Source: Bradyrhizobium genosp. L (GTDB taxonomy: Bacteria; Pseudomonadota; Alphaproteobacteria; Rhizobiales; Xanthobacteraceae). From it: a stretch of DNA of 64,000 nt. Under the pieces are notes generated by a model. That model had not been told where the DNA came from and searched no databases. It was given only the letters and a program-made list of their open reading frames with translations. Position numbers and translations under genes: made by a program. How positions within the stretch are numbered: position 1 is the first letter of the stretch; each line of letters opens with the position of its first letter. The stretch lies in assembly GCF_015624485.1 (NCBI RefSeq), contig NZ_CP061378.1, positions 6,262,001-6,326,000 on the forward strand, read 5' to 3'. This document shows positions 1-64,000 of the stretch, one piece after another.

Positions 1-1
1 C

Positions 2-139
2 GTAGCAAGCGGCGCCAAGGTGCCGAGTATCGCGGACGTTGCAGGCTATGCAGCGGTCGGCGCCTTCTACTTTTTAGTTGCTGCAATCTGGCTAACGATA
101 AAGGACGCTCGTCGCGGAAACGAAGGCGCCATTGGATGA
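2..139 (+). CDS. C-terminal end of a small membrane protein (partial at window edge)
   Basis: An open frame enters from the left edge and stops at TGA 137-139, giving 45 residues. The middle is hydrophobic (a stretch around AAVGAFYFLVAAIWLTI) and is followed by a charged tail ending NEGAIG, which fits a single membrane helix with a short cytoplasmic end. The start lies outside the window. No family is recognised. Confidence rests on the clean reading frame and the helix-plus-positive-charge layout. Confidence 0.45.
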   Translation, partial: VASGAKVPSIADVAGYAAVGAFYFLVAAIWLTIKDARRGNEGAIG

Positions 140-572
140 AGACAGAGCGCCGCCTCGCTGCGTCTTATCTCACCTTCGAGCTCGTCGGCGCCTGCCGACG
201 AGGCTCTGAAGCTTCATCGGCCTCTGCCGGACCGAACGCCCTCCATCGGCGACGTTGGCCATGACCTGCAACATTGCGCCCTCGCGCGGCCCGCGTGCCA
301 GTCCTGTACGTCAGTATGACGTCGCCTTCGCGCCGACCGGTGCTGATCGCGGGACTGCGGCCGAACGCCGGCTCGCTCCGACAATTCCGCGGCGTGCGCG
401 ACAACTTATGGACTGTCTTCCCGTCTGTTCTTAGGAGCAAGTGTGAAATCAAGACCGCAGAGCGCCGGAAAAGCACCGACGCCGCCGTGGTGCGCTGCGA
501 TATTTTGGTTTTTTTGGAAACTAGCTCCGACAAAGGTGTTGTGCGCTTGCGACTACCTCAAGGAGGACGCTC
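140..572. other. No gene recognised; leader of the next gene at its right end
   Basis: Open frames here are short, overlap on both strands and resemble nothing. The last ~130 bases, starting near the words aaatcaagaccgcag (about 448), are repeated with changes at about 38780-38901, in front of a paralogue of the next gene. They include a good AAGGAGG ribosome site. Confidence 0.5.
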
Positions 573-971
573 ATGAAAACATACGTTCTAGTGCTCGCGG
601 CGACTGTCATTACATCGACTCCGGCGGTGGTTCAGCCGGCAATCGCTCAAAACCAGCAAAGTGAAGCCGACAAGGGCGTCAAGACCCGCAATTCGGGAGA
701 ATCAGGCTACGTCGGAGAACAGGAAAAGCAGGGTGCAGCGGCGACTCCTCCGGGACGGCCGGATGCTGCTAGTTCAACGGCAGCCAGCGGCGCCACCAGC
801 GCACAGAGTTCAGGAACAGGCATAAGCGGAGCACCTGGAAGCAAGAATGGCCCCGCCGCAGGTCAGAACACGGTCGGGTCCGATAACCATAATCAAAGCG
901 TCCAACAACAAGATCCTTCGAACGTTCAAGGCTTGCCGGGCAACAAAAGCGGGCCGCCTGCAAAGCGTTGA
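573..971 (+). CDS. Small exported low-complexity protein, long copy
   Basis: This 132-residue protein starts with a typical Sec signal peptide (Met-Lys, hydrophobic core LVLAATVITS, cleavage after AIAQ around residue 26). The rest is a disordered chain rich in Gly, Ser, Ala, Asn and Gln, ending KSGPPAKR. AAGGAGG lies 6-7 bases before the ATG. A shorter paralogue at 38902-39108 shares the first ~35 and last ~33 residues but lacks the 65 between them. Families of this kind are common in Bradyrhizobium and have no known role; a periplasmic stress function would be a guess. Confidence 0.75.
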   Translation: MKTYVLVLAATVITSTPAVVQPAIAQNQQSEADKGVKTRNSGESGYVGEQEKQGAAATPPGRPDAASSTAASGATSAQSSGTGISGAPGSKNGPAAGQNTVGSDNHNQSVQQQDPSNVQGLPGNKSGPPAKR

Positions 972-1289
972 TCGTTGGCCTGACACCGGCGAAAGCTGCT
1001 GGCGAAACCTATATCGACACTCGGAATCGCCGGATTGTCGCTGTTGTTGTTGGCTCCGCTTACTTGTGTCGAGACGATGGCTTCTTCGCCAGCAGCGCCT
1101 TTTCCAATACTTGGCGCAACGTCTGCGCGCGGAGGGCTTTACGATGAGTAGGATGACCGAGCGGCCCCGGCTTCCATCGCCGCAGCAGCTGCACAGAACG
1201 CGCCGATGAACAGCGACGGTGTCAGCCCGATCGCGAGTTTCACGGCAACCTTCTGCGCGTTGTCGTCAGCTTTGACTCGGTTCGAACCA

Positions 1290-1606
1290 CCGCACGGCAA
1301 GTCATCGGCGGCGCGGAGGTCGCCTTCAATCAGCACGACTTTTCGACCTCCGTTGCAACCAGCGCCGCACCCTCCTGGGCGTCTTTGCTCTCGTCGAAAT
1401 TGGTGATCAGGTTGTCGGCGCGTTCGCGGGCGGAGGCGACGATGACCGCGTGTACGATGCTGCGGTCACCGCCGGTGACGATGGCGCGCTTTTCATGAAG
1501 GCGAGCCGACCTCTTATAGCTCGTCTCGCCGTGGTCTGGACGCTGATCCATCTTCGCCCTCGAGCCGGTCGCTGACCGCGACGGGCGGCTTGGGATCGTC
1601 AGGCAT
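1290..1606 (-). pseudogene. Remnant of an SDR-family oxidoreductase gene
   Basis: Read on the minus strand, an ATG at 1606 begins MPDDPKPP. After a frame change follows MDQRPDHGE-SYK, then a degraded Rossmann start (RAIVTGGDRSIVHAV in place of the TGGDSGIGRAV type). A further frame change leads to VVLIEGDL. The intact SDR at 57711-58571 shows the same order (KMDPRPDHGEDSYKGS, ITGGDSGIGRA, VVVAGDI). Two frameshifts, a damaged glycine motif and loss of everything after strand 3 show a dead N-terminal fragment. Confidence 0.7.
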
Positions 1607-1701
1607 GGACCGTGCTCACTTCGTTCGAACAGTCTTATCATCTCGATGGAGATCGGAGAAACTTCGATCCGGGCCTCCAGATTCGCGCCTAGCTTACGCC
1701 C

Positions 1702-2085
1702 TTAGCGCCCTCTCTGATCTTCTTCGCTCGTCCCCGATCCCGGGCTGCCGATCGGTACGCCGTTCGTCGAGTGCCCAACGCCAGCGTTTCTATCGGCTTG
1801 AGTCGCGGCTGGGCTCGTTGCGTTCGCTGTCGGTCGTTGGACGTTCGGATTGTTTTGGCTATTGTTGGTGTTCGCGTTGGCCCCCGTGGTGCTGCCTTGC
1901 GTCCCCATGCCAGACGGAGCGGATGGTCCGGAGTTCGCACTGCTCGGCGCGGTCCCTGTACCCGCGCCTGCGCTGGCAGCGGATCCAGCAGACGCCCCAC
2001 CCGAACCACCGCTCGCCCCTTGCGCTAAAGTGGGTGAGGAAAGTGCGACGCACGCAACTGCCGCAAGCAAAGTTTTGCCAATCAT
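1702..2085 (-). CDS. Small exported Ser/Gly/Asn-rich protein, copy 1
   Basis: This 127-residue protein has a clear Sec signal peptide (MIGKTLLAAVACVALSSPTLAQ) followed by a disordered Gly/Ala/Ser/Thr/Asn-rich chain ending in EEDQRGR. A CGGAGA ribosome site precedes ATG 2085. It lies inside a segment duplicated at 54811-55194, where the protein is nearly identical. Upstream on the minus strand, GGAAC-N18-TT (about 2100-2140) could be an EcfG-type promoter, though its -10 word (GCTT) is imperfect. Function unknown. Confidence 0.7.
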   Translation of the reverse strand: MIGKTLLAAVACVALSSPTLAQGASGGSGGASAGSAASAGAGTGTAPSSANSGPSAPSGMGTQGSTTGANANTNNSQNNPNVQRPTANATSPAATQADRNAGVGHSTNGVPIGSPGSGTSEEDQRGR

Positions 2086-2214
2086 TGAAAATCTCCGTTT
2101 CGATCGAAAAGCGTGGCCATGACAGTTTGTTCCTTGCCCGCGATCACCGCCCGTAAGGCGGCAAGACGTCGAGGTGTTGGCCGGCGAGTTTTCGGGCGCG
2201 CCGGCCGGACGTCG

Positions 2215-2466
2215 CTACACTCGGTGGCGTCGGTGATGCCTGTGGTGGCGGGAGGATTTCATGCGCATGCCGCCCTTGTCCGAAGGGTCATTGGCAGTCG
2301 CTCCCGGATTGGCAAACGATGGGCTGCTGGCCGCGCCTTGGCCGCTCTTAGCAGCCGGCGAATTGCCTTGGCCGCCGCCGCCTCCACCCCCGCCTCCCTG
2401 GGCGGCTGCTGCTGCGATCGACCCAAAAACAAATGCTGTAGCTACCAGGACTCTTCCTGCTCTCAT
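2215..2466 (-). CDS. Small exported poly-glycine protein with basic His/Arg tail, copy 1
   Basis: This 83-residue protein has a signal peptide (MRAGRVLVATAFVFGSIAAA), then nine consecutive glycines, a Ser/Pro/Ala linker, and a very basic tail with alternating His and Arg (SSRHHRHHRRHRV). I place the start at 2466 because AGAGGAAAC lies just upstream; the frame is open further upstream without a better site. The second copy (55324-55584) has twelve glycines. The His-rich tail might bind metal or nucleic acid, which is a guess from composition. A GGAAC-N16-GGTT promoter motif lies 33 bases upstream. Confidence 0.7.
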   Translation of the reverse strand: MRAGRVLVATAFVFGSIAAAAAQGGGGGGGGGQGNSPAAKSGQGAASSPSFANPGATANDPSDKGGMRMKSSRHHRHHRRHRV

Positions 2467-2498
2467 GTGGGTTTCCTCTGATTTCAGCCCCAATGGCA

Positions 2499-2523
2499 AA
2501 CCGGCGGAAATTCCACACGTTCC
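2499..2523 (-). promoter_or_regulatory. EcfG-type promoter motif (GGAAC-N16-GGTT)
   Basis: Read on the minus strand, GGAAC (2523-2519) and GGTT (2502-2499) are separated by 16 bases, matching the alphaproteobacterial general-stress sigma factor consensus. It sits 33 bases upstream of the start at 2466 and is kept in the duplicated copy (55617-55641). Confidence 0.55.
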
Positions 2524-3757
2524 AAACATGAGACGTCCGCGGTCCGCCACTCGCATGCGCGGCATTCATCTCTGATTTCAGACATGAATCGAGTTACCAC
2601 CGTTTCGCCATTGCGCGTGATGTCGCCGCGTCCTGGAAGTAACCGATCCGCCATTGGCTCGGACAGGACGTTGCGGCTTCTCTAACGCCCGATTCGGCGC
2701 AATTCTCGCCGAGGCTCTGCCAAATAACGCGCTGCCGGCGAGACACCGATCCGTGACTTTGATGGTCTGACCTGCCAGAGCTGGAACGAGCGCATGTGGA
2801 CCGACGGCAGCCCGATGGACCCATCACCCTCGATCGACCAGGCCATTAACGGTGTAACGCCTGGCTCATATCTGACTCTCACGCTGCAAGACGCCGCGCT
2901 CGGTCGACCTCGCTGCCCTGCCCTGTCGCGACCTACCCATGTACACGAGCTTGCTCGCCGGCTTCGCTGCGAGACGGGCGTAAGACGGAGAAGCGGCCGT
3001 CGGCCGAGCTTCTGCAACTGGCGCCGAGCGAGACGATCTATTCATGAGTGCGCTTGCCCGCCGACTGGATCAGGGCATACCGCGAGAAAGCTGCCAAATC
3101 TTCTATGGCGACGTTGATCGTGGAGAGCCCGCCGTCACTACTCAGTGCGCTGCGGCGAGCGCACCGGCGCGGCGCTCGGTGGCTTCGATCTGCGTCGGCG
3201 CCCTCATCCTCGCTGCGGCCGTCCTGCTCGACGGGAGGCGTGCGACCGCGCACTGGCGCAAAGCTGACAGCCCACTGGCCCGCGCCAATGCCGCGCGAAC
3301 TCCAGTAGGTGGCGTCGGCGGCTTGGCCTCAACGGTGCGGACGATCACTGTCTCGATCCGGGCATCCTCGATCGTGCGCGGCGCTTCTGATCACGGTCCA
3401 TCAAAGCTCGGCGCATCGGCCGGCACCGGGAGCATGCCCGTATATTTCCTCTTTGGAACCACAGAGCGCTCAAATTCGACCGCTGTCTACGTATAGGTAT
3501 GCAGCACGTCTTCTGGCCGGCGAACCATTGGTAGGTTCTTGTCGGCTCCCCTTGCACCTGTCTGGCTTCCTCCAGCGATCGGAAGTGCTTCGCTATTCCG
3601 ATAAACGTCCATGAACGGCTAGGCGCGGTAAGCGACGACGTTCCTGAACCGCAGCCTTCGTCGCACCGCGGCCGCGGACCATCCGACACCGCCGGCAAGC
3701 TTGACCTAGCGTTCTTACAGCTCCTCGCGCCCCCGCGCGGAAAGGCAGGGTGAAGAA
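2524..3757. other. 1.2 kb without a recognisable gene
   Basis: Many short frames overlap on both strands and none has a convincing ribosome site or family. A short stretch near 3090-3125 reads CQIFYGDVDRGE on the plus strand, which faintly resembles the N-terminus of a small rhizobial protein family whose C-terminal part occurs at 56637-56867. I treat it as possible gene debris only. Confidence 0.4.
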
Positions 3758-3862
3758 TTGCCAACGCGGCATTCACGGTGCATTCAGCAGGCCCGGTCTA
3801 GCTGGCATCGGGCATGGTTGCACGATGTTGGCGAGGTTAAATTGGCTTATCGTTTTGACGAA

Positions 3863-4180
3863 ATGGCGGTAGTGGTGGATTGGCTGGATTGCTGCAAGAG
3901 CCGTGATCTCGAGGCCATGCTTGACCTTTGTGCCGAGAATGCCGCACTTGACTGCGCATGCGACGGTGTCCAGGTCAGCGGGCGATCCGCACTTGCGGCC
4001 TATTGGGCGCCGAAGTTGGCGAATACGTCATCGGGCGCATTCGGGCTCGAAGAGATCACGCCGCGCGACGACGGCGTGATGCTCGACTATCTGGACTTTG
4101 AGAGCAGACCGGCTCGGGTCCTGTTTGCTTTCGACAAGGAAGGCAAGATAGCGCACATGGGCTGCGCGTTATCATCATGA
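3863..4180 (+). CDS. SnoaL-like (NTF2 fold) small protein
   Basis: This 105-residue protein has the SnoaL/NTF2 pattern: an N-terminal helix (VVDWLDCCKSRDLEAMLDL), an acidic turn (AENAALDCACDG), GRSALAAYW, and closing strands (LDYLDFESRPARVLFAFDKEGKI). Such proteins form a small alpha+beta barrel and act as isomerases, hydratases or ligand binders; the substrate here is unknown. ATG 3863 is chosen because homology-like sequence begins there, although the frame is open further upstream and TTG 3842 behind GCGAGG is possible. It converges on the histidine kinase with a 6-base overlap. Confidence 0.65.
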   Translation: MAVVVDWLDCCKSRDLEAMLDLCAENAALDCACDGVQVSGRSALAAYWAPKLANTSSGAFGLEEITPRDDGVMLDYLDFESRPARVLFAFDKEGKIAHMGCALSS

Positions 4181-5521
4181 CGATGCGTCCAGCCCGGCTT
4201 GAGGTTCGATTGGCAGCCAGCAGCGGACGACGGTGCGGCCCTGCTCGCACAATAGCATCAAACTTCCATTGAGCGCGCGTACACGTTCGTGCATTCCGGT
4301 CAGGCCCCTGCCGAACGCCTGATCGTCCGACAAGCCAATGCCGTCATCCGAAATTTCCATGTGGATCTGGCTGCCCTCGATCGCCACGGCAACGTCCACC
4401 GTCGTTGCCTGGGCATGCCGAAGGACGTTAGTGACGGCCTCTTGGATGACACGGTAGACGGTTTGCGATAGCAGGCCGTCGAGGTCATCCACACCAGGAT
4501 CAATTCGAGCGGTCAGGTGGATCTTGCGTGCTTGCGACTGCGCTCTTCGAAGCAGCGCATGAATGCTCTCGAACAATCCAAGCTCCGCAACATAAAGCGG
4601 GCTTAGTCCCTCCAGCACACGCCGGTTGGCCTGCTGCAAGGCCGCCGCTGCGTTCAGAATGCCATGCGCAGCCGAGCCTGGATGGGGAGGGCCCGGAGCC
4701 TCAGCTTCGGACAGCGCGGTGGCGTTGGCGCGGATCGCGAACAGCAGCGGTCCCATCTCGTCGTGCAATTCCCTGGCCAGTTCGCGGCGCTCGTCATCCT
4801 GCACCGCGACGATCCGGCGCAAGAGCTCGCGGTTGTCATGGCTGAGACGCTTCAGTGTCGCCGCGAGCTGGTTGGCCTCCTCACAGCTCTGACAGATTTC
4901 AGGAGGACCGGTGATCGGGATAACAGTGTCGTAGTCGCCGTTGCGCATTCGGGTCAGACCAGCGCCTAGCCGCGTCAGCGGACGAAGCGCCGTCCCGGTC
5001 GTAAAGTAGGCGCTGGCCGCGGCTAGCAGCGTAAGCAGCGCGCCCGATGAAACGATAGCCAGGAAGCCTTCCCACTTTTCGAGAATGTCCGGCGACAAGT
5101 CGGGGTTGAAGACAATATCGCCCACGTGATCAGCACCGATCTTGATTGGATAGGTCGAGCCGAACTGAGGAACATCCAGGAGAGCGGTAAACCACGCCGG
5201 AACATAACCGTCGTACAAGCGCGTTACCGGCGGGGGCACGTTGGGTCCAGTTCGTACAAATTCGATTGACCCGGCGGTTTTGAGCGCACCGGCGAACGCT
5301 TCGAGGGTCGGCTCCGGATTGCGTGCCGTAGCGAGGGCGGCGTTCAGAGCGTCAGCGACGAATTGCGCGGAACGTGCACCTTGTGCGTTTTCATACTCGA
5401 ACTGATCGGGTGACACGATCTGCAGCGCAAGGCCTCCTAGCAGCAAAGCGCCAAGGATCATTGCTGCCATCGGCAGCAGCAGCCGCTGGCGAAGCGAGAG
5501 TTTGTTCCATGTCTTGGGCAA
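4175..5521 (-). CDS. Membrane sensor histidine kinase, NarX/UhpB (HisKA_3) type
   Basis: This 448-residue kinase has two membrane helices (about 12-34 and 152-174) around a ~115-residue periplasmic sensor domain, then a HAMP linker (about 175-228). The HisKA_3 dimerisation helix carries the phospho-acceptor His253 (RRELARELHDEMG), and a HATPase domain follows with an N box (HAQATTVDV region), DDGIGL and GRGLTGMHER. It should autophosphorylate and pass phosphate to the response regulator encoded divergently at 5595. A pair CQSCEE in the HAMP region (about 210-213) is an unusual possible redox or metal site. The signal is unknown. Confidence 0.9.
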   Translation of the reverse strand: MPKTWNKLSLRQRLLLPMAAMILGALLLGGLALQIVSPDQFEYENAQGARSAQFVADALNAALATARNPEPTLEAFAGALKTAGSIEFVRTGPNVPPPVTRLYDGYVPAWFTALLDVPQFGSTYPIKIGADHVGDIVFNPDLSPDILEKWEGFLAIVSSGALLTLLAAASAYFTTGTALRPLTRLGAGLTRMRNGDYDTVIPITGPPEICQSCEEANQLAATLKRLSHDNRELLRRIVAVQDDERRELARELHDEMGPLLFAIRANATALSEAEAPGPPHPGSAAHGILNAAAALQQANRRVLEGLSPLYVAELGLFESIHALLRRAQSQARKIHLTARIDPGVDDLDGLLSQTVYRVIQEAVTNVLRHAQATTVDVAVAIEGSQIHMEISDDGIGLSDDQAFGRGLTGMHERVRALNGSLMLLCEQGRTVVRCWLPIEPQAGLDASS

Positions 5522-5594
5522 TTCAGCCCCGTTCCTCGATCTGCTCTTTCAAATTCCTTCTCGATCTCTATGTATTTGTATAACCGAGGGCGAT

Positions 5595-6239
5595 ATGCAC
5601 GATACCCCGAAATCAGGCATGCGGATATTGATCGTTGACGACCACCCTGTGGTAGTGTCGGGCTGTCGCTCCCTGTTTGCGTCCGACAAGTCGGTCCAAG
5701 TCGAGGAGGCCGCAGATGCCAAGGCCGGTCATCGCGCCTTTATTCAGAAACGGCCCGACGTGACTGTTGTCGACATCAAACTTCCGGACCTATCCGGATT
5801 CGAGTTGTTGCGGCGGATCCGAAAAGACGATCCAGACGCGCGGATTATCATGTTCAGCATGAATGACGATCCCGCCTTCGTGGTGCGCGCGGTGCAGATG
5901 GGCGCCCAAGGCTACATCTCGAAGGCAGATGATCCCCGCCTGTTCGTGAAGGCCGTGCGCAAGGTTGCAGCCGGCGAAAGATTCATTTCACCGCACCTCG
6001 CGGAGGCCGTCGCCTTCGCGGGAGCCGCGATCAAGGCCAGTCCCGCGACCCAAATGAATTCCCGCGAATTGGAGATTCTGAGACTGCTCGGGCGTGGAGA
6101 CAAAATCGTCGAAGTCGCATCGGCTCTCGGCATCTCTTACAAGACGGTAGCCAACGTCACCTCGCTTCTCAAGCAGAAGCTAGGGGCGAAGAACCATTCC
6201 GACCTCATCCGCATCGCGGTTGAACTAGAGCTGGGATGA
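5595..6239 (+). CDS. LuxR/NarL-type response regulator
   Basis: This 214-residue two-domain regulator has a receiver (ILIVDDHPVV acidic pocket, phospho-acceptor Asp60 in TVVDIKLPD, conserved Lys in GYISKADD) and a C-terminal LuxR helix-turn-helix (about 145-205: SRELEILRLLGRGDKIVEVA, then GISYKTVANVTSLLKQKLG). ATG 5595 follows CGAGGG. The gene is divergent from its kinase across 73 bases, a layout typical of cognate pairs. Targets are unknown. Confidence 0.9.
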   Translation: MHDTPKSGMRILIVDDHPVVVSGCRSLFASDKSVQVEEAADAKAGHRAFIQKRPDVTVVDIKLPDLSGFELLRRIRKDDPDARIIMFSMNDDPAFVVRAVQMGAQGYISKADDPRLFVKAVRKVAAGERFISPHLAEAVAFAGAAIKASPATQMNSRELEILRLLGRGDKIVEVASALGISYKTVANVTSLLKQKLGAKNHSDLIRIAVELELG

Positions 6240-6372
6240 AGTCGTAGAATGGAACTGGCCGCGTGCGGTGACGCGGCCAGGTCCGTATTGCCTCGAGGCG
6301 ATCGCATTCGTTGGGGCAATGGAACCGACGAATGCGGCCTGCCGGCAATCCCTCGCTAATGGCTCCGGTGCC

Positions 6373-6804
6373 TCACCAGCTCGGCAGCCCACCGGGCGGC
6401 TCCGCAACCCGATAGCTTGCAAAACGTTGCGCACTGTTGCGGGATGCGGGTCGCGGTTTTGCAACTCGCTGCATCCGTTCGGGCGCTCGGTGCGAGGAAG
6501 CCGACAGACGTGCGTCGGCATGGCTGACCGGCGCGGCTTGTCTTGCGGTGGCAAGGCTGTCGGAGGCAGACGCAGTATCCGCTGCGGCGGTGTCCCCGGC
6601 CAATGGCTTCGTGGATACAAACGGCGTGTTCGTGTCGATCCGTATCGCCTCCGGCCATCTGTGGCGCGAGTGGATCCGAATGATCGAGCGATCGATATCG
6701 TTTTGCGCAACGACGGGCGCCGGTGTCGGAAAGTACCAATTGCACAAAAAAAGCAGTCCCAACACCAGCCCGCCCGTGAACACAAAATATCGAACTAAGA
6801 GCAT
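6373..6804 (-). CDS. Conserved small membrane-anchored protein, unknown function
   Basis: This 143-residue protein has an N-terminal hydrophobic anchor (MLLVRYFVFTGGLVLGLLFL), a conserved segment DIDRSIIRIHSRHRWPE, and a disordered Ala/Ser/Arg-rich C-terminus. ATG 6804 is chosen because GGTGGAC precedes it and it puts the membrane helix at the N-terminus. Similar short anchored proteins occur in Bradyrhizobium genomes; none has an assigned role. Confidence 0.65.
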   Translation of the reverse strand: MLLVRYFVFTGGLVLGLLFLCNWYFPTPAPVVAQNDIDRSIIRIHSRHRWPEAIRIDTNTPFVSTKPLAGDTAAADTASASDSLATARQAAPVSHADARLSASSHRAPERMQRVAKPRPASRNSAQRFASYRVAEPPGGLPSW

Positions 6805-6880
6805 GAAGCGTCCACCGAGATCGCGCCGGATTGCGCAAGTGCAATGGGAAAACGTGGCAATGGTTCCTAACCTGACCCGT

Positions 6881-6910
6881 TTAAAAAGAAGGCCGCCTGT
6901 CGGCGGCCTC
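6881..6910 (-). terminator. Rho-independent terminator of the 6930-7187 gene
   Basis: On the minus strand, GGCCGCC-GACA-GGCGGCC forms a perfect 7-bp stem followed by TTCTTTTT. It lies 20 bases past the stop of the small exported gene. Confidence 0.85.
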
Positions 6911-6929
6911 ATCGGATCGGAAGATGGGC

Positions 6930-7187
6930 TTACCAAGTAACCCATCTGTCATCCCGCCAGTAGCCGCGTCCCTCGTGCTCCCGGAACGTGTAGTGCTCTT
7001 GCGGTCCCCACTTCCAGCTATCTTCATGGACGATAATCTTCGATTCCGCCGGATATTCGTAGCGCTCGTGGGTGTGCCAGCATACATTTCCAGAGCACAC
7101 GATGGCCGCAGACGCGCTCATCGCGGACGCAGCCAGAAATCCAGCTACGAGAATGGCAGCGGCGGCGGCTTTGCTCGCTAATCTCAT
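6930..7187 (-). CDS. Small exported protein, unknown function
   Basis: This 85-residue protein has a signal peptide (SKAAAAAILVAGFLAASAMSASA) followed by a ~58-residue mature part with a Cys pair (VCSGNVCW) and many His, Tyr, Trp and Glu residues (ESKIIVHEDSWKWG, EGRGYWRDDRWVTW). The Cys pair could form a disulfide in the periplasm. AGGAGAG precedes ATG 7187. A GGAAC-N16-GGTT promoter upstream and a strong terminator downstream make a one-gene stress-type transcription unit. Confidence 0.8.
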   Translation of the reverse strand: MRLASKAAAAAILVAGFLAASAMSASAAIVCSGNVCWHTHERYEYPAESKIIVHEDSWKWGPQEHYTFREHEGRGYWRDDRWVTW

Positions 7188-7230
7188 GTCGTTCTCTCCT
7201 GCAGTTATGAAGGACATTACCCGGATGCCA

Positions 7231-7255
7231 AACCCGGCGATCTGGCTCTCGTTCC
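7231..7255 (-). promoter_or_regulatory. EcfG-type promoter motif (GGAAC-N16-GGTT)
   Basis: Minus strand GGAAC (7255-7251), 16 bases, GGTT (7234-7231). It is placed 44 bases before the start at 7187 and fits the general stress sigma factor consensus. Confidence 0.6.
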
Positions 7256-7549
7256 AAAGACCTTGGGAAAAATATGCAATCCAAGGAACGAATGGCACCT
7301 ATCGCGGTTAAGGTGGTGCTTTGCGACACAAGCAACTTCCCCGAACGGCTCCGGCGCGGCCCCCCCGGCACGCCGGGGCCGAATTTTGGAGCCGCAGATT
7401 GCCGCGAGCAATAAACTTAGGCATTTCTGACGACCGCCCGCGCTCCGGCGCATGAACGACGGGAGAGCGGATCGGAGGCCTGGAGGGCAGCCGGATCTGC
7501 TGCAGACCGGGCTTCGGGCCGCTCTGAGCTCGGACGTTCCGGCTGTCCG

Positions 7550-7915
7550 GATCACCGGCGTGACCGCAGACATCAGGCGAAGACGCGAAGTTGACGAGTA
7601 GTTGCGACAAGCTCAGAAAATGGAGGCGGTCGGACAGCTGACCGGCGGGGTCGCACACGACTTTAACAATCTCCCGATGATCGTTGGCGGCAGCCTCGAT
7701 ATGCTGCTTCGTCGTTTGCCCGACGCGAAACTCGTTCATTTATCGAAACCGCTCGGCAAGCCGTAGCTCGCGGATCAAAATTGAACCACCAGTTGCTGGC
7801 GTTCTCCCGCCGCGAAACTCTCCAACTTTAGGTTGTGCAGACCAACGATCTTATACAAACTTTGAACACCTCCTTGAGCGCGCCGTCGGCGACTGTAAAG
7901 ATTGAATTCATCAAA
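7550..7915 (+). pseudogene. Fragment of a PAS/HisKA histidine kinase
   Basis: The plus strand reads GVTADI-RRRREVDE, then an in-frame TAG, then [24 protein letters not shown], the hallmark of large hybrid histidine kinases (phospho-acceptor His in AHDFNN). A frame change leads to LNHQLLAFSRRETLQL. The ATPase domain and everything upstream of the PAC end are missing. This is decayed gene debris. Confidence 0.75.
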
Positions 7916-8627
7916 GATTGGAACGGCTTATGACGCGCTCCCCGGGGAGCGATGCGCTATTGCCCCCGTCGTCTCGTAGGTGACTGATGCGCACGCCCGG
8001 TTGGACATCGCACATCACCACGAGGCTTGGCGCGCAGGCTCCGGGCGCCAGGACCACACGATTTTGCCGTAGGCGGACCACACCGGTCGTATGCGCGATG
8101 GTCTCGCTCACGGTTGCCCGCCCTGCAAAACCTCATCGCGCCGACGTGGCCCACCCCCACCGCCGTCCGGCCCGCGTCGTGACGATCGCGATACGCCCCT
8201 CTTCCACGGGCCGGGTTGCGACGACACATACGCCATTTCCGAATTTCGGTAAAGTGGAATATTTTCCCGACGGGGTTGCCCCACGGCTGGCGTGTTTTGC
8301 CCGACGGGCAACCCAACGTCTTGTGGCCCGGAATGAACCAAACCGGCCAATTGGCGTTGATTCCGGCATCGCCGGGTGACAACCGGACATCACGGGGACG
8401 ATGGACGTGGCGCATTTTTCCGGTTTCTGCCCACGACACCAACGCATCGGTACGCGCTGACATCTGACCTGTTCCCGGCGGTGCAGCCCGGCATCCGACA
8501 ATCCAACTTCGCTATGACTTCGCCGTGCCAGGCTCGGCTGGTCGAGAAGCTTCGCCGAGACAAGCAGCCGGCCGTGTAGTCACTCGCGCCAAACGTCCCT
8601 CAGCTCCTCGGCGGTCACCAGATCGAC
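7916..8627. other. Intergenic region without recognisable gene
   Basis: Frames here are overlapping and implausible. A near-repeat of the words ttgcccgacggg/gttgccc occurs around 8262-8312 and looks like a dispersed intergenic repeat, though that cannot be confirmed from one window. The lost C-terminal codons of the next gene occupy 8580-8627. Confidence 0.4.
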
Positions 8628-9185
8628 CTAGCCGTGGAAGGGCGTGCGGTACATCGTCATCAGCGCGTCGTGCCCGACGTCGGACGAGCTGCACAGCGCG
8701 TCCTCGACGATGACTACCCTGAAGCCGAGATCGGCCGCGCCCAGTACCGTCGAGAGCACGCAAACGTCGGTTTCGGCGCCGGTAATGACCACCGTGCCAA
8801 TTCCCCGCTCGATCAGGAGACTTGCCAGAGCCGGATTGCTGAACGCCGAATAGGCCGGCTTGTCGACGATGCGAACCGGTGGGACGTAGCGCGCAAGCTC
8901 CGGCACCAGCTCAAGGGCCGATGGCGGAAGATGGTTGCGGGTGGCCTGGTGCCAGCGCCGAAAATAGTTCTGCCACTGCCCTGGGCGATCTTCCGGCGCC
9001 TGTGGCGTAATGAAGCGCGTAAAGATCGTCCGGGAATGATAACGCGACACGATCGAGACGATCGTCGGCAACACCCGCTCCATCCAGGGCGTTTCCCAGA
9101 GCCCGCCGGGCGCAAAGATGTTCTGCATGTCGGTGCAGAGGTGAACGGCGTTCCTGATTTCGCCGACGTCGGACTTGTTGCTCAT
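8628..9185 (-). CDS. Isochorismatase-family cysteine hydrolase, truncated by an amber stop
   Basis: This 185-residue protein has the catalytic triad of the family: Asp19 (TDMQN), Lys109 (DKPAYSAF) and nucleophile Cys142 (GAETDVCVLST). Such enzymes hydrolyse amides or enol ethers such as nicotinamide, ureidoacrylate or isochorismate; the substrate here is unknown. ATG 9185 overlaps the stop of the UvrA-like gene (ATGA). After FHG the frame meets TAG at 8628-8630 but continues in the same frame as VDLVTAEELRDVWRE to TGA 8580-8582, which matches a normal family C-terminus. The last ~15 residues have been lost by a point change, probably CAG to TAG. Activity may survive. Confidence 0.8.
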   Translation of the reverse strand: MSNKSDVGEIRNAVHLCTDMQNIFAPGGLWETPWMERVLPTIVSIVSRYHSRTIFTRFITPQAPEDRPGQWQNYFRRWHQATRNHLPPSALELVPELARYVPPVRIVDKPAYSAFSNPALASLLIERGIGTVVITGAETDVCVLSTVLGAADLGFRVVIVEDALCSSSDVGHDALMTMYRTPFHG

Positions 9186-11734
9186 CTGCCCGCTCGATGC
9201 TGTTGGAGCACCCGCGCCAAATAGGCCGCGGTGCGGCTCGATTTGTGCCGCGCGATCTCAGCCGGCGGTCCCGCTGCAACCACCTGCCCTCCCTCCTCGC
9301 CGGCACCTGGCCCGATGTCGATCACCCAATCACTTGCGGCCACGACGCTCATGTCGTGCTCCACGACAACAACGGTGCTGCCCGCCTCCACCAGTCCGTT
9401 GAGCTGAACGACCAGCTTCTCGACGTCGGACGGGTGCAGGCCCGTCGTCGGCTCGTCGAGCACGTAGATGCTGCCTGCGCGCTGGGTACGCTGGAGCTCG
9501 GTGGCGAGCTTCACCCGCTGCGCCTCGCCGCCGGACAGCTCCGTTGCCGGCTGACCAAGGCGGATATATCCGAGCCCGACCTGCCGGATCACATCGAGTG
9601 ACCTTGCAATGTGGACATCATCGGCGAAAAACGCGTGGGCTTCGTCGACGGTCATTCCGAGAACGTCAGCGATCGACTTGCCATTGAGCTTGATCTGGAG
9701 CGTCTCGCGATTGTAGCGCGCGCCCTGGCACTCGGGACACGGCGCATAGACGCTCGGCAAGAACAAGAGTTCGACGCAGACGAAGCCTTCTCCCTGGCAA
9801 TTTGGGCAGCGTCCCTTCGGCAGGTTGAACGAGAAGCGCCCGGCATCGAAGTGGCGCCGACGCGCTTGCTTCGTTTGCGCGAACAGCTTTCGCACGTCGT
9901 CGAAGAGACCGGTGTAGGTGGCGAGATTGGAGCGCGGTGTGCGTCCGATCGGCTTCTGGTCCACGATGACAAGCCGTTTCAGGCGATCGAGCCCGTGGGT
10001 GATCTTGCCACTCGAAGTCTCGGCCGGCGGGCGCTCAAGCAGGTCTTCGCCGTCGTCGTCAGATGCATGAGACTGCCCAAGATGCGCGTTGAGCGCCTCG
10101 ACGAGGAACTGGCTCACGAGGCTCGACTTGCCTGAGCCGGACACGCCGGTGACTGTCGTCAGCACACCCAGCGGGAAGGCGACATCGATTCCCCTGAGAT
10201 TGTTGCGCGTGATATCGCTCAGCCTGAGCCATCCCTGCGGCGAGCGCTGCCCTTGCTGTGGCGGAACAGCGCGGCCGAACAGGTATTTTGCGGTGCGCGA
10301 TCTCTCGACGGACCTCAGTCCATCGATAGAGCCGCTGTAAAGGATCTCGCCTCCATGCCTGCCGGCGTCCGGGCCGACGTCGACGATCCAATCGGCGTGG
10401 CGTACGATGTCCAGCTCGTGCTCGACGACGAAGAGCGAGTTGCCGGCCGCCTTCAGCCTATCGAGCGCGCGGAGCAGCGCCTCGGTGTCGGAGGGATGAA
10501 GCCCGGCGGACGGCTCGTCGAGCACGTAGACCACGCCGAACAGATTGGAACGCACTTGCGTCGCCAGACGCAGGCGCTGAAGCTCGCCTGGAGACAAGGT
10601 CGGCGTGCTGCGCTCTAGCGTGAGATAGCCGAGACCAAGGTCGAGCAGCACGCCAAGCCGCGCGCTCAGATCCTGCGCGATCCGTTGCACGACGATCGCC
10701 TTCTCCGGGTGAGCGTCCTGCCGGCCGACTATGCCGTCGCGATAGGGCCGCATCAGCGCTGCCAATTGCTTCAATGGGACGCGCGCCATGTCGGCAATAT
10801 CGATGCCGGCGAACTTGACGGACAGCGCCTCAGGTTTCAGCCGCTTGCCCTGGCAGACCGAGCATTCGGTGCTCAGCATGAATTGCGAGACGCGCTTCTT
10901 CATCATCGCGCTGGTCGTGTTGGCAAACGTCTCCATGACGTAGCGCCGGGCGCCGGTGAAGGTTCCCTGATAGCTCGGCTCCTCCTTCCGCCGCAGCGCT
11001 CGCCGGACCTCCTTGAGGTCATAGCCCGCATAGACCGGAACCCTGGGCTGCTCGTCCGTAAACAGAATCCAGTTTTGCGCCTTCTTGGGAAGTTCGCGCC
11101 AAGGTGTATCGATGTCGTAGCCAAGGGTCGTGAGGATATCGCGCAAGTTCTGGCCATGCCATGCTGTCGGCCACGCCGCGACGGCGCGCTCGCGAATGGT
11201 GAGCGTATCGTCGGGCACCATGGAGCGTTCGGTCACGTCGTAGACCCGCCCCAGGCCGTGGCACTTTGGACAAGCCCCTTCTGCAGAATTTGGCGAGAAG
11301 GATTCGGCATAAAGCAGCGGCTGCGACTTCGGATAGTCGCCGGCGCGCGAATAGAGCATCCGAAGCAGGTTCGACAGCGTCGTGACGCTGCCGACGCTGG
11401 ATCGCGTCGTCGGCGATCCCCGCTGCTGCTGGAGCGCGACAGCCGGCGGCAGCCCCTCGACTTCGTCGACTTCGGGCACGGCCATCTGGTGAAACAACCG
11501 CCGAGCGTAGGGCGACACGGATTCCAGATAGCGCCGCTGCGCCTCCGCATACAGCGTCCCGAAAGCCAGCGACGATTTTCCCGAGCCGGAGACGCCGGTG
11601 AAAACCACAAGGGCGTCGCGCGGAATGTCCACGTCAAAGTTCTTAAGATTGTGCTCGCGCGCACCGCGCACCCTGACAAATCCAGAAGCCGATCGCCCCG
11701 TGCCCTGCTCCAGCTTGTAAACCTTGTCGTCCAT
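9182..11734 (-). CDS. UvrA-like excinuclease ATPase (UvrA2 class)
   Basis: This 850-residue protein has two ABC ATPase halves, each with a Walker A ([17 protein letters not shown] near residue 38, [16 protein letters not shown] near 520), signature motifs ([24 protein letters not shown]) and Walker B ([30 protein letters not shown]). Zinc-type cysteines occur in [26 protein letters not shown] and CPECQGARY. It is about 90 residues shorter than housekeeping UvrA, as in the UvrA2 group linked to drug or DNA-damage tolerance; loss of the UvrB-binding region is typical but not verified here. ATG 11734 is chosen because the N-terminal GAREHNLKN motif starts soon after. It is operonic with the hydrolase. 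Confidence 0.9.
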
Positions 11735-11822
11735 CACGCGCTGCCGATCCCTGTCCGGACAGACAACGGACCCGAAACCGCAATGATCCGTCACGTGGCG
11801 CCGCTGTCTCTCGCTCTCTCTT

Positions 11823-11847
11823 GGAACTATTGCCAAGCGCGCAGGTT
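11823..11847 (+). promoter_or_regulatory. EcfG-type promoter motif before the SCO gene
   Basis: Plus strand GGAAC (11823-11827), 16 bases, GGTT (11844-11847), 32 bases before the proposed start at 11879. Confidence 0.5.
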
Positions 11848-11878
11848 CGTTCCAACGATCGCCTGAAATGAGGCACCT

Positions 11879-12712
11879 TTGCTGTTCCCATACTGGATCG
11901 ACAAGACCGCGGGCCTGCCAGGCACACTTATTGCGGGATGGCTTGTGGCGCTCACGGCGTGGATCGCGATGCCGCTCCCGGCGCAAGCAGCCCTTTCTAG
12001 CTCGCAGCTCGAACAGGCCGTTCTCGCACCTCGCGCCAATGCGCAATTGCCCTTGCAAACGCCGCTGAGCGACCTGGACAATCGCTCCGCGCCGCTGCAG
12101 ACCTGGCTCGGCGGCGTCCCGACGGTCTGGATCCTGGCCGACTACACCTGCGAAACGCTGTGCGGGCCGGCAATTTCGATCGTGTCAAACGCGCTGTCCG
12201 ATACGGACCTCCATGCGGGCAAGGATTTTCGGCTCATTGTCGTCGGCTTCGACGCCAAGGATACCGCCGCCCAGGCGCTGGCCATGAAGAATGCGCAGCT
12301 CAGTCCAAGGAACGGGCTCGGCGAGCACAGCGTGTTTCTCCGGGCGACGGCGCCCGATATCGGCGCCTTGACCGACGCGTTCGGCGTTCGGCCGATCTAC
12401 GATCGCGAGCATGACCAGTTTGCTCATCCCGCGGCCGCCTTCGTGGTGACGGCAGACGGGCGGATTTCCCGCGCGGTCTCGGCGCTCGCGGTCGATGCCA
12501 CCAGTCTGCGCCTTGCGCTGGCGGAGGCGGGCCACGGTCATGTCGGCGGCTGGAGCGATCAGATCCATCTGCTCTGCTACGGCTTCGACCCCGCCAGCGG
12601 GACCTATACGCTTGCCGCGCGGCGGCTGCTGGTCGCAACGTGCTCCCTCAGCATCATCGTCCTTGTTCTGCTGATCGAGCTGCTGCTTCGGCGCGAGCAC
12701 GCCACCAGATAG
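11879..12712 (+). CDS. SCO1/SenC-family copper chaperone for cytochrome oxidase
   Basis: This 277-residue protein has an N-terminal hydrophobic segment ending LPAQAA, a thioredoxin fold with the SCO copper motif CETLCGP (Cys-x3-Cys) and the distal His ligand (FAHPAAAFVV), and a C-terminal membrane helix (LLVATCSLSIIVLVLLIELLL). SCO proteins deliver or redox-prepare copper for the CuA site of oxidase subunit II, so it fits the coxB gene ~8 kb away. TTG 11879 behind GAGG is the likely start; no ATG or GTG would preserve the signal. It converges with actF and overlaps its 3' end by 59 bases. Confidence 0.85.
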   Translation: MLFPYWIDKTAGLPGTLIAGWLVALTAWIAMPLPAQAALSSSQLEQAVLAPRANAQLPLQTPLSDLDNRSAPLQTWLGGVPTVWILADYTCETLCGPAISIVSNALSDTDLHAGKDFRLIVVGFDAKDTAAQALAMKNAQLSPRNGLGEHSVFLRATAPDIGALTDAFGVRPIYDREHDQFAHPAAAFVVTADGRISRAVSALAVDATSLRLALAEAGHGHVGGWSDQIHLLCYGFDPASGTYTLAARRLLVATCSLSIIVLVLLIELLLRREHATR

Positions 12713-13763
12713 CGCCCAAAGGCTCCCGTTCTTCCGATCGCATGAAGACCGCGTCGAACGCCAGCCAGAGCACAGCACTGAGGAACAGCCCGGCCGCAAT
12801 CAACATGGCGCCGGTGACCATCGCTGACAGTCCATGAATGGCCGGCAGGATGAGGATGGCGGCTTCCAGCCAGCGCATCGTCAGCGTCAACCCGCACAGC
12901 GCCCCCAGCCAATGTGGGTCTGATCGCACCCGGCTACTGAGCATCGCGCAGAAGGGGAAGACGAATTGCCCGAACGAAAGCGCCGTCAGGACGAACTGCC
13001 AGCCGCTCTCCGATCGCACCAGATACCAGGTGACCTCTTTGGGGATGTTGCCCGACCAGATCACGATGTACTGCATGGCGTGGAGGTAGCACCACAGCAG
13101 TAGCACCGAGAGCAAGAGGCCGCTATAGCCTCGGCTCGGACCGATTCTGCGTGTCGACAAGAGGCCCGCGGCAATCACGAACGCCGTTCCATTCACCAGC
13201 AGGAAGCTAAGGAAGATGAGACCGTAGATCGACGAGTGAAATTCCGGCTCGAGCTGCTCCAGCCAGTCAATCCCGGCGAATGACACGGTCAGCGTCCACA
13301 CGATCGCTCCGACCGAGGCCGCGCGCACCATCGCTTCGTCATTGCGCCAGGCGCGCCGGAGCCATTCGGTGAGCACGATCCAGATCAGGAAATAGAGCAC
13401 CGCCCGCAGCATGAAGAACCACGGCGCAAACCAGTGCGCCTTGAACGGTGGCAATGTGGATCCATCCGCTATGGCCGGATAGATTTCCTTCATGAAGAGC
13501 AGGATCGGAATGAAGGTCAGCGCGACGACGGGCAGAATGCCTGATGTCGCTACGAAGATCGGATGCAGCGTCTCGGTCCAGCGGCGGCGCACCAGATAGC
13601 TAATCATGTAGACGATCAGCGCCCCGATCGGAATGGCGCCGAGGGCGGTCCAGGCGACAAGATAAGCGGCGATGGTCGAGCGGGCGTCGACGACAAATCC
13701 GGTCATCAGGACCAAGCCTGACACCACCGCCAACACGCTCCTTGCGCCGCCCGGCGTTGTCAT
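12654..13763 (-). CDS. actF: Alternative complex III, quinol-binding membrane subunit ActF
   Basis: This 369-residue multi-helix membrane protein (about ten hydrophobic segments) is the last gene of the act set. ActF resembles ActC and the NrfD family but is shorter; it anchors the complex and lies close to the quinol site. Features include the charged helix-end WLRRAWRNDE, the helix AGIDWLEQLEPEFHSSIYG, and a conserved-looking SGNIPKEVTWYLVRSESGW loop. Its start overlaps the actE stop as ATGA, which implies translational coupling. Assignment comes from topology and operon order. Confidence 0.85.
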   Translation of the reverse strand: MTTPGGARSVLAVVSGLVLMTGFVVDARSTIAAYLVAWTALGAIPIGALIVYMISYLVRRRWTETLHPIFVATSGILPVVALTFIPILLFMKEIYPAIADGSTLPPFKAHWFAPWFFMLRAVLYFLIWIVLTEWLRRAWRNDEAMVRAASVGAIVWTLTVSFAGIDWLEQLEPEFHSSIYGLIFLSFLLVNGTAFVIAAGLLSTRRIGPSRGYSGLLLSVLLLWCYLHAMQYIVIWSGNIPKEVTWYLVRSESGWQFVLTALSFGQFVFPFCAMLSSRVRSDPHWLGALCGLTLTMRWLEAAILILPAIHGLSAMVTGAMLIAAGLFLSAVLWLAFDAVFMRSEEREPLGAIWWRARAEAAARSAEQGR

Positions 13764-14290
13764 GGCCGGCTCTCCAGCCGCGCACGCTCATTTGCCGGGA
13801 CATCGTCGAGCGAGGCCTGGCGGCTGAGCTGAAGCGCGCGGATATAGGCGACGATCGCCCAGCGATCCCTGGGCGGCACGCGGGCCGCATAGGAATACAT
13901 CGCACCATGGCCGTTGGTGATGACGTCGAAGAAATATTGGTCGTCCGCGGCGCGCAGCCGGTCGTCGTGATAGCTCGCCGGGCGCGGCATGCCCCGCCGA
14001 ACGACGATGCCAGTTCCGTCACCGCCGGCGCCGTGGCACGGCGAACAGAAAATGCCGAAACGTTCGCGCCCTCGTGCCAGCAGTTCGGCCGATAATGCGG
14101 GTTTGGTACTCGCCGCCCTCTCCCGCTCCAGATCGTCCCGGGCAACCGTGTTCGCTGGTGGCTGCCGCAGCACGGTGCCGCGGAACAACGGCACGCGCGA
14201 ATATTCGCTGTAGCGTGGCTGCTCGTCCATATTCTGATCACAGGCGGCAAGCAGGCCCGCCAGCGCGACGATGGTTAGCCACCTGTTCAT
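13760..14290 (-). CDS. actE: Alternative complex III, monohaem cytochrome c subunit ActE
   Basis: This 176-residue lipoprotein has a lipobox LAAC at residue ~16 after a short hydrophobic leader, then a single c-type haem motif CSPCH in FGIFCSPCHGAGG, a likely Met ligand in RRGMPRP or GAMYSYA, and the C-terminal helix RWAIVAYIRALQLS typical of class I cytochrome c. In alternative complex III, ActE passes electrons from the complex to the next carrier, here plausibly the haem c of CoxB. It starts with ATGA overlap to actD. Confidence 0.88.
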   Translation of the reverse strand: MNRWLTIVALAGLLAACDQNMDEQPRYSEYSRVPLFRGTVLRQPPANTVARDDLERERAASTKPALSAELLARGRERFGIFCSPCHGAGGDGTGIVVRRGMPRPASYHDDRLRAADDQYFFDVITNGHGAMYSYAARVPPRDRWAIVAYIRALQLSRQASLDDVPANERARLESRP

Positions 14291-14817
14291 TCCGGCACCA
14301 GTTCCACCGACAACGCGCCGATCCTGCTGAGGAACGCGAGTGTCTCACTCGCATCGAACCTGGCATCGTCAGCACCGACGCACAGGAAGAACCGGTCCTT
14401 GCTGACGCGGTGAAACCGTTCCCCGTTGAATACGGGATAGCTGAGCCGGGGCAGCCCGTTCTGCCACAGCATGGCGAACAGCATGGCGAGCGCGCAGAAC
14501 AGGATGGTGAGCTCGAAGGTCACGACCGCGAAGGCCGAGATCGGGTAGATGGGCCGTCCACCGACATTGAGCGGGTAGTCGGAATTCGTGAAGAACTGCA
14601 TAGCGAGCGCGGTGCTCGCGCCGGCAATCGCTCCTCCGAGGCCGACGAAGGAGATGGTGGGCCGCGGAAACCGCAGAATACGATCGAGGCCCTCGACCGG
14701 AAACGGCGTGAACGCGTCGAGATCGCGATAGCCGGCCTCCCGCGCCTTGCGCGTCGCGGCGAGCAGGTCTTCCGGGCTCTTGAATTCAGCCAGCGCGCAG
14801 TAGAGCCGATCAGCCAT
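14287..14817 (-). CDS. actD: Alternative complex III subunit ActD (DUF3341)
   Basis: This 176-residue protein shows the DUF3341 pattern: an N-terminal soluble part (LYCALAEFKSPEDLLAATRK, then DAFTPFPVEGLD), two membrane helices (VGLGGAIAGASTALAMQF and FAVVTFELTILFCALAMLFA), and a soluble C-terminal tail. ActD is a structural subunit beside ActC. It overlaps actC by 8 bases and actE by 4. Confidence 0.88.
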   Translation of the reverse strand: MADRLYCALAEFKSPEDLLAATRKAREAGYRDLDAFTPFPVEGLDRILRFPRPTISFVGLGGAIAGASTALAMQFFTNSDYPLNVGGRPIYPISAFAVVTFELTILFCALAMLFAMLWQNGLPRLSYPVFNGERFHRVSKDRFFLCVGADDARFDASETLAFLSRIGALSVELVPE

Positions 14818-16161
14818 GCTGCTGCTCCTCTTTCTCCTCGTGGAGCAGCTCCTTGCTCTCGAAGATCGAGATCATGGGGACGAGCCTGATGGCGATGAGG
14901 AACGGCACCAGGAACAGACCGATCGTGCCGAAATAGGTAGACCAGTCCCAGAAGGTCGGCGTGAAGTGGCTCCACGATGACACCAGGAAATCGCGATAGA
15001 GGCTGGTGACCAGGATCATGTAGCGCTCGAGCCACATTCCGATGACCACGGATACCGAGATCAGCAGCAGCATCCATCCGCTTCGCCGCACCGCGCGCCA
15101 CCACAGCGCCTGCAGCGGGATGAAGTTGAAGATAACCGCGCCCCAATAGGTCCAGGCGTAGGCACCAGTGAACCGATCCGCCAGCGTTTGAAGCTCATGC
15201 GCCTCGCCGGAATAGACCGCGTCGAACACCTCGAAGACATAGCCATAACCGGTCATCAAGCCGGTCGCGAGCAGGACCTTCCCGAGCAGGTCGAGATGAT
15301 CGTCAGTGACGAGATTTTTGAGCTCGAACCACGAGCGCAGCGACACTGCGATGACGGAGACGACCGCGAAGCCCGAGAACGCGGCGCCCAGCACGAAGTA
15401 AGGCGGGAAGATCGTCGAGTGCCAGCCCGGGATCTGCCCGGCGGCGAACAGCAGCGACACCTCGCTGTGAACGGAGACGACCAGCGGCACCGCAAGCCCC
15501 GCGGTCAGCCGATACGCCTGCTGCCAGCGCTGCCAGTGCCTGGCCGAGCCGCGCCATCCGAGCGCCGTGATGCCGAAGAAGATCTGCCAGCCGCGCCGCG
15601 TCGCGCGATCGCGTGCCGCGGCGAGATCAGGGATCAGGCCGGTGTACCAGAAGGCCAGCGAGATCGTCAGGTAGGTCAGCACGGCCCAGATGTCCCATTC
15701 CAAGGGGCTGCGGAACTGCGGCCACACGCCCATCGTCGCGGGATAGGGAAACATCCAGTAGACGTACCAGGGCCGGCCGAGATGCAGGAGCGGATAGATG
15801 CCGGCGCACACCACGGCGAACAGCGTCATGGTCTCGGCGAAGCGATTGAGCGAGTTGCGCCACTCGCTGCCGGTGAGCAGCAGCAACGCCGAGATCAGCG
15901 TGCCGGCATGACCGATGCCGAGCCACCAGACGTAATTGTGGATCGCGAACGCCCAGTTGACGGGGATGTTGATGCCCCAGATGCCGACGCCGCGGGTAAA
16001 CAGCTCGGCCACCGAGACCATCAGCAGGAGCAGCAGCGCGCTCGCAACCGACATCGCGATCACCCAGCGCCGGTCCGCCGGAAAATGCAGGGGGATGCCG
16101 GTGAGCTGGTCCGCGATGCCGCCCATGCTCTGGCGCGTCGGCAGGACGTCCGATTGCTCGC

Positions 16162-16165
<4 letters not shown>
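14810..16165 (-). CDS. actC: Alternative complex III, NrfD-like membrane subunit ActC
   Basis: This 451-residue integral membrane protein of the NrfD/PsrC family has about ten helices. Visible landmarks are NVAWALHD-like helices such as NWAFAIHNYVWWLGIGHAG, the WRNSLNRFAE loop, HLGRPWYVYWMFPYP, and W-rich helix VSSWSHFTPTFWDWS. ActC contributes the quinol oxidation site next to the iron-sulfur subunit ActB. Its start overlaps the actB stop by 4 bases (ATGA). Confidence 0.9.
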
Positions 16166-19043
<2,878 letters not shown>

Positions 19044-19047
<4 letters not shown>

Positions 19048-19700
19048 CGGTGGCACACATAGCAATGCGTGAGCTCGCCGAAGCGGATGCCCTCATGGGC
19101 GGCGATCGTCTCACCCTCCTTACGCGCGTCCGCCGGCGGCGTCCACGCCATGTCCGTGATGTGATCCTCGGGGCGCAGATGCGGTGCGGGATCACGGTGG
19201 CAATCGATGCAGAACTGCATCGTGAACGCCTTGGCACGATAGGTCAGCGCCATCTGATCGATACGGCCGTGGCAGCTTTCGCAGCCGACGCCCTTGGCGA
19301 TATGGATGTCGTGACGGAAGAACACGTAGTCAGGCAGCTTTGCGACACGCGTCCATGGGATCGGCGTGTTGTCTGCAAAGCTCTTCCGCACCGGTTCCAG
19401 CATCGATGCATTGGTCCATATCTGCGAGTGACACGTCATGCAGGTCTCGGTCGGTGGGAGGCCGGCCTGCGGCCCTGCCTCGACATTGCCGTGGCAATAG
19501 CGGCAGTCGATGCCGAGTTCCCCTGCATGATGGCGGTGACTGAACGGCACCGGCTGATGCGGGCGGATGTCGGTCTCGGTCATGTAGGCCGAATGCGCCA
19601 ACCCGACAGCGGCCACGATGCTGCCGCCGGCAAGCGACAGGCCGCCGATCAGAAACAGGCGAATCCAGGTGTCCGCCACGGGTGAGAATATTTGCACCAT
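19044..19700 (-). CDS. actA: Alternative complex III, pentahaem cytochrome c subunit ActA
   Basis: This 218-residue protein has one N-terminal membrane helix (about 13-37) and five CxxCH motifs: CRYCH, CMTCH, CESCH, CIDCH and CYVCH at the very C-terminus. Several His residues (HRHH, HDIH) can be distal ligands. Five haems is the usual number for ActA. I prefer ATG 19700 (MVQIFSPVADT, the usual family N-terminus) over the upstream in-frame ATG 19754, because a candidate promoter would start transcription between them. It is the first gene of the minus-strand act operon. Confidence 0.88.
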
Positions 19701-19756
19701 TCTCGCTGCGAGCCGATGGCGAGCTGTCCGGTCGACAATCTGGCCCCCGGACATTG

Positions 19757-19793
19757 GTTCCTAATGTAGGAACACAATCCCCGAACATGCATT
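19757..19793. promoter_or_regulatory. Divergent EcfG-like promoter pair between act and cox operons
   Basis: An inverted pair GTTCC-N7-GGAAC spans 19757-19773. Going right, GGAAC (19769-19773), 16 bases, CATT (19790-19793) points to the cox operon. Going left, GGAAC (19761-19757), 16 bases, GATT points to actA. Both fit the looser RpoE2 consensus GGAAC-N18-TT, but neither has the full CGTT. The motifs are seen; the sigma-factor assignment is inference. Confidence 0.4.
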
Positions 19794-19822
19794 GTCCCGC
19801 CGCGATCGAGGACAGCACACTC

Positions 19823-20176
19823 ATGACGGGCACCACCCACGTCGACTACGAGCGGTCGGACGTCGGACTCCGCCTTGTCGGCTGGCTGGCAGCGGGCCTT
19901 GCGACTTTCGTCGTCATCACACCGCTCGTGCTGCCCTTCCTGTTCCCGCTTTCCACCAAGCACATCACGCCCGCGAGCCGCCCGGCGATGAGCTTCAATG
20001 CGCCACCGCTCGAGGTCATTCCACAAGCCACGTTGCAGGCAACACGACAGGGGGAAGCGCAGATCGAGCACGGTTACGGCTGGGCCGATCGCAGCCGAGG
20101 ACAAGTCCGCATCCCGATCGATCGCGCAGTCGAAATCCTCCTGCGCAAGGGATTGCCGGGATGGCCGTCTCCATGA
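19823..20176 (+). CDS. Small membrane protein leading the cytochrome oxidase operon
   Basis: This 117-residue protein has an N-terminal cytoplasmic tail, one helix (LVGWLAAGLATFVVITPLVL) and a periplasmic part ending GQVRIPIDRAVEILLRKGLP. The closing motif, a Tyr-Gly-Trp then IPIDRAM/V-type helix, recalls short proteins found beside SCO and oxidase genes in other act-cox clusters; that is from memory of the family. It may assist assembly of the oxidase or of the ACIII-oxidase supercomplex. GAGGA precedes ATG 19823. Confidence 0.7.
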   Translation: MTGTTHVDYERSDVGLRLVGWLAAGLATFVVITPLVLPFLFPLSTKHITPASRPAMSFNAPPLEVIPQATLQATRQGEAQIEHGYGWADRSRGQVRIPIDRAVEILLRKGLPGWPSP

Positions 20177-20202
20177 GCTCCTTCCGACCAGGGTTTTCCT
20201 AG

Positions 20203-21144
20203 ATGTGGCGACAGTGGATTCCGTTCTGGCATCCCGGGCTCTCGCCGCACAGCGGCGACGTCGATCTGCTGTTCGCGGGTCTTCTGATCGCAAGTGCACT
20301 GGTGCTCGCATTGCTGTTCTTTCTGCTGGCGCTGTTTTGCGCGCGCTACCGCGCAGGCAATCAGACCGACCGAAACCATCGCATCGAGAAGAGTTGGCAT
20401 TGGGAGGTGAGCTGGACAGCCGCCTCGTTCGTCTGCTTCCTCGGCCTGTTCGTCTGGGGCGCAAGCGTCTATTTCCAGATCTATCGCACTTCTGCGGACG
20501 AGCACGACATCTTCGTCGTGGCCAAGCAATGGATGTGGAAGACGCAGCATCCCGGCGGCCAGTCGGAGATCGACGCGCTGCACATTCCGGTCAAACGTCC
20601 TGTCCGCCTGGTGATGGCCTCGCAGGATGTCATTCACAGCTTCTTCATCCCGGCGCTCCGCCTCAAACACGATGTGGTTCCGGGTCGCTACCAGGACCTC
20701 GACATCGAAGTCGACAGGCCCGGTCACTATCACCTGTTCTGTGCTGAATATTGCGGTACCGACCATTCCGGCATGATCGGCGAGATCGTTGCGATGGAAC
20801 CGGCCGACTTCTCCAACTGGCTCACGCAGCAGGCGCCATCGAGCCCGCTCGCGCGCGAAGGCAGCCAGCTGTTCCGTGAGCTGGGTTGCAGCGGCTGCCA
20901 CGGCGGTGGCGGAACGATCCGTGCGCCGCCGCTCGAAGGCGTCTACGGCAAGCCGGTGCCGCTCGCAGACGGCACCACCGTGATCGCCGACGACAAGTAC
21001 ATCCGCGACTCCATCCTGCTGCCACGTAGCCAGGTGGTTGCAAGCTATCAGCCGTTGATGCCTTCGTTCGAGGGCAAGGTCAGCGAGGACCAGCTGTTGC
21101 GGCTCGTGATCTACATCAAATCGCTCGCGAGGCACCCATCATGA
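20203..21144 (+). CDS. coxB: Cytochrome c oxidase subunit II with fused cytochrome c (caa3 type)
   Basis: This 313-residue protein has two N-terminal membrane helices (about 22-47 and 70-95). The CuA cupredoxin domain has ligands visible as HSFFIPAL and [14 protein letters not shown] (two Cys, His, Met). A C-terminal class I cytochrome c domain has CSGCH and a Met in PLMPSF. The fused haem c makes this a caa3-type enzyme that can take electrons directly from a membrane complex such as ActE. It overlaps coxA by 4 bases (ATGA). Confidence 0.93.
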
Positions 21145-22748
21145 GCGAGAGAAGCTATCTCACCACTGACTACACGCTGCGATCATGGTTCCTGACGACG
21201 GACCACAAGCGGATCGCGATCCTGTATTTCGCGAGCCTGATCTTCTTTTTCTTCATCGGCGGCGCGGCCGCCACCGCGATCCGGATCGAGCTGGCGACGC
21301 CGCAGGCCGATCTTGTCAGCTCGGACGTCTATAATCGCCTGTTCACCATGCATGGCATTATCATGGTGTGGTTCTTCCTGATCCCATCGATTCCCAACAC
21401 GCTCGGCAACTTCATTGTGCCGCTGATGATCGGTGCGCGCGATCTCGCCTTCCCCCGGCTGAACCTGATGAGCTGGTACATCTTCATGCTGGGCGGTTGC
21501 ACCACGCTGTTTGCGATTCTGGCGGGCGGCGTCGATACCGGCTGGACGTTCTACACACCATTCTCGACGCTCTATTCCAACAGCTATGTGATCGTCGCGG
21601 CTGCCGGCGTCTTCATCGCCGGCTTCTCGTCGATCCTGACCGGGCTCAATTTCATCGTCACCATCCACCGCCTCCGTGCCCCGGGATTGACTTGGTATCG
21701 GCTGCCGCTTTTCCTGTGGTCGCTCTACGCGACCTCAGTCATCCTGGTCCTGGCAACACCGGTGCTCGCGATCACGCTGCTGCTGATGGCGACCGAACGC
21801 TTCTTCGGCGTCGGCATCTTCGATCCCAGGATCGGTGGCGATCCGCTGCTGTTCCAGCATCTGTTCTGGTTCTACTCGCATCCCGCGGTCTACATCATGA
21901 TCCTGCCGGGCATGGGAGTGATCAACGAGCTGATTTCCTGCTTCTCGCGCAAGCAGGTGTTCGGCTACAAGTTCGTGGCGTGGTGCAGCCTCGCCATCGC
22001 CGCGGTCGGCTTCCTGGTCTGGGGCCACCACATGTTCGTCAGCGGCCAGTCGCTGGTTGCAAGCCTCGTGTTCTCCTTCATGAGCTTCATCGTCGCGGTG
22101 CCCTCAGCGATAAAGGTGTTCAACTGGACCGCGACGCTACATAAGGGCTCGATCCATTTCGACGCGCCCATGCTCTATGCGCTGGCCTTCATCGGCCTGT
22201 TCACGATCGGAGGTCTCACTGGCCTGTTCCTCGCCTGCCTCGCCTTCGACGTGCACGCGACCGACACCTATTTTGTCGTCGCGCATTTCCACTACATCAT
22301 GGTCGGCGGCATGGTGACGGCCTATTTCGGCGGCCTGCATTATTGGTGGCCGAAGATCACCGGGCGGCTCTATTCGGAATATTGGGCGCGCACGGCGGCG
22401 GTGCTGATCTTCTTCGGCTTCAATCTGACCTTCTTTCCGCAATTCATTCTCGGGGCAGAGGGCATGCCGCGGCGCTATCACGTCTATCCCCCGGAATTTC
22501 AAGTCTGGAACGTGCTGTCCTCCGGGGGCGCCACCATCCTCGCCGTCGCCTATCTGATGCCGCTGTTCTACCTCGGCTATTCCGCATTCTTCGGCAAACG
22601 CGCGCCGGCGAATCCCTGGAACGCGCCCGGCCTCGAATGGCAGACGTCCTCGCCGCCGCCGGAGTTCAACTTTGAGACACAGCCGGTGGTGACGCGCGAG
22701 CCGTATCAATACAACGAGCGTTTCGAGGCGGAGCCGCAAAATGCCTGA
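21141..22748 (+). CDS. coxA: Haem-copper oxidase subunit I (A2 family)
   Basis: This 535-residue protein has 12 or so helices and all metal ligands: His71 and His384 for haem a, His382 for haem a3, and His247, His296 and His297 for CuB. Tyr251 is the residue that cross-links to His247. Where A1-type oxidases have Glu in the GHPEVY motif, this one has Tyr245-Ser246 and Ala249 ([14 protein letters not shown]), the mark of A2-type enzymes such as thermophile caa3 oxidases. A K-channel Lys candidate is Lys325. It reduces oxygen to water and pumps protons. It overlaps coxC by 8 bases. Confidence 0.94.
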
Positions 22749-23385
22749 GAGCTCCGCCTTCGCCCCGCAATATGCATCGATCCCACACCGCGACCACACC
22801 GCGGAACTCGGCATGTGGGTGTTCATCGCAACGGAAGTGCTGCTGTTCGGCGGCCTGATCCTCGCCTATTTCGTCTACCGGCACGCTTTCCCACAAGGCT
22901 TCGCCGCAGGCAGCCGGCACACCGAGATCGTGATCGGCACCACTAACACGGCCGTCCTGTTGACGTCGAGCTTTCTGGTGGCGTGGGCCGTCGAGATCTT
23001 TTCGCCGGCCACCACTGGGATCGTCACATGGCTGCTGATCGGTGCGGCGTGTCTCGGCCTTGTCTTCATCGTGCTCAAAGGCATCGAGTACCGCGGGGAA
23101 TATGACGAACATCTGGTGCCCGGGATCGACTTCCAGTTCGCTGGCTCAAAAGCCAATGGGGCCCAGCTGTTCTTTGTCTTCTACTTCATCGCCACCGCAA
23201 TCCACGCCCTGCACATGCTGATCGGGATCTGCCTGCTGGTCACGCTCACGATCATCTGCCGGAAGGCGCCGACGACGCGCCATCGCGCGGCCCTGCACAG
23301 CGCGGCGCTGTACTGGCATTTCGTCGACGTAGTCTGGATCTTCCTGTTCGCGCTGATCTACCTGCCCGGAAGGTCTGCGTCATGA
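22741..23385 (+). CDS. coxC: Cytochrome c oxidase subunit III
   Basis: This 214-residue membrane protein has five helices and subunit III signatures: [19 protein letters not shown] with a membrane Glu, [19 protein letters not shown], and [20 protein letters not shown]. It lacks the first two helices of the seven-helix form, as is normal for short bacterial versions. It supports proton uptake and stability of subunit I. ATGA-type overlap couples it to the subunit IV gene. Confidence 0.9.
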
Positions 23386-23657
23386 CGGACTGGCGACCAC
23401 CGATTGCTCTTGTTGGAGCCTGGCTCGCCCTGCTGGCCTTGCTGGCGCTGACGGTGACTCTGGCTTACGTGCCGCTCGGAGCCGGCAATGGCGTCGTGGC
23501 CCTGACCATCGGCACGATCAAGGCAGGCCTTGTCGCGGCCATCTTCATGGAGCTGCGACATCGCGGCGGTCTCACGCTCGTCTTCGCCGGCGCGGGACTG
23601 TTCTGGTTTGGAATCCTGCTATGGCTTGGATCAATGGATTTCCTGACGCGGACGTGA
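23382..23657 (+). CDS. coxD: Cytochrome c oxidase subunit IV (prokaryotic)
   Basis: This 91-residue protein has three hydrophobic helices: WLALLALLALTVTLAYV, a middle helix containing TIGTIKAGLVAAIFMEL, and VFAGAGLFWFGILLWLG. The pattern, including the Lys in the second helix and MELRHRGGLT, matches COX4_pro proteins at the end of caa3 operons. The helical anchor stabilises the oxidase. Its end lies 15 bases from the converging cytochrome c gene. Confidence 0.85.
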   Translation: MTDWRPPIALVGAWLALLALLALTVTLAYVPLGAGNGVVALTIGTIKAGLVAAIFMELRHRGGLTLVFAGAGLFWFGILLWLGSMDFLTRT

Positions 23658-23672
23658 GGTTCAGTTCGTCCT

Positions 23673-24902
23673 TCAGTTCGTCCTGGCGTCGAGCGCCGCG
23701 CGCTCTTTCCTGGCCTCGTCCTCACTGACCGGTGGGGCCTTGCCCCAGTGGTTGCGGACGTAAGTCGCAACCGCCGCAACCTGCGCATCGTTCAATTGCC
23801 AGCCGAACGCGGGCATGGCGGGGCCAGTCGGCTCCTTGTCGGTCGCGACGCTCTGCGCGCCCTGGAAGATCACGCGCAGCACCGTCGTAGGGTCGCCCGT
23901 GTTAACGGTCGCCGCGTGTGCGAGGTTCGGGATGAGATCGGGAACGCCTGATCCATCCGACTTGTGACAGGCCGAGCAGAGGTCCTGATAGATCGCACCG
24001 CCCGCGGCCATCACATGCGCGTCCGCCGAGCTGTCCGCTGCGGGCTTCGGCCCCGAAACGTCTTTCAGATAGGTCGCCATCGCCTTGATGTCGTCCTCGC
24101 TGAGCTTCGACGTCGAGAGCTCGACAACTTCGCCCATCAGGCCAGCCGCTGCCGCAAACCGGTTGTGGCCGGTCTTGAGATATTGCGCGAGATCGTCGGC
24201 CGACCAGTCCGCAAGCGGTCCCTGCCCGCTGGTGATATCAGGCGCGACCCATCCCTGGAGCGTGTAGCCCTGCAGCTTTTTGTCGGACTTGTCGCCGCCC
24301 AACACCGTCTTCGGCGTATGGCAGGCGCCGCAGTGACCGGGGCCTTCGACGAGATAGGCGCCGCGATTCCACTGCTTCGACTTGTCCTGCTGCTCCAAGA
24401 ACTGGCCCGGTCTGAAATAGAGCCTGTCCCAGACCGTCATCGCCATGCGCTGGTTCAGCGGGAACGGCAGCCTGTTAGCGGCCACCGGATTATGAACCGG
24501 TTCGACCGTCGACAGATAAGCGCGAATGTCCTTGATGTCCTCTTGCGTCATACGCGCGAAGTAAGGAAACGGCATGGCCGGATAGAGCCGCTTGCCGTCG
24601 CGGCGCATACCTTTCCGCACGGCCGCGTCAAACTCCTCGTCGCTCCAGGCGCCGATCCCGGTCTCCTGATCCGGCGTGATGTTGGGCGCGACCAGCACGC
24701 CGAACGGCGTTTCAATGGGGCGGCCGCCGCTAAGGGGATGATCGCTACCCGGGACCGTATGGCAGCTGCCGCAATCGGCCGCAACAGCCAGATAGCGTCC
24801 GCGCTCGACGGCGGCGAAATCCTGCACGCCCGCCCCCATAGCGCCGCAAATTCCGGAAGCGAGCGCGAGCGCAGCGAGAGCGAGTTGTGCAACTCTACGC
24901 AT
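23673..24902 (-). CDS. Triheme membrane cytochrome c subunit of a GMC dehydrogenase
   Basis: This 409-residue exported protein has a signal peptide (LALAALALASGICGAMG) and three haem c motifs: CGSCH near residue 40, CGACH near 200 and CSACH near 315. Each is followed by a Met-bearing region (for example GPAMPAFGWQL for the third). This layout is that of the cytochrome subunit of membrane gluconate, alcohol or fructose dehydrogenases, which passes electrons from the FAD subunit to ubiquinone. It overlaps the FAD subunit gene by 8 bases. Confidence 0.9.
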   Translation of the reverse strand: MRRVAQLALAALALASGICGAMGAGVQDFAAVERGRYLAVAADCGSCHTVPGSDHPLSGGRPIETPFGVLVAPNITPDQETGIGAWSDEEFDAAVRKGMRRDGKRLYPAMPFPYFARMTQEDIKDIRAYLSTVEPVHNPVAANRLPFPLNQRMAMTVWDRLYFRPGQFLEQQDKSKQWNRGAYLVEGPGHCGACHTPKTVLGGDKSDKKLQGYTLQGWVAPDITSGQGPLADWSADDLAQYLKTGHNRFAAAAGLMGEVVELSTSKLSEDDIKAMATYLKDVSGPKPAADSSADAHVMAAGGAIYQDLCSACHKSDGSGVPDLIPNLAHAATVNTGDPTTVLRVIFQGAQSVATDKEPTGPAMPAFGWQLNDAQVAAVATYVRNHWGKAPPVSEDEARKERAALDARTN

Positions 24903-26673
24903 TGATCAGCTGCCCAGGTTTCTTGAGATATTGGGCGCGGATCGCATCGGCCGCCCAATAGGCGAGCGCAGCGACAGTACCGGTCGGGTTGTAGCCGGCG
25001 TTCTGCGGAAACGCGCTGGCGCCAAGTACGAACAGGTTTGGCACGTCCCAACTCTGGAGGTAGCGGTTCAGCGCGCTCGTGTTGGGATCCACTCCCATGA
25101 TCGCGCCGCCGCACAGATGCGTGGTCTGGTATTTGGTGATGTCGTAGGGCGCCTTGCGATACTCCTTGTGGACCTGCTTTGCGCCCATCGCCTGAAATAT
25201 CTCGGCGAGCTTGTCGGTCAGGAATGTGTTCTGCTTGATCTCGTTGTCGTGGAAATCCATGGTGATCCGCACCAGCGGCCGGTTGAAGCGGTCCTTGTAG
25301 GTGGGGTCAAGATCGACATAAACGTCGCGGTAGCTGTACATGCTGCCGTGGACGCCGGTCCCGGGCTTGATGGCGCTCTGATAGTTCTCCTTGACGGCCT
25401 TCTTCCACGCCGCGCCCCAAAGCGGCGTGCCCGGCGGCACCGGCGTGGTTTCGATCGGCCGGCCATTGGTTTGCACATTCCCCATGTAACCGCCGCCGAC
25501 GAAGCCGTGCGGACCGTGATCGAAATTGTCGCCGTTGAATTCGTCGATGCACATTCCGATCGCGCCTGACGCGATGAAGGGATTGAAGACAAATTTCACC
25601 GGATCGAAGAAGCTGACGACGTCGGAGATGGTCTGGTGGGTGAAGTTGCGGCCGATCACGCCGGTATTGGCCGCCGGGTCATAGGCCTTGCCGATACCCG
25701 ACAGCAGGAGGAGCTGGACGTTGAAGATCGTGTAGGCCGAGAGCACGACGAGGTCGGCCGGCTGCTCCCATTCGTCGCCCGCGCTGTCGACAAAGGTCAC
25801 GCCGGCGGCGCGCTTGCCGGAGCCGTCGACATTAATCCGCGTGACCTCGCTGTTGTCACGGGCCATGAAGTTGGGCTTGCGGATCAGTGCCGGCAGGATC
25901 GTGGTCTGCGGCGAGGCCTTTGAATAGTTGCCGCAGCCGAACCACTCGCAGAAGCCGCAATAGGTGCAGGGCCCGAGGCGAACACCGAGGGGATTTTGGT
26001 ACGGTCGCGACATGTTGCCGGAGGGCTGCGGGAACGGCTTGTAGCCGAGCTCGCGCGCCGCCTTGCCGAACAGCGTGTGACCGAACGGCTGCTCCTGCGG
26101 CGGATTGGGATAGGCGCGCGAACGCGGTCCCTCGAACTGGTTGCCGCCGTCCATGATTTTGCCCTTGATGTTGCCGGCCTGGCCGGACGTGCCGCAGAGA
26201 TATTCGAACCGGTCGTAATGCGGCTCGAGCTCGTCATAGGTCACGCCCCAATCCTGGATGGTCATGTCGTCGGGCAGAAAACCGGCGCCATAGCGCTCGG
26301 TCAGATGCGTCTTCAAGACGAAGTCCGAGGGCAGGAAGCGCCAGGTCTCGGCATTCCAGTGCACCCCTCCTCCGCCGACGCCGTTCGGCGGCATGAAGGC
26401 GCCCCAGCTTCGGATCGGTAGCGCTGCCTCGCTCATCTTGTTGCGGAAAGTGAAAGTGGTCTGGCCCGGCCTCAGGAACAGCTCGTGCCTGATGCGGTAG
26501 CGCAATTCGTCAGCCGCATAGCCCGGCGGGTAGTCGGTTGCGGTATTGCGCCACGGGCCACGCTCAATTGCGATGACGTCGAGCCCGGCGTCGGCGAGCT
26601 CATGGGCCATGATCGAGCCGGTCCAGCCGAGCCCGATGATGATGACGTCCTTCCGCGGGAGCTTACGGGCCAT
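24895..26673 (-). CDS. GMC-family FAD dehydrogenase, gluconate 2-dehydrogenase-like large subunit
   Basis: This 592-residue enzyme has the N-terminal FAD site IIGLGWTGSIMAHELADAG with Glu at the end of strand 2 (VIAIERG). A cysteine cluster CTYCGFCEWFGC near residue 235 is known in related dehydrogenases to hold an iron-sulfur centre that links FAD to the cytochrome. The C-terminal GMC part has HLCGGAIMG and NAGYNPTGTVAALAYWAAD with the catalytic His/Asn region. It oxidises a sugar, sugar acid or polyol in the periplasm; the substrate cannot be read from sequence. Its own leader is lacking, so it may ride out with the Tat-exported small subunit. Confidence 0.88.
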   Translation of the reverse strand: MARKLPRKDVIIIGLGWTGSIMAHELADAGLDVIAIERGPWRNTATDYPPGYAADELRYRIRHELFLRPGQTTFTFRNKMSEAALPIRSWGAFMPPNGVGGGGVHWNAETWRFLPSDFVLKTHLTERYGAGFLPDDMTIQDWGVTYDELEPHYDRFEYLCGTSGQAGNIKGKIMDGGNQFEGPRSRAYPNPPQEQPFGHTLFGKAARELGYKPFPQPSGNMSRPYQNPLGVRLGPCTYCGFCEWFGCGNYSKASPQTTILPALIRKPNFMARDNSEVTRINVDGSGKRAAGVTFVDSAGDEWEQPADLVVLSAYTIFNVQLLLLSGIGKAYDPAANTGVIGRNFTHQTISDVVSFFDPVKFVFNPFIASGAIGMCIDEFNGDNFDHGPHGFVGGGYMGNVQTNGRPIETTPVPPGTPLWGAAWKKAVKENYQSAIKPGTGVHGSMYSYRDVYVDLDPTYKDRFNRPLVRITMDFHDNEIKQNTFLTDKLAEIFQAMGAKQVHKEYRKAPYDITKYQTTHLCGGAIMGVDPNTSALNRYLQSWDVPNLFVLGASAFPQNAGYNPTGTVAALAYWAADAIRAQYLKKPGQLINA

Positions 26674-26682
26674 GTGTGACGC

Positions 26683-27408
26683 TCACGATTTTGCCGGGGT
26701 CCAGTCCGCGCGCCCCGCGATGCTGACGGGCGGATGCGGATAACGTTCGTTGTGACGACCGACCCAATCGCGATAATCGTAGCGAATGCCCGGAAAGCCG
26801 ATCATCTTCCAGCCGACCATGTCGATATTGCCGCCGTGAATGGGATCGGCAAAGAAGCCTTCGGGTACGTCCTTCAGCAGCGCCGAGAAGAATCCGAGGG
26901 CATCGACCCCATCGAACTTGACCTCGCCTGACTCAATTTTCCGCAACACATCATCCTGCGCGGTAGCATCGAGCTCCGCGAAGGATTTTCCGCCCTGGGT
27001 CGATTTGCAGTGCTTGTCGAGCGCGGCCAGCGCCTTGCGATAAAGCTCGGCATGGGTCATCGCCGATTGCGGCCCCTGCTCTTTGCTCCCTCTGGTGTAT
27101 GGCCCTAGCATGTAGAGGCCCTGGTTCGAGCCGTAGGGCCCTTTGAGCTGACGATCGATGAAGACCGCGCAGCCGGCGATCTTGCCGCCGGGCGTCTCCG
27201 GATCGGGCGGGATGATGCGATCGACGATCGCTTCCAACGCGCGGGCTTCATCGAGGGTGAAGAACTGCCAGGGACCTGGGCGCACCATCTCTGGCGGCGA
27301 GTTCGGATGGGGCGCCCACGGCACGTGATTGCGGATCACCGTCGCGCGCGTGAGGGATGTCGTCCCGACAAACCAGGCCGCGAGTGTCAAAAAGGTTCTG
27401 CGCTGCAT
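26683..27408 (-). CDS. Gluconate 2-dehydrogenase subunit 3 family, Tat-exported small subunit
   Basis: This 241-residue protein starts MQRRTFLTLAAWFVGTTSLT, a twin-arginine signal, and continues with the family pattern: FFTLDEARALEAIVDRIIPPD, then GCAVFIDRQLKGPYG, and a C-terminal DMVGWKMIGFPGIRYDYRDWVG. Such small subunits escort the FAD subunit through the Tat system and stabilise it. It is the first gene of the three-gene operon, with 9 bases to the FAD subunit. Confidence 0.88.
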   Translation of the reverse strand: MQRRTFLTLAAWFVGTTSLTRATVIRNHVPWAPHPNSPPEMVRPGPWQFFTLDEARALEAIVDRIIPPDPETPGGKIAGCAVFIDRQLKGPYGSNQGLYMLGPYTRGSKEQGPQSAMTHAELYRKALAALDKHCKSTQGGKSFAELDATAQDDVLRKIESGEVKFDGVDALGFFSALLKDVPEGFFADPIHGGNIDMVGWKMIGFPGIRYDYRDWVGRHNERYPHPPVSIAGRADWTPAKS

Positions 27409-27498
27409 GGAACATCCATCAGGCCCGTGTCGCCAACGTGAGCCGAATTTGGAGGTTCCTATGCGCAGGTTAGCCTTTGGTAGGAGCGCATCTCCACG

Positions 27499-27933
27499 CT
27501 AGATGCTGAGCAGCGCGATACCGAGCTCCAGCCGCTTCTTGCGGCGCAGATGAACCACGGTCTCCGTGATCGTCACTTCCAGCGTCGGCTGGACCGATCC
27601 CGACAACAGATGGCCGCCGCGCAGCGTGCCGTCCTGCAAGCCGAGCACGGCGTGAAGATGCAGGTTGGCGTTGCCTTCGTCGCCTTGCGCAACATCGCCG
27701 AGCAGGCTCAGCACCTCGCATTGCTCGTTCACCTCGATCGGCTTGTAGGTCTTGGCCGCGAAGTCGAACCAACCGAAATTCGCATGCGCGAAGGCGCCGA
27801 TCGCCGCGACCGAGGCGCCCGTGATGTTCTCCCGATTGGCAAATTCGGTGATGGATTTGAGGGCCTCCTCGCCCTGTTCCAAAATCAGGACAAACACGCG
27901 CTCGGCGCCGTCATTGATCGTCTACGATTTCAT
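27499..27933 (-). pseudogene. PPC/DUF296-domain gene with amber stop at codon 4
   Basis: From ATG 27933 the frame reads Met-Lys-Ser-TAG (27922-27924) and then continues uninterrupted TINDGAERVFVLILEQGEEAL through a full PPC domain: HANFGWFDFAAKTYKPIEV, then GNANLHLHAVLG with the conserved His pair, and a C-terminal strand EVTITETVVHLRRKK. The usual proteins of this family start MKS-K/T-I-DGAERVF, so one codon has become a stop. Translation could restart at GTG 27897 (132 residues), which would drop only strand 1. PPC proteins bind DNA or small ligands in plants and bacteria; the role here is unknown. Confidence 0.7.
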
Positions 27934-27960
27934 CCGACATTCCTACTGCTATGAGGTCTG

Positions 27961-30282
27961 TTACGCCGCCGAGATCGGCACCTCGCCGCCCTCGATGATC
28001 TCGGGCGGGACGTCCTTGAACAGCCGCACCGGCACCGACTTCGCCGCCGGCACCTTGCTGCCTTCGGCATAGTGCCAGAGGGGGATCAGCCCGTTGCATT
28101 CGGGGTAGTAGCCGGCGATGCTCCGGCGCGGGATATCATAGGGCACGACCTGAAGCTCGCTCAAGCTGCGCTCGACACCATCATTGGCCTCGGTCACCAG
28201 CGTGACCGTGTCTCCCGACTTCAGCCCGTCCGCCTCCATGTCAACCGGATTCATCAGCACGACGTAGCGGCTGCCCTGGATGCCGCGGAAGCGATCATCC
28301 TCGGTGTAGATCGTGGTGTTGAACTGCCCGTCGGCGCGCATGGTCATCAGCTCATACACGCCGTCACTCTCCTGCGGCGGAGCGAAGGCCGCCTCGGGCA
28401 CGGTGAAATTGGCCTTGCCGTTCGGCGTCTTCCATTTGCGCTCGCGCGCCGCCAGCGGCCGCGGAAAGCCGCCGGGCTCGAACATGCGCTTGTTGAAGTC
28501 CTTGAACTGATCGGGATAGGTCTGCTCAATGGCATCCCTGACGCGCGAATAGTCCGCGATCCAGCCGTCCCAATCGACCTTGGAGTTCGCCTTGAGGGTA
28601 GCCTTGGCGAGACCGGCGATGATCGCGGGCTCAGACAAGGCATGTTCAGCGACCGGCTTGCGCTGACCGCGCGAGCCATGAATGCAAGCGGTGGAATCCT
28701 CCATCGATACGGCCTGCGAGCCGCTGGCCTGCTCGTCGATCTCGATGCGGCCGAGACATGGCAGGAGGTAGGTGACTTCGCCCGGAACGATGTGGCTGCG
28801 ATTGAGTTTCGTTGCGATCTGCACCGACAGACGCAGGCCCGACCAGGCCGGCTCCATCAGCGAGCGCTCGGGGATTGCGCGCACGAAATTGCCGCCGAGA
28901 CTGACGAAGCCGCGAACGTCGCCCTTCAAAATGCCTTGGCAGGCGTCCACGGTGGAGAGACCGTCCCACCGCGGCGGCTCGAATCCGTAGAGGTCAGCAA
29001 GCTTGTCGAGCGGCACCAGCTTCGTCTTCTCGGAGATGCCGACCGTGCGCTGACCTTGGACGTTGGAATGCCCGCGGATCGGCGAGATGCCGGCGCCCGG
29101 CTTGCCGATATTGCCGCGCAGCAGCAGCAGATTGACAATCATCTTGGCGGTCTCGACGCCGTGCTTGTGCTGGGTGACGCCCATCCCATAATTGGCGATC
29201 ACGGCGTTGGCAGCCATATAGACGTTGGCGGCATCGATCGTCGCGGCGCGCGTGAGACCGGAGGCTCGCTCGATTGCGTCCCAGTCTTGCGCGCGGCAGA
29301 ACGCGGCAAACTCGTCGAAGCCCGACGTATGCTGCGCGATAAAGTCGACGTCCACGATGCGCGGCGATCCGTTCGCTCGTGCCAGATCATCCGATTCGAT
29401 CACACATTTGCAGATGCCGACAATCGCCGCAGCGTCGCCGCCGACGCGGACCTGATGATATTGCGTGCTGATGCGCGTGCCGCCCGCGATCATCTGCAGC
29501 GGGTTTTGCGGATTGACGAAGCGCTCGAGGCCCCGCTCCCGGAGCGGATTGAAGGTCACGATGGGCACGCCGCGCTGGGCTGCCTCCTGGAGCGGATGCA
29601 GCATCCGCGGTGCATTGGTCGTGGTGTTATGACCGAAGAAGAAAATGCAGTCGGTGTCGGCGAAATCCTTCAGCTGCACCGTGCCGACGGGAACTCCGAT
29701 GACCTGAGGCAACGCCACGGAGGTCGTCTCGTGGCACATGTTGGAGCTGTCGGGGAAATTGTTCGTTCCATACATCCGGCCGAACAGCTGGTACATGTAG
29801 CTGGCCTCGAGCGAGGCGCGGCCGGACGTGTACATGATGACCGAACGGGGATCGAGCCTATTGAGTTCGCTGCCGATCTCGCGGAACGTCTCGCTCCAGT
29901 CGACCGCCACGTATTTGTCACTGACCGGATCATAGCGCATTGGATGGGTCAACCGGCCCTGCTCCTCCAATTGATGATCGGACCAGCACCGCAGCTCGGT
30001 GAGCGTATGCTGAGCGAAAAACTCCGGCGTGACCGTCTTGCCGGTTATCTCCCAGGCGGTCGCCTTGGCGCCGTTCTCGCAGAATTCGAACGGATGCGGA
30101 TTTGCCGGCTTGGCCCAGGAGCAGCTCACGCACATGTAACCGCCGGGCTTGTTCTGCTTCAGCAGAATTTCGCTACCGAGGATCGCGACCTCTTCCTGCG
30201 TGAGAATGTGAACGACGGCGTTGAGCGAGCCCCAACCACCGGCGGGAGCATCATAATTTTCGACTTTGGCTTTCTGCCGCAT
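27961..30282 (-). CDS. FdhF/YdeP-family molybdopterin oxidoreductase
   Basis: This 773-residue soluble enzyme has an N-terminal Cys pair CVSC in GGYMCVSCSWAKPANPHPFE and a molybdopterin domain with HNTTTNAPR, AQRGVPIVTFNPLRERG, NYGMGVTQHKHG, KPGAGISPIRGHSNVQG. The C-terminal cofactor-binding barrel has PNGKANFTV, MTMRADGQFNT, GIQGSRYVVLMNP and DIPRRSIAGYYPE. The family includes E. coli YdeP (acid tolerance) and formate-dehydrogenase-like enzymes; the substrate is unproven. ATG 30282 behind GAAGGG is chosen over the longer frame. It is divergent from fdhD, whose product matures such enzymes. Confidence 0.88.
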   Translation of the reverse strand: MRQKAKVENYDAPAGGWGSLNAVVHILTQEEVAILGSEILLKQNKPGGYMCVSCSWAKPANPHPFEFCENGAKATAWEITGKTVTPEFFAQHTLTELRCWSDHQLEEQGRLTHPMRYDPVSDKYVAVDWSETFREIGSELNRLDPRSVIMYTSGRASLEASYMYQLFGRMYGTNNFPDSSNMCHETTSVALPQVIGVPVGTVQLKDFADTDCIFFFGHNTTTNAPRMLHPLQEAAQRGVPIVTFNPLRERGLERFVNPQNPLQMIAGGTRISTQYHQVRVGGDAAAIVGICKCVIESDDLARANGSPRIVDVDFIAQHTSGFDEFAAFCRAQDWDAIERASGLTRAATIDAANVYMAANAVIANYGMGVTQHKHGVETAKMIVNLLLLRGNIGKPGAGISPIRGHSNVQGQRTVGISEKTKLVPLDKLADLYGFEPPRWDGLSTVDACQGILKGDVRGFVSLGGNFVRAIPERSLMEPAWSGLRLSVQIATKLNRSHIVPGEVTYLLPCLGRIEIDEQASGSQAVSMEDSTACIHGSRGQRKPVAEHALSEPAIIAGLAKATLKANSKVDWDGWIADYSRVRDAIEQTYPDQFKDFNKRMFEPGGFPRPLAARERKWKTPNGKANFTVPEAAFAPPQESDGVYELMTMRADGQFNTTIYTEDDRFRGIQGSRYVVLMNPVDMEADGLKSGDTVTLVTEANDGVERSLSELQVVPYDIPRRSIAGYYPECNGLIPLWHYAEGSKVPAAKSVPVRLFKDVPPEIIEGGEVPISAA

Positions 30283-30399
30283 GGCGGGCCCTTCAGCTAC
30301 AAGCCCCGATCGGAAAACGGAAGGCGGCATCGCTGGTTCCTACGCATTCGGAACATTGCGCGCGCTGGCGCGTCGATATTTCGTCGCAGGACGAACATC

Positions 30400-31227
30400 A
30401 TGCACGGCTTCCGCTCCACCAGACACGATCGCATTCCGACGCCGACAGCGTCGATCAGGATGCCTCGGCTGACCTCGCACGGGACGCAGGACCAGCGCGT
30501 CGTGGCCGAGGAGTGTCCCGTGGCGCTCGTGTTCGACGGCACGACGATGGCTGTTCTCATGGCCACCCCGTCCGATCTCACCGACCTCGCTCTCGGCTTC
30601 TGCCTGACCGAAGGATTGGTCGAGGACGCCGGCGAGATCGAGGAAGTGTCGGTCGTTCCTGGTGCCGACGGCATCGAGCTACGAACCTGGCTGCGGCCAC
30701 GCGCCGGACGCCTGCTGAAGGATCGGCGCCGGCGACTGGTTGGTCCGACCGGCTGCGGCTTGTGCGGCATCGAGAGCCTCGCCGAAGCCAATCGGATGAA
30801 GCGCACCGTTGTGCGGCGGATCAGTCTCACCCCGGATCAGATCCGCATCTCGATCGAGCGCCTCGGCGCGGCGCAAATCCTCAACCATGCGACGCGCGCG
30901 ACGCACGCCGCCGGCTTCTTTCGGCCCGGCCAGGATGACATGATCCTGCGTGAGGATGTCGGACGCCACAATGCGCTCGACAAGCTCGCCGGCGCGCTGG
31001 CCTCGCAAGGAGTGTTGGGCCACACCGGCGCCGTCGCCCTCACGAGCAGAATCTCGGTCGAGCTGGTGCAGAAGGCGGCCGCGATCGGCGTCGGCATCGT
31101 CGTCGCCGTCTCCGCGCCGACCGCGCTCGCGATTCGCACCGCCGAGGCCAGCGGACTGACGTTGATCGGCATCGCACGCGGCAGCGACTTCGAGATCTTC
31201 AGTCATCCCGCCGGCGTTTGCCGTTGA
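30400..31227 (+). CDS. fdhD: FdhD, sulfurtransferase for molybdenum cofactor insertion
   Basis: This 275-residue protein has FdhD motifs: the N-terminal EECPVALVFDGTTMAVLMATP strand pair, DLALGFCLTEGLV, the active-site CGLCG (GPTGCGLCGIE), HAAGFF, EDVGRHNALDKLAGA, TSRISVELVQKAA and a closing VSAPTALAI-TA. FdhD transfers sulfur from a cysteine desulfurase to the bis-MGD cofactor of formate dehydrogenases. ATG 30400 follows CAGGACG. The neighbouring divergent FdhF-like enzyme is the likely client. Confidence 0.92.
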   Translation: MHGFRSTRHDRIPTPTASIRMPRLTSHGTQDQRVVAEECPVALVFDGTTMAVLMATPSDLTDLALGFCLTEGLVEDAGEIEEVSVVPGADGIELRTWLRPRAGRLLKDRRRRLVGPTGCGLCGIESLAEANRMKRTVVRRISLTPDQIRISIERLGAAQILNHATRATHAAGFFRPGQDDMILREDVGRHNALDKLAGALASQGVLGHTGAVALTSRISVELVQKAAAIGVGIVVAVSAPTALAIRTAEASGLTLIGIARGSDFEIFSHPAGVCR

Positions 31228-31679
31228 GCGAAGGAGACGGCCTCAGCAAAAGGCGGACTTACGCCACGACCATCCCAAGCATGCGACGGCTGCTATCGGG
31301 TGTTTGCCTTTATGTCACTGATAGTCGCACTAGGGATTGGCCGAGCTCGGTTCCAGGTCGGATCGTGAGGCGCCGCAGCCCATTCATCCTGCCTCTCGCA
31401 AGATTTTCCTTGATCTCTCCGTGCACACGTCGCACACACGGCGCTACCTAACTAACTGAAAAACCTGAACTCTCGCTCCAATCCATCATGGGCAAGTTTG
31501 AGCTATTTTCAGCAATCAACGTCCAACGAGATCATGTTGGGCACGAGTGCCCCCCTGTGTGAATAGCGCGGCTCGACCGGCCCCCGTCATCGAGGGAATT
31601 TGCAACGGGCGACCGCCAGCGATGAGGGTCCTCGGCTATCCCCGACGTGCACAGCTCTCGCATTGGTCGAACCAAATGC
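31228..31679. other. No gene recognised
   Basis: About 450 bases downstream of fdhD with lower GC patches and no credible frame, tRNA or strong hairpin. Confidence 0.4.
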
Positions 31680-32350
31680 TCAGTCTTGCCGCTTTGAAAG
31701 CGCCGCAGCTCTCACCGCTTCAGCACTCGCGATCCTAATCTCGTTCCAATTTCGCTCGGCGACGAGCGCGCGGGGAGCCATATACATGGCTCCCACCGCA
31801 AATACATTTGGCTGGCTGAGATATCGTTGGAGTTCGTATCCGAGATGCCGCCGGTTGGGCAGAAGCTCACATCCGGGAAAAGTGGGAATAAGTGCTGGAG
31901 CCAACGAATGCCACCATTGAGGTCGCTGGGAATGAACTTCAACTCTTGAAATCCAGACTGGCGCGCTTGGAGCACTTCAGTCGGGGTCGTCGCTCCGGGA
32001 AGGAATGGCAAGCGCACGCGCTCCGCCGCCTCGGCTAAGTGGTGAGAAAGCGCAGGGCTCACCAAGAACTGGGCACCCGCCTCTCTCGCCTCCGGAAACT
32101 GGCTCGGCTTCGTGAGAGTCCCCGCTCCGACGAGCGCCTTCTTTGCCTTGCGGCTCATCGTCTCTATGACTTTAAGGGCGGCCGGCGTACGTAAGGTCAC
32201 CTCGATCAAACCGATACCGCCAGCCTCGAGAGCTTCGAGAAGAGGCACCGCATCATCGGAATTCTCGACGTACAAAATAGAGATCATCCGAGAGCGACCG
32301 CCGAAACGGTCGTTCAGCGTTGATGAAGCATCGCCGCGATCAAGCTGCAT
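31680..32350 (-). pseudogene. KDPG/KHG aldolase gene with a frameshift near the C-terminus
   Basis: From ATG 32350 the frame encodes an Eda-type aldolase: VENSDDAVPLLEALEAGG, IEVTLRTPAALKVIE with catalytic Glu, GAGTLTKPSQ, LSPALSHHL-like core, FLPGATTPTEVLQA, and Lys in ELKFIPSDLNGG as the Schiff base. After FCPTGGISDTNSND the frame slips. The correct tail YLSQPNVFAVGAMYMAP to AAALSKRQD continues in another frame down to 31680. A missing base near 31832 (GATTAT to GATAT) explains it. The enzyme would split KDPG to pyruvate and glyceraldehyde 3-phosphate; here the last helix and strand are replaced. Confidence 0.75.
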
Positions 32351-32506
32351 GAGACAGTCCCTGCTATGTAGAAGGCCCTCTTCTCTCCGCCGAACTGAAT
32401 CCACTTGGCGCCGTCGGCAAAGCGGATCGTCAATCCAAGCCCTTCATAGAATCTGGCTAACGATTCCCGGCTCCAGGGCGGTAAGATAGACGTGCTTGAG
32501 CTTCAT
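32314..32506 (-). pseudogene. Fragment of a VOC/glyoxalase-like gene
   Basis: ATG 32506 begins MKLKHVYLTALEPGIVSQ and then shifts frame to RFYEGLGLTIRFADGAKWIQFGG-KRAFYIAG before running out at TGA 32314. This is the first beta-alpha-beta unit of a vicinal oxygen chelate protein. The rest is missing, replaced by the start of the aldolase gene, whose ATG lies inside this fragment. Confidence 0.6.
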
Positions 32507-32749
32507 CTCTGGCTTCCAATTTCCGGGCACAGAATCTGTCGTGTCTCTTCTCGCGCCACGATTGTTCCATGATACTTGCGCAGTCCGCTCGGCATTAACG
32601 TTCGAAGTCTTCAACGCGCGCATTGCCATCGCATGTGAAATTCAGCGCCGTTGTGACCTTCAGCTCACCGACGTTCCTTCTCATTTGCAGGCCTTCAATC
32701 GGCACGTTGGCCGCGGTCGCCGCCAGCTGAGCTTACGATTGGTCAAGCG

Positions 32750-33670
32750 ATGCCTTTCCAGCGCAAGAAGCCGCTCGCGATCGGCAACAAGGCGCTGTTC
32801 TCCGGCTTCATTGCTCCGGCATTGGCTTCGCCGATCGAGAAAGTGCCGGGTGAAACGCGTTGGCTGCACGAAATCAAGTTCGACGGATATCGCGTCCAGG
32901 TTCATCTCGCCAACGAGACCGTTTCCGTTTTCACGCGGCGCGGCAACGACTGGACCAAGCGCTTCAAAAAGATCGCCGACGATGCCTGGCAGATCTCGGC
33001 GGCATCCGCGATCATCGACGGTGAAATCGTTGTGCCCGGCCCTGACGGTACGACCGACTTTTCTATCCTGCAAAACGAATTGAAAGGCACGTCAAAGCGC
33101 ATTGTGCTCGTCGCGTTCGACCTGCTTTATCTCAACGGCCGCGACGTTCGTAAGCTGCCGCTTTTCGACCGCAAGGCTGCGTTGAAGAAGATGGTCGACG
33201 GCACAAATATTCAGTTCAGCGAGAGCTTCGAAGCAGACGGACCGGACACGTTCGCGCATGCGTGCAAAATTGGCTTGGAAGGCGTTGTGTCAAAGGTGCG
33301 CGACAGCGCCTATCCAGCTGGGCGCAGCCGGGACTGGGTCAAGAAGACCTGTGCGCAACGAGAGACGTTAGCCATCGCGGGCTTCGCACTGAAAGACGGC
33401 AAGTGGGACGGCATCTATGTGGGCCGGCGCAAAGGCGCCGACTTGATCTATGCGGGCAAGGTCGACCATGGATTTGAGAAGGCTTCCGCCGCGCATCTTC
33501 AAACACTGCTGAAGCCGTTGATCCGGAGAACGCAGCCCTACACAGAGCGCATCGCCCATAAGGCGATTTGGGTCGAACCAGAAGTGTTGGCCGAAATCGA
33601 GTACCGCGCGAAATCTGGCGATGGTAAAGTCCGCCACCCGTTTTCCCGTGGCGTGCGAGACGACCTATGA
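32750..33670 (+). CDS. ATP-dependent DNA ligase (LigD ligase-domain type), intact
   Basis: This 306-residue stand-alone ligase has the nucleotidyltransferase motif I with adenylated Lys43 (EIKFDGYR), motif III FDLLYLNGRDVRKLPL, motif IV EGVVSKV with the Glu, motif V RDWVKKTC, and the OB-fold tail GKVDHGFEKASAAHL, WVEPEVLAEIEYRAK. Polymerase and phosphoesterase domains of full LigD are absent, as in the extra ligase genes of rhizobial Ku/LigD systems. It probably seals strand breaks under stress. Two dead relatives lie at 48828-49702 and 62361-63307. Confidence 0.88.
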   Translation: MPFQRKKPLAIGNKALFSGFIAPALASPIEKVPGETRWLHEIKFDGYRVQVHLANETVSVFTRRGNDWTKRFKKIADDAWQISAASAIIDGEIVVPGPDGTTDFSILQNELKGTSKRIVLVAFDLLYLNGRDVRKLPLFDRKAALKKMVDGTNIQFSESFEADGPDTFAHACKIGLEGVVSKVRDSAYPAGRSRDWVKKTCAQRETLAIAGFALKDGKWDGIYVGRRKGADLIYAGKVDHGFEKASAAHLQTLLKPLIRRTQPYTERIAHKAIWVEPEVLAEIEYRAKSGDGKVRHPFSRGVRDDL

Positions 33671-33719
33671 CGGCGCCGCGAACCGTTCGCCGGCGTTAAA
33701 AAAGGGACGGCGCCGACCA

Positions 33720-33932
33720 TCAATCAAAAGCGAACTGGAATGAACGGAATATTCGTTGTGTCATCTCGCCTTCGATCCCTTTGGCATGATCGTGCCAATC
33801 CGCGGTCGTCGTTGTTTCGCACGGCGGCGGATCACCCCTTTTCACCGCGTCGGCATCAGCCGCTATCGCCCGATGAACGGCGTCGCGTATTATCTGCAGG
33901 GCTTTGTCAATCGTGTCCGGAGCTGACGACAA
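33720..33932 (-). CDS. Small hypothetical protein
   Basis: This 70-residue frame begins with TTG 33932 (DKALQIIRDAVHRAIAADAD) and continues with an ETTTTADWHDHAKGIEGEMTQRI tail. The amphipathic N-terminal helix and conserved-looking tail suggest a real gene, but the start codon is weak and no family is recognised. Confidence 0.45.
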   Translation of the reverse strand: MSSAPDTIDKALQIIRDAVHRAIAADADAVKRGDPPPCETTTTADWHDHAKGIEGEMTQRIFRSFQFAFD

Positions 33933-33986
33933 CTTCCCAGCGCTTTTCTACGCTTGATTGTGCGACATTGAAGCCCATCGGTCATA

Positions 33987-34011
33987 GGAACGTTCCATCG
34001 TCACGACGATT
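33987..34011 (+). promoter_or_regulatory. Possible EcfG-like promoter before the PRC-barrel gene
   Basis: GGAAC (33987-33991), 16 bases, GATT (34008-34011). The -35 word is perfect and the final TT is in register, but the -10 word departs from CGTT. Confidence 0.35.
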
Positions 34012-34040
34012 GCTTCTAAAATAACCAAGGGAGGACCACC

Positions 34041-34403
34041 ATGGCTTTAGAGGCAAACGAGGCCGGCAACCTGATCGGTAGCGACAAGGTTGAAGGCACC
34101 GCCGTCTACGGAGCGGACAGCAAGAAAATCGGCAGTATTGAACGAGTGATGATCGACAAGACAAGCGGCAAGGTGTCCTACGCCGTGCTCAGTTTTGGCG
34201 GCTTCCTCGGCATCGGCGACGATCACTATCCGCTGCCGTGGCAATCGCTGAAGTATGACACCAACCTTGGCGGCTACGTCGCAGGCATCACGGAGAGCCA
34301 GCTTCAAGGCGCCCCGAAATATCGCGACGACGCCGGTTGGAATTGGAATGACCCGGCGGCCGGCCGATCGGTCAACGACTACTACGGCATTCCTTACGGT
34401 TAA
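34041..34403 (+). CDS. PRC-barrel domain protein
   Basis: This 120-residue protein has one PRC-barrel domain (about 15-90): GTAVYGADSKKIGSIERVMIDKTSGKV, YAVLSFGGFLGIGDDHYPLPW, and LKYDTNLGGYVAGITESQL. A short tail rich in Asp, Trp and Tyr follows. Such proteins are common in rhizobial stress regulons and are thought to bind RNA or other proteins; this one has no assigned role. GGGAGG lies 8 bases before the ATG. Confidence 0.85.
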   Translation: MALEANEAGNLIGSDKVEGTAVYGADSKKIGSIERVMIDKTSGKVSYAVLSFGGFLGIGDDHYPLPWQSLKYDTNLGGYVAGITESQLQGAPKYRDDAGWNWNDPAAGRSVNDYYGIPYG

Positions 34404-34497
34404 GCGGCGGCGACGACGATCGCCGATTATCGTCAGCTCGATCATTGGCCATGCCGGCCACCGCCCGGCGTGGCCGTGGTCTGTATTTCCGCCCAAA

Positions 34498-34692
34498 ATG
34501 TCAGTTCCGATTTGCGTATACTTTGCATGTCCCAGCTGTGGAATGGTCTATGTCGCGACTCAAGATCGCGGCATTGCGCCGCTCCGCCGCACTGGCCTTT
34601 TTAAATGCGAAGGCTGCGGGAAGACGGTCCATCACTGGGCTGGGCTTTATGATTTCTCTGATTGGATGGCTGTAAACTTGAGAGCCGATTGA
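34498..34692 (+). CDS. Small zinc-ribbon-like protein
   Basis: This 64-residue protein has two Cys-x2-Cys knuckles (CPSCG and CEGCG) separated by about 24 residues, then HHWAGLYDFSDW. This is the pattern of small rhizobial zinc-ribbon proteins. The start is uncertain because no clear ribosome site is visible before ATG 34498. Confidence 0.55.
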   Translation: MSVPICVYFACPSCGMVYVATQDRGIAPLRRTGLFKCEGCGKTVHHWAGLYDFSDWMAVNLRAD

Positions 34693-34957
34693 AGTTCATT
34701 GGTTTCCCCTTAACTGCTGTCCAAATGCCGTCGCGATCGCCATCCGGACGCGACCCGGGCTGCTTGACCACCTGCCCGCTGCGAGGATGCATCGTTTGAT
34801 GGGCCACGCGTAGAACAGAGGCCAGGCGTGCGGTGAACTCGGATTGGTACGATAGCTCTGTGGGCGGCGACAGAAACAAAGGGGTTTTTGTCGATAAGCG
34901 TCCCAAAGTTAGCCCCGACAAGCGGGACTAAAGTTGCTGGAACGGTAACGCGATGGA

Positions 34958-35677
34958 TCAATATCTTGCGACCACCGGACCGCCGAAGTGATAGTTGATG
35001 CCACCCTTAATGGTGTGGATGCTTGCGCCAATGTCGACGCCAGGCGGAATGACACCAGCTCCGTAATTCTCCTTGCCGAAGTCGGCGTACATGTACTCGG
35101 CCTTCGCCGACCAGTTCGGGGCGAACATCCACTCAACGCCCCCGCCAACCGTCCAGCCCGAATGAATGTGGCTTTCGGAAGCAGTAATTCCGAAAGCAGT
35201 TGCCGAGAGTTTGTTGTCGGCCCATGCATAGCCGCCCTTGGCGTACAGCAGCGTGGCACCAGCCGCGTAGCCGAGGCGACCGGTGACGCTACCAAACGCG
35301 TCGATCTTGTCGGTGCCGGTCACGCCGAGGACAGTGGTCGAATACTTGATGTCTGAGCCGGCTGCATCGACTTCAATGCCGAAAACGAACGGGCTTCCGC
35401 CACTCTGCCAGTTGTAGCCGATCGTAGCGCCGCCGAAGCCGCCGTTCAGATCGCTGGTGCTGATCGAGGCCGACCCGAAGCCCGCAACGCTCGCGCGAAC
35501 ACGATCAGACCAACCGTAGCCACCAAACCCGCCGATGTAGAAACCCGACCAATTGGTACCCGGATCGATGACCGGCGGCGGTGCCTTGGTGTAGGGGCGA
35601 GCGGCCAAATCCGCGGCATCCGCATTAGCGAAGCCAAAGACAGCCAGAGCGGTCGTCGCAAAGAATAATTTCTTCAT
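34958..35677 (-). CDS. Omp25/Omp31-like outer membrane beta-barrel protein
   Basis: This 239-residue protein has a signal peptide (MKKLFFATTALAVFGFANADAADLA), the linker PYTKAPPPVIDPGTNWSG, and an eight-strand barrel pattern: FYIGGFGGYGWSD, FGGATIGYNWQSGGSPFVFGIE, GRLGYAAGATLLYAKGGYAW, SGWTVGGGVEWMFAPNWSAKAEYMYADFG, ending IKGGINYHFGGPVVARY with a C-terminal aromatic. It is typical of abundant rhizobial outer membrane proteins. ATG 35677 sits behind AGAGGA; an upstream ATG 35695 lacks one. Confidence 0.88.
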   Translation of the reverse strand: MKKLFFATTALAVFGFANADAADLAARPYTKAPPPVIDPGTNWSGFYIGGFGGYGWSDRVRASVAGFGSASISTSDLNGGFGGATIGYNWQSGGSPFVFGIEVDAAGSDIKYSTTVLGVTGTDKIDAFGSVTGRLGYAAGATLLYAKGGYAWADNKLSATAFGITASESHIHSGWTVGGGVEWMFAPNWSAKAEYMYADFGKENYGAGVIPPGVDIGASIHTIKGGINYHFGGPVVARY

Positions 35678-35925
35678 CGCCAGAATCCTCTTCATCGCAG
35701 AAAATAAAACTATGCCATCGGATTCGCGAGGCAGCTGTAGCATGCAAGCAACAGTTGACCGGGATAGGCGCAGGATGAAAAGGCGGGCCGAGCACCATGC
35801 GCGTTGCGCGGCATAGACGTGCAGGGCATGGACGAGATTCGAGGCGGTAGGGGCTAAGCGTGGGCGCCGCATCGACAGCCCGTCACCGACGGTGACTGCT
35901 GAGAAGAGAAGGCGGTTTCTCGCTG

Positions 35926-36155
35926 CTAGCCCGCCTGGCGCGATTGCGCGATTGGTTGCGGCGCCTGCAGGTTGGGTGCCTTCAACCACTGGCTCATCTG
36001 CGCGGCGGTCTCAGCTGCCGAGCCCATTTTAACAGCATTTCTTTCTCGGTACCGGGCGGCATTGCCTTTGCTCGGCCACGAAACTCTTTAGCCCGCTCTT
36101 CGAGTCGCTCTTCGAGCGTCTTGACCTGCTTAACTCGCCGTCGTCTTTGGACCAT
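35926..36155 (-). pseudogene. Small charged-helix protein, frameshifted copy
   Basis: ATG 36155 starts MVQRRRRVKQVKTLEERLEERAK, a charged helix, and runs to a stop at 35994 (53 residues). The family tail AETAAQMSQWLKAPNLQAPQ is found only in the next frame, down to TAG 35926. Intact relatives at 41685-41888 and 50678-50896 have the same order (TLEERLAEE, then KKARQ-TAAHMSEWLRSPGL). A single inserted or lost base near KWARQ breaks this copy. Confidence 0.65.
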
Positions 36156-36603
36156 GCGAACCTCCCTCGCTGTCCTGCCAAAGCGACGATTTCAAATCGA
36201 AAAGAAGGAAAAAGTTCCGATTCTGAGGAGGCATTTTTCGTCACCCGCTCGGCCAGAACCGAGTCAATGCGGGCCGGAACATTTTGGCTTGCGTGCAGTT
36301 CAAAGGCGGTGCCGCGGTCTATTGCCCTCGAGGCATACGGTTTCCAATGCGGCCTCAGGTCCCCTCGGAACCGGGTCGCTGGGGCGACTCCGGATCTCCA
36401 CCCCAAGGCCCCGGAGTCGCCCTTTACGCTTATTGGTCGCTTCGAGTGACGAAGATCTGACCGCATTCACACTGGAATGTCAGAAGATATCCGCTTGATC
36501 CGGTCTTGACCCTTCTCTTTGCCTACAAGCTTCATGTTTCGCGAACAGGATGGACACGCAAGCGCGCTCATCTCCCACTGCCGATCTTCCTGGTCGCGCG
36601 CGG
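36156..36603. other. No gene recognised
   Basis: About 450 bases without a believable frame. On the minus strand, GGAAC (about 36232) with TT at N18 could be a promoter for the charged-helix gene, but the -10 word is poor. Confidence 0.35.
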
Positions 36604-36768
36604 TCAACGTGCATTGCCCATCGATTCGGGGTGCAGCTCGCGTTTTTTAGCCTGAAGGTCGGCCGGGAAATTTGTGATGGCGTTCAACGCGCGCTGATCC
36701 GCAATCCCCCCCGGAAGCTGCGTGTAGTGAGCAATCTTCTTATCCAGTTCAGTGCACAGCTCGCACAT
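36604..36768 (-). CDS. Small Cys-pair protein, 54 residues
   Basis: Starting at ATG 36768 behind CTGGAGCGGG, the protein reads MCELCTELDKKIAHYTQLPG and continues GIADQRALNAITNFPADLQAKKRELHPE. The opening Cys-x2-Cys followed by two helices and a KKRELHPES tail matches a small family I associate with Bradyrhizobium. The frame passes through a run of seven G (in the codons for Pro-Gly-Gly) without breaking. Function unknown; the Cys pair may bind metal. Confidence 0.6.
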   Translation of the reverse strand: MCELCTELDKKIAHYTQLPGGIADQRALNAITNFPADLQAKKRELHPESMGNAR

Positions 36769-36809
36769 GCTACCCGCTCCAGCCCGCCCGCAGAAGCAAT
36801 TAACACATG

Positions 36810-37034
36810 TTACTCCTTGTTCCTGTCGTCTTCCTGAAGCAGGGAGCTGGATCGATCCTTCAACAGGCGGTTGATAAGCATTTCAGCGCGGCGCTTCGCG
36901 AGCTCTGGCAATCTAGTCCGCACCGTAGCATGTCGAATCTCGCCATCGATCGAGATGGTGATTTCGAACTTGTCGTCATAGCCGGCGCGGGTCACGGTGA
37001 ACGTGACGCCCCGGTAACCATAGGTTTCTGGCAT
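36810..37034 (-). CDS. Small hypothetical protein
   Basis: This 74-residue protein has alternating strands (MPETYGYRGVTFTVTRAG, DKFEITISIDGEIRHATVRT) followed by a charged helix (LPELAKRRAEMLINRLLKDR). The beta-beta-alpha layout with no signal peptide suggests a small cytoplasmic protein. ATG 37034 has only a weak ribosome site. Confidence 0.55.
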   Translation of the reverse strand: MPETYGYRGVTFTVTRAGYDDKFEITISIDGEIRHATVRTRLPELAKRRAEMLINRLLKDRSSSLLQEDDRNKE

Positions 37035-37222
37035 GCGCGCGCAGTAGCAACCTGCGCACGCCCGTTGTACCGGGCTGATACGGGCTACGGTCCTATTCTA
37101 GGAGCACGTCCATGCGTGGGGCGTAGATCGCGTCTTACAACGAGAGCAGCGGATCTCATCGGGACGCTGCGAGACATGACCGGGATGGTATGAGGCCCGG
37201 TCGAAATTTTTTGCGTCCCCCC

Positions 37223-37250
37223 TTGAAACCAAAACCGGTTTTGCTAATTT
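37223..37250 (+). promoter_or_regulatory. Sigma-70 type promoter of the first hsp20 operon
   Basis: TTGAAA (37223-37228), 16 bases, TAATTT (37245-37250). The second hsp20 operon has the same spacing with TTGACA and TAATTT. The thermometer below does the heat regulation, so a vegetative promoter is expected. Confidence 0.65.
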
Positions 37251-37256
37251 TTTTGG

Positions 37257-37362
37257 CGTCACCTGAGGGTGACGACCGAGGCGCCCTCCGGGGCCTCGGA
37301 TTGAGACGGGCACCGGTCGTGTCCGGTGCCTCATACCATCTTGCTCTTTGGAGGATTTGGCT
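37257..37362 (+). ncRNA. ROSE RNA thermometer in the hsp20 leader
   Basis: The ~105-base leader has a middle hairpin GGCACCGG-TCGTGT-CCGGTGCC and then the ROSE end: TTGCTC-TTTG-GAGGAT just before ATG 37363. The TTGCT word pairs with the ribosome site GGAGG at low temperature and releases it on warming. This is the classical Bradyrhizobium heat-shock control element. Exact 5' end is inferred from the promoter. Confidence 0.8.
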
Positions 37363-37821
37363 ATGCGCACTTATGACTTCTCGCCCCTGTTCCGGTCGAC
37401 GATCGGCTTTGATCGTCTGTTCGACCTCGCCGAGACGGCTCAACGGGCTGCCGAGGAAAGCTATCCCCCCTACAACATCGAACGGCTGGCCGAAGATCGT
37501 TACCAGATCACGCTGGCTGTGGCGGGCTTCTCGCCCGACGAGGTTTCGATCACGGCCGAGCAGAACGTCGTCACGATCGAAGGCGGCAAGACCGAGAAGA
37601 CCGAGCGGGAATTCCTGTATCGGGGCATCTCGACCCGACATTTCAAGCGTCAGTTCAACTTGGCGGACTACGTCCAGGTCAAGGGCGCGGCCTTCGACAA
37701 CGGGCTGCTGAAGATCGAACTGGTCCGAGAAATCCCGGAGGCCATGAAGCCGCGGCGCATCGCCATCGCCGGCGCATCGGCTTCTGGCAACGTCCACCAG
37801 ATCGAGGCCAAGGCGGCCTGA
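37363..37821 (+). CDS. Small heat shock protein Hsp20 (IbpA class), copy 1
   Basis: This 152-residue alpha-crystallin protein has the N-terminal MRTYDFSPLFRSTIGFDRLF and the domain from YPPYNIERLAEDRYQITLAVAGF to a closing strand LKIELVREIPEAMKPRRI, which holds the usual IxI/V-type tail. It keeps unfolding proteins soluble for DnaK and ClpB. The start follows GGAGG within the ROSE element. The second copy at 42908 is about 80 percent identical by eye. Two small genes follow in the same direction. Confidence 0.93.
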   Translation: MRTYDFSPLFRSTIGFDRLFDLAETAQRAAEESYPPYNIERLAEDRYQITLAVAGFSPDEVSITAEQNVVTIEGGKTEKTEREFLYRGISTRHFKRQFNLADYVQVKGAAFDNGLLKIELVREIPEAMKPRRIAIAGASASGNVHQIEAKAA

Positions 37822-37895
37822 TCCATTGCTCTCCGACAATGCCGCGCGTCTTCCGACGCGCGGCTACTGGCTTCGTCTAAAGAATGGAGGACACT

Positions 37896-38219
37896 ATGCG
37901 GCCGACGACCGCTTCCAAAGACAACGTGATCGACTTCAACGCGCTCCTGCATCCCGGGACGGTGTTCGAACATCCCAGGGACGTGCTGGCGCACCCTTCG
38001 CTCTCGACCTCCGAGAAACGCGCTATCCTGGCATCTTGGGCGTCCGACGCATCGGCCATCGCCTCCTGCCCGTCATTGAGGGCGCCAGTGGGGCTAAAGG
38101 CGCCGGTCACCATCGACGAGATCCTGGAAGCGCTGTGCGAGCTTGATGGTGGTCCACGCAATCCCCCAGGTGGCCGACCGAACCGTCTCTGCTCGACATC
38201 TCGGGTCCTGGCTGCCTGA
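37896..38219 (+). CDS. Conserved protein of the hsp20 operon, copy 1
   Basis: This 107-residue protein follows hsp20 by 74 bases and starts at ATG 37896 behind GGAGGACACT. It shares with its paralogue at 43444 the segments FEHP-DVL, EKRAILASWASDASA, LRAPVGLKAPVTIDEILEALCELD and a PPGGRP tail. The pattern EKRAILASWASDA resembles small rhizobial proteins often found after heat-shock or stress genes. Function unknown; co-transcription suggests a heat-stress role. Confidence 0.75.
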   Translation: MRPTTASKDNVIDFNALLHPGTVFEHPRDVLAHPSLSTSEKRAILASWASDASAIASCPSLRAPVGLKAPVTIDEILEALCELDGGPRNPPGGRPNRLCSTSRVLAA

Positions 38220-38232
38220 GGAGGAGAGTTCG

Positions 38233-38433
38233 ATGACGCAGATGGGATTGCCCCAAGACGTGCTGAACCGCATCGAACGTCGATGGATGGCCAAGTTCGC
38301 GCAAACTCCCCAAGCCCGGCCTCGCGCAACCCGTTGCGACGATCCACTGCGGTCGCCGCAAGTCCGTCGACTTCTGGATGGATCTTTAAAGCCTCCGAAG
38401 TGTGATAGAGCCATCGAGTCCGACTGCGCCTGA
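38233..38433 (+). CDS. Third gene of the hsp20 operon, short copy
   Basis: This 66-residue frame begins MTQMGLPQDVLNRIERRWMAKFA behind GAGGAGGAG. Only its first ~22 residues resemble the 105-residue protein at 43777 (MSDFRLPKHVMDKADARWWSKYS); the rest differs, and the coiled-coil half is missing. It is probably a degenerate copy. Confidence 0.55.
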   Translation: MTQMGLPQDVLNRIERRWMAKFAQTPQARPRATRCDDPLRSPQVRRLLDGSLKPPKCDRAIESDCA

Positions 38434-38505
38434 AGGTCGGGCGCCTGCCGATCACCAGCACCTCCGGATAGCCCCGCGTTCCGGAGGTCGCACCCTAGTG
38501 TCGGT

Positions 38506-38785
38506 CTACTTGGTGAGCCGAGAGTCGTGATATCGAGCAAAAAGCGTTGCCGGCCCGGGATAGACTCGGAAGCATCCAGGATACCGCAGTGAGTTTTCCG
38601 TGAATCCACCACAACGCACGCCGATTGTCGCGATTTTCGCCTTTCCAGCCGCGATGGCATCGTAAGGCGTGTCGCCGATCGCGACCGCGTCTGAAGCTTC
38701 GATCCCGAGCCTTTTCAGCGCAACATCGAAGACGTTCGGCGCGAGCTTGGATTTTTCCACGTCGTCGAGCCGGAAGGTACAAATC
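38506..38785 (-). pseudogene. C-terminal half of a HAD hydrolase, cut by an insertion
   Basis: From DDVEKSKLAPNVFDVALKRLG to AVAIGDTPYDAIAAGKAKI and GVRCGGF this is the second half of a HAD phosphatase (Lys of motif III, Asp of motif IV in GDTPYD). The upstream half with the nucleophile Asp is gone. At about 38780 the sequence changes abruptly into the leader of the small exported gene at 38902, so the duplicated leader has interrupted or replaced the gene. Confidence 0.75.
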
Positions 38786-38901
38786 AAGACCGCAGACGCC
38801 GCCACCGACGCCCACGTGGTGCGCTGCAATTTTTGCAGCTTTTTAGGAAACTAGCTCCGACAAGGGTGTTGTGCGCTTGCGACTACCTCAAGGAGGCGCT
38901 C
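38780..38901 (+). repeat. Second copy of the leader of the 573-971 gene
   Basis: About 120 bases match 448-572 with small changes (aaatcaagaccgcag, gtggtgcgctgc, aactagctccgacaa, gttgtgcgcttgcgactac). It starts exactly where the HAD gene fragment is broken. Confidence 0.75.
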
Positions 38902-39108
38902 ATGAAAACATACGTTCTAGTGCTCGCGGCGACCGTCATTACATCGGCTCCAGCGGTGGTTCAGTCAGCAATCGCTCAAAACCAGCAAAGTGAAGCCGAT
39001 AAGGGCCTCGGGTCCGATAACCATAATCAAAGCGTCCAACAACAGGATCCTTCGAACGTTCAAGGCATGCCGGGAAATAAAAGTGGGCCACCTGTAAAGC
39101 GCCGATGA
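38902..39108 (+). CDS. Small exported low-complexity protein, short copy
   Basis: This 68-residue protein has the same signal peptide as the 573-971 product (MKTYVLVLAATVITS) and the same C-terminus (GSDNHNQSVQQQDPSNVQG). 65 internal residues are missing, with the join at DKG/LGSD. AAGGAGG precedes the ATG. Only ~40 residues remain after cleavage. The in-frame deletion and conserved ends suggest it can still be exported. Confidence 0.7.
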   Translation: MKTYVLVLAATVITSAPAVVQSAIAQNQQSEADKGLGSDNHNQSVQQQDPSNVQGMPGNKSGPPVKRR

Positions 39109-39555
39109 TTGTAGCGGGTGTCTGTACCGGCCAGAAGTTGGACTGGAATCGTCGACCAGCCGTAAGAACTAGGCGGCCCGGCCGCGTCCCCGACGTCGCG
39201 AAGGCGAGATTTTGTTTGAACCATTCACTCACCGATCAGACCGACGTGAGCTGGGGGATTTCAGGGCCCCGTAGTTAAGCCAGCGTCGCGCGACGAACAT
39301 ACTCCGTCTCCGCGACGCTGTTGCTTTTTAAATGTTCAACCATAAGGTTGATTACAAGCAGTTGGCGGCTAGCCCTGATCCCCGGCCCGCCGACTGGGGA
39401 GACCCCGCTCAGGCGGGGCTTTCTACTCTGTTCGCCTGGCGACTGTGGCGTGCTCTTGGCAGTGTCCTCGCCAACTTTTGCGCACACTCTCTCGTCGGCC
39501 GCTCCCGCCCTCTTTTGCCGTGCCGATGATTCGCAATATGGGACAAAGCCGCAGA
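39109..39555. other. No gene recognised; contains a terminator-like hairpin
   Basis: No credible frame is visible. The only clear structure is the hairpin at 39403-39424. Confidence 0.4.
39403..39424 (+). terminator. Terminator-like hairpin
   Basis: CCCCGC-TCAG-GCGGGG followed by CTTTCT. The stem is short and the T run is interrupted, so it may be a weak terminator for transcripts from 38902. Confidence 0.45.
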
Positions 39556-39777
39556 TTAGGATCGTTTCTCGGGCGCTGCAATTGAGGGGGCCAACTTTCT
39601 CTTAAGCAAGTTTCTGCGATGGAATCCAGCCGCGCTGATGTCATCACGTATCCGATCACTGACAGAACGCACCGAGCGTTTCTTCCGCCACGCACCGCGT
39701 TCCTTTTCTGGAACTGGCCCACCTCGCGCGACGATCAGAAGATTGTTCCGGTCATCGATATACACGTCGAACATCAT
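39556..39777 (-). CDS. Small conserved rhizobial protein
   Basis: This 73-residue protein starts MMFDVYIDDRNNLLIVARGG and continues with WRKKRSVRSVSDRIRDDI and HRRNLLKR. The order FDVY-D-NLLV, WRKK-R-V-SVS-IR and a final RRKL-type helix is that of a small family repeated in Bradyrhizobium genomes, function unknown. GGGGAGG lies before tandem ATGs at 39777 and 39774. Confidence 0.7.
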   Translation of the reverse strand: MMFDVYIDDRNNLLIVARGGPVPEKERGAWRKKRSVRSVSDRIRDDISAAGFHRRNLLKRKLAPSIAAPEKRS

Positions 39778-40329
39778 CAAGAGCCTCCCCGACCGAACAT
39801 AGTGGGAGCCGAAAGGTGGATGGTGATGCAAACGCAACAACTGCAGGAATAGCAAAGTCAGGCCGGTTAATAGCGCCCGATCTTTCGTATGGCCTACTGC
39901 GCCGCGCTCCGCGGCACCCAGATGGTTCATCAATTCTCGTTTGGCGGATCCCGCCGGCCTCGAGCCCACCGGCTTGCAAGCGCGCCACCCAACCCGCCAA
40001 AATGATAGCCCGCGTACAAGCCGGACAAGGCCGTGACATGAGAGTCCTGATAGCGGTCGCAACGACCGAACAACGCCGTAGCTGCCAAGCGCGACCCGTT
40101 GGCTTTCCCTACGCACCGCTCTCGATAGTCCGCGCCCTGCCTGATGCCGTTCAACGCATTGTCCGGTCACCTACGCGCCAACATCACACCGATTAAGAAT
40201 CGCGACCATCAGAGATTGGGTTGGAGCTTCGCGCGGGTGGCCCTGGAGAGGTGGTCGAGCCAAGTCGGCATTGTGTCATTGTCGACGAGTTCGCCCGATA
40301 AGGCCCCAAGCGTTACAGCGGCTTCCGAT
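39778..40329. other. No gene recognised
   Basis: About 550 bases with only overlapping short frames and no ribosome sites of note. Confidence 0.4.
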
Positions 40330-40918
40330 TGTGGCGGCTTCGCCACGACATCGTCGGTCGTCATCCCAACTACTACCGAGAGGCCGGTCCGGCAAACGCG
40401 CCCGTGATCCTGCCGCTGCATGGCTTCCCGAGTTCGGGCCACATGCATCGCGACCTGATCCCCTTGCTCGCCGACCGTTACCGTGTGATCGCACCTGATC
40501 TGCCGGCTTCAGGGAAACCAAGGCACCGTCGCAGGGCAGTTCAATTACAGCCTCGACGCGCTCGCGAACGCCGCCGAGGGCGTTGTCGACGCGATCAGGC
40601 TAACGCGCTACGCCATATATATCTTCGACTACGGGGCGCCAACCGGATTGCGTCTGGCGCTGGCCCGCCCCGAACGCATTACCGCGATCATCTCGCAGAA
40701 CGGGAATGCGTATGTCGAGGGTCTGCGAGGGCTGGAACTACTGGAAGGACCCGTCGCACGCCAACCGCGATGCGTTGCGGGACTTCCTCAAGCCCGAGGC
40801 GGTGCGCGACCAGTATGTCCATGGTGCGCCCAATCCGACACTCGTCTCGCTCGACGGGTCGAACCTCGATTCCTTCTTCCTCGCCGTCCCGAGAGCGCGG
40901 CCGGGTTCGATACGTTGA
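40330..40918 (+). pseudogene. Alpha/beta hydrolase (epoxide-hydrolase-like), several frameshifts
   Basis: One frame gives YREAGPANAPVILPLHGFPSSGHMHRDLIP to VIAPDLP (oxyanion HGFP motif). The next gives APTGLRLALARPERITAIISQNGNAYVEGL, and a third gives NYWKDPSHANRDALRDFLKPEAVRDQYVHG then RPGSIR. Joined, they form the cap and N-terminal core of an epoxide-hydrolase-like enzyme. At least three frame changes and a missing C-terminal His region show it is dead. Confidence 0.75.
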
Positions 40919-41153
40919 TGATGAAGGTATGTTTCTGGCTCATCGTGAGGTTAAGAGCAACATTGACACCAGGACGGCCGAAAAAGCGAACAGCCCAAAT
41001 ATGGCGATCTGCAACAATCGCTCGGCCTTCATTGCGCCCCCTCCGCAAATCGATCCGGCCCCAAAACGCGCAAGGGGCTCAGACAGTTCCAATCTATCAG
41101 GAGGCGCTTCCACAATTGATATCAGGATGACTCCGGATCAGCAGGGAAAGACT

Positions 41154-41396
41154 ATGAGCTCGAAGGCGCGAGAATTTATCGACTTCTGGATTGAAAACAG
41201 CGTGCACTCCGTCGAACAGTATCGGACTGTCGGCGCGTTGCAGGATGTAGCTGAGCTCAGTCGGCGCCTCGTTGGGGCTGCCAAGGGGCTGGGTATTGCG
41301 GAAGCCGACTTGCGGGCCGAGATTGGGGAAATCTCCGGACTACACCGGCTTAAGGCAGCGAACAACGCTGAGCGCGAGCGGCGCAAGCCAGCCTAG
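41154..41396 (+). CDS. Small helical protein, DUF768-like
   Basis: This 80-residue protein reads MSSKAREFIDFWIENSVHS, then VAELSRRLVGAAKGLGIAEADLRAEIGEIS and a basic tail. It is all-helical and resembles small rhizobial DUF768 proteins (REFIDFWI-E-V at the start). AGGGAAAG precedes ATG 41154. Function unknown. Confidence 0.55.
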   Translation: MSSKAREFIDFWIENSVHSVEQYRTVGALQDVAELSRRLVGAAKGLGIAEADLRAEIGEISGLHRLKAANNAERERRKPA

Positions 41397-41408
41397 GCGC
41401 TACGGCGT

Positions 41409-41642
41409 CTACTTATCCAACCGACGAACATCCCCCGGCTCTAGGCGGAGCTCCTCGAACATTTTTTGTTGCTTGGCCGTCAACGCGATATCCAACACTT
41501 CCGCAGTCCAACCTTCCGGCGCGGCGGCGAGGACCAGCGTCAGTGCTTGGCTCGGTTTGGCCAGCGCAATCCAGAGCTGGGTTTGGCTACCGTCCCCCGT
41601 CACTTCAACGACGGTGAATCTATTGCCGTAGGACTCTCCCAT
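41409..41642 (-). CDS. Small hypothetical protein
   Basis: This 77-residue protein has strands (NRFTVVEVTGDGSQTQLWIAL, TLVLAAAPEGWTAEVLDIAL) and a charged end (LRLEPGDVRRLDK). ATG 41642 is preferred, with TTG 41651 possible. No ribosome site stands out. No family is recognised. Confidence 0.45.
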   Translation of the reverse strand: MGESYGNRFTVVEVTGDGSQTQLWIALAKPSQALTLVLAAAPEGWTAEVLDIALTAKQQKMFEELRLEPGDVRRLDK

Positions 41643-41684
41643 GATAGCCAATTCGACATCGAAATTTCGGTCTCTATCGGTCGA

Positions 41685-41888
41685 TCAATCCGGTGGCTTG
41701 AGGCCGGGGGACCGTAGCCACTCACTCATGTGCGCAGCGGTATCGTTCTGCCGGGCCTTCTTTAGCAGGCTCTCTGTCTCTATGCCCGGGCGAAGATTCT
41801 TCGCTTCCTCGCGCAAGCTCTTTGCCTCTTCGGCCAGACGCTCTTCAAGTGTCTGAGTTTGCTTAAAGCGCCGTCCTTTAATTGCCAT
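41685..41888 (-). CDS. Small charged-helix protein, intact copy
   Basis: This 67-residue protein reads MAIKGRRFKQTQTLEERLAE, then EAKSLREEAKNLRPGIETESLLKKARQ and TAAHMSEWLRSPGLKPPD. It is the intact version of the family that is frameshifted at 35926-36155. A GAGGG ribosome site lies ~11 bases upstream of ATG 41888. Predicted as a helical hairpin; role unknown. Confidence 0.7.
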   Translation of the reverse strand: MAIKGRRFKQTQTLEERLAEEAKSLREEAKNLRPGIETESLLKKARQNDTAAHMSEWLRSPGLKPPD

Positions 41889-42760
41889 GCTGCGGGTTCC
41901 CTCATCGGTCTCTGCCCAGATGGGAGAATCAAGCGAGAGGGCTTGTTTAGTTCCTAGGCCGATTAAGCCCAGCGGGCCATTTGCTTCCCGGCCGCAGCGA
42001 GCCGGCCAATCAGCTACCGGAGCGCCCGCCTCAAGCGGAAACACGCGACCGCCGTCGGCTGGTGGGGGCCGGTCCATAAGAGCGGGACATTCACCCGGAT
42101 GGCACAGGCTGGAAAAGACCTGTTCGCCTACCCGCCTTGGCGCTCTCGCTCGATTTACGCATCGTAATGATGACCGATCGAGCGTTTACCGCAGCCTCAG
42201 ATCGGCCGCGCGCTGCTTTTTGCTCGATCCCGCCGCGAGCGCTCAGCGCCACAAATCTTGATCTTCGAGCAGAAATGCCCCCGCGAGCTCCCAAAAGAAG
42301 CGGCCCCAGCACCCTTGGAGGTTGATGCTGAGGCCGTCTTCCCGCGCCGCTGAGTCGAAAGGGGCCACCTCACGCAAGTGGCCCCTCACCGGGAAATTGT
42401 CCAAAAACGCGTTACGGCATGAAATGCTCGGGCCCCGGCAAGAGTTTGTTTACACTTATCCACAGATCTTGGGGATTCCGTAAGAGCACGGTGTTCCGCA
42501 GCGGAACCGACCCACGCGCCGGCTCGCCAACGTCGATGAGTTCAACTTCGTCCCGATCTGCTTCTCCCTCTATCGCCGCGCTGAGCTACAGATCTGGCAG
42601 CCTTCTTCCGAACCGGCGTCACCACACAGATAAGGTAGGCTACTAGCCGACCTCAATCTCTGCATCGCCACAATCTAAGGGCGCAGGCCTCCAGTAGGGT
42701 CGCGCGGGCTCGCGTTGGGACACAACGACGGAAGGCGGCAATTTTTCGCTCCGGACCCTC
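41889..42760. other. No gene recognised; one strong hairpin
   Basis: About 870 bases lack a credible gene. A perfect 8-bp hairpin GGGGCCAC-N9-GTGGCCCC lies at 42361-42385, with TTTC after it on the minus strand, so it could end minus-strand transcription. Confidence 0.4.
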
Positions 42761-42788
42761 TTGACACCAGGATCACGTTTTCTAATTT
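42761..42788 (+). promoter_or_regulatory. Sigma-70 type promoter of the second hsp20 operon
   Basis: TTGACA (42761-42766), 16 bases, TAATTT (42783-42788). This is a consensus -35 box, stronger than the copy at 37223. Confidence 0.7.
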
Positions 42789-42794
42789 TTTCTC

Positions 42795-42907
42795 GTCGCC
42801 TCGGCTGTGCCAAGGCGACGTCGGGGCGCCAATCGGGCCCAGGCAAAACGGGCACCGGTCGTGTCCGGTGCCGTTCGTAACCATCTTGCTCCACGGAGGA
42901 TTTGGCT
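42795..42907 (+). ncRNA. ROSE RNA thermometer, second copy
   Basis: The leader holds the same middle hairpin GGCACCGG-TCGTGT-CCGGTGCC and the ROSE end TTGCTCC-AC-GGAGGAT before ATG 42908. CTCC pairs directly with GGAG, one pair more than in the first copy, so this thermometer may melt at a slightly higher temperature. Confidence 0.8.
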
Positions 42908-43363
42908 ATGCGCACTTATGACTTCTCACCTCTCTTCCGGTCGACCATCGGCTTCGACCGCCTGTTTGACCTCGCCGAAACGGCTCAGCGAGGCGGTGAA
43001 GATAACTACCCGCCCTACAACATCGAGCGTCTTGCCGAAGACCGCTACCAGATTTCGCTGGCGGTCGCGGGATTTGCGCCGGACGAGATTTCGGTGACGG
43101 CCGAGCAGAACGTCCTCACCGTCGAGGGCAACAAGGTCGAAAAGGCCGAGCGAGAGTACCTCTACCAGGGCATCTCTACCCGGCGATTCAAACGGCAATT
43201 CAGCCTAGCCGATTACGTCCAAGTGAAGGGCGCCGCTTTCGATAATGGTCTTCTCAGCGTCGAGCTCGCCCGTGAGATCCCCGAGGCCATGAAGCCCCGG
43301 CGGATCGCGATCAACGCAGCGCCTGCGCGGACGACGCGGCAGCTTGAAAGTGCTGCGGCCTGA
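42908..43363 (+). CDS. Small heat shock protein Hsp20 (IbpA class), copy 2
   Basis: This 151-residue alpha-crystallin protein closely resembles the one at 37363: MRTYDFSPLFRSTIGFDRLF, NYPPYNIERLAEDRYQISLAVAGF, YLYQGISTRRFKRQFSLADYV, ending LSVELAREIPEAMKPRRI. GGAGG precedes the start inside the ROSE helix. It leads a four-gene operon. Confidence 0.93.
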   Translation: MRTYDFSPLFRSTIGFDRLFDLAETAQRGGEDNYPPYNIERLAEDRYQISLAVAGFAPDEISVTAEQNVLTVEGNKVEKAEREYLYQGISTRRFKRQFSLADYVQVKGAAFDNGLLSVELAREIPEAMKPRRIAINAAPARTTRQLESAAA

Positions 43364-43443
43364 TCTGCCCACTGGGAGCCGCGTGCGGGACGTCTGTGCG
43401 CGGCTCGACAACCATCACGTTCGTCTTTTGAACGGAGGCAACC

Positions 43444-43767
43444 ATGCGGCCGACGACCGCGCATTCCAAAAACGTCTTTGCGTTGCGCCCGACGATGAGG
43501 CGCGGAGACGCATTCGAGCATCCCCTTGACGTTCTCAGGGACAACTTTCTCACGACGGCGGAAAAGCGAGCGATCCTAGCCTCCTGGGCGTCGGACGCCG
43601 CAGCCGTCACCTCAAACCCCGCTCTGCGTGCTCCGGCGGGTCTGAAACCCCCGGCCACCGTCGACGAAATCCGGGCTGCGTTGCGCGTCCTCGATGAAGG
43701 GCCAAAGCATCCACCTGGCGGCAAACCAGCGCGGCTTCGCTCAACCGTTCGTCCTCTTGCGGCATAG
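43444..43767 (+). CDS. Conserved protein of the hsp20 operon, copy 2
   Basis: This 107-residue protein is paralogous to 37896-38219: AFEHPLDVLRDNFLTTAEKR, AILASWASDAAAV, LRAPAGLKPPATVDEIRAAL and PPGGKPARL. GGAGG precedes ATG 43444. Unknown function, probably heat-induced with hsp20. Confidence 0.75.
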   Translation: MRPTTAHSKNVFALRPTMRRGDAFEHPLDVLRDNFLTTAEKRAILASWASDAAAVTSNPALRAPAGLKPPATVDEIRAALRVLDEGPKHPPGGKPARLRSTVRPLAA

Positions 43768-43776
43768 GAGGTATCG

Positions 43777-44094
43777 ATGAGTGATTTCAGGCTTCCCAAG
43801 CATGTCATGGACAAGGCCGACGCCCGGTGGTGGTCCAAATACAGCGCTGAGGGAAGACAGCTTTCCATCGCTGTTGATCAGCGACTTGAGCAGCTTCGCG
43901 CCCATCGCAACAATATCCAGCGCTACCGCCGGCTGCTGACGAACAAACTCTCTGAGCTAGAGCGGCAATTTATCGAGAGACGCCTCGCCGAGGAGACGGA
44001 TGCTGCGCGGCTTTTGGCTGACAACATTCTGCCGATCAGTCGCCAAACGCCTCAGGTGGTCAACAATATCAGCAGCTCGGGACGGGTACTGTGA
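43777..44094 (+). CDS. Third gene of the second hsp20 operon, coiled-coil protein
   Basis: This 105-residue protein begins MSDFRLPKHVMDKADARWWS and continues with a long charged helix (SIAVDQRLEQLRAHRNNIQRYRRLL region, then LERQFIERRLAEETDAARL), which predicts a coiled coil. AGGAGG precedes ATG 43777. Its stop overlaps the next start as GTGA. The copy at 38233 keeps only the first part. Confidence 0.7.
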   Translation: MSDFRLPKHVMDKADARWWSKYSAEGRQLSIAVDQRLEQLRAHRNNIQRYRRLLTNKLSELERQFIERRLAEETDAARLLADNILPISRQTPQVVNNISSSGRVL

Positions 44095-44264
44095 CGCTGC
44101 AGTTCCTCATTCAGGGCAGCGAGAAAGTTATTGGCCATTATCAGCGTCTGCTTGATACGGCAGCGTCGGAAGAGGAACGGGCCCGTTATCGAGATCGCAT
44201 TGAGGAAGAACAGCACCGGCTGGGTCGACTGCAGCGATCGTCGCAGGCACGACATGCAGCGTGA
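44091..44264 (+). CDS. Fourth gene of the second hsp20 operon, 57 residues
   Basis: GTG 44091 overlaps the stop of the previous gene (GTGA). The protein (VTLQFLIQGSEKVIGHYQRLL, then SEEERARYRDRIEEEQHRLGRL) is a small charged helix of the kind often called a hypothetical stress protein. The translational overlap and charged periodic helix argue it is real despite its size. Confidence 0.6.
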   Translation: MTLQFLIQGSEKVIGHYQRLLDTAASEEERARYRDRIEEEQHRLGRLQRSSQARHAA

Positions 44265-44417
44265 TGCTACTCGCCATCATCGCCTTGCGTGCGGGTTGTA
44301 TAACCAGCCCGAGCATTGCTACTCGCTTCGGCCCGCCCGCGACTGTTGCCGACCTTCGCCGCCTTCCTGGATGAACGACTTGCCGATCCAAATGATGCAA
44401 TCCTAGCGGGGAGCAAC

Positions 44418-44648
44418 ATGGCTATAGACTCACTATCTCAGACCAAAATGGGCACGGAGGGTTTAGCTCTTTGTATCGCGGGAGTCTTGTGTGAACGCGA
44501 TCCTTCGCTTCTCCCTGCGTTCCAAGAAAGTATAGACGCGCTTTGTCGTGTCCTTAATGACCGGGGAGATCATGAAGCTGCCGCGATGGTGGGGGCGTTC
44601 GGGAGAGCCCTTGTCAATCCGCAATCAAACGTTCCCCTCATGAGCTGA
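44418..44648 (+). CDS. Small hypothetical protein
   Basis: This 76-residue protein reads MAIDSLSQTKMGTEGLALCI, then LLPAFQESIDALCRVLNDRGDHEAAAMVGAFGRAL. GGGGAGC precedes ATG 44418. The helical C-terminal half looks like a folded small protein. Not recognised. Confidence 0.5.
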   Translation: MAIDSLSQTKMGTEGLALCIAGVLCERDPSLLPAFQESIDALCRVLNDRGDHEAAAMVGAFGRALVNPQSNVPLMS

Positions 44649-45118
44649 GTGCGCACCCGGGACGAAAAAGATATAGATGCTCGTGTGCTGTTTGATCTCG
44701 GCGTTCACGACGCTCGCGAAGCCGCCTCGCCCGCTCAGCGGGCTGCGGCAGCGGGGGCACCAGCGCATCGACCTTTTCGGCCGGCACTGTCTCCATCGCC
44801 TGATCAGCCCCGGAGCGCGCTTCCATGGATTCCAGGATGAGGGCCCCTTGGGTGTGATCTGCCAACCCCCTCTTGGCGCTCGACGAGCCCCTCCGAAAAG
44901 ATGTGAAGGTCCGGCGCGCGCAGCCAACCGCATGGTGTGGTCGCACATAAGACAGGGCCCGAGGCGGCACGACAGTCTTCGAGATAAATGTCTTTCGTTG
45001 TGCTGAGGGACGATTGACGCCATCAGCAACTCCTCCGATACGCAGCAAGCCACGGCGACTGACGCAGAAGCAAAGCTGCGGCAGTTACCGTGGCATGGCC
45101 GGGATCACCCTCATCTGC
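44649..45118. other. No gene recognised
   Basis: Two overlapping minus-strand frames cover this stretch, but neither has a convincing start or family. A segment reading MCDHTMRLAARAGPSHLF faintly recalls small zinc proteins of rhizobia and may be debris. Confidence 0.4.
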
Positions 45119-46042
45119 TCACTGCCCGGTCTGTTCGATGGCGGCGGGCATCTTGGCGACTGACATCAGGGACCGTGCGACCTGGTTGAGCAATTGGTCG
45201 GCGTTTTCTTCTTCCGCCAGCGATTTCGACAGGAGGCTGACGATGGCGCTATGGCGTAGCTGCTGGGCGAGGTTGCGCGCCGTCGTATAGCCGGCAATCT
45301 CGTAATGCCCGACCCGCTGCGCCGCACCGATCAGGGCGAGGTCGGCCGCGGCATCTTCCTTCTCTTCGCCTTCGGCCATGACTTCCTGACCCTCTTCGAC
45401 AAGACCCATCATGCCCTTGCAGGGCTTGGCGCGTGCGGACTTGCCGAGCAGTTCAAAGCATCCATTGATGCGTTCGATCTGGGTTTCGGTCTCGCCGAGA
45501 TGCTGTTCGAACAGCTTGCGCAACTGGTCGAAACGCGCGGCTTCCGCCATCTTGGGAAGCGCTTTCGTCAACTGTTTCTCGGCGTGCAGAATATCGCGGA
45601 GCTCGTCGATGAGCAGATCGCCAAGACCCGCCTCGTCGACCGGCGGTGAGCTCCCGGTGACGATAGTCGACGCGGGACCGGGTTCCCGGGCCTGGAGTGC
45701 CGGCGATTCCGTGAAGACCCATTCGCCGCCCTCGTTCCAGGGCCCGCGGGCGTCGATCTCACCATGATCGCCGGTGCCCGTGGAGTCGTTGAAGAACTGA
45801 TCAACGAGGCCCGGCGTCGGCGCAAGGCGGCCAATGCTGAAGGCCGGCTTGCTCATACTCTCGAGGGCCAGCGAGAATGCCTTCATGTGGGTGATTTCGC
45901 GGGTCATGAGGAACTGCAAGGCGTCCTTGGTGCCGGCGTCGTCCGTAAAATTGATCAGGCGTTCGTAGACGATCTTGGCCCGCGCCTCGGCTGCAATGTT
46001 GCTTCGCAGGTCAACATCGAGTTCACCATGAACTAGCAGCAT
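45119..46042 (-). CDS. DUF892 ferritin-like protein fused to the C-terminal part of a manganese catalase
   Basis: Residues 1-105 match the end of Mn-catalase: DVDLRSNIAAEARAKIVYER with the Glu of the second metal site, REITHMKAFSLALESM with its His, then the GEIDARGPWNEGGEWVF tail. Residues ~140-300 are a complete DUF892/YciE four-helix bundle (LLIDELRDILHAEKQLTKAL, then VGHYEIAGYTTARNLAQQL with conserved Glu/His metal ligands). The first ~190 residues of the catalase, with the other metal ligands, are missing; an in-frame TGA lies just upstream of the ATG. Probably a 5'-truncated fusion gene; the DUF892 half could still fold. Confidence 0.75.
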   Translation of the reverse strand: MLLVHGELDVDLRSNIAAEARAKIVYERLINFTDDAGTKDALQFLMTREITHMKAFSLALESMSKPAFSIGRLAPTPGLVDQFFNDSTGTGDHGEIDARGPWNEGGEWVFTESPALQAREPGPASTIVTGSSPPVDEAGLGDLLIDELRDILHAEKQLTKALPKMAEAARFDQLRKLFEQHLGETETQIERINGCFELLGKSARAKPCKGMMGLVEEGQEVMAEGEEKEDAAADLALIGAAQRVGHYEIAGYTTARNLAQQLRHSAIVSLLSKSLAEEENADQLLNQVARSLMSVAKMPAAIEQTGQ

Positions 46043-46065
46043 TCGCCGTTTTTTGGAGGATAGGT

Positions 46066-46185
46066 AATGGCCGCGCAGCAGTCAGCGATCCGCGCATATT
46101 CGCGGCTTAAGCTTACCTCCGGCGGTGATCGCGTAGAGTTAAAGCGGCTTCGCGAGGATCGCACAAAGCAAAAGGCCCCCGGCTA
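46066..46185 (+). CDS. Possible 39-residue small ORF with a strong ribosome site
   Basis: TTTGGAGGATAGGTA precedes ATG 46066, and the frame reads MAAQQSAIRAYSRLKLTSGG to KAPG, stopping inside the terminator hairpin of the opposite gene. The ribosome site is excellent; everything else is weak. Confidence 0.3.
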
Positions 46186-46195
46186 GCCGGGGACC
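46165..46195 (-). terminator. Terminator of the 46220-46714 DUF892 gene
   Basis: On the minus strand GGTCCCCGGCTAGCCGGGGGCC is a near-perfect palindromic stem followed by TTTTGCTTTG, 25 bases past the stop. Confidence 0.85.
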
Positions 46196-46219
46196 TCGCC
46201 AAGAGAGGTACATTCGTCC

Positions 46220-46714
46220 TTAGCCGCTCGCGGTCTGATTGACCGCCGGCGCGAGCTTGGAAAGCGCAGCGTCAGTTTTCTTTTCCTCCTCGAGCGTCTG
46301 GCTCAAAAGAGCGGCGGCGTCCTTCATTCCCAGCTGGGTTGCCCAGGCGATCAGAGTGCCGTACCGCGCCATCTCGTAATGCTCGACGGCTTGGGCGCCT
46401 GCCAGCAGGCCCGCGTCGAGCGCCGACGAGTCCTCGAAGTCTTCCATGACCTCGTCCGCCTCTTCGGTCAGACCGAGGATGGCGGGACAGGTTTTGCCCT
46501 TTGCGGGCTTCTTGAGCATCTTGAACACCTGCTGAATGCGGTCCAGCTGACCTTCGGTTTCGGCCAGGTGCTTCTCGAAGGCAGCCTTCAACTCCTCGGA
46601 GTTCGCGGCCTTCGCCATCTTCGGCAGTGCGACGAGTATTTTACGCTCCGCGTAATAGATGTCCTTGAGGTTCTCTTCAAACAGGTCTTCCAGGGTCTTT
46701 GATTGGCCAGCCAT
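46220..46714 (-). CDS. DUF892 / YciE-type ferritin-like protein
   Basis: This 164-residue four-helix bundle has the family motifs LEDLFEENLKDIYYAERKIL, ALPKMAKAANSEELKAAFEKH, LAETEGQLDRIQQVF and AQAVEHYEMARYGTLIAWA. The Glu and His residues in helices 1, 2, 3 and 4 form a di-iron site. AAAGGAGC precedes ATG 46714. In E. coli and rhizobia, YciE proteins are general stress proteins. A GAAAC-N16-CGTT motif lies ~32 bases upstream. Confidence 0.9.
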   Translation of the reverse strand: MAGQSKTLEDLFEENLKDIYYAERKILVALPKMAKAANSEELKAAFEKHLAETEGQLDRIQQVFKMLKKPAKGKTCPAILGLTEEADEVMEDFEDSSALDAGLLAGAQAVEHYEMARYGTLIAWATQLGMKDAAALLSQTLEEEKKTDAALSKLAPAVNQTASG

Positions 46715-46745
46715 CCTTTGCTCCTTTACAAGGAATAAGCCAAAT

Positions 46746-46770
46746 AACGAGGAGCGATCGTGATGGTTTC
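46746..46770 (-). promoter_or_regulatory. EcfG-like promoter before DUF892 gene (one mismatch)
   Basis: Minus strand GAAAC (46770-46766), 16 bases, CGTT (46749-46746). The -10 word is perfect; the -35 differs at one base from GGAAC. Confidence 0.45.
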
Positions 46771-47406
46771 TAACGAGGAACCGGCTGAGGCCCTCATCCC
46801 GTTACGAATAAACCAGGCCATCATGGCAGTCGATCGGTCGGTGGCAAACGCTAAGAGGTGATATCTGCAGCAACAACAGCTCAACCCACGTGGTCTTGGG
46901 TTTTGAGTGACTTACCCAAATTCCTCTTTGGCGAAGTGACGGTGTCGAGCGCCTCCCTAACCTTGCTCGACGTCGTGCGGGTCGAGAAGAAGGTGGCAAA
47001 AAGAAGAAGCGAAAAAGCGAGCACGGTAGGAACGGCCTTACCGAGATCCGCATTTGATCCCCGTGGTAGTCATGCGACCACAATGCAGAGGGCCTTAGCA
47101 CCCCCACTACCCTCTAGGGGAGCTAAGGCCTCGCGTTGCTGAGCGGCGGCTAGCATTTTTCGGCGCGAGATCTAGACATAGTAAAGGTCAAAAATCCCGG
47201 CGAACCGGTTTCGGACGGGGAAGTTGCGCAACAAACGCTTAGGAATGAAGACGCGGAGCGCCGCTGACTCGCCTGGAAAACGGTCTGCGAAACAGTCCGA
47301 CAGCAATTGAGCCACACGGAAGGCTACCGAACACGTCAGCCACAGCGCTCCCCATTTGCCCGCTGAAAATGCGCACTTCGGTGTGGGCGGTCTGTTCGAC
47401 GAAACT
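46771..47406. other. No gene recognised; contains a long hairpin
   Basis: No credible gene. A hairpin GGCCTTAGC-A-CCCC ... GGGG-A-GCTAAGGCC at about 47092-47129 has a 13-bp interrupted stem and an ~11-base loop but no T run, so its role is unclear. Confidence 0.4.
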
Positions 47407-48123
47407 CTATGCTGCGCTGGTATCGTCCTCGAGGTCGTCAAACCCGCCGAGCTCGACGATTTTCTCAATATCCTTTAGCGTGACGACCCTCCGCTTCAGG
47501 TCGAGAATCTCTTGCGTTCGGAACGACTGGAGGACCCGATTGACATGGACGACGCTTAGCCCGAGTGCATCGGCCAGCTTTGATTGAGTAATCGGAAAGT
47601 CAAACTGCTCGTTGATGACCAATCCCATGGCGGCCAATCGTTGCCGCAATTCCCCAATCAGATACGCCATGCGGCCGGAGGCCGATCGCGTTCCGAGATT
47701 CACAATCCATTGGCGGAACAAGGCGGCGTCAACCAGTGTCTCGCGCCAGAGTGCTCGTGCCAGCGCCGGCCGCGTTTCAAGGATGCGTTCAAGCGCATCG
47801 TGATTTATGAAACCAACCCGCGCTTCCGAAAGCGTTGTCAGGTCATGATCCATGCGCTTTAGCGGCAGGCCCTGGAGGTCGGGTATGTCGCCAGCGATGT
47901 GGAACGACAAGATCTGTCGTTTGCCGTTTTCCGAGACTTTGGAGCGGTAGGCGAAGCCACTCAGCATTACGCAGCACTGGGTGCTGAGGTCTCCTTCGCG
48001 AACGATAATGAAATCTTCCGGCAAATCCTTTACGGGAGCCATGATCGACCGCAGAGCCTCGACGTTCTCATCGGGCAGCTCAGAGTGCAGCCGCAGCTTG
48101 CGGATCATCATGTCGATAGGCAT
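47407..48123 (-). CDS. Crp/Fnr-family transcription regulator
   Basis: This 238-residue regulator has an N-terminal cyclic-nucleotide-like beta barrel (about 10-130: FIIVREGDLSTQCCVMLSGF, RQILSFHIAGDIPDLQGLP), the long dimer helix (ALARALWRETLVDAALFRQW), and a C-terminal winged helix (FDFPITQSKLADALGLSVVHVNRVLQSFR). It lacks the N-terminal four-Cys cluster of Fnr. Crp/Fnr members of this shape in rhizobia respond to stress or oxygen. Its ligand and targets are unknown. Confidence 0.9.
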   Translation of the reverse strand: MPIDMMIRKLRLHSELPDENVEALRSIMAPVKDLPEDFIIVREGDLSTQCCVMLSGFAYRSKVSENGKRQILSFHIAGDIPDLQGLPLKRMDHDLTTLSEARVGFINHDALERILETRPALARALWRETLVDAALFRQWIVNLGTRSASGRMAYLIGELRQRLAAMGLVINEQFDFPITQSKLADALGLSVVHVNRVLQSFRTQEILDLKRRVVTLKDIEKIVELGGFDDLEDDTSAA

Positions 48124-48169
48124 CTGAGGGTTCCTTGAGAAGGCTCCGGACCGCTACGACCATACGCTT

Positions 48170-48194
48170 GGAACGAGGGCGGATGTAACCCATT
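48170..48194 (+). promoter_or_regulatory. Possible EcfG-like promoter before DUF6894 gene
   Basis: GGAAC (48170-48174), 16 bases, CATT (48191-48194), 39 bases before ATG 48233. The -10 word has one mismatch. Confidence 0.35.
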
Positions 48195-48232
48195 ATTCCG
48201 CCTGTGCAATGATCCTGGTCAGGCTGCCTGAA

Positions 48233-48460
48233 ATGCCCCGGTATTTTTTTCACATCCAGCATGGGGAACGTCATGCCGACGAGACCGGGGTGGAGCTCCC
48301 CGGCAAAGACGCCGCCTGGAAGGAGGCCACCTTCACGGCCGGGCAACTCCTTCGGGACCTCGATGGAGCGTTGAAGCCCGGGCAGGAATGGCGACTGGAA
48401 GTGACCGATGAAGCGGCAAACCCGGTCTGCGTACTGCATGTGCTGGCGGAAAGATACTGA
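48233..48460 (+). CDS. DUF6894-family small protein
   Basis: This 75-residue protein reads MPRYFFHIQHGERHADETGV, then AWKEATFTAGQLLRDLDGAL and WRLEVTDEAANPVCVLHVLAE. The opening MPRYFFH and the final EV-DE-N-L-L strand are typical of the family, which is widespread in rhizobia with unknown function. Relatives lie at 51091-51312 and, as debris, at 57147-57256. Confidence 0.8.
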   Translation: MPRYFFHIQHGERHADETGVELPGKDAAWKEATFTAGQLLRDLDGALKPGQEWRLEVTDEAANPVCVLHVLAERY

Positions 48461-48509
48461 ACGCCTCGAGCCTGATGGATTGACTCCACGTTCTCTTTTT
48501 GTTCTTATA

Positions 48510-48708
48510 GTGGGAGAATCCGCCCGAATTCATCAAGGCGCTGGCGGAGGTGCGGTCGCTCTGCACGAAGGAAGGCTGGTGCTATTTCCATGTCCAGGCC
48601 ATCCAGGTCGCCATTGACCAGTATGCTGAAGCAGCGTTGGGCAACCGCGGCTTCTTCCTGAATAGACCGCACAATAACGGCCCGATCAGGAGGGGCGACG
48701 TCCCATAG
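48510..48708 (+). pseudogene. Small conserved protein with a frameshift after codon 3
   Basis: The frame from Asn 48517 reads NPPEFIKALAEVRSLCTKEG, WCYFHVQAIQVAIDQYAEAAL, GNRGFFLNRPHNNGP to TAG 48706. It resembles a small rhizobial family (EFI-AL-VR, YAEAALGNR-FF-NKP). No start codon lies in this frame; the likely start GTG 48510 is in another frame and joins only if one A is restored (GTG GGA GAA-A-AT CCG). So it is broken by a single lost base, or starts unusually. Confidence 0.55.
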
Positions 48709-48762
48709 GAACGGGTTCAATTCAAGGCCGTTATCGACAGCGGAAGTACACTGGCTAAACTG

Positions 48763-48793
48763 CCCGCCGTTGCCCCCTCAACGGCGGGTTTTT
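48763..48793 (+). terminator. Strong rho-independent terminator
   Basis: CCCGCCGTTG-CCCCCT-CAACGGCGGG forms a perfect 10-bp stem followed by TTTTT. It ends transcripts from the 48233-48708 region. Confidence 0.92.
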
Positions 48794-48827
48794 GCGAGTT
48801 GCGTTTTTGAGGCGTACCAAAATCGAG

Positions 48828-49702
48828 ATGCCGGGGTTCATTAAACCCCAGCTCGCGACCCTGCGGAGCAACCCTCCGTCGGGCCCAGTGGATTCACGAG
48901 ATCAAATACGACGGCTACCGCGTCCAGCTCCATCTCGACGACGGCAAAGCCAAGGCATTCACTCGCAACGGCCTGAACTGGGTAAAGCGTTTCTCGACCA
49001 TTGCCGGCGCCTTCGACATCCTCGGCCAGGCCGTCGTCGACGGCGAGGTCGTTGTGGTCCATGAAGGGGACGAACTTCTCCGAACTGCGGGCAGAGCTCG
49101 CCAGAGGCGACCAGGATCGTTTGTTGTACTACGCCTTCGATCTTTTGTGGCTCGACGGGCATGATCTGCGCAAAACGCCGCTGATCGAGCGCAAGGCAAT
49201 GCTGCAGGGCCTGTTCGATACCTACCGGCTCGAACCGCCACTCCTATTCAGCGAGCACATCCCGGGTGACGGGCAGCAGCTCTTCGAGCACGCGGCCAAG
49301 CTTAATTACGAGGGCATCATTTCAAAGCGGGCCGACGCTCCGTACTGAGCGGACCGCGGCGAAGCCTGGCTGAAGGTGAAGACGGTCCAGCGCGAGAAAT
49401 TCCCGGTCGTCGGCTTCGTCAAAGACCCTACTGGCGTCGCCGCGCTACATCTCGGCAAGCTGGACGGCGACAAGCTGCTTTACATGGGAAAAGTCGGCAC
49501 CGGCTGGTCCCGGACCACCTCGGCGCACATCCGCAGGAAGCTCGATGCCGTGGTCAGCCCGAAGTCCAAGCTGACAAAGCCGACGCGGATGCCGAAGGCC
49601 ACCTGGGTCGAACCACAGTTCTATGCCGAAGTCGAACACCGCGACATCACGTCTGAGGGCTTACTTCGCGCCAGCTCGTTCAAGGGGCTGTCCCGGAAAT
49701 AG
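48828..49702 (+). pseudogene. LigD-type DNA ligase domain, broken
   Basis: After ATG 48828 (PGFIKPQLATL) a frame change gives QWIHEIKYDGYRVQLHLDDG with the motif I Lys and NWVKRFSTIAGAF to DGEVVVVHEG. A second change leads to FSELRAELARGDQDRLLYYAFDLLWLDGHDLRKTPLIERK and EGIISKRADAPY. An in-frame TGA follows (49346-49348), then ADRGEAWLKVKTVQREKFPVVGF and the OB domain to GLSRK. Two frameshifts and one stop make it non-functional. It converges on and overlaps the small zinc gene. Confidence 0.8.
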
Positions 49703-49843
49703 CCTGGGACTTTCTACCCACGCCCGGGTCTCAGCCTTCGGCTCCAAGCCGTCACAGGATATGCATCGCAGGTCGGTGCGCTGGTCGAGCGACATGACCG
49801 CCCTCAGCGGCTTGCCGCAGTGCTGGCATCTGGTCAGGTCCAT
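49661..49843 (-). CDS. Small zinc-ribbon protein, 60 residues
   Basis: MDLTRCQHCGKPLRAVMSLDQRTDLRCISCDGLEP has two Cys-x2-Cys knuckles 20-odd residues apart, then a variable tail. GGGGAACG precedes ATG 49843. This is a recurrent small rhizobial zinc protein; role unknown. Confidence 0.7.
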   Translation of the reverse strand: MDLTRCQHCGKPLRAVMSLDQRTDLRCISCDGLEPKAETRAWVESPRLFPGQPLERAGAK

Positions 49844-49924
49844 GGTCGTTCCCCGTTTGCGGCCATAACCGTGTCGAGGAACGAAGTTCCTGCGCGGCGT
49901 TGGGGGGTTTTTTAGGAGGATTGG

Positions 49925-49966
49925 ATGGAGACGGTGGTTGAGCGTGTTGTTGGACCTACGGCATGA
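49925..49966 (+). other. 13-codon leader ORF overlapping the next start
   Basis: TTAGGAGGATTGG precedes ATG 49925. The frame METVVERVVGPTA ends at TGA 49964-49966, which lies inside the tandem ATGATG that starts the next gene. The strong ribosome site and the stop-start overlap suggest translational coupling, or a frameshift that separated the natural start from its gene. Confidence 0.45.
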
Positions 49967-50118
49967 TGGTCACGCTAGCGCCGGAGGAAGAGGAAGAGGT
50001 CCGGCAGCTGGTTTTGAAATTCGTCGAAGAGCAGACAGGCGATGACAACACCATCGCCGTCGAGGCCATTAAATTTCTCAGAGGACCGAAGCCCTCCCGA
50101 AAGCGCCGGCCGAAGTGA
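49963..50118 (+). CDS. Small acidic protein, 51 residues
   Basis: ATG 49963 starts MMVTLAPEEEEEVRQLVLKF, then VEEQTGDDNTIAVEAIKFL and a basic tail SRKRRPK. Its stop overlaps the next gene as GTGA. Helical, highly charged, not recognised. Confidence 0.5.
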   Translation: MMVTLAPEEEEEVRQLVLKFVEEQTGDDNTIAVEAIKFLRGPKPSRKRRPK

Positions 50119-50321
50119 TAAATCCTCACTGTCCGATCTGCCACGGCCTGGGCTGGGTGTGCGAGAACCATCCGCACCTGGCGTGGACGAATGAACCGGG
50201 TGGTTGCGAGTGCGGCCCCGGGACGCGCTGCGAGTGCCAGCGATCCGATGACGTCGACGCCGGCCTTGAAGAGCCGGACGTGAGCGGGGTGCTCGATGAG
50301 ACCCCGCCCAACCAGCACTAA
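50115..50321 (+). CDS. Small Cys-rich (zinc-type) protein
   Basis: GTG 50115 overlaps the previous stop. The 68-residue protein has CPICHGLGWVCENHPHLAW then CECGPGTRCECQ, two Cys clusters that resemble a DnaJ-type zinc knuckle (CxxCxGxG). A frameshifted paralogue lies at 53128-53378 in an equally overlapping pair. A family of such small proteins occurs in Bradyrhizobium; role unknown. Confidence 0.7.
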   Translation: MINPHCPICHGLGWVCENHPHLAWTNEPGGCECGPGTRCECQRSDDVDAGLEEPDVSGVLDETPPNQH

Positions 50322-50597
50322 CGTCGCGCTGACTTTTCCCGGCGGTTATACGGCGAGCGGTTGATGGGCTTCAAAGAGATGCCTTCACGCTGCGCCTTGC
50401 CGGAGATCGAGGCCGGCGGCCGCTCCATCTTGAGGCTGATGACGCCAGTCGGCGTGTTCGCCTTGGCCAATCCGCGAAGCTGCTTCACCTCCTTGTCCGT
50501 CCACGGCTGACGGGAATGCCTTTTGTATTTCGGGTTGGCTTTGCGCGGCCCTTCTGCCGATCGGCGAGCCGGGCCGTTTCCATGCTGCTTGTGCCAT
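50318..50597 (-). pseudogene. Small basic protein with frameshift just after the start codon
   Basis: AAGGAGG stands before ATG 50597, but the conserved body (HGNGPARRSAEGPRKANPKY, SRQPWTDKEVKQLRGLAKAN, TPTGVISLKMER, REGISLKPINRSPYNRR) lies in a different frame that has no start. The pattern QPWT-EVK-L-ANTPTGVI-LK is a Myb/SANT-like helix-turn-helix seen in small rhizobial proteins. One base changed after ATGG would restore the gene. Confidence 0.6.
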
Positions 50598-50639
50598 GTA
50601 GTCCTCCTTATGATCTTGAACAAGCGAATCACGGTCTTT

Positions 50640-50649
50640 GTTCCGGAAC
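50640..50649. promoter_or_regulatory. Back-to-back EcfG-like -35 boxes (GTTCCGGAAC)
   Basis: GTTCC and GGAAC touch at 50640-50649. Leftward GGAAC-N17-TGTT serves the gene at 50597. Rightward GGAAC-N16-AGTT serves ATG 50678. Both have one mismatch in the -10 word. Confidence 0.4.
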
Positions 50650-50677
50650 GGGAGATCACGCCGAGAGTTACGCTGGC

Positions 50678-50896
50678 ATGGGAGACGTCCGTCAAAGCAT
50701 CCAGCACACCCTGTCGGTCGACGAGCGACTGGCGCAATGGGCGCGGGAAGCAAGAGAGCAGGCGCGGCCGCTCCCCGATAGTATGCTGCGGGACGCGCTC
50801 CTCGAGAAGGCGCGCCGGTACGAGACGCAGATATCCATGCACGTCAGTGTGATCTCGGGCGAGGCCGAGGCCCGGCGAGCCGGAAGGGCAGAATGA
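50678..50896 (+). CDS. Small charged-helix protein
   Basis: This 72-residue protein reads MGDVRQSIQHTLSVDERLAQ, then WAREAREQARPLPDSMLRDALLEKARRYETQI. It belongs to the same loose group as 41685-41888 (SLDERLA-EA-LREQA-LPPG-RDALL-KARQ). GAGAG precedes ATG 50678. Unknown function. Confidence 0.65.
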   Translation: MGDVRQSIQHTLSVDERLAQWAREAREQARPLPDSMLRDALLEKARRYETQISMHVSVISGEAEARRAGRAE

Positions 50897-50897
50897 T

Positions 50898-50987
50898 TTA
50901 CCCGAGGCTCAGCACGTAGAAGTACATCGCGACGATGATCGCGATGCTGAGCAGGATGATGACGATAAAAAATCGACCCATAGGCAT
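50898..50987 (-). CDS. Very small single-helix membrane protein, 29 residues
   Basis: The minus strand encodes MPMGRFFIVIILLSIAIIVA then MYFYVLSLG. An Arg followed by ~20 hydrophobic residues makes a textbook small membrane protein. ATG 50987 or 50981 are both possible, without a strong ribosome site. Not long enough for most gene finders. Confidence 0.45.
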   Translation of the reverse strand: MPMGRFFIVIILLSIAIIVAMYFYVLSLG

Positions 50988-51090
50988 CAAGGGGTAAGGC
51001 GACGTGGCGTTCCTTTCAGGAGGAGCCAGCGGCATGCGGCACTTTAGCTCATCCCGCTATTTGGTCCGGCTGCTGCCGGTCTCATTGCTC

Positions 51091-51312
51091 TCAGGCGCTG
51101 GCCGAGGCCAGCGGAATCTGAAACAGCTCGGCGTCACTTTCGTCCCGCACTGAGATGAAGTTGCCTTCTCTAACCATTTCCGGTTTCTCGGTCCCGATGC
51201 GATGCGCGATAAAGTCAGCATGCGACTTCGCCTCGTCCGCATCTTGCAGATCCTGGCCAAGAACGTCATGCGCGGCAATGTCGCCCGCGAGGTGAAAGAA
51301 ATACCTGGGCAT
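51091..51312 (-). CDS. DUF6894-family small protein
   Basis: This 73-residue protein starts MPRYFFHLAGDIAAHDVLGQ, then LQDADEAKSHADFIAHRIG and ISVRDESDAELFQIPLASA. It keeps the family order of MPRYFFH, an early D-x-G, a central helix and a last strand V-DE-LF. ATG 51312 is chosen to put MPRYFFH at the N-terminus. Confidence 0.8.
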   Translation of the reverse strand: MPRYFFHLAGDIAAHDVLGQDLQDADEAKSHADFIAHRIGTEKPEMVREGNFISVRDESDAELFQIPLASASA

Positions 51313-51427
51313 GCACGGCAACCACGCCGGCCCACACTCGTTCCTGAGAGCGAAAATATTGGGGCGTGATGGCTGGGGGTCGGCTGCCACTTCAATTCAT
51401 CCCGGCGAGGGCTATGGCAGGCACCGT

Positions 51428-52874
51428 TTACGCCGGGAGGAGAGATGCGCGACGACATCGAGCGAGTGGCCCAGCGCTACATCTAGGTCGGCACATTTCC
51501 AGCTGCTTGGTGATCGGATTGGCGCGGAAGGTGTACCAGTGCGCCGCATCACAGGGTTCGCTACCAGTATTGTCAAGCGCGAGCGTGCCGCTCACGCGCA
51601 CCGCGCCGGATGAGACGTCGGCCACCGCGTTGATGCTGCCGCTGACGACACGGTCGGTCGTTGCGCCACTGCCCGTGATGCTGACACCGTTGACCACCAG
51701 GTTGGTGGCGCTGATGGTGCCGGAGACTTCGAGGGCATTGGTGGGCGAGACATAGTTGATGCCTACGACTCCCGCGCCGCCTGGCCCATTACCGGAAATA
51801 CGCATTCTTTCGACACCGGCGGTAGAAAATGCAATCGGGTAAGCACCGTTGCTCGGCGCCGAAAGCATGACGCTATTCGGGTCGGTAGGGTAGCTGCTGC
51901 CGTTGAGTTGAAGAATGGCATAGGTGCTCGAAGTATTCGCCAGAATTAAGCGTGAGCGTACACTACTGCCCGTGTTGGTACTGGTCAGGCGAATATAGTT
52001 GGTACCATTGTTGGGGGCGACAATATCCAGAGTCGTGCTCGGTGTATTAGTTCCGATACCTATATTACCGGAGCTATCAATCATCATCCGGTTGTCGATG
52101 CTATTGGTGCGGACGGACAGGGTATTGTCGCCAGCAGCACTGTTGATATCAGCGCCCGTGGCGCTGACGTAAAGCCGGTAGCCAGAGCGTAGCTGCTGCT
52201 GCGCACGACGCCGTTGACGTCTAGTTTGTAAGCGGGGGTGCTGGTGCCGATGCCGACGTAACCGCTGCTGACAATGCGCATGGCTTCGGTGCCGGAGGTG
52301 ATAAAGGATAAATACTGATTGCCTGCATCCCCAAAAATTTCGTTATTGGCGCCATTCCAGCGAATACTCCCCGAGCATTATTTACATAGAAGCCGTTCCC
52401 GGCATAAGTGGCGTCGTTCACAAAGATATTCCCACTCGCAAAGAGATTCGTGCCGCTTATGGTGCCGGCGCTGCTCACACCGATCGTCACGAGGCCCCGC
52501 GACGGATCGAACCAGCCGGCGTTGGTGCCAGCCCGGGTAAGGCTGATATAGCCGGTGCCGCTGATGGCCAGCATGGAAGTGGTGCCGCTGGTGATGCGGT
52601 CGGTGCCGGCGGCGCCGACATTGGTGAGGCCCGATCCATCGCCGATCAACTTCGCGGCTGACAGATTGCCGCTGACACTCACGTCACCCGCCGTGGTCAA
52701 GCTCGGCGCCCAGGTCGGACATCCAATATCGCCCGGCCGCGAATGGTCACCGATGCAGAGCCGATTGGTGTTGTTGCCCAGTGTCGACGAAATCGTCGCC
52801 ATGTTGCCCCAGTCCTGCGCCACGGCGGCGCCGGCCATCAAGGCCAACGGCGCAGCGAGCAACACAGAGCGCAT
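51428..52874 (-). pseudogene. Exported phage-tail-fibre-like protein, frameshifted twice
   Basis: From ATG 52874: signal peptide (VLLAAPLALMAGAAVAQ), then tail-fibre-like repeats SLTTAGDVSVSGNLSAAKLI, TSGTTSMLAISGTGYISLTR. A frame change near 52350 leads to NEIFGDAGNQYLSFITSGTE and VSSGYVGIGTSTPAYKLDVNG. A second near 52190 leads to MIDSSGNIGIGTNTPSTTLD and repeated ALEVSGTISATNLVVNG. The words GNVGIGT-P-KLDV-G are typical of phage or surface fibre shafts. Low GC and few charged residues set it apart from its neighbours, which suggests recent transfer. Dead as a single protein. Confidence 0.75.
51445..51486 (+). pseudogene. Truncated ORF start (13 codons) at the edge of the tail-fibre-like gene
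   Basis: GGGAGGAGAG precedes ATG 51445. The frame MRDDIERVAQRYI ends at TAG 51484, exactly where the decayed tail-fibre-like gene begins on the other strand. It looks like the beginning of a gene whose remainder was displaced. Confidence 0.4.
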
Positions 52875-53040
52875 GTCGCATTATAAGGGTCAACCCGCTG
52901 AACTGTATCGTCGGCTGTACGGTTTTACGTCAGGTGTGTGGCTGGTTCCTTCTACAAGCTCGCACCGTGCCCGACCGAGGCCGAGCCGAGGAGCAATATC
53001 GCTGCTTCTTACTTTCTCAGTGAATTATCGGAGGAATGAC

Positions 53041-53211
53041 ATGGCACGGGCAGCGTGGAAGCGGCCGGGCAAGCCGGTGAACCGCTCGCCCTATAACCGA
53101 AGAGCGGCGAAAGAAGTCGAAGAGGCGTTAGTGGGTCGGCTTTTCATTGCGATGGTGATTTCGAGCGTCGGCATTTTGCTGGCAATCTACCTTCACGTCG
53201 TCATGCTGTAG
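53041..53211 (+). CDS. Small membrane protein, 56 residues
   Basis: ATG 53041 behind CGGAGGAATG reads MARAAWKRPGKPVNRSPYNR, RAAKEVEEALVGRL and a membrane helix FIAMVISSVGILLAIYLHVV. The N-terminal MA-AAWKRPG resembles the false start frame of the gene at 50597, which may reflect shared ancestry. A short cytoplasmic basic tail plus one helix; function unknown. Confidence 0.6.
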   Translation: MARAAWKRPGKPVNRSPYNRRAAKEVEEALVGRLFIAMVISSVGILLAIYLHVVML

Positions 53212-53378
53212 AACCTTGATGACGTCGGGTTCATCAATTCCATCGACCGCGCCCTGACATTCACACGGCATCCCTGCCCCGCACTGACAGCCCGATGGCC
53301 ACCTGTCTAGGAAAGGCGCGGATGGTTCTCGCACACCCATCCCAGACCGTAGCAGATCGGACAGTTGGGGTTGATCAC
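53128..53378 (-). pseudogene. Small Cys-rich protein, frameshifted copy
   Basis: GTG 53378 starts VINPNCPICYGLGWVCENHP, then the frame slips and GCQCGAGMPCECQGAVDGID continues in the next frame to a stop at 53128. It is the twin of 50115-50321 (CPICHGLGWVCENHP, CECGPGTRCECQ). It overlaps the stop of the DUF2934 gene by GTGA. Confidence 0.65.
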
Positions 53379-53536
53379 AGCGTGTCCGGTGTCCGCAACG
53401 GTGAGCCCTTATCCTCGTTCAGCAGCTCCTGCTCGGCTAACTGCCAGAACTCCTCGTCTCGTCCTTCCGGCTTGCCGGCCTTCTCCCAAAGCTGATAAGC
53501 ACGCGCCGCCACGGCCTCATCAATTCGTTTATTCAT
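53375..53536 (-). CDS. DUF2934-family small protein
   Basis: This 53-residue protein reads MNKRIDEAVAARAYQLWEKA then GKPEGRDEEFWQLAEQELL. The pattern I-ARAY-LWE-AG-P-G-D-E-W-AE-EL defines DUF2934, common in proteobacteria under stress control; function unknown. GGGAGAAG precedes ATG 53536, and a perfect GGAAC-N16-CGTT promoter is 21 bases upstream. Confidence 0.85.
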   Translation of the reverse strand: MNKRIDEAVAARAYQLWEKAGKPEGRDEEFWQLAEQELLNEDKGSPLRTPDTL

Positions 53537-53556
53537 TGGTCTTCTCCCAACCCGTA

Positions 53557-53581
53557 AACGGATATGAACTTCCTCCGTTCC
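53557..53581 (-). promoter_or_regulatory. EcfG promoter, perfect consensus
   Basis: Minus strand GGAAC (53581-53577), 16 bases, CGTT (53560-53557), just before the DUF2934 gene. It matches the general-stress sigma factor consensus exactly. Confidence 0.7.
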
Positions 53582-53750
53582 TGCTGCTTGGTGAGGCCCT
53601 TGAACGAGCTTGCCCTGAGCAAACCTTCCGAGATGATGCCACTCCACTGCAGCGGCACGCACGCTAGGTTGGGCACGCTTAACCATACGCAAATTCAAAA
53701 CTAACTTATGTAAACGATCACCAGTATAATCGGGATTATATGGTAATCCC

Positions 53751-53948
53751 ATGCTTGACGACGAATTTAACCGACAACGCTCGATCTTGATCCGTAACCT
53801 GGCCGATAAAGCCGACGACCCCTTCATCAAGCGGCGTCTGCTCGACCTCATCTCGCGCTACGAACAGCGACCGGTCAAAGCCAAGCCATTGTCGGTGGTG
53901 CCACTGGGCTGGCCCGACTCCTCGCCTCCGGATGGCGAGGCAGGCTAA
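53751..53948 (+). CDS. Small conserved protein, 65 residues
   Basis: MLDDEFNRQRSILIRNLADK, then ADDPFIKRRLLDLISRYEQR and a proline-rich tail. The pattern F-QR-LIR-LA-KADDPF-KRRLLDL-RYE occurs in short rhizobial proteins and suggests a helical hairpin. The ribosome site before ATG 53751 is weak. Confidence 0.6.
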   Translation: MLDDEFNRQRSILIRNLADKADDPFIKRRLLDLISRYEQRPVKAKPLSVVPLGWPDSSPPDGEAG

Positions 53949-54554
53949 CTCCTCCATAGCGGTCAAAGTCATTCACGTTGAGGCCGTCGGTCGTTGCCAG
54001 CTCAACGCGCCGCCGAGCGGTTGCTCCAGTTCCAACCCGACTTTAGAGCATCGCACGCGCACTATCTCTTTCCAGTACGGTCCTTGGCCGTCCGCGACAT
54101 CATCCAGGCAGCGCTCCAGGACGCCGGCATCCCCGACTAGTTGATCGGTTATTGCAGGTCCGGGTTTGGCCCATCGCTTCACTCCGTGCGATGCAGCGGC
54201 ATGTCCGGAGTTCTGGGTAGACCGGAAGTGACTGGCAGAGGCCAAACCGACGCGATTAGCCCCCAATGGACATCGCCGTTTGCTATCGAGTTTTTCCTAC
54301 ATAGTACGTGGATCGGCGGCGCGAGGAGACCTTTGAAGTGGACCCCGTATCGGAGCTCCTTATTCCCTTCTACCGGTCTTGTCGGGACTGGAACAGGAGT
54401 TGGGAGAAGAGACTATCCTGATGTGACCCACGGATGTGACCCAAGGAGCCGCAGAGAGCGCGGCGTCAACAAGCTACGCAATGTCCAAGCCCTATCGTCC
54501 ACGCCCAGCACCTTCGCTGGCGTCGTGCGGAGGGCTTCTTGAGCGCGGTACAGG
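53949..54554. other. No gene recognised
   Basis: About 600 bases with only low-quality frames. Confidence 0.4.
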
Positions 54555-54710
54555 TTAGTGGCAGACAGGGCAATAGCAGCAACGTGGTTGTCCAGCTTTT
54601 TTGAGAAGCCGTTTCGTCACCCGGGTGAAGCGGCCCGACGAATCTGCGCAGGGACAGGTCTGCCGCTCGAGATAGCTGTTTGAAACATACTGATCCGGTT
54701 CGCCGCTCAT
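54555..54710 (-). CDS. Possible small Cys-rich protein, 51 residues
   Basis: The frame from ATG 54710 reads MSGEPDQYVSNSYLERQTCP, CADSSGRFTRVTKRLLKKAG and ends CCYCPVCH. Cys-x-Cys and Cys-x2-Cys pairs suggest a zinc site. No ribosome site is clear, and the frame remains open upstream into unrelated sequence. Confidence 0.4.
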   Translation of the reverse strand: MSGEPDQYVSNSYLERQTCPCADSSGRFTRVTKRLLKKAGQPRCCYCPVCH

Positions 54711-54810
54711 AGCCAATTCAAACCAGGAGTTATGTAGCGCTTTTCGATTCAGGCCTGCTCTGTGTACACCCTGGTAGGGTGTCAGCGGCTTGATTTTCTG
54801 TGACGAGCAG

Positions 54811-55194
54811 TCAACGACCCCTCTGATCTTCTTCGCTCGTCCCCGAACCCGGGCTGCCGATGGGCACGCCGTTCGTCGAGTGCCCAACGCCAGCGTTTCT
54901 ATCGGCTTGAGCTGCGGCTGGGCTCGTTGCGTTCGCTGTCGGTCGTTGGACGTTCGGATTGTTTTGGCTATTGTTGGTGTTCGCGTTGGCCCCCGTGGTG
55001 CTGCCTTGCGTCCCCATGCCAGACGGAGCGGATGGTCCGGAGTTCGCACTGCTCGGCGCGGTCCCTGTACCCGCGCCTGCGCTGGCAGCGGATCCAGCGG
55101 ACGCCCCACCCGAACCACCGCTCGCCCCTTGCGCTAAAGTGGGTGAGGAAAGTGCGACGCACGCAACTGCCGCAAGCAAAGTTTTGCAAATCAT
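54811..55194 (-). CDS. Small exported Ser/Gly/Asn-rich protein, copy 2
   Basis: This 127-residue protein is nearly identical to 1702-2085: signal peptide ICKTLLAAVACVALSSPTLAQ, then the Gly/Ala/Asn-rich chain ending EEDQRGR. Changes include Gly to Cys at residue 3. It belongs to the duplicated segment. GGAAC-N18-TT upstream is kept. Confidence 0.7.
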   Translation of the reverse strand: MICKTLLAAVACVALSSPTLAQGASGGSGGASAGSAASAGAGTGTAPSSANSGPSAPSGMGTQGSTTGANANTNNSQNNPNVQRPTANATSPAAAQADRNAGVGHSTNGVPIGSPGSGTSEEDQRGR

Positions 55195-55323
55195 TGAAAA
55201 TCTCCATTTCGATCGAAAAGCGTGGCTATGACAGTTTGTTCCTTGCCCGCGATCACCGCCCGTAAGGCGGCAAGACGTCGAGGTGTTGGCCGGCGAGTTT
55301 TCGGGCGCGCCGGCCGGACGTCG

Positions 55324-55584
55324 CTACACTCGGTGGCGTCGGTGATGCCTGTGGTGGCGGGAGGATTTCATGCGCATGCCGCCCTTGTCCGAAGGGTCAT
55401 TGGCAGTCGCTCCCGGATTGGCAAACGATGGGCTGCTGGCCGCGCCCTGGCCGCTCTTAGCAGCCGGCGAATTGCCTTGGCCGCCGCCGCCACCGCCGCC
55501 TCCACCCCCGCCTCCCTGGGCGGCTGCTGCTGCGATCGACCCAAAAACAAATGCTGTAGCTAACAGGACTTTTGCTGCTCTCAT
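55324..55584 (-). CDS. Small exported poly-glycine protein with basic tail, copy 2
   Basis: This 86-residue protein matches 2215-2466 with twelve glycines instead of nine and a slightly changed leader (MRAAKVLLATAFVFGSIAAA). AGGAAAC precedes ATG 55584. The His/Arg tail is unchanged, which suggests it matters more than the glycine count. Confidence 0.7.
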   Translation of the reverse strand: MRAAKVLLATAFVFGSIAAAAAQGGGGGGGGGGGGQGNSPAAKSGQGAASSPSFANPGATANDPSDKGGMRMKSSRHHRHHRRHRV

Positions 55585-55616
55585 GTAGGTTTCCTCCGAT
55601 TTCAGCCCCAATGGCA

Positions 55617-55641
55617 AACCGGCGGAAATTCCACACGTTCC
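55617..55641 (-). promoter_or_regulatory. EcfG-type promoter motif (GGAAC-N16-GGTT), duplicated copy
   Basis: Minus strand GGAAC (55641-55637), 16 bases, GGTT (55620-55617), identical to the motif at 2499-2523. Confidence 0.55.
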
Positions 55642-55941
55642 AAACATGAGACCTCGGTGGTCCGCCAACCATAGCGCTGTTCCTTCCAGCGCGAGAAAGA
55701 GCGGGAGCCGGTGACCGATCAATGGTGCAAGTGCTCTTCGCGTTGATGAAAGAATTGAAGGCCAGAGTCGCCCGTTGGCTCCGAAGGTTTTCCACACCCA
55801 CGAAACGCGGTAGCTCGCCGCTGTTCCGATCCACCAGCTATCGATAAGTTGCACTGGGATTATTTTCCTACTGCAGTGGGGAATGACCAAAGCAGAGAAC
55901 CGAGCGGCAGCGCGCGCATACCAGCAACAGAAACAGCGTGA

Positions 55942-56136
55942 TTGGACGCAGCCATTCGTACCGACCGCATCAAGGAGGATCTGCTCCAGCTGGAGCGGCT
56001 GCGGACCTACATCGTCCGCCAACGGAGGGTTCTTGTGCCGAGCGACGCGTTGCTCTTAGCGATCGACGACTATGTGGAGCAGCTGACCGGAGATCGCACC
56101 GCGCTCCATATGAAGGGGCACAGCATCGGGTCGTGA
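55942..56136 (+). CDS. Small helical protein, 64 residues
   Basis: TTG 55942 opens the frame MDAAIRTDRIKEDLLQLERL, then RTYIVRQRRVLVPSDALLLAIDDYVEQL and TALHMKGHSIGS. The second half looks conserved. No good ribosome site or ATG; the start is uncertain. Confidence 0.45.
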   Translation: MDAAIRTDRIKEDLLQLERLRTYIVRQRRVLVPSDALLLAIDDYVEQLTGDRTALHMKGHSIGS

Positions 56137-56227
56137 CCGTATTTTGACGGTGTGGGACGGATCTGCATTGCTTGTGTCAGTCGCCGCACTAGCCTTCTGG
56201 AATCGCCGACTGTAGGGCAACACGCTG

Positions 56228-56518
56228 ATGCCGAGCACCTATTGGACAGACGGGGAAGATATTGGGCTTTTGGCCCTGTGCGCTGCCCGATTTCACCTGC
56301 GTGAAGTCGCCGACGCGCTCGGCCGATCCGAGGCAGCAATCTCTCTTCGTTCGGCAATGCTCGTCAATCGGCTCTTCAGCGCGCCCGACGATGAAGAAGG
56401 CCTCGGCGACCTTGGGGGGCCGGAGTGCCGAGGCCTTCTTCCTGCCGCCGGGGGACGGGCCCCGCGGGGCCCCACTGCAAGCCGGCAGAGCTCGGAAGGT
56501 TCCGAATCTCCGGCGTAG
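56228..56518 (+). CDS. Doubtful ORF with a plausible N-terminus
   Basis: ATG 56228 begins MPSTYWTDGEDIGLLALCAA, RFHLREVADALGRSEAAISL, which reads like a short helix-turn-helix. After about residue 55 the sequence becomes Gly/Arg/Pro rich and looks like noise, so the gene may be broken. Confidence 0.35.
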   Translation: MPSTYWTDGEDIGLLALCAARFHLREVADALGRSEAAISLRSAMLVNRLFSAPDDEEGLGDLGGPECRGLLPAAGGRAPRGPTASRQSSEGSESPA

Positions 56519-56636
56519 ATTCGCAAAGACGGCCCCGCACGACTTTCCGGCCATGCCAATGCGGAGAGGACCCTCGAGATCCCACCAGAAAGCCCGAGGC
56601 TGCGCGCGCCGCCTTCGAGGAGAGGCCTGGCAGGTT

Positions 56637-56867
56637 CTTTTGTGCGAACTGGTAGAGGCCAATTTTCAGGAATGGCGCGACCAACGCGACTGGACCAAGC
56701 GCAAATACGCCATGTGGGCCCGAGGCGAAAAGCTGCCTTCTCAACAACCATCGTCGATAATGGGCTGTCCTTGCGGCGCGCGCTTCGATAGCCACGTGCT
56801 GGCCGAGAATCTGATTCTTCTGCCATACATCTATGCGGCACGGCAGCGTGACGGAATTTGCCGATGA
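56637..56867 (+). pseudogene. C-terminal fragment of a small rhizobial protein
   Basis: The frame reads CELVEANFQEWRDQRDWTKR, KYAMWARGEKLPSQQPSSIM, GCPCGARFDSHVLAENLILL and ends DGICR. The order EADFQEWRDQRDWT-RKYAMW-GE-LPSQ-P-S-M-CPCG-FDSH is the C-terminal half of a small family I associate with Bradyrhizobium. Upstream codons in this frame make no sense, so only the tail survives. Its stop overlaps the next ATG. Confidence 0.5.
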
Positions 56868-57128
56868 AGATGATCGAACCGCGACCCTACGCCATACCGG
56901 AGATCGCGGCGCGCCGGCTGGTGGAGCACGCACGCGCCTTCGAGCCGGTGTTCGACGGGCCGAATCTACATCGAGAAGATCAACGGACCGTTCCTGTACG
57001 GCGACAAGGCAACGCCGGCGGAATATAGCGCCGGGCTCAAATACGTGATCGCGCAGGGCTGGCTGGAACTCCACGAAAGCGGGACCTTCATGAAGATGCT
57101 TCAGCCCGGCAAGGACCTGTTCGCCTGA
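56864..57128 (+). pseudogene. Small conserved protein, one-base insertion
   Basis: ATG 56864 begins MKMIEPRPYAIPEIAARRLV and EHARAFEPVFDG, then the frame slips, and RIYIEKINGPFLYGDKATPA, EYSAGLKYVIAQGWLELHES, GTFMKMLQPGKDLFA continues in the next frame. One extra C near 56962 explains it. The family (PRPYA-PE-AARKL-E-A, IEKINGPFL, GW-LHESGTF) is recurrent in rhizobia; function unknown. Confidence 0.65.
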
Positions 57129-57146
57129 CGGTCGGTCGGAGAACCG

Positions 57147-57256
57147 GGGATGCGGGCGGCAACCTCAAGCCGGGCCGAGAATGGCGTATGGAAGTGACGG
57201 ACGAATTTCGAAACGTTCTTTTCACCCTGCATATCAATGCGGACACCGCGGCTTGA
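57147..57256 (+). pseudogene. C-terminal fragment of a DUF6894 gene
   Basis: The frame reads NLKPGREWRMEVTDEFRNVL then FTLHINADTAA, the same order as the end of the DUF6894 protein at 48233 (ALKPGQEWRLEVTDEAANPV). The MPRYFFH half is missing. Confidence 0.6.
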
Positions 57257-57361
57257 GCGCGCTCGCGCCCATGACCGTAACTCCACGGGGTTGCGCACCT
57301 AAAGGTTCGAATTCCGTCCCGGCCTCATCTGCACCTCCGGCCTCGCCCGGCGCTCCATTCA

Positions 57362-57709
57362 TTAATTTCGAGCCGGTCGTTCCCTGCGTCTCACACCGGC
57401 GTACCAGTCGGCATATGGAGTGTTCTTTTCCATGTGTCGATTGAAGTCCGGTGCCCCATCGTCCCACCATACGGGCCCACGTTCCCCCAGCGCCTGCTTT
57501 GTGGTGTCGACAGTGCGATGGGCACTTGCTTCCGCGGCAGGGTCGCCGCTCGCTTTTGCGTCCTTGACAGCTCGTCGTGCACGCATCAGGTCTTCAACGA
57601 GTCTGGACTTCGTCTCTTGGTCCAGGTGGGGGTTTGACATCCGCCACAACCTTCCCCGCACGACAAAGTATCTGCCATCCGGCGTCACCGGATGTTTGAG
57701 GCAAGCCAT
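57362..57709 (-). CDS. Conserved protein of unknown function in the SDR operon
   Basis: This 115-residue protein reads MACLKHPVTPDGRYFVVRGR, LWRMSNPHLDQETKSRLVED, LMRARRAVKDAKAS, and GERGPVWWDDGAPDFNRHM then NTPYADWYAG. The blocks HPVTPDGRYFVVRGRLWR and RGPVWW-DGAPD-NRHM are strongly conserved in alphaproteobacteria. Start ATG 57709 is one base after the SDR stop (TGACATG). Probably stress-related by neighbourhood. Confidence 0.8.
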   Translation of the reverse strand: MACLKHPVTPDGRYFVVRGRLWRMSNPHLDQETKSRLVEDLMRARRAVKDAKASGDPAAEASAHRTVDTTKQALGERGPVWWDDGAPDFNRHMEKNTPYADWYAGVRRRERPARN

Positions 57710-57710
57710 G

Positions 57711-58571
57711 TCAGATGAATGGCTTGCCGCCAGTCACCGCGATCGTCGTCCCCGACGTGTAGCTCGAGAGCGGGTCTGCCAGCATCACGTAGGCCGTGGC
57801 AAGTTCGGCCGGCTGACCGGCCCGCTTCATCGGGACTTGTTTGCCGAAGTTCTTGACGGCGTCCTCGGGCATGGTCGAAGGGATCAAAGGCGTCCAGATC
57901 GGCCCTGGAGCGACCGCATTCGCGCGAATGCCCTTCTCAGCCAGCATCTGAGCCAGACCGCCGGTGAAATTCTGGATGGCGCCTTTGGTCGTGGCATAAG
58001 CCAGCAGCATCGGATTCGGCATGTCTGAATTCACGGATGCCGTATTGATGATCGCACTGCCCGGCTTCATGTGCGGGACCGCCGCCTTCGCGAGGAAGAA
58101 CATCGCATGGATGTTCACCTTGAACGTCTTCTCCCATTCCTCGTCGCTGATGTCGCCGATGTCCTTGAAGGTTGCCTGGTGAGCCGCGTTGTTCACCAGA
58201 AGGTCGATCCCGCCGAGATCCTTGACGGTACGCTCGACCAAGGCCCGGCAGTGTTCGGGGCTCTGGATGTCGCCCGCGACAACAACCGCCTTACGGCCTT
58301 CCTTCTCAACAAGCGCCTGGACCTCCTTGGCGTCGTCATGTTCGTCCAGATAGGCGATCAAGAGATCGGCGCCCTCCCTGGCGAAGGCAATCGCAACGGC
58401 GCGCCCAATGCCGCTGTCGCCTCCCGTGATGAGAGCCTTGAGGCCCTTCAGCCGGCCCGATCCCTTGTAACTGTCCTCGCCGTGATCGGGGCGCGGATCC
58501 ATCTTCCCGGTCAAGCCCGGCATCGGTTGACGTTGCGTGGGAAATGGAGGCTTCGGGTAATCGATTGGCAT
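57711..58571 (-). CDS. SDR-family oxidoreductase (YhdG/GsiB-type general stress dehydrogenase)
   Basis: This 286-residue enzyme has an N-terminal extension (KMDPRPDHGEDSYKGSGRL), the NAD(P) site TGGDSGIGRAVAIAF, DIQSPEHC, NNAAHQ, active-site Ser/Tyr/Lys region (ASVNSDM, YATTKGAIQNFT: Tyr-x3-Lys), and the tail SYTSGTTIAVTGGKPFI. The extended form with the DHGE-SYKGSG motif is typical of stress-induced SDRs. A weak GGAAC-N16-GATT motif lies upstream. It heads a two-gene operon; a remnant of a relative lies at 1290-1606. Confidence 0.9.
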   Translation of the reverse strand: MPIDYPKPPFPTQRQPMPGLTGKMDPRPDHGEDSYKGSGRLKGLKALITGGDSGIGRAVAIAFAREGADLLIAYLDEHDDAKEVQALVEKEGRKAVVVAGDIQSPEHCRALVERTVKDLGGIDLLVNNAAHQATFKDIGDISDEEWEKTFKVNIHAMFFLAKAAVPHMKPGSAIINTASVNSDMPNPMLLAYATTKGAIQNFTGGLAQMLAEKGIRANAVAPGPIWTPLIPSTMPEDAVKNFGKQVPMKRAGQPAELATAYVMLADPLSSYTSGTTIAVTGGKPFI

Positions 58572-58599
58572 GTCGCTGTCCTTGGGATTTTGACATGTA

Positions 58600-58624
58600 A
58601 ATCCCGAAAAGCATTCGAGGTTCC
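58600..58624 (-). promoter_or_regulatory. Possible EcfG-like promoter before the SDR operon
   Basis: Minus strand GGAAC (58624-58620), 16 bases, GATT (58603-58600). The -10 word is imperfect. Confidence 0.35.
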
Positions 58625-58744
58625 AGAATGGGGCTGTCTGGGAGCCGACCGGCCGCTCCGTCGACGCACCGCGTCACCGGCTCTCGGATCGCCGGCTTGA
58701 CCACCTAATAAACTTGCTCGCCATCGACCGGCGTCATCATCGCA

Positions 58745-58769
58745 GGAACAGCAGGATGATTTTGGCGTT
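58745..58769 (+). promoter_or_regulatory. EcfG promoter, perfect consensus
   Basis: GGAAC (58745-58749), 16 bases, CGTT (58766-58769), 33 bases before ATG 58803 of the DUF892 gene. Confidence 0.75.
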
Positions 58770-58802
58770 CCTTGTTCCTCATTTTGAAAGGAGACGTGGA
58801 AT

Positions 58803-59318
58803 ATGGGCTTTTTCACCAAGGACATCAAAACAATGGAAGACCTGCTGATCCATGGTCTGCAGGATATCTATTACGCCGAGCAGCAAATTCTGAAATCGCT
58901 TCCGAAGATGATCGAGAAGGCGACCAACCGCGACCTCGTCACGAGCCTCAAAGGCCACCTCGAGGAGACCAACAAGCAGGTCGAGCGGCTTCAGAAGGTG
59001 TTCGAAAAGCTCGGCAAAGAGCCCAGCGGGACGCAATGCCCAGCGATCGACGGCATCATCAAGGAGGCCGACGAGACCGCGGGCGAGATCGAAGACAAGT
59101 CCGTCCTGGACGCTGCTATCGTCGCGAACGCGCAGGCTGTCGAGCACTATGAAATGTGCCGCTACGGAACGCTGATCGCGTGGGCTGAAGAGCTGGGACA
59201 CGACGACATCGTCCGCTTCCTCACAACCAACCTGAACGAGGAGAAGGCGGCCAACACCAAGCTCAACACGGTCGCGCTGCGCAAGGGCGTCAATGCAAAG
59301 GCGTCGACCGCCGTGTAA
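58803..59318 (+). CDS. DUF892 / YciF-type ferritin-like stress protein
   Basis: This 171-residue four-helix bundle has MEDLLIHGLQDIYYAEQQIL, SLKGHLEETNKQVERLQKVF and AQAVEHYEMCRYGTLIAWAE, with the di-iron Glu/His residues in place. GAAAGGAGACG precedes ATG 58803. It carries a perfect EcfG promoter. Its 3' end overlaps the converging gene by 29 bases. Third DUF892 gene of the window. Confidence 0.92.
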   Translation: MGFFTKDIKTMEDLLIHGLQDIYYAEQQILKSLPKMIEKATNRDLVTSLKGHLEETNKQVERLQKVFEKLGKEPSGTQCPAIDGIIKEADETAGEIEDKSVLDAAIVANAQAVEHYEMCRYGTLIAWAEELGHDDIVRFLTTNLNEEKAANTKLNTVALRKGVNAKASTAV

Positions 59319-59813
59319 CCATCGGTCGGGGTGAGAGCGGCTTCGCGAGACCGCGAGGCCGCTCGTCTGCCGAAGCCTTACGCCGCGTGGCTGACCGCAT
59401 TCCGCGCCGCAGGTACCAGGCAACGATAGACACGACGAGCCAGGCGATAGAGGCTGCTCCGAAGGCGACCACCGTATTTCGGGTCACGACCAAAGAAAAA
59501 ACGGCCGCGAATGCCAGCAGTCCAACGGCGCCGAGAGCGGCGCCTGAGGCGTCCAGAGCGGCCGCCTTGCGCCCTCTCTTGTCGCCGTCGAGGCCGACTT
59601 CGCGCTTCCGACGAATTTCGTGTTTCTCGATGAGTGTCGCACTGGCACAGAATATGGCGGGAAGGGCAAGGAAAAGTCCGCCAGTCGAGGCGCCAAAATA
59701 GCTTCCAATGAGCCCTGTCGCGACGGTCGCCGCACCGCCCAGCGCAAATCGGATCAGATACTCATACCAGCGACCTCCCGCAACGATGACGGCGAAATGC
59801 TGATCGGGGTCAC
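59290..59813 (-). pseudogene. DUF3147-like membrane protein, frameshifted after codon 15
   Basis: GTG 59813 overlaps the previous stop (GTGA) and reads VTPISISPSSLREVAG, then the natural continuation WYEYLIRFALGGAATVATGL is in the next frame. It runs on through LIGSYFGASTGGLFLALPAI, FCASATLIEKHE, a charged loop with KRGRKAAALDASGAALGAV and a last helix AFGAASIAWLVVSIVAWYL. One lost base near 59771 (GCT-TGG to GCTGG) explains the break. The pair of short membrane proteins side by side is typical of the family. Confidence 0.65.
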
Positions 59814-60157
59814 GCCTGGCCTCCCACGAACGTCAGCAAGCTGAACGCCACTGCCAACCAGACGATAAGCGAGAGCACTGTCGCCGGCATCGCGCTCAAC
59901 TTCGCGCGTACCAGAAGCTGGCAGACGACGACACTGTACACAGCAAGCGCGATCGCACCAGCGATCATGGCACGGCTTTGCGCGGCTGCATAAGCCGGAC
60001 CGTGTTGATAAACGACGATGCCAAGGGTGGCGAGCGCAACCGATGGCGCGGCTCCGAACAGCCCCGCAAAGCTTTTTGGGCGCAGGAGATCCCCCAAAAC
60101 AGCAAAGGCGGACACGACTACGCCGCCGATGAGGAAGCGGAGAAGATACTCACTCAT
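59810..60157 (-). CDS. DUF3147-family small membrane protein
   Basis: This 115-residue protein reads MSEYLLRFLIGGVVVSAFAV, LGDLLRPKSFAGLFGAAPSV, ALATLGIVVYQHG and two more helices (AMIAGAIALAVYSVVVCQLL, VLSLIVWLAVAFSLLTFV). Four helices with a conserved KP-FAGLFGAAPSVAL loop. ATG 60157 overlaps the cupin stop (ATGA). Confidence 0.8.
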   Translation of the reverse strand: MSEYLLRFLIGGVVVSAFAVLGDLLRPKSFAGLFGAAPSVALATLGIVVYQHGPAYAAAQSRAMIAGAIALAVYSVVVCQLLVRAKLSAMPATVLSLIVWLAVAFSLLTFVGGQA

Positions 60158-60759
60158 TTCGCCTTTTTCCAAAGCGTCGAGAGCGCGCCACCGCTGCCAT
60201 CCAGCGGATCCTTCGGCGGCAACGGGACCTTAGGAATTGTTTTCAGGTCACGGGGGCGGTCTTCGACGCTCGTGCATTCGTCGTACGTACCGGCCTTCGG
60301 ATAGGCGCCGACGACCAGGAAGTCGTCATGGGCAGAGAGGCACTGGTGTCCTGTGCCGGCCGGCAGGATGGCGACGTCACCCGCCTTCAGGGTGAGAATG
60401 CGCCCTTTCTTGCCTCCGAAACGAACACGGCCCCTGCCACGCGCGATGCCCAACACTTCGTGAATTCGCGAGTGATAGTGCACGTAATCGTAGATGCCGT
60501 CCCGCCACGTATCCCCCCAGCCATTGGCCTCGAACAAGTCTTCAAACACTGCTGCGGGGTCGTGGTGTCGATCGAGGATTACCGCGCCGCGATAGATGAT
60601 CAGAGGCCATTTCGGATGGTTCGGCACCAGACCATCGTCTTCGAACCGGATGGTCCGCGGTTTTCGTTGTCGTGCGAATTCGGGTGCCTTGTTCTTACCG
60701 GGCCGTCGTAGCCCTGTTGCGCGCTCGATGGACTCCTTCATGCTTTCAAGTATCGGCAT
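60154..60759 (-). CDS. Cupin-domain protein (YjlB-like)
   Basis: This 201-residue protein has a cupin barrel (about 55-165): LVPNHPKWPLIIYRGAVIL, VHYHSRIHEVLGIARGRGRV with the metal-type His-x-His...Glu motif, and GDVAILPAGTGHQCLSAHDD with the second His. The order matches the YjlB family. ATG 60759 is chosen because the start MPILESMKESIERATG follows GAGAGCGACG. It overlaps the PAP2 gene by 14 bases and the DUF3147 gene by 4. Substrate unknown. Confidence 0.82.
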   Translation of the reverse strand: MPILESMKESIERATGLRRPGKNKAPEFARQRKPRTIRFEDDGLVPNHPKWPLIIYRGAVILDRHHDPAAVFEDLFEANGWGDTWRDGIYDYVHYHSRIHEVLGIARGRGRVRFGGKKGRILTLKAGDVAILPAGTGHQCLSAHDDFLVVGAYPKAGTYDECTSVEDRPRDLKTIPKVPLPPKDPLDGSGGALSTLWKKAK

Positions 60760-61314
60760 CGTCGCTCTCGTTCCGTGTCGAGTAGCCAGTCCATAAGCGA
60801 AGGGAGCGCTCCAGGACCGCTCCGAGGGCAAAGCCCGCAATGACACCGCTGGCCCAGTGCGCGAGGACCACGATCCTGGTCAGGGAGAGCCCAACGGCTA
60901 CAGTCCGGACTAAGCGGCGGGGACCCGACGGCAAGGTGCCGGCAGCGGATGCCAGCGCCCCCATGTGCAAAGCGTGGCCGGAAGGGAAAGCGTCTTCTTG
61001 CTTGCCAGAGAACGGGACGCCATGAATGTGTCCGAGCACCGTTAAGCGATCGGGACGGGTCTGGTCGAACAGCAACTTCAATCCATGAGGCAGCAACGAA
61101 GCCGCAACCGTCACGAGGAGGGCATGGTCGCCCCCCTGCCGAAGCGGTTCGCTCGCCCTGCGAGAGGCTAACCAGCCCACGGCCGCAAGCATGAGAAGCA
61201 CCTTTTCATCGGCCCCCCAAGTCAGAGCCTCCGCGAGCTCCTCGGGGGCCGACTCGGTGTGGCGCGCGATCCCGCGTGCGATGGTAACGTCCGACCCTGT
61301 GGGTCTGACGGCAC
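60746..61314 (-). CDS. PAP2-family membrane phosphatase, start frame uncertain
   Basis: The frame encodes a PAP2 phosphatase: helix VLLMLAAVGWLASRR, KLLFDQTRPDR (motif 1 Lys and Arg), FPSGHALHMGALASAAG (motif 2 with Ser-Gly-His), and SLTRIVVLAHWASGVIAGFALG (motif 3 Arg and His). It would dephosphorylate lipids such as phosphatidic acid or undecaprenyl pyrophosphate. No ATG, GTG or TTG lies in frame near the expected N-terminus; GTG 61312-61314 behind CAGGAG would fit if one C is restored. So the start is either unusual or frameshifted. First gene of the operon. Confidence 0.7.
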
Positions 61315-61394
61315 GGGAAAAATATGGCTCCTGCCAACAGAAGTGCTTCGAACCGGCATCGGCGAAGGGGCCCGGAAATGAGGTACTCCTTTTC

Positions 61395-61419
61395 AACGCA
61401 CCAATCCGGCCGAGGTTCA
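61395..61419 (-). promoter_or_regulatory. EcfG-like promoter before PAP2 operon (one mismatch)
   Basis: Minus strand TGAAC (61419-61415), 16 bases, CGTT (61398-61395), about 80 bases before the proposed start. Confidence 0.4.
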
Positions 61420-61549
61420 CAAATCTGTCACAAACTTCCGCGGGGTGGGTGCGAGAGAGCCTGGCAGCCAGGATTGTGAAACTGCCTCTCGCGTCCGTTT
61501 CTGAACATTTCGCCGGCTCGTGGATTGGGCATCGATTGGAGGCGCGCCA

Positions 61550-61774
61550 ATGTCGAACTTTATGGCCCTTGTCGTTGAAGACAACACCTTGCAGCGCGAG
61601 GCACTCGCCGAACTTCTGAGAGACCAAGATGTGGAGGTCGTCGAATGCACCACGGCGGAGGCCGCCGAGCTAGTCGTGGCTAACAGCGGGACGGAGCTCC
61701 TTGCGCTTGTGACCGACAATTCGCTTGCCGGCAAAATGACCGGCGTCGAGCTTGCCGAATATACCCTGCAGTGA
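61550..61774 (+). pseudogene. Truncated response-regulator receiver domain
   Basis: MSNFMALVVEDNTLQREALA, ELLRDQDVEVVECTTAEAAE, LVTDNSLAGKMTGVELAEYT, then stop. This is the first two thirds of a receiver (acidic pocket ED, phospho-acceptor Asp in LVTDNSLAG). The conserved Thr and Lys of strands 4 and 5 are missing, so it cannot signal normally. Confidence 0.7.
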
Positions 61775-61800
61775 CAGGATCCAGGAAGGTTTAAGGGCCG

Positions 61801-62346
61801 ATGCGATTGGCAGGTACCGTTGTTGCGGTGTCATCAAGCCCGACGCACGGCTTCTCCAAAGCGGCCAAAGATCGGATCGTCCTCGTCGCGGGCTCAGGGG
61901 TTGAAGGCGACGCCCATGCTGGGTCGTACGTCCGGCACCGCTACCACGCGAGAAGGTCGCCTCGGCTTCCCAATCTGCGTCAGGTTCACCTCATCGCCTC
62001 CGAATTGCTCGAAGAACTGAGGGCTATAGAATACGACGTCCATCCGGGAAACCTCGGAGAAAACGTGATGACAGCGGGGATCAACCTCACGCGCCTGCCT
62101 TCGGGAACACTGATCCGGTTGGGAGAAACCGCCATCGTCGAGTTGACCGGCCTCCGGACGCCTTGTGTCTTGATCGACCGCTTTCGGAAGGGATTGAAGA
62201 AAGAGATGATATCGGATCGCGCTGGAGAACCGAAATTCCACTGCGGCGTGTTGGGCGTGGTCAGGAACGGCGGGAGCGTCGCGGCCGGCGATAAGGCAAC
62301 GGTGGAGTTGCCGACACTGCCATGGTCGCTCCTGCCTGCACTGTAA
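61801..62346 (+). CDS. MOSC-domain protein
   Basis: This 181-residue protein has the MOSC beta-barrel: GTVVAVSSSPTHGFSK, VEGDAHAGSYVRHRYHARR, QVHLIASELLEEL, the PGNLGENVMTAGINLTRLP block with GENV, then GLRTPCVLIDRF with a conserved Cys and FHCGVLGVVRNGGSVAAGD. MOSC domains bind molybdenum cofactor or handle sulfur carriers as in YiiM/YuaD; the substrate is unknown. ATG 61801 starts 26 bases after the truncated receiver. Confidence 0.88.
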   Translation: MRLAGTVVAVSSSPTHGFSKAAKDRIVLVAGSGVEGDAHAGSYVRHRYHARRSPRLPNLRQVHLIASELLEELRAIEYDVHPGNLGENVMTAGINLTRLPSGTLIRLGETAIVELTGLRTPCVLIDRFRKGLKKEMISDRAGEPKFHCGVLGVVRNGGSVAAGDKATVELPTLPWSLLPAL

Positions 62347-62360
62347 GGGCGCCCGGTGAC

Positions 62361-63307
62361 CTAGCTTCGGCTCTTTTCCCGCTCGCGGACAACGTCCTCC
62401 GCCTTTTTGTCCTCGCGAAGCCCGAGATAGGCGGGATGCCGTATCTCTCCCGACGACGTCCACTCCGTGAACTTCACTCCAGCCACCAGTTTCGGCTTGA
62501 CCCAGGTCGTTACGGCCTCGTCCTTTACCTTGGCCGGGAACGGAGATTTTGCAGTCTTCAGCTTTATGAGTTTGCCGTGAAGCTGTTCAAGAACCTCGTG
62601 GCTGAAGCCCGTACCGACGTGCCCGATATACCGCCAGGCCCTGCCCTCTCGCAGTGCAAGCGTCAGCGCGCCAAAGAACGGCCGCGTCCGCCTGGGCGCC
62701 GTGAATCCGACAATCACAACCTCCTGTCGTTTCGAGGTCTTGATCTTCAGCCAGTTGTCGGTCCGGCGGCCCGAGAGGTAGAGGCTGTCGGCCCGCTTGG
62801 CCATGATCCCCTCCAGGCCCGCCTTCTCGGCTTCACGGAAGAACTTCGTTCCTGTGGTTTTTCGATGCCGGCTGAAAGCGATCAGTCGGTGACGTGGCAA
62901 GATCGCCTTGAGCCGCGCCTTCCGCTCGAGCAGCGGCAGCTATCGCAAATCCTCGCCCTCATGAAACATCAGATCGAAAGCGCAGTATTGCAGCTTGGCC
63001 TGGTGCCGCAGTGCGTTCCGCAGCAGCTGGAAGTGCGAAATGCCGTCCTTGTCGAGCGCGACAAGCTCTCCGTCGATGACCGCGTCGCCCTTACGTCTTC
63101 GAGCGCTTTCGCGACGTCGACATAGCTGTGGCTGATGATCTTGCCGTTGCGGCTGTAGAGAGTGACCTTGCCACCTTCGATCGTCGCGACCATGCGGAAG
63201 CCGTCGTATTTGTCCTCGAACACCCACCCCGCATTGTCGAACGGCCCGTCGATCAACGTAGCGAGCATCGGCTTAAGGCATTTCGGCAAGGTCGAGGTCC
63301 GCGGCAT
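62361..63307 (-). pseudogene. LigD-type DNA ligase domain, broken
   Basis: From ATG 63307: PKCLKPMLATLIDGPFDNAG, WVFEDKYDGFRMVATIEGGK (motif I Lys in EDKYDGFR). A frame change near 63092 leads to GDAVIDGELVALDKDGISHF and DLMFHEGEDLR, then an in-frame TAG (62940-62942), then LPLLERKARLKAILPRH, EGIMAKRADSLYLSGRRTDN, WLKIKTSKRQEVVIVGFTAP and a full OB domain to the end. One frameshift plus one amber stop. Confidence 0.8.
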
Positions 63308-63309
63308 GG

Positions 63310-63873
63310 TCAGACGTTCCGTTCGAGCAGGTTGCGGAAGGTGATCGAATAGCGAAGGCTGTCGACGCAGGCAATGCTGTGTTCCCACTCGCTGCGCGAC
63401 GGACCGTGAAGCAGATGGACGGAGCGCGGATCGGCGGTGAGAGTTTTTGCGCTCCCAGGCCTTGCCTGTCTTGCGGCGCAGCCTGAACACGCAGCCCGAA
63501 AGAAGCGAGATCCCAACGACGTTGCCGACGACGGCCCTGTCCCTGTGCCAGCCGATGCCCGCTCTCGGTGTATATTCGGTCACGAGAGCCTGTTCGAACT
63601 CCCCTTGGGGATCGCCGCGAAGGTCTCAGTTCGTGCCCGAATGTTCGAAAGGAAGTCCGGAATGGTGTTCATGTTGCTCAGGCCGCCACCATTGAAATCA
63701 TAACGCCAGCCGAACGATGCGACGCGCCGCTTTCCGGTGAAGTCTTGTTTCAACTCCTTAAACGGAAGAACCTCGAGACTACGCTGCAAGGCCTGCTCTT
63801 CACCCGAGCTGAGAAAGTCCGGCTGAAACCGCAAACCTTTCGGCGGCAGGTCTTCTCTAAACAGGTCGAGCAT
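63310..63873 (-). pseudogene. AlkB-family dioxygenase, frameshifted
   Basis: From ATG 63873: LFREDLPPKGLRFQPDFLSS, RVASFGWRYDFNGGGLSNMN. The frame slips near 63585; GEFEQALVTEYTPRAGIGWH then RDRAVVGNVVGISLLSGCVF follow, with the iron motif His-x-Asp (WHRD). A second slip leads to LTADPRSVHLLHGPSRSEWE, HSIACVDSLRYSITFRNLL (second iron His and the substrate Arg pair). AlkB removes methyl lesions from DNA or RNA. Two frameshifts; dead as a single protein. Next to the broken ligase, it suggests a lost DNA-repair operon. Confidence 0.78.
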
Positions 63874-63885
63874 AGGATTAACCAC

Positions 63886-64000
63886 GCTGATGCCTCATTG
63901 CCCGCGCCGTCACTGAACCTCGCCTCTAACTGCGGCATGACAGCCGGGTTCACAAGTCGCCGAATCCGCTTCTCCATCAGCATGGGTGAAGCCACGCCGA
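63886..64000. other. Window edge, nothing assigned
   Basis: A minus-strand frame (KRIRRLVNPAVMPQLEARFS) enters from the right edge but cannot be tied to a family. Confidence 0.3.

What the first reader, a model, noticed from the sequence alone, without database searches (positions are those of the whole stretch)
12654..23657. Alternative complex III with an A2-type caa3 oxidase in a Bradyrhizobium-like genome
Seen: five-haem ActA, four-cluster ActB, NrfD-like ActC, DUF3341 ActD, monohaem lipoprotein ActE and ActF, all intact and joined by overlaps, with a divergent coxBACD operon whose CoxB carries its own haem c. Known: alternative complex III replaces bc1 in Bacteroidetes, Chloroflexi and others and can form a supercomplex with caa3 oxidase; most alphaproteobacteria rely on bc1. 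Inference: the module was acquired as a unit and gives a second, bc1-independent route from quinol to oxygen.
Basis: partly seen in the sequence, partly recalled or inferred. Interest (0 to 1): 0.75.

Follow-up and report, generated by a model that had tools for sequence, protein, structure and literature searches.

The report
Probably stress-controlled backup respiratory chain module
A soil bacterium related to Bradyrhizobium carries, besides its ordinary respiratory chain, a complete second chain to oxygen (alternative complex III plus a caa3 oxidase) whose promoters look like those of the general stress response, which would explain why a bacterium that already has the normal enzyme keeps this one.

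Summary
In detail: actABCDEF (minus strand) and a divergent coxBACD (plus) are intact. Two corrections: a missed gene, actG (19823-20176 +), heads the oxidase operon, and actA most likely starts at 19700. The kind is known: ACIII beside an A2-type oxidase in Alphaproteobacteria is in print. The same genome has cytochrome c1 and three other COX1 genes, so this is an extra branch. ActB and CoxA distances within the genus agree with each other (rho 0.94) but not with rpoB or bc1 (0.02-0.16), so the module moves laterally. It lies in a proteobacterial ACIII clade. New here: (i) act and actG-cox share a 122-bp spacer with mirror-image GGAAC-N16-NATT sites, the EcfG general-stress promoter form; such sites precede actA (19/25), actG-cox (24/26) and the dehydrogenase operon (14/16) of this clade and the first operon gene in 6/8 further alphaproteobacterial plasmid loci, against 2/55 non-alphaproteobacterial loci; (ii) actG travels with cox; (iii) the ActC quinol-site Asp253 is Leu, with Glu one turn earlier. 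Best reading: a stress-induced quinol-to-oxygen branch fed by the neighbouring FAD dehydrogenase. Regulation is inferred, not shown.

The parts
12654..13763 (-). actF, NrfD-like membrane subunit (369 aa)
   Evidence: phmmer to ActF of 6f0k, 8k9e, 6lod, 6btm; no Pfam or NCBIfam hit at E 0.001
13760..14290 (-). actE, monohaem cytochrome c, lipoprotein-like N-terminus (recalled motif)
   Evidence: PF13442/PF00034; one CxxCH
14287..14817 (-). actD
   Evidence: PF11821 E 2e-57; the only ActD match in the genome
14810..16165 (-). actC, quinol-site subunit; Asp253 of R. marinus is Leu239 here, Glu235 one turn earlier
   Evidence: PF03916; 8k9e_C E 2e-156; residue map
16162..19065 (-). actB, Mo-enzyme-like plus four-cluster Fe-S domains, Tat-type start; likely ATG start at 19047
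   Evidence: 6lod_B E 9e-225; TIGR04519; 15 Cys
19044..19700 (-). actA, pentahaem cytochrome c (listed ORF begins 19754; likely start at 19700)
   Evidence: five CxxCH; QrcA-like; M-x-QIF start in relatives
19701..19822 (.). spacer with two back-to-back EcfG-type promoter sites: minus 19761-19737 GGAAC-N16-GATT towards actA, plus 19769-19793 GGAAC-N16-CATT towards actG-cox; palindrome 19757-19773
   Evidence: family profile A2 to ActG chain 8k9e_G E 2.5e-9; directly before coxB in 25 of 25 clade members tested
20203..21144 (+). coxB, CuA subunit with C-terminal haem c
   Evidence: TIGR02866; CuA motif at 180, CxxCH at 229
21141..22748 (+). coxA, A2-type haem-copper oxidase subunit I
   Evidence: TIGR02891 E 6e-203; YSHPAVY at 245
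22741..23385 (+). coxC, subunit III
   Evidence: PF00510
23382..23657 (+). coxD, subunit IV
   Evidence: TIGR02229 caa3 subunit IV
23673..24902 (-). trihaem cytochrome c of a membrane FAD dehydrogenase
   Evidence: PF00034; three CxxCH
24895..26673 (-). GMC flavoprotein subunit, fructose/glucose-dehydrogenase-like
   Evidence: PF05199; 8xcm_A and 7w2j_A fructose dehydrogenase E about 1e-28
26683..27408 (-). Gluconate_2-dh3 small subunit, the only match in the genome
   Evidence: PF13618
27435..27459 (-). EcfG-type promoter site GGAAC-N16-CGTT before the dehydrogenase operon
27961..30330 (-). FdhF/YdeP-type molybdoenzyme (start probably 30282)
   Evidence: TIGR01701 E 1e-282
30316..30340 (-). 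EcfG-type promoter site GGAAC-N16-CGTT before fdhF/ydeP
30400..31227 (+). fdhD (start not fixed)
   Evidence: TIGR00129 E 6e-57

Best explanation
The locus encodes a complete alternative complex III (ActA-G) and its partner A2-type caa3 oxidase, a bc1-independent branch from ubiquinol to oxygen: quinol is oxidised at ActC, electrons pass through the ActB Fe-S clusters and/or the ActA haems to ActE, and on to the haem c of CoxB without a soluble carrier. In this lineage the actA-F block has been inverted relative to actG-cox, so both operons run in opposite directions from one short spacer with mirror-image promoter sites of the EcfG (general stress response) type. The adjacent FAD dehydrogenase (trihaem c, GMC, small subunit) and the FdhF/YdeP enzyme carry the same promoter type, so the most likely role is a stress-induced respiratory branch that takes electrons from a periplasmic sugar or sugar-acid oxidation while bc1 serves ordinary growth. 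Shown: gene content, family assignment, lateral co-movement, promoter motif and its conservation. Inferred: electron path, supercomplex, inversion, EcfG dependence, substrate.
For: Homology to solved ACIII and caa3, ActG profile match. Cytochrome c1 and three other COX1 in the genome. Motif GGAAC-N16/17-NRTT: before actA 19 of 25, before actG-cox 24 of 26, before the dehydrogenase operon 14 of 16 (14 CGTT), before fdhF/ydeP 6 of 8 in this clade; type II actA 8 of 20 and fdhF/ydeP 9 of 9; other proteobacterial actA 10 of 30; non-alphaproteobacterial 2 of 55; shuffled expectation 0.5-1.8% per region for the six sets in which it was computed. Further plasmid records: first operon gene 6 of 8 alphaproteobacterial, 0 of 2 betaproteobacterial, 1.5% expected. 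Control loci show no comparable excess: rpoB loci 18 against 12.4 expected, bc1 loci 0 against 10.9, non-alpha loci 43 against 57.6; type I loci 155 against 27.8. Columns outside the search pattern are conserved too: TTG, and TTGTc on the cox side. Consensus GGAAC-N16-CGTT with a flexible -10, EcfG confined to Alphaproteobacteria (PMC3892343, PMC7083833, passages). The small-subunit gene is the only one of its family in the genome; in the genus it occurs in 36 of 46 ActD-bearing and 70 of 219 other genomes, p 1e-8, not corrected for kinship.
Against: The -10 boxes before actA and actG are GATT and CATT, not the consensus CGTT. Six of 25 clade members lack the actA-side motif; 12 of 20 type II loci lack it before actA (nine of these 12 have it before a joined fdhF/ydeP gene); GMC genes near type II clusters have it in 1 of 7. 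Among the plasmid loci Rhizobium sp. 11515TR and Nitrobacter hamburgensis lack it at actA, and the Mn-catalase beside the Martelella cluster lacks it. EcfG itself was not looked for in this genome. No expression data exist here. A complete dehydrogenase module stands next to the cluster in 10 of 19 type I stretches with cox, one is partial, eight have none or a fragment. The neighbourhood as a whole is rich in the motif (27 sites against 4.6 shuffled), so part of the signal could reflect a stress-gene neighbourhood. Rows within a clade are kin, so counts are not independent.
Confidence: 0.72

Rival explanations
1. The module is an ACIII-caa3 branch as described, but its control is ordinary (sigma-70 or another regulator) and the GTTCC-N7-GGAAC palindrome is a repressor or activator site rather than two EcfG promoters.
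For: The site before act/cox is a palindrome, and the -10 boxes deviate from CGTT.
Against: The dehydrogenase and fdhF/ydeP operons carry GGAAC-N16-CGTT sites outside such a palindrome; the fixed 16-base spacing and conserved TTGTc are unexplained by a palindrome; codirectional alphaproteobacterial clusters can carry a site before actA although cox is not divergent there.
Confidence: 0.18
2. The branch serves low oxygen and is controlled by FixK/FNR, as many alternative oxidases of rhizobia are (recalled).
For: A2-type oxidases can have sub-micromolar Km (PMC6431628, passage); a Crp-type regulator lies at 47407-48123.
Against: No TTGA-N6-TCAA site (FixK/FNR form recalled) within one mismatch lies in 19701-19822; the window total of 20 is near chance, 15.7 expected.
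Confidence: 0.07
3. The whole module was acquired directly from another phylum such as Chloroflexota, Acidobacteriota or Bacteroidota.
For: Patchy presence, 46 of 265 genomes of the genus; plasmid-borne relatives exist.
Against: ActA-E place it inside an alpha/gammaproteobacterial clade with 100/100 support; the Acidobacteriota, Chloroflexota, Planctomycetota and Verrucomicrobiota rows lie outside. Bacteroidota were not in the trees; the solved Flavobacterium ActB (6btm, organism recalled) scores lower than the other three complexes.
Confidence: 0.03

Closest known systems
Alternative complex III of Rhodothermus marinus, Flavobacterium johnsoniae, Roseiflexus and Chloroflexus (PDB 6f0k, 6btm, 6lod, 8k9e; organisms of the last three recalled)
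   Same: Subunits A-F and, for 8k9e, G; haem and Fe-S inventory; three of four listed quinol-site residues
   Different: ActC Asp253 is Leu with Glu at 249; ActF lacks most listed cytoplasmic half-channel residues; actG lies in the oxidase operon
COX operon type a-I of Alphaproteobacteria (Act plus A2-type oxidase; PMC4013037, PMC6431628)
   Same: Act cluster beside an A2-type oxidase in an alphaproteobacterium
   Different: Here act and cox are divergent and no sco gene lies in the cluster; act-cox loci seen outside the clade are codirectional, with room for a sco gene between actG and coxB in 52 of 55 named loci
Three-subunit FAD dehydrogenases (fructose dehydrogenase 7w2j, glucose dehydrogenase 6a2u)
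   Same: GMC flavoprotein, Gluconate_2-dh3 small subunit, trihaem cytochrome c (subunit plan of the known enzymes recalled)
   Different: Only weakly similar (E about 1e-28 and 1e-21); substrate unknown; sits beside ACIII-caa3
EcfG/PhyR general stress regulon of Alphaproteobacteria
   Same: GGAAC-N16-NRTT sites close to start codons
   Different: The two-term search for this response and ACIII found no paper; searches found nothing that, from the listings, joins them

Membership tests
Alternative complex III | Pentahaem ActA | tested here: met
   five CxxCH
Alternative complex III | ActB with Mo-enzyme-like domain and three [4Fe-4S] plus one [3Fe-4S] | tested here: met
   cluster types inferred from 15 Cys and homology
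Alternative complex III | ActC NrfD-like with His139, Ser164, Asp169, Asp253 | tested here: inconclusive
   fold family and three residues met, Asp253 replaced by Leu
Alternative complex III | ActD (PF11821) | tested here: met
Alternative complex III | Monohaem ActE | tested here: met
Alternative complex III | ActF, second NrfD-like subunit | tested here: met
   listed half-channel residues mostly not kept
Alternative complex III | ActG, one-helix subunit | tested here: met
Alternative complex III | Quinol:cytochrome c or quinol:oxidase activity | not testable with these tools
   needs membranes
A2-type caa3 oxidase | YS motif in subunit I, CuA and fused haem c in subunit II, subunit IV | tested here: met
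ACIII-caa3 supercomplex | Co-purification | not testable with these tools
   needs membranes
EcfG general stress regulon | GGAAC-N16-17-NRTT close upstream of the start codon, conserved in relatives | tested here: met
EcfG general stress regulon | EcfG, NepR and PhyR present in the genome | not tested
EcfG general stress regulon | EcfG-dependent transcription | not testable with these tools
   needs expression data
Three-subunit FAD dehydrogenase | GMC flavoprotein, Gluconate_2-dh3 subunit, trihaem cytochrome c | tested here: met

The most novel reading that the evidence does not exclude
In Alphaproteobacteria that already have bc1, ACIII-caa3 is a dedicated general-stress respiratory chain: several separate ACIII lineages have come under EcfG promoters, together with an FAD sugar dehydrogenase and an FdhF/YdeP molybdoenzyme, and in one clade an inversion put the two operons onto a single bidirectional stress promoter. 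The same clade shares with its sister a second quinol-site carboxylate of ActC moved by one helical turn (Asp253 to Glu249), a natural variant at the proton-coupling site of a complex whose coupling mechanism is unsettled.
Probability: 0.5. Interest if true: 0.75.

Novelty: new variant of a known kind. Interest (0 to 1): 0.6.

Why it matters
Why bacteria with a working bc1 complex keep a second, structurally unrelated quinol:cytochrome c oxidoreductase has, to my knowledge, no clear answer. A stress-regulon assignment gives one that can be tested with a single sigma-factor deletion in ordinary laboratory rhizobia. The Asp253 to Leu / Glu249 change, shared by two sister groups and absent from the second ACIII type of the same genus, offers a natural experiment on how ACIII couples quinol oxidation to proton movement. 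ActG, for which I found no Pfam or NCBIfam model, lies before coxB in all 100 act-cox loci that passed my filter.

Tried and rejected
Swap of the oxidase partner: ActA-E rejected A+B+C without D (AU p 0.004) and Cox rejected B+C+D (p 0.012), which looked like a replaced oxidase in this clade; with the long-branched Methylobacterium-type group A removed, Cox no longer rejects B+C+D (p 0.415), so I dropped the idea for this clade. ActB alone (p 0.08) and CoxA alone (B+C+D p 0.20) did not show the conflict either. Cox rejects C+D (p 0.0003). The act test of C+D without group A did not finish. Groups were named after the trees were seen.

Quinone type as the cause of the Asp253 change: rejected, because type II complexes of the same genus, one of them in the same genome (G240) as a type I, keep Asp253.

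Type II clusters as lacking cox: my first stretches were cut short; re-fetched, all 20 have cox downstream.

The first rpoB comparison used antisense reading frames for some genomes and was discarded; one search replaces it. ActB data reject the CoxA best tree (p 0.0002), while CoxA data do not reject the ActB tree (p 0.099), so co-movement is strong but not exact. rpoB and bc1 also reject each other's exact topology, although their distances agree (rho 0.84).

A pooled Fisher test of the motif counted two Pseudomonas loci twice; I do not use it.

FixK/FNR sites: none in the spacer. Secondary structure of the spacer: the palindrome folds; not pursued.
Full report
What is there. Family searches and solved structures identify alternative complex III and an A2-type caa3 oxidase. 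Two things were missed. A 117-residue, one-helix protein at 19823-20176 (+) opens the oxidase operon, 26 bases before coxB. It came to light because the spacer, aligned over relatives, is conserved as codons. The window protein has no NCBIfam match up to E 1 and, in Pfam, none up to E 0.1; five of the 21 aligned relatives give one weak, unrelated Pfam hit or are hit by one family each. A profile of the 21 finds ActG of an ACIII structure (8k9e_G, E 2.5e-9; Chloroflexus, recalled). Among loci whose CoxB covers at least 85% at 38% identity or more and that have 1.2 kb upstream, actG lies before coxB in 25 of 25 of this clade, 55 of 55 named loci of other clades and 20 of 20 type II Bradyrhizobium loci; loci with more distant CoxB were dropped. 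PMC5928083 (passages) calls ActG the one subunit not found in all act clusters; in these act-cox loci I found no exception. Second, actA most likely starts at 19700, not 19754.

Genome context. The window is part of a 7.4-Mb single-contig genome of a genus with 265 genomes searched. That genome has cytochrome c1, four COX1 genes including this one, three SCO genes, none of them in the window, and a single ActD. 46 of 47 ACIII-bearing genomes searched have a cytochrome c1 match, one of them a fragment (G101); the exception, G167, is a 4.3-Mb draft at 95% completeness. So ACIII is added to bc1 here, not a replacement.

Distribution. ActD is in 46 of 265 genomes of the genus, 49 copies. I call type I the 27 copies at 186 bits or more, type II the 22 below. 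Of type I I read the window's own, 20 fetched stretches and L093; five were placed by score alone, and near the border (186 against 185 bits) score does not separate the types. Of type II I fetched 20 of 22. One type I stretch, L085, holds only actC-F. A long ActB match occurs in 17 of 198 genomes drawn from the family, own included, 15 of 397 in the order (30 with any match at 1e-30) and 6 of 385 in the class, own included, one split over two frames. Nineteen plasmid records of 72,556 carry a match, among them a conjugative B. japonicum plasmid.

Known or not. ACIII with an A2 oxidase in Alphaproteobacteria is in print as COX operon type a-I (PMC6431628 and PMC4013037, passages), and 46 alphaproteobacterial species with ActC/F were counted in PMC8076601 (passages). 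So the pairing itself is not new.

Ancestry. In a 71-row tree of ActA-E the window's lineage (clade D) groups with a codirectional alphaproteobacterial clade (C), a Pseudomonas clade (B) and a Methylobacterium-type clade (A), 100/100; the Acidobacteriota, Chloroflexota, Planctomycetota and Verrucomicrobiota rows lie elsewhere (wider ActB tree). No Bacteroidota row was included. Among the loci in which cox was seen, clade D alone has act and cox divergent; the others are codirectional, in general actABCDEF-actG-(sco)-cox. One inversion of the actA-F block, with its inner break between actF and actG, and loss of sco would give the present order. That is an inference from order.

Movement. Over 19 genomes of the genus (171 pairs) rpoB and bc1 distances agree (rho 0.84) and ActB and CoxA distances agree (0.94), but the two sets do not (0.02-0.16); ActB and CoxA data each reject the rpoB and bc1 topologies. 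CoxA data do not reject the ActB topology (p 0.097), while ActB data reject the CoxA one. The module therefore moves between species largely as a unit.

Neighbours. Converging on coxD are a trihaem cytochrome c, a GMC flavoprotein and a Gluconate_2-dh3 subunit, akin to fructose and glucose dehydrogenases. This small subunit is the only match of its family in the genome. In the genus the family occurs in 36 of 46 ActD-bearing genomes and 70 of 219 others (p 1e-8, kinship ignored). A GMC gene at 0.9 coverage or better is in 10 of the 19 type I stretches with cox, one more is partial and eight have none or a fragment; FdhF/YdeP at that coverage is in 9 of 19 (stretches end about 8.5 kb past coxA). 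The same three dehydrogenase genes stand next to act in other lineages: Microvirga puerhi L098, Frateuria L131 and L134, L201, type II L064 and L066, and, just before actA, a Mesorhizobium plasmid. FdhF/YdeP is joined to actA (gap -71 to 30 bases) in 9 of 9 type II loci that have it, as on the B. japonicum plasmid.

Promoters. The 122-base spacer holds GTTCCTAATGTAGGAAC (19757-19773; 0.02 matches expected by chance with up to three mismatches). Each GGAAC is followed after 16 bases by GATT (towards actA) or CATT (towards actG); the two are the only GGAAC-N16-19-ATTGT in the window, 0.2 expected. This is the form of EcfG promoters, GGAAC-N16-CGTT with a variable -10 (PMC3892343, PMC7083833, PMC6599016, passages). 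With the pattern GGAAC-N16/17-NRTT, clade D has it before actA in 19 of 25, within 560 bases before coxB (actG included) in 24 of 26, before the dehydrogenase in 14 of 16 (CGTT in 14) and before fdhF/ydeP in 6 of 8. Type II: actA 8 of 20, fdhF/ydeP 9 of 9, GMC 1 of 7. Other proteobacterial loci: 10 of 30, three of them Pseudomonas without it. Non-alphaproteobacterial loci: 2 of 55; two Pseudomonas loci stand in both of these sets. Shuffled regions gave 0.5-1.8% in the six sets tested. The pattern was made while looking at clade D, so I then took ten of the 19 plasmid records: in 6 of 8 alphaproteobacterial ones the first operon gene has the motif (Azospirillum, Martelella, two Rhizobium at actA; Mesorhizobium at both actA and the dehydrogenase; B. 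japonicum at fdhF/ydeP). Rhizobium sp. 11515TR has none (its actA start was guessed), and Nitrobacter hamburgensis has one only before the gene upstream of actA; the two betaproteobacterial ones have none. These records are new to the test but not unrelated: the B. japonicum site equals that of L061. Controls: genus rpoB loci 18 sites against 12.4 expected, bc1 loci 0 against 10.9, non-alpha loci 43 against 57.6, type I loci 155 against 27.8, type II 78 against 33.1. EcfG is reported to be confined to Alphaproteobacteria (PMC3892343, abstract), which fits the non-alphaproteobacterial result. In the searched library no paper holds both general stress response and alternative complex III or DUF3341 and stress; EcfG with caa3 gave one Burkholderia paper, and EcfG, general stress response and cytochrome c oxidase three papers, all seen in the listing only. 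The library omits most subscription papers.

Quinol site. PMC8076601 (table, passages) lists His139, Ser164, Asp169 and Asp253 of R. marinus ActC as conserved above 95%. Here the first three are kept (His128, Ser153, Asp158) but Asp253 is Leu239, and Glu235 stands at position 249, one turn earlier on the same helix. All 19 type I ActC rows, the family members of clade D and clade C share Glu249/Leu253; Pseudomonas has Gly/Leu, the Methylobacterium group Gly/Met; type II and the other rows keep Asp253, except L100, L102 and L168 with Glu253. Val250, between the two, lines the quinol pocket (PMC5928083, passage), so Glu249 could take over; that is a guess without a structure. In ActF the listed cytoplasmic half-channel residues His88, Arg100, Glu103 and Asp184 are not kept, on an alignment of low identity.

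How it probably works. Under stress, EcfG switches on the FAD dehydrogenase, possibly the FdhF/YdeP enzyme, ACIII and caa3 together. The dehydrogenase reduces ubiquinone through its trihaem cytochrome; ACIII re-oxidises it and hands electrons through ActE to the haem c of CoxB. Shown: genes, relatedness, motif, co-movement. Inferred: everything about expression, electron path and substrate.

Noticed in passing
window 33000-64000: This flank is also rich in EcfG-type sites (15 against 3.3 shuffled) and holds Mn-catalase/DUF892, DUF892, DUF2934, SDR and a Crp-type regulator; it looks like a stress-gene neighbourhood.
   Followed up: partly
window 1706-2549 and 54815-55667: Two repeat blocks (300 nt at 97%, 179 nt at 95%) recur 53 kb apart, each place with nearly the same GGAAC sites; an 81% repeat also at 37335 and 42880.
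   Followed up: no
window 19823-20176 and relatives: ActG family: a conserved E-x-x-D near the start and a YGWVDR-x-x-G-x-VRIPI-x-RAM-like end, with no Pfam or NCBIfam model found.
   Followed up: partly
L085 (G218:C1:6726000-6745900): A second type I copy in one genome with only actC, D, E and F found in the stretch; looks like a remnant.
   Followed up: no
G167: The one ACIII-bearing genome of the genus in which no cytochrome c1 was found (4.3 Mb, 95% complete); possibly a natural bc1-free member or a gap.
   Followed up: no
L052-L055, L206, L211: A third ACIII lineage (IIb) in the genus and family, apart from types I and IIa in the ActB tree and, for L052, L053, L055 and L211, in the Act and Cox trees.
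   Followed up: partly
window 28072-31227: fdhD reads divergently from fdhF/ydeP within a long open frame; a KDPG/KHG aldolase follows at 31712-32404, which would fit sugar-acid metabolism.
   Followed up: no
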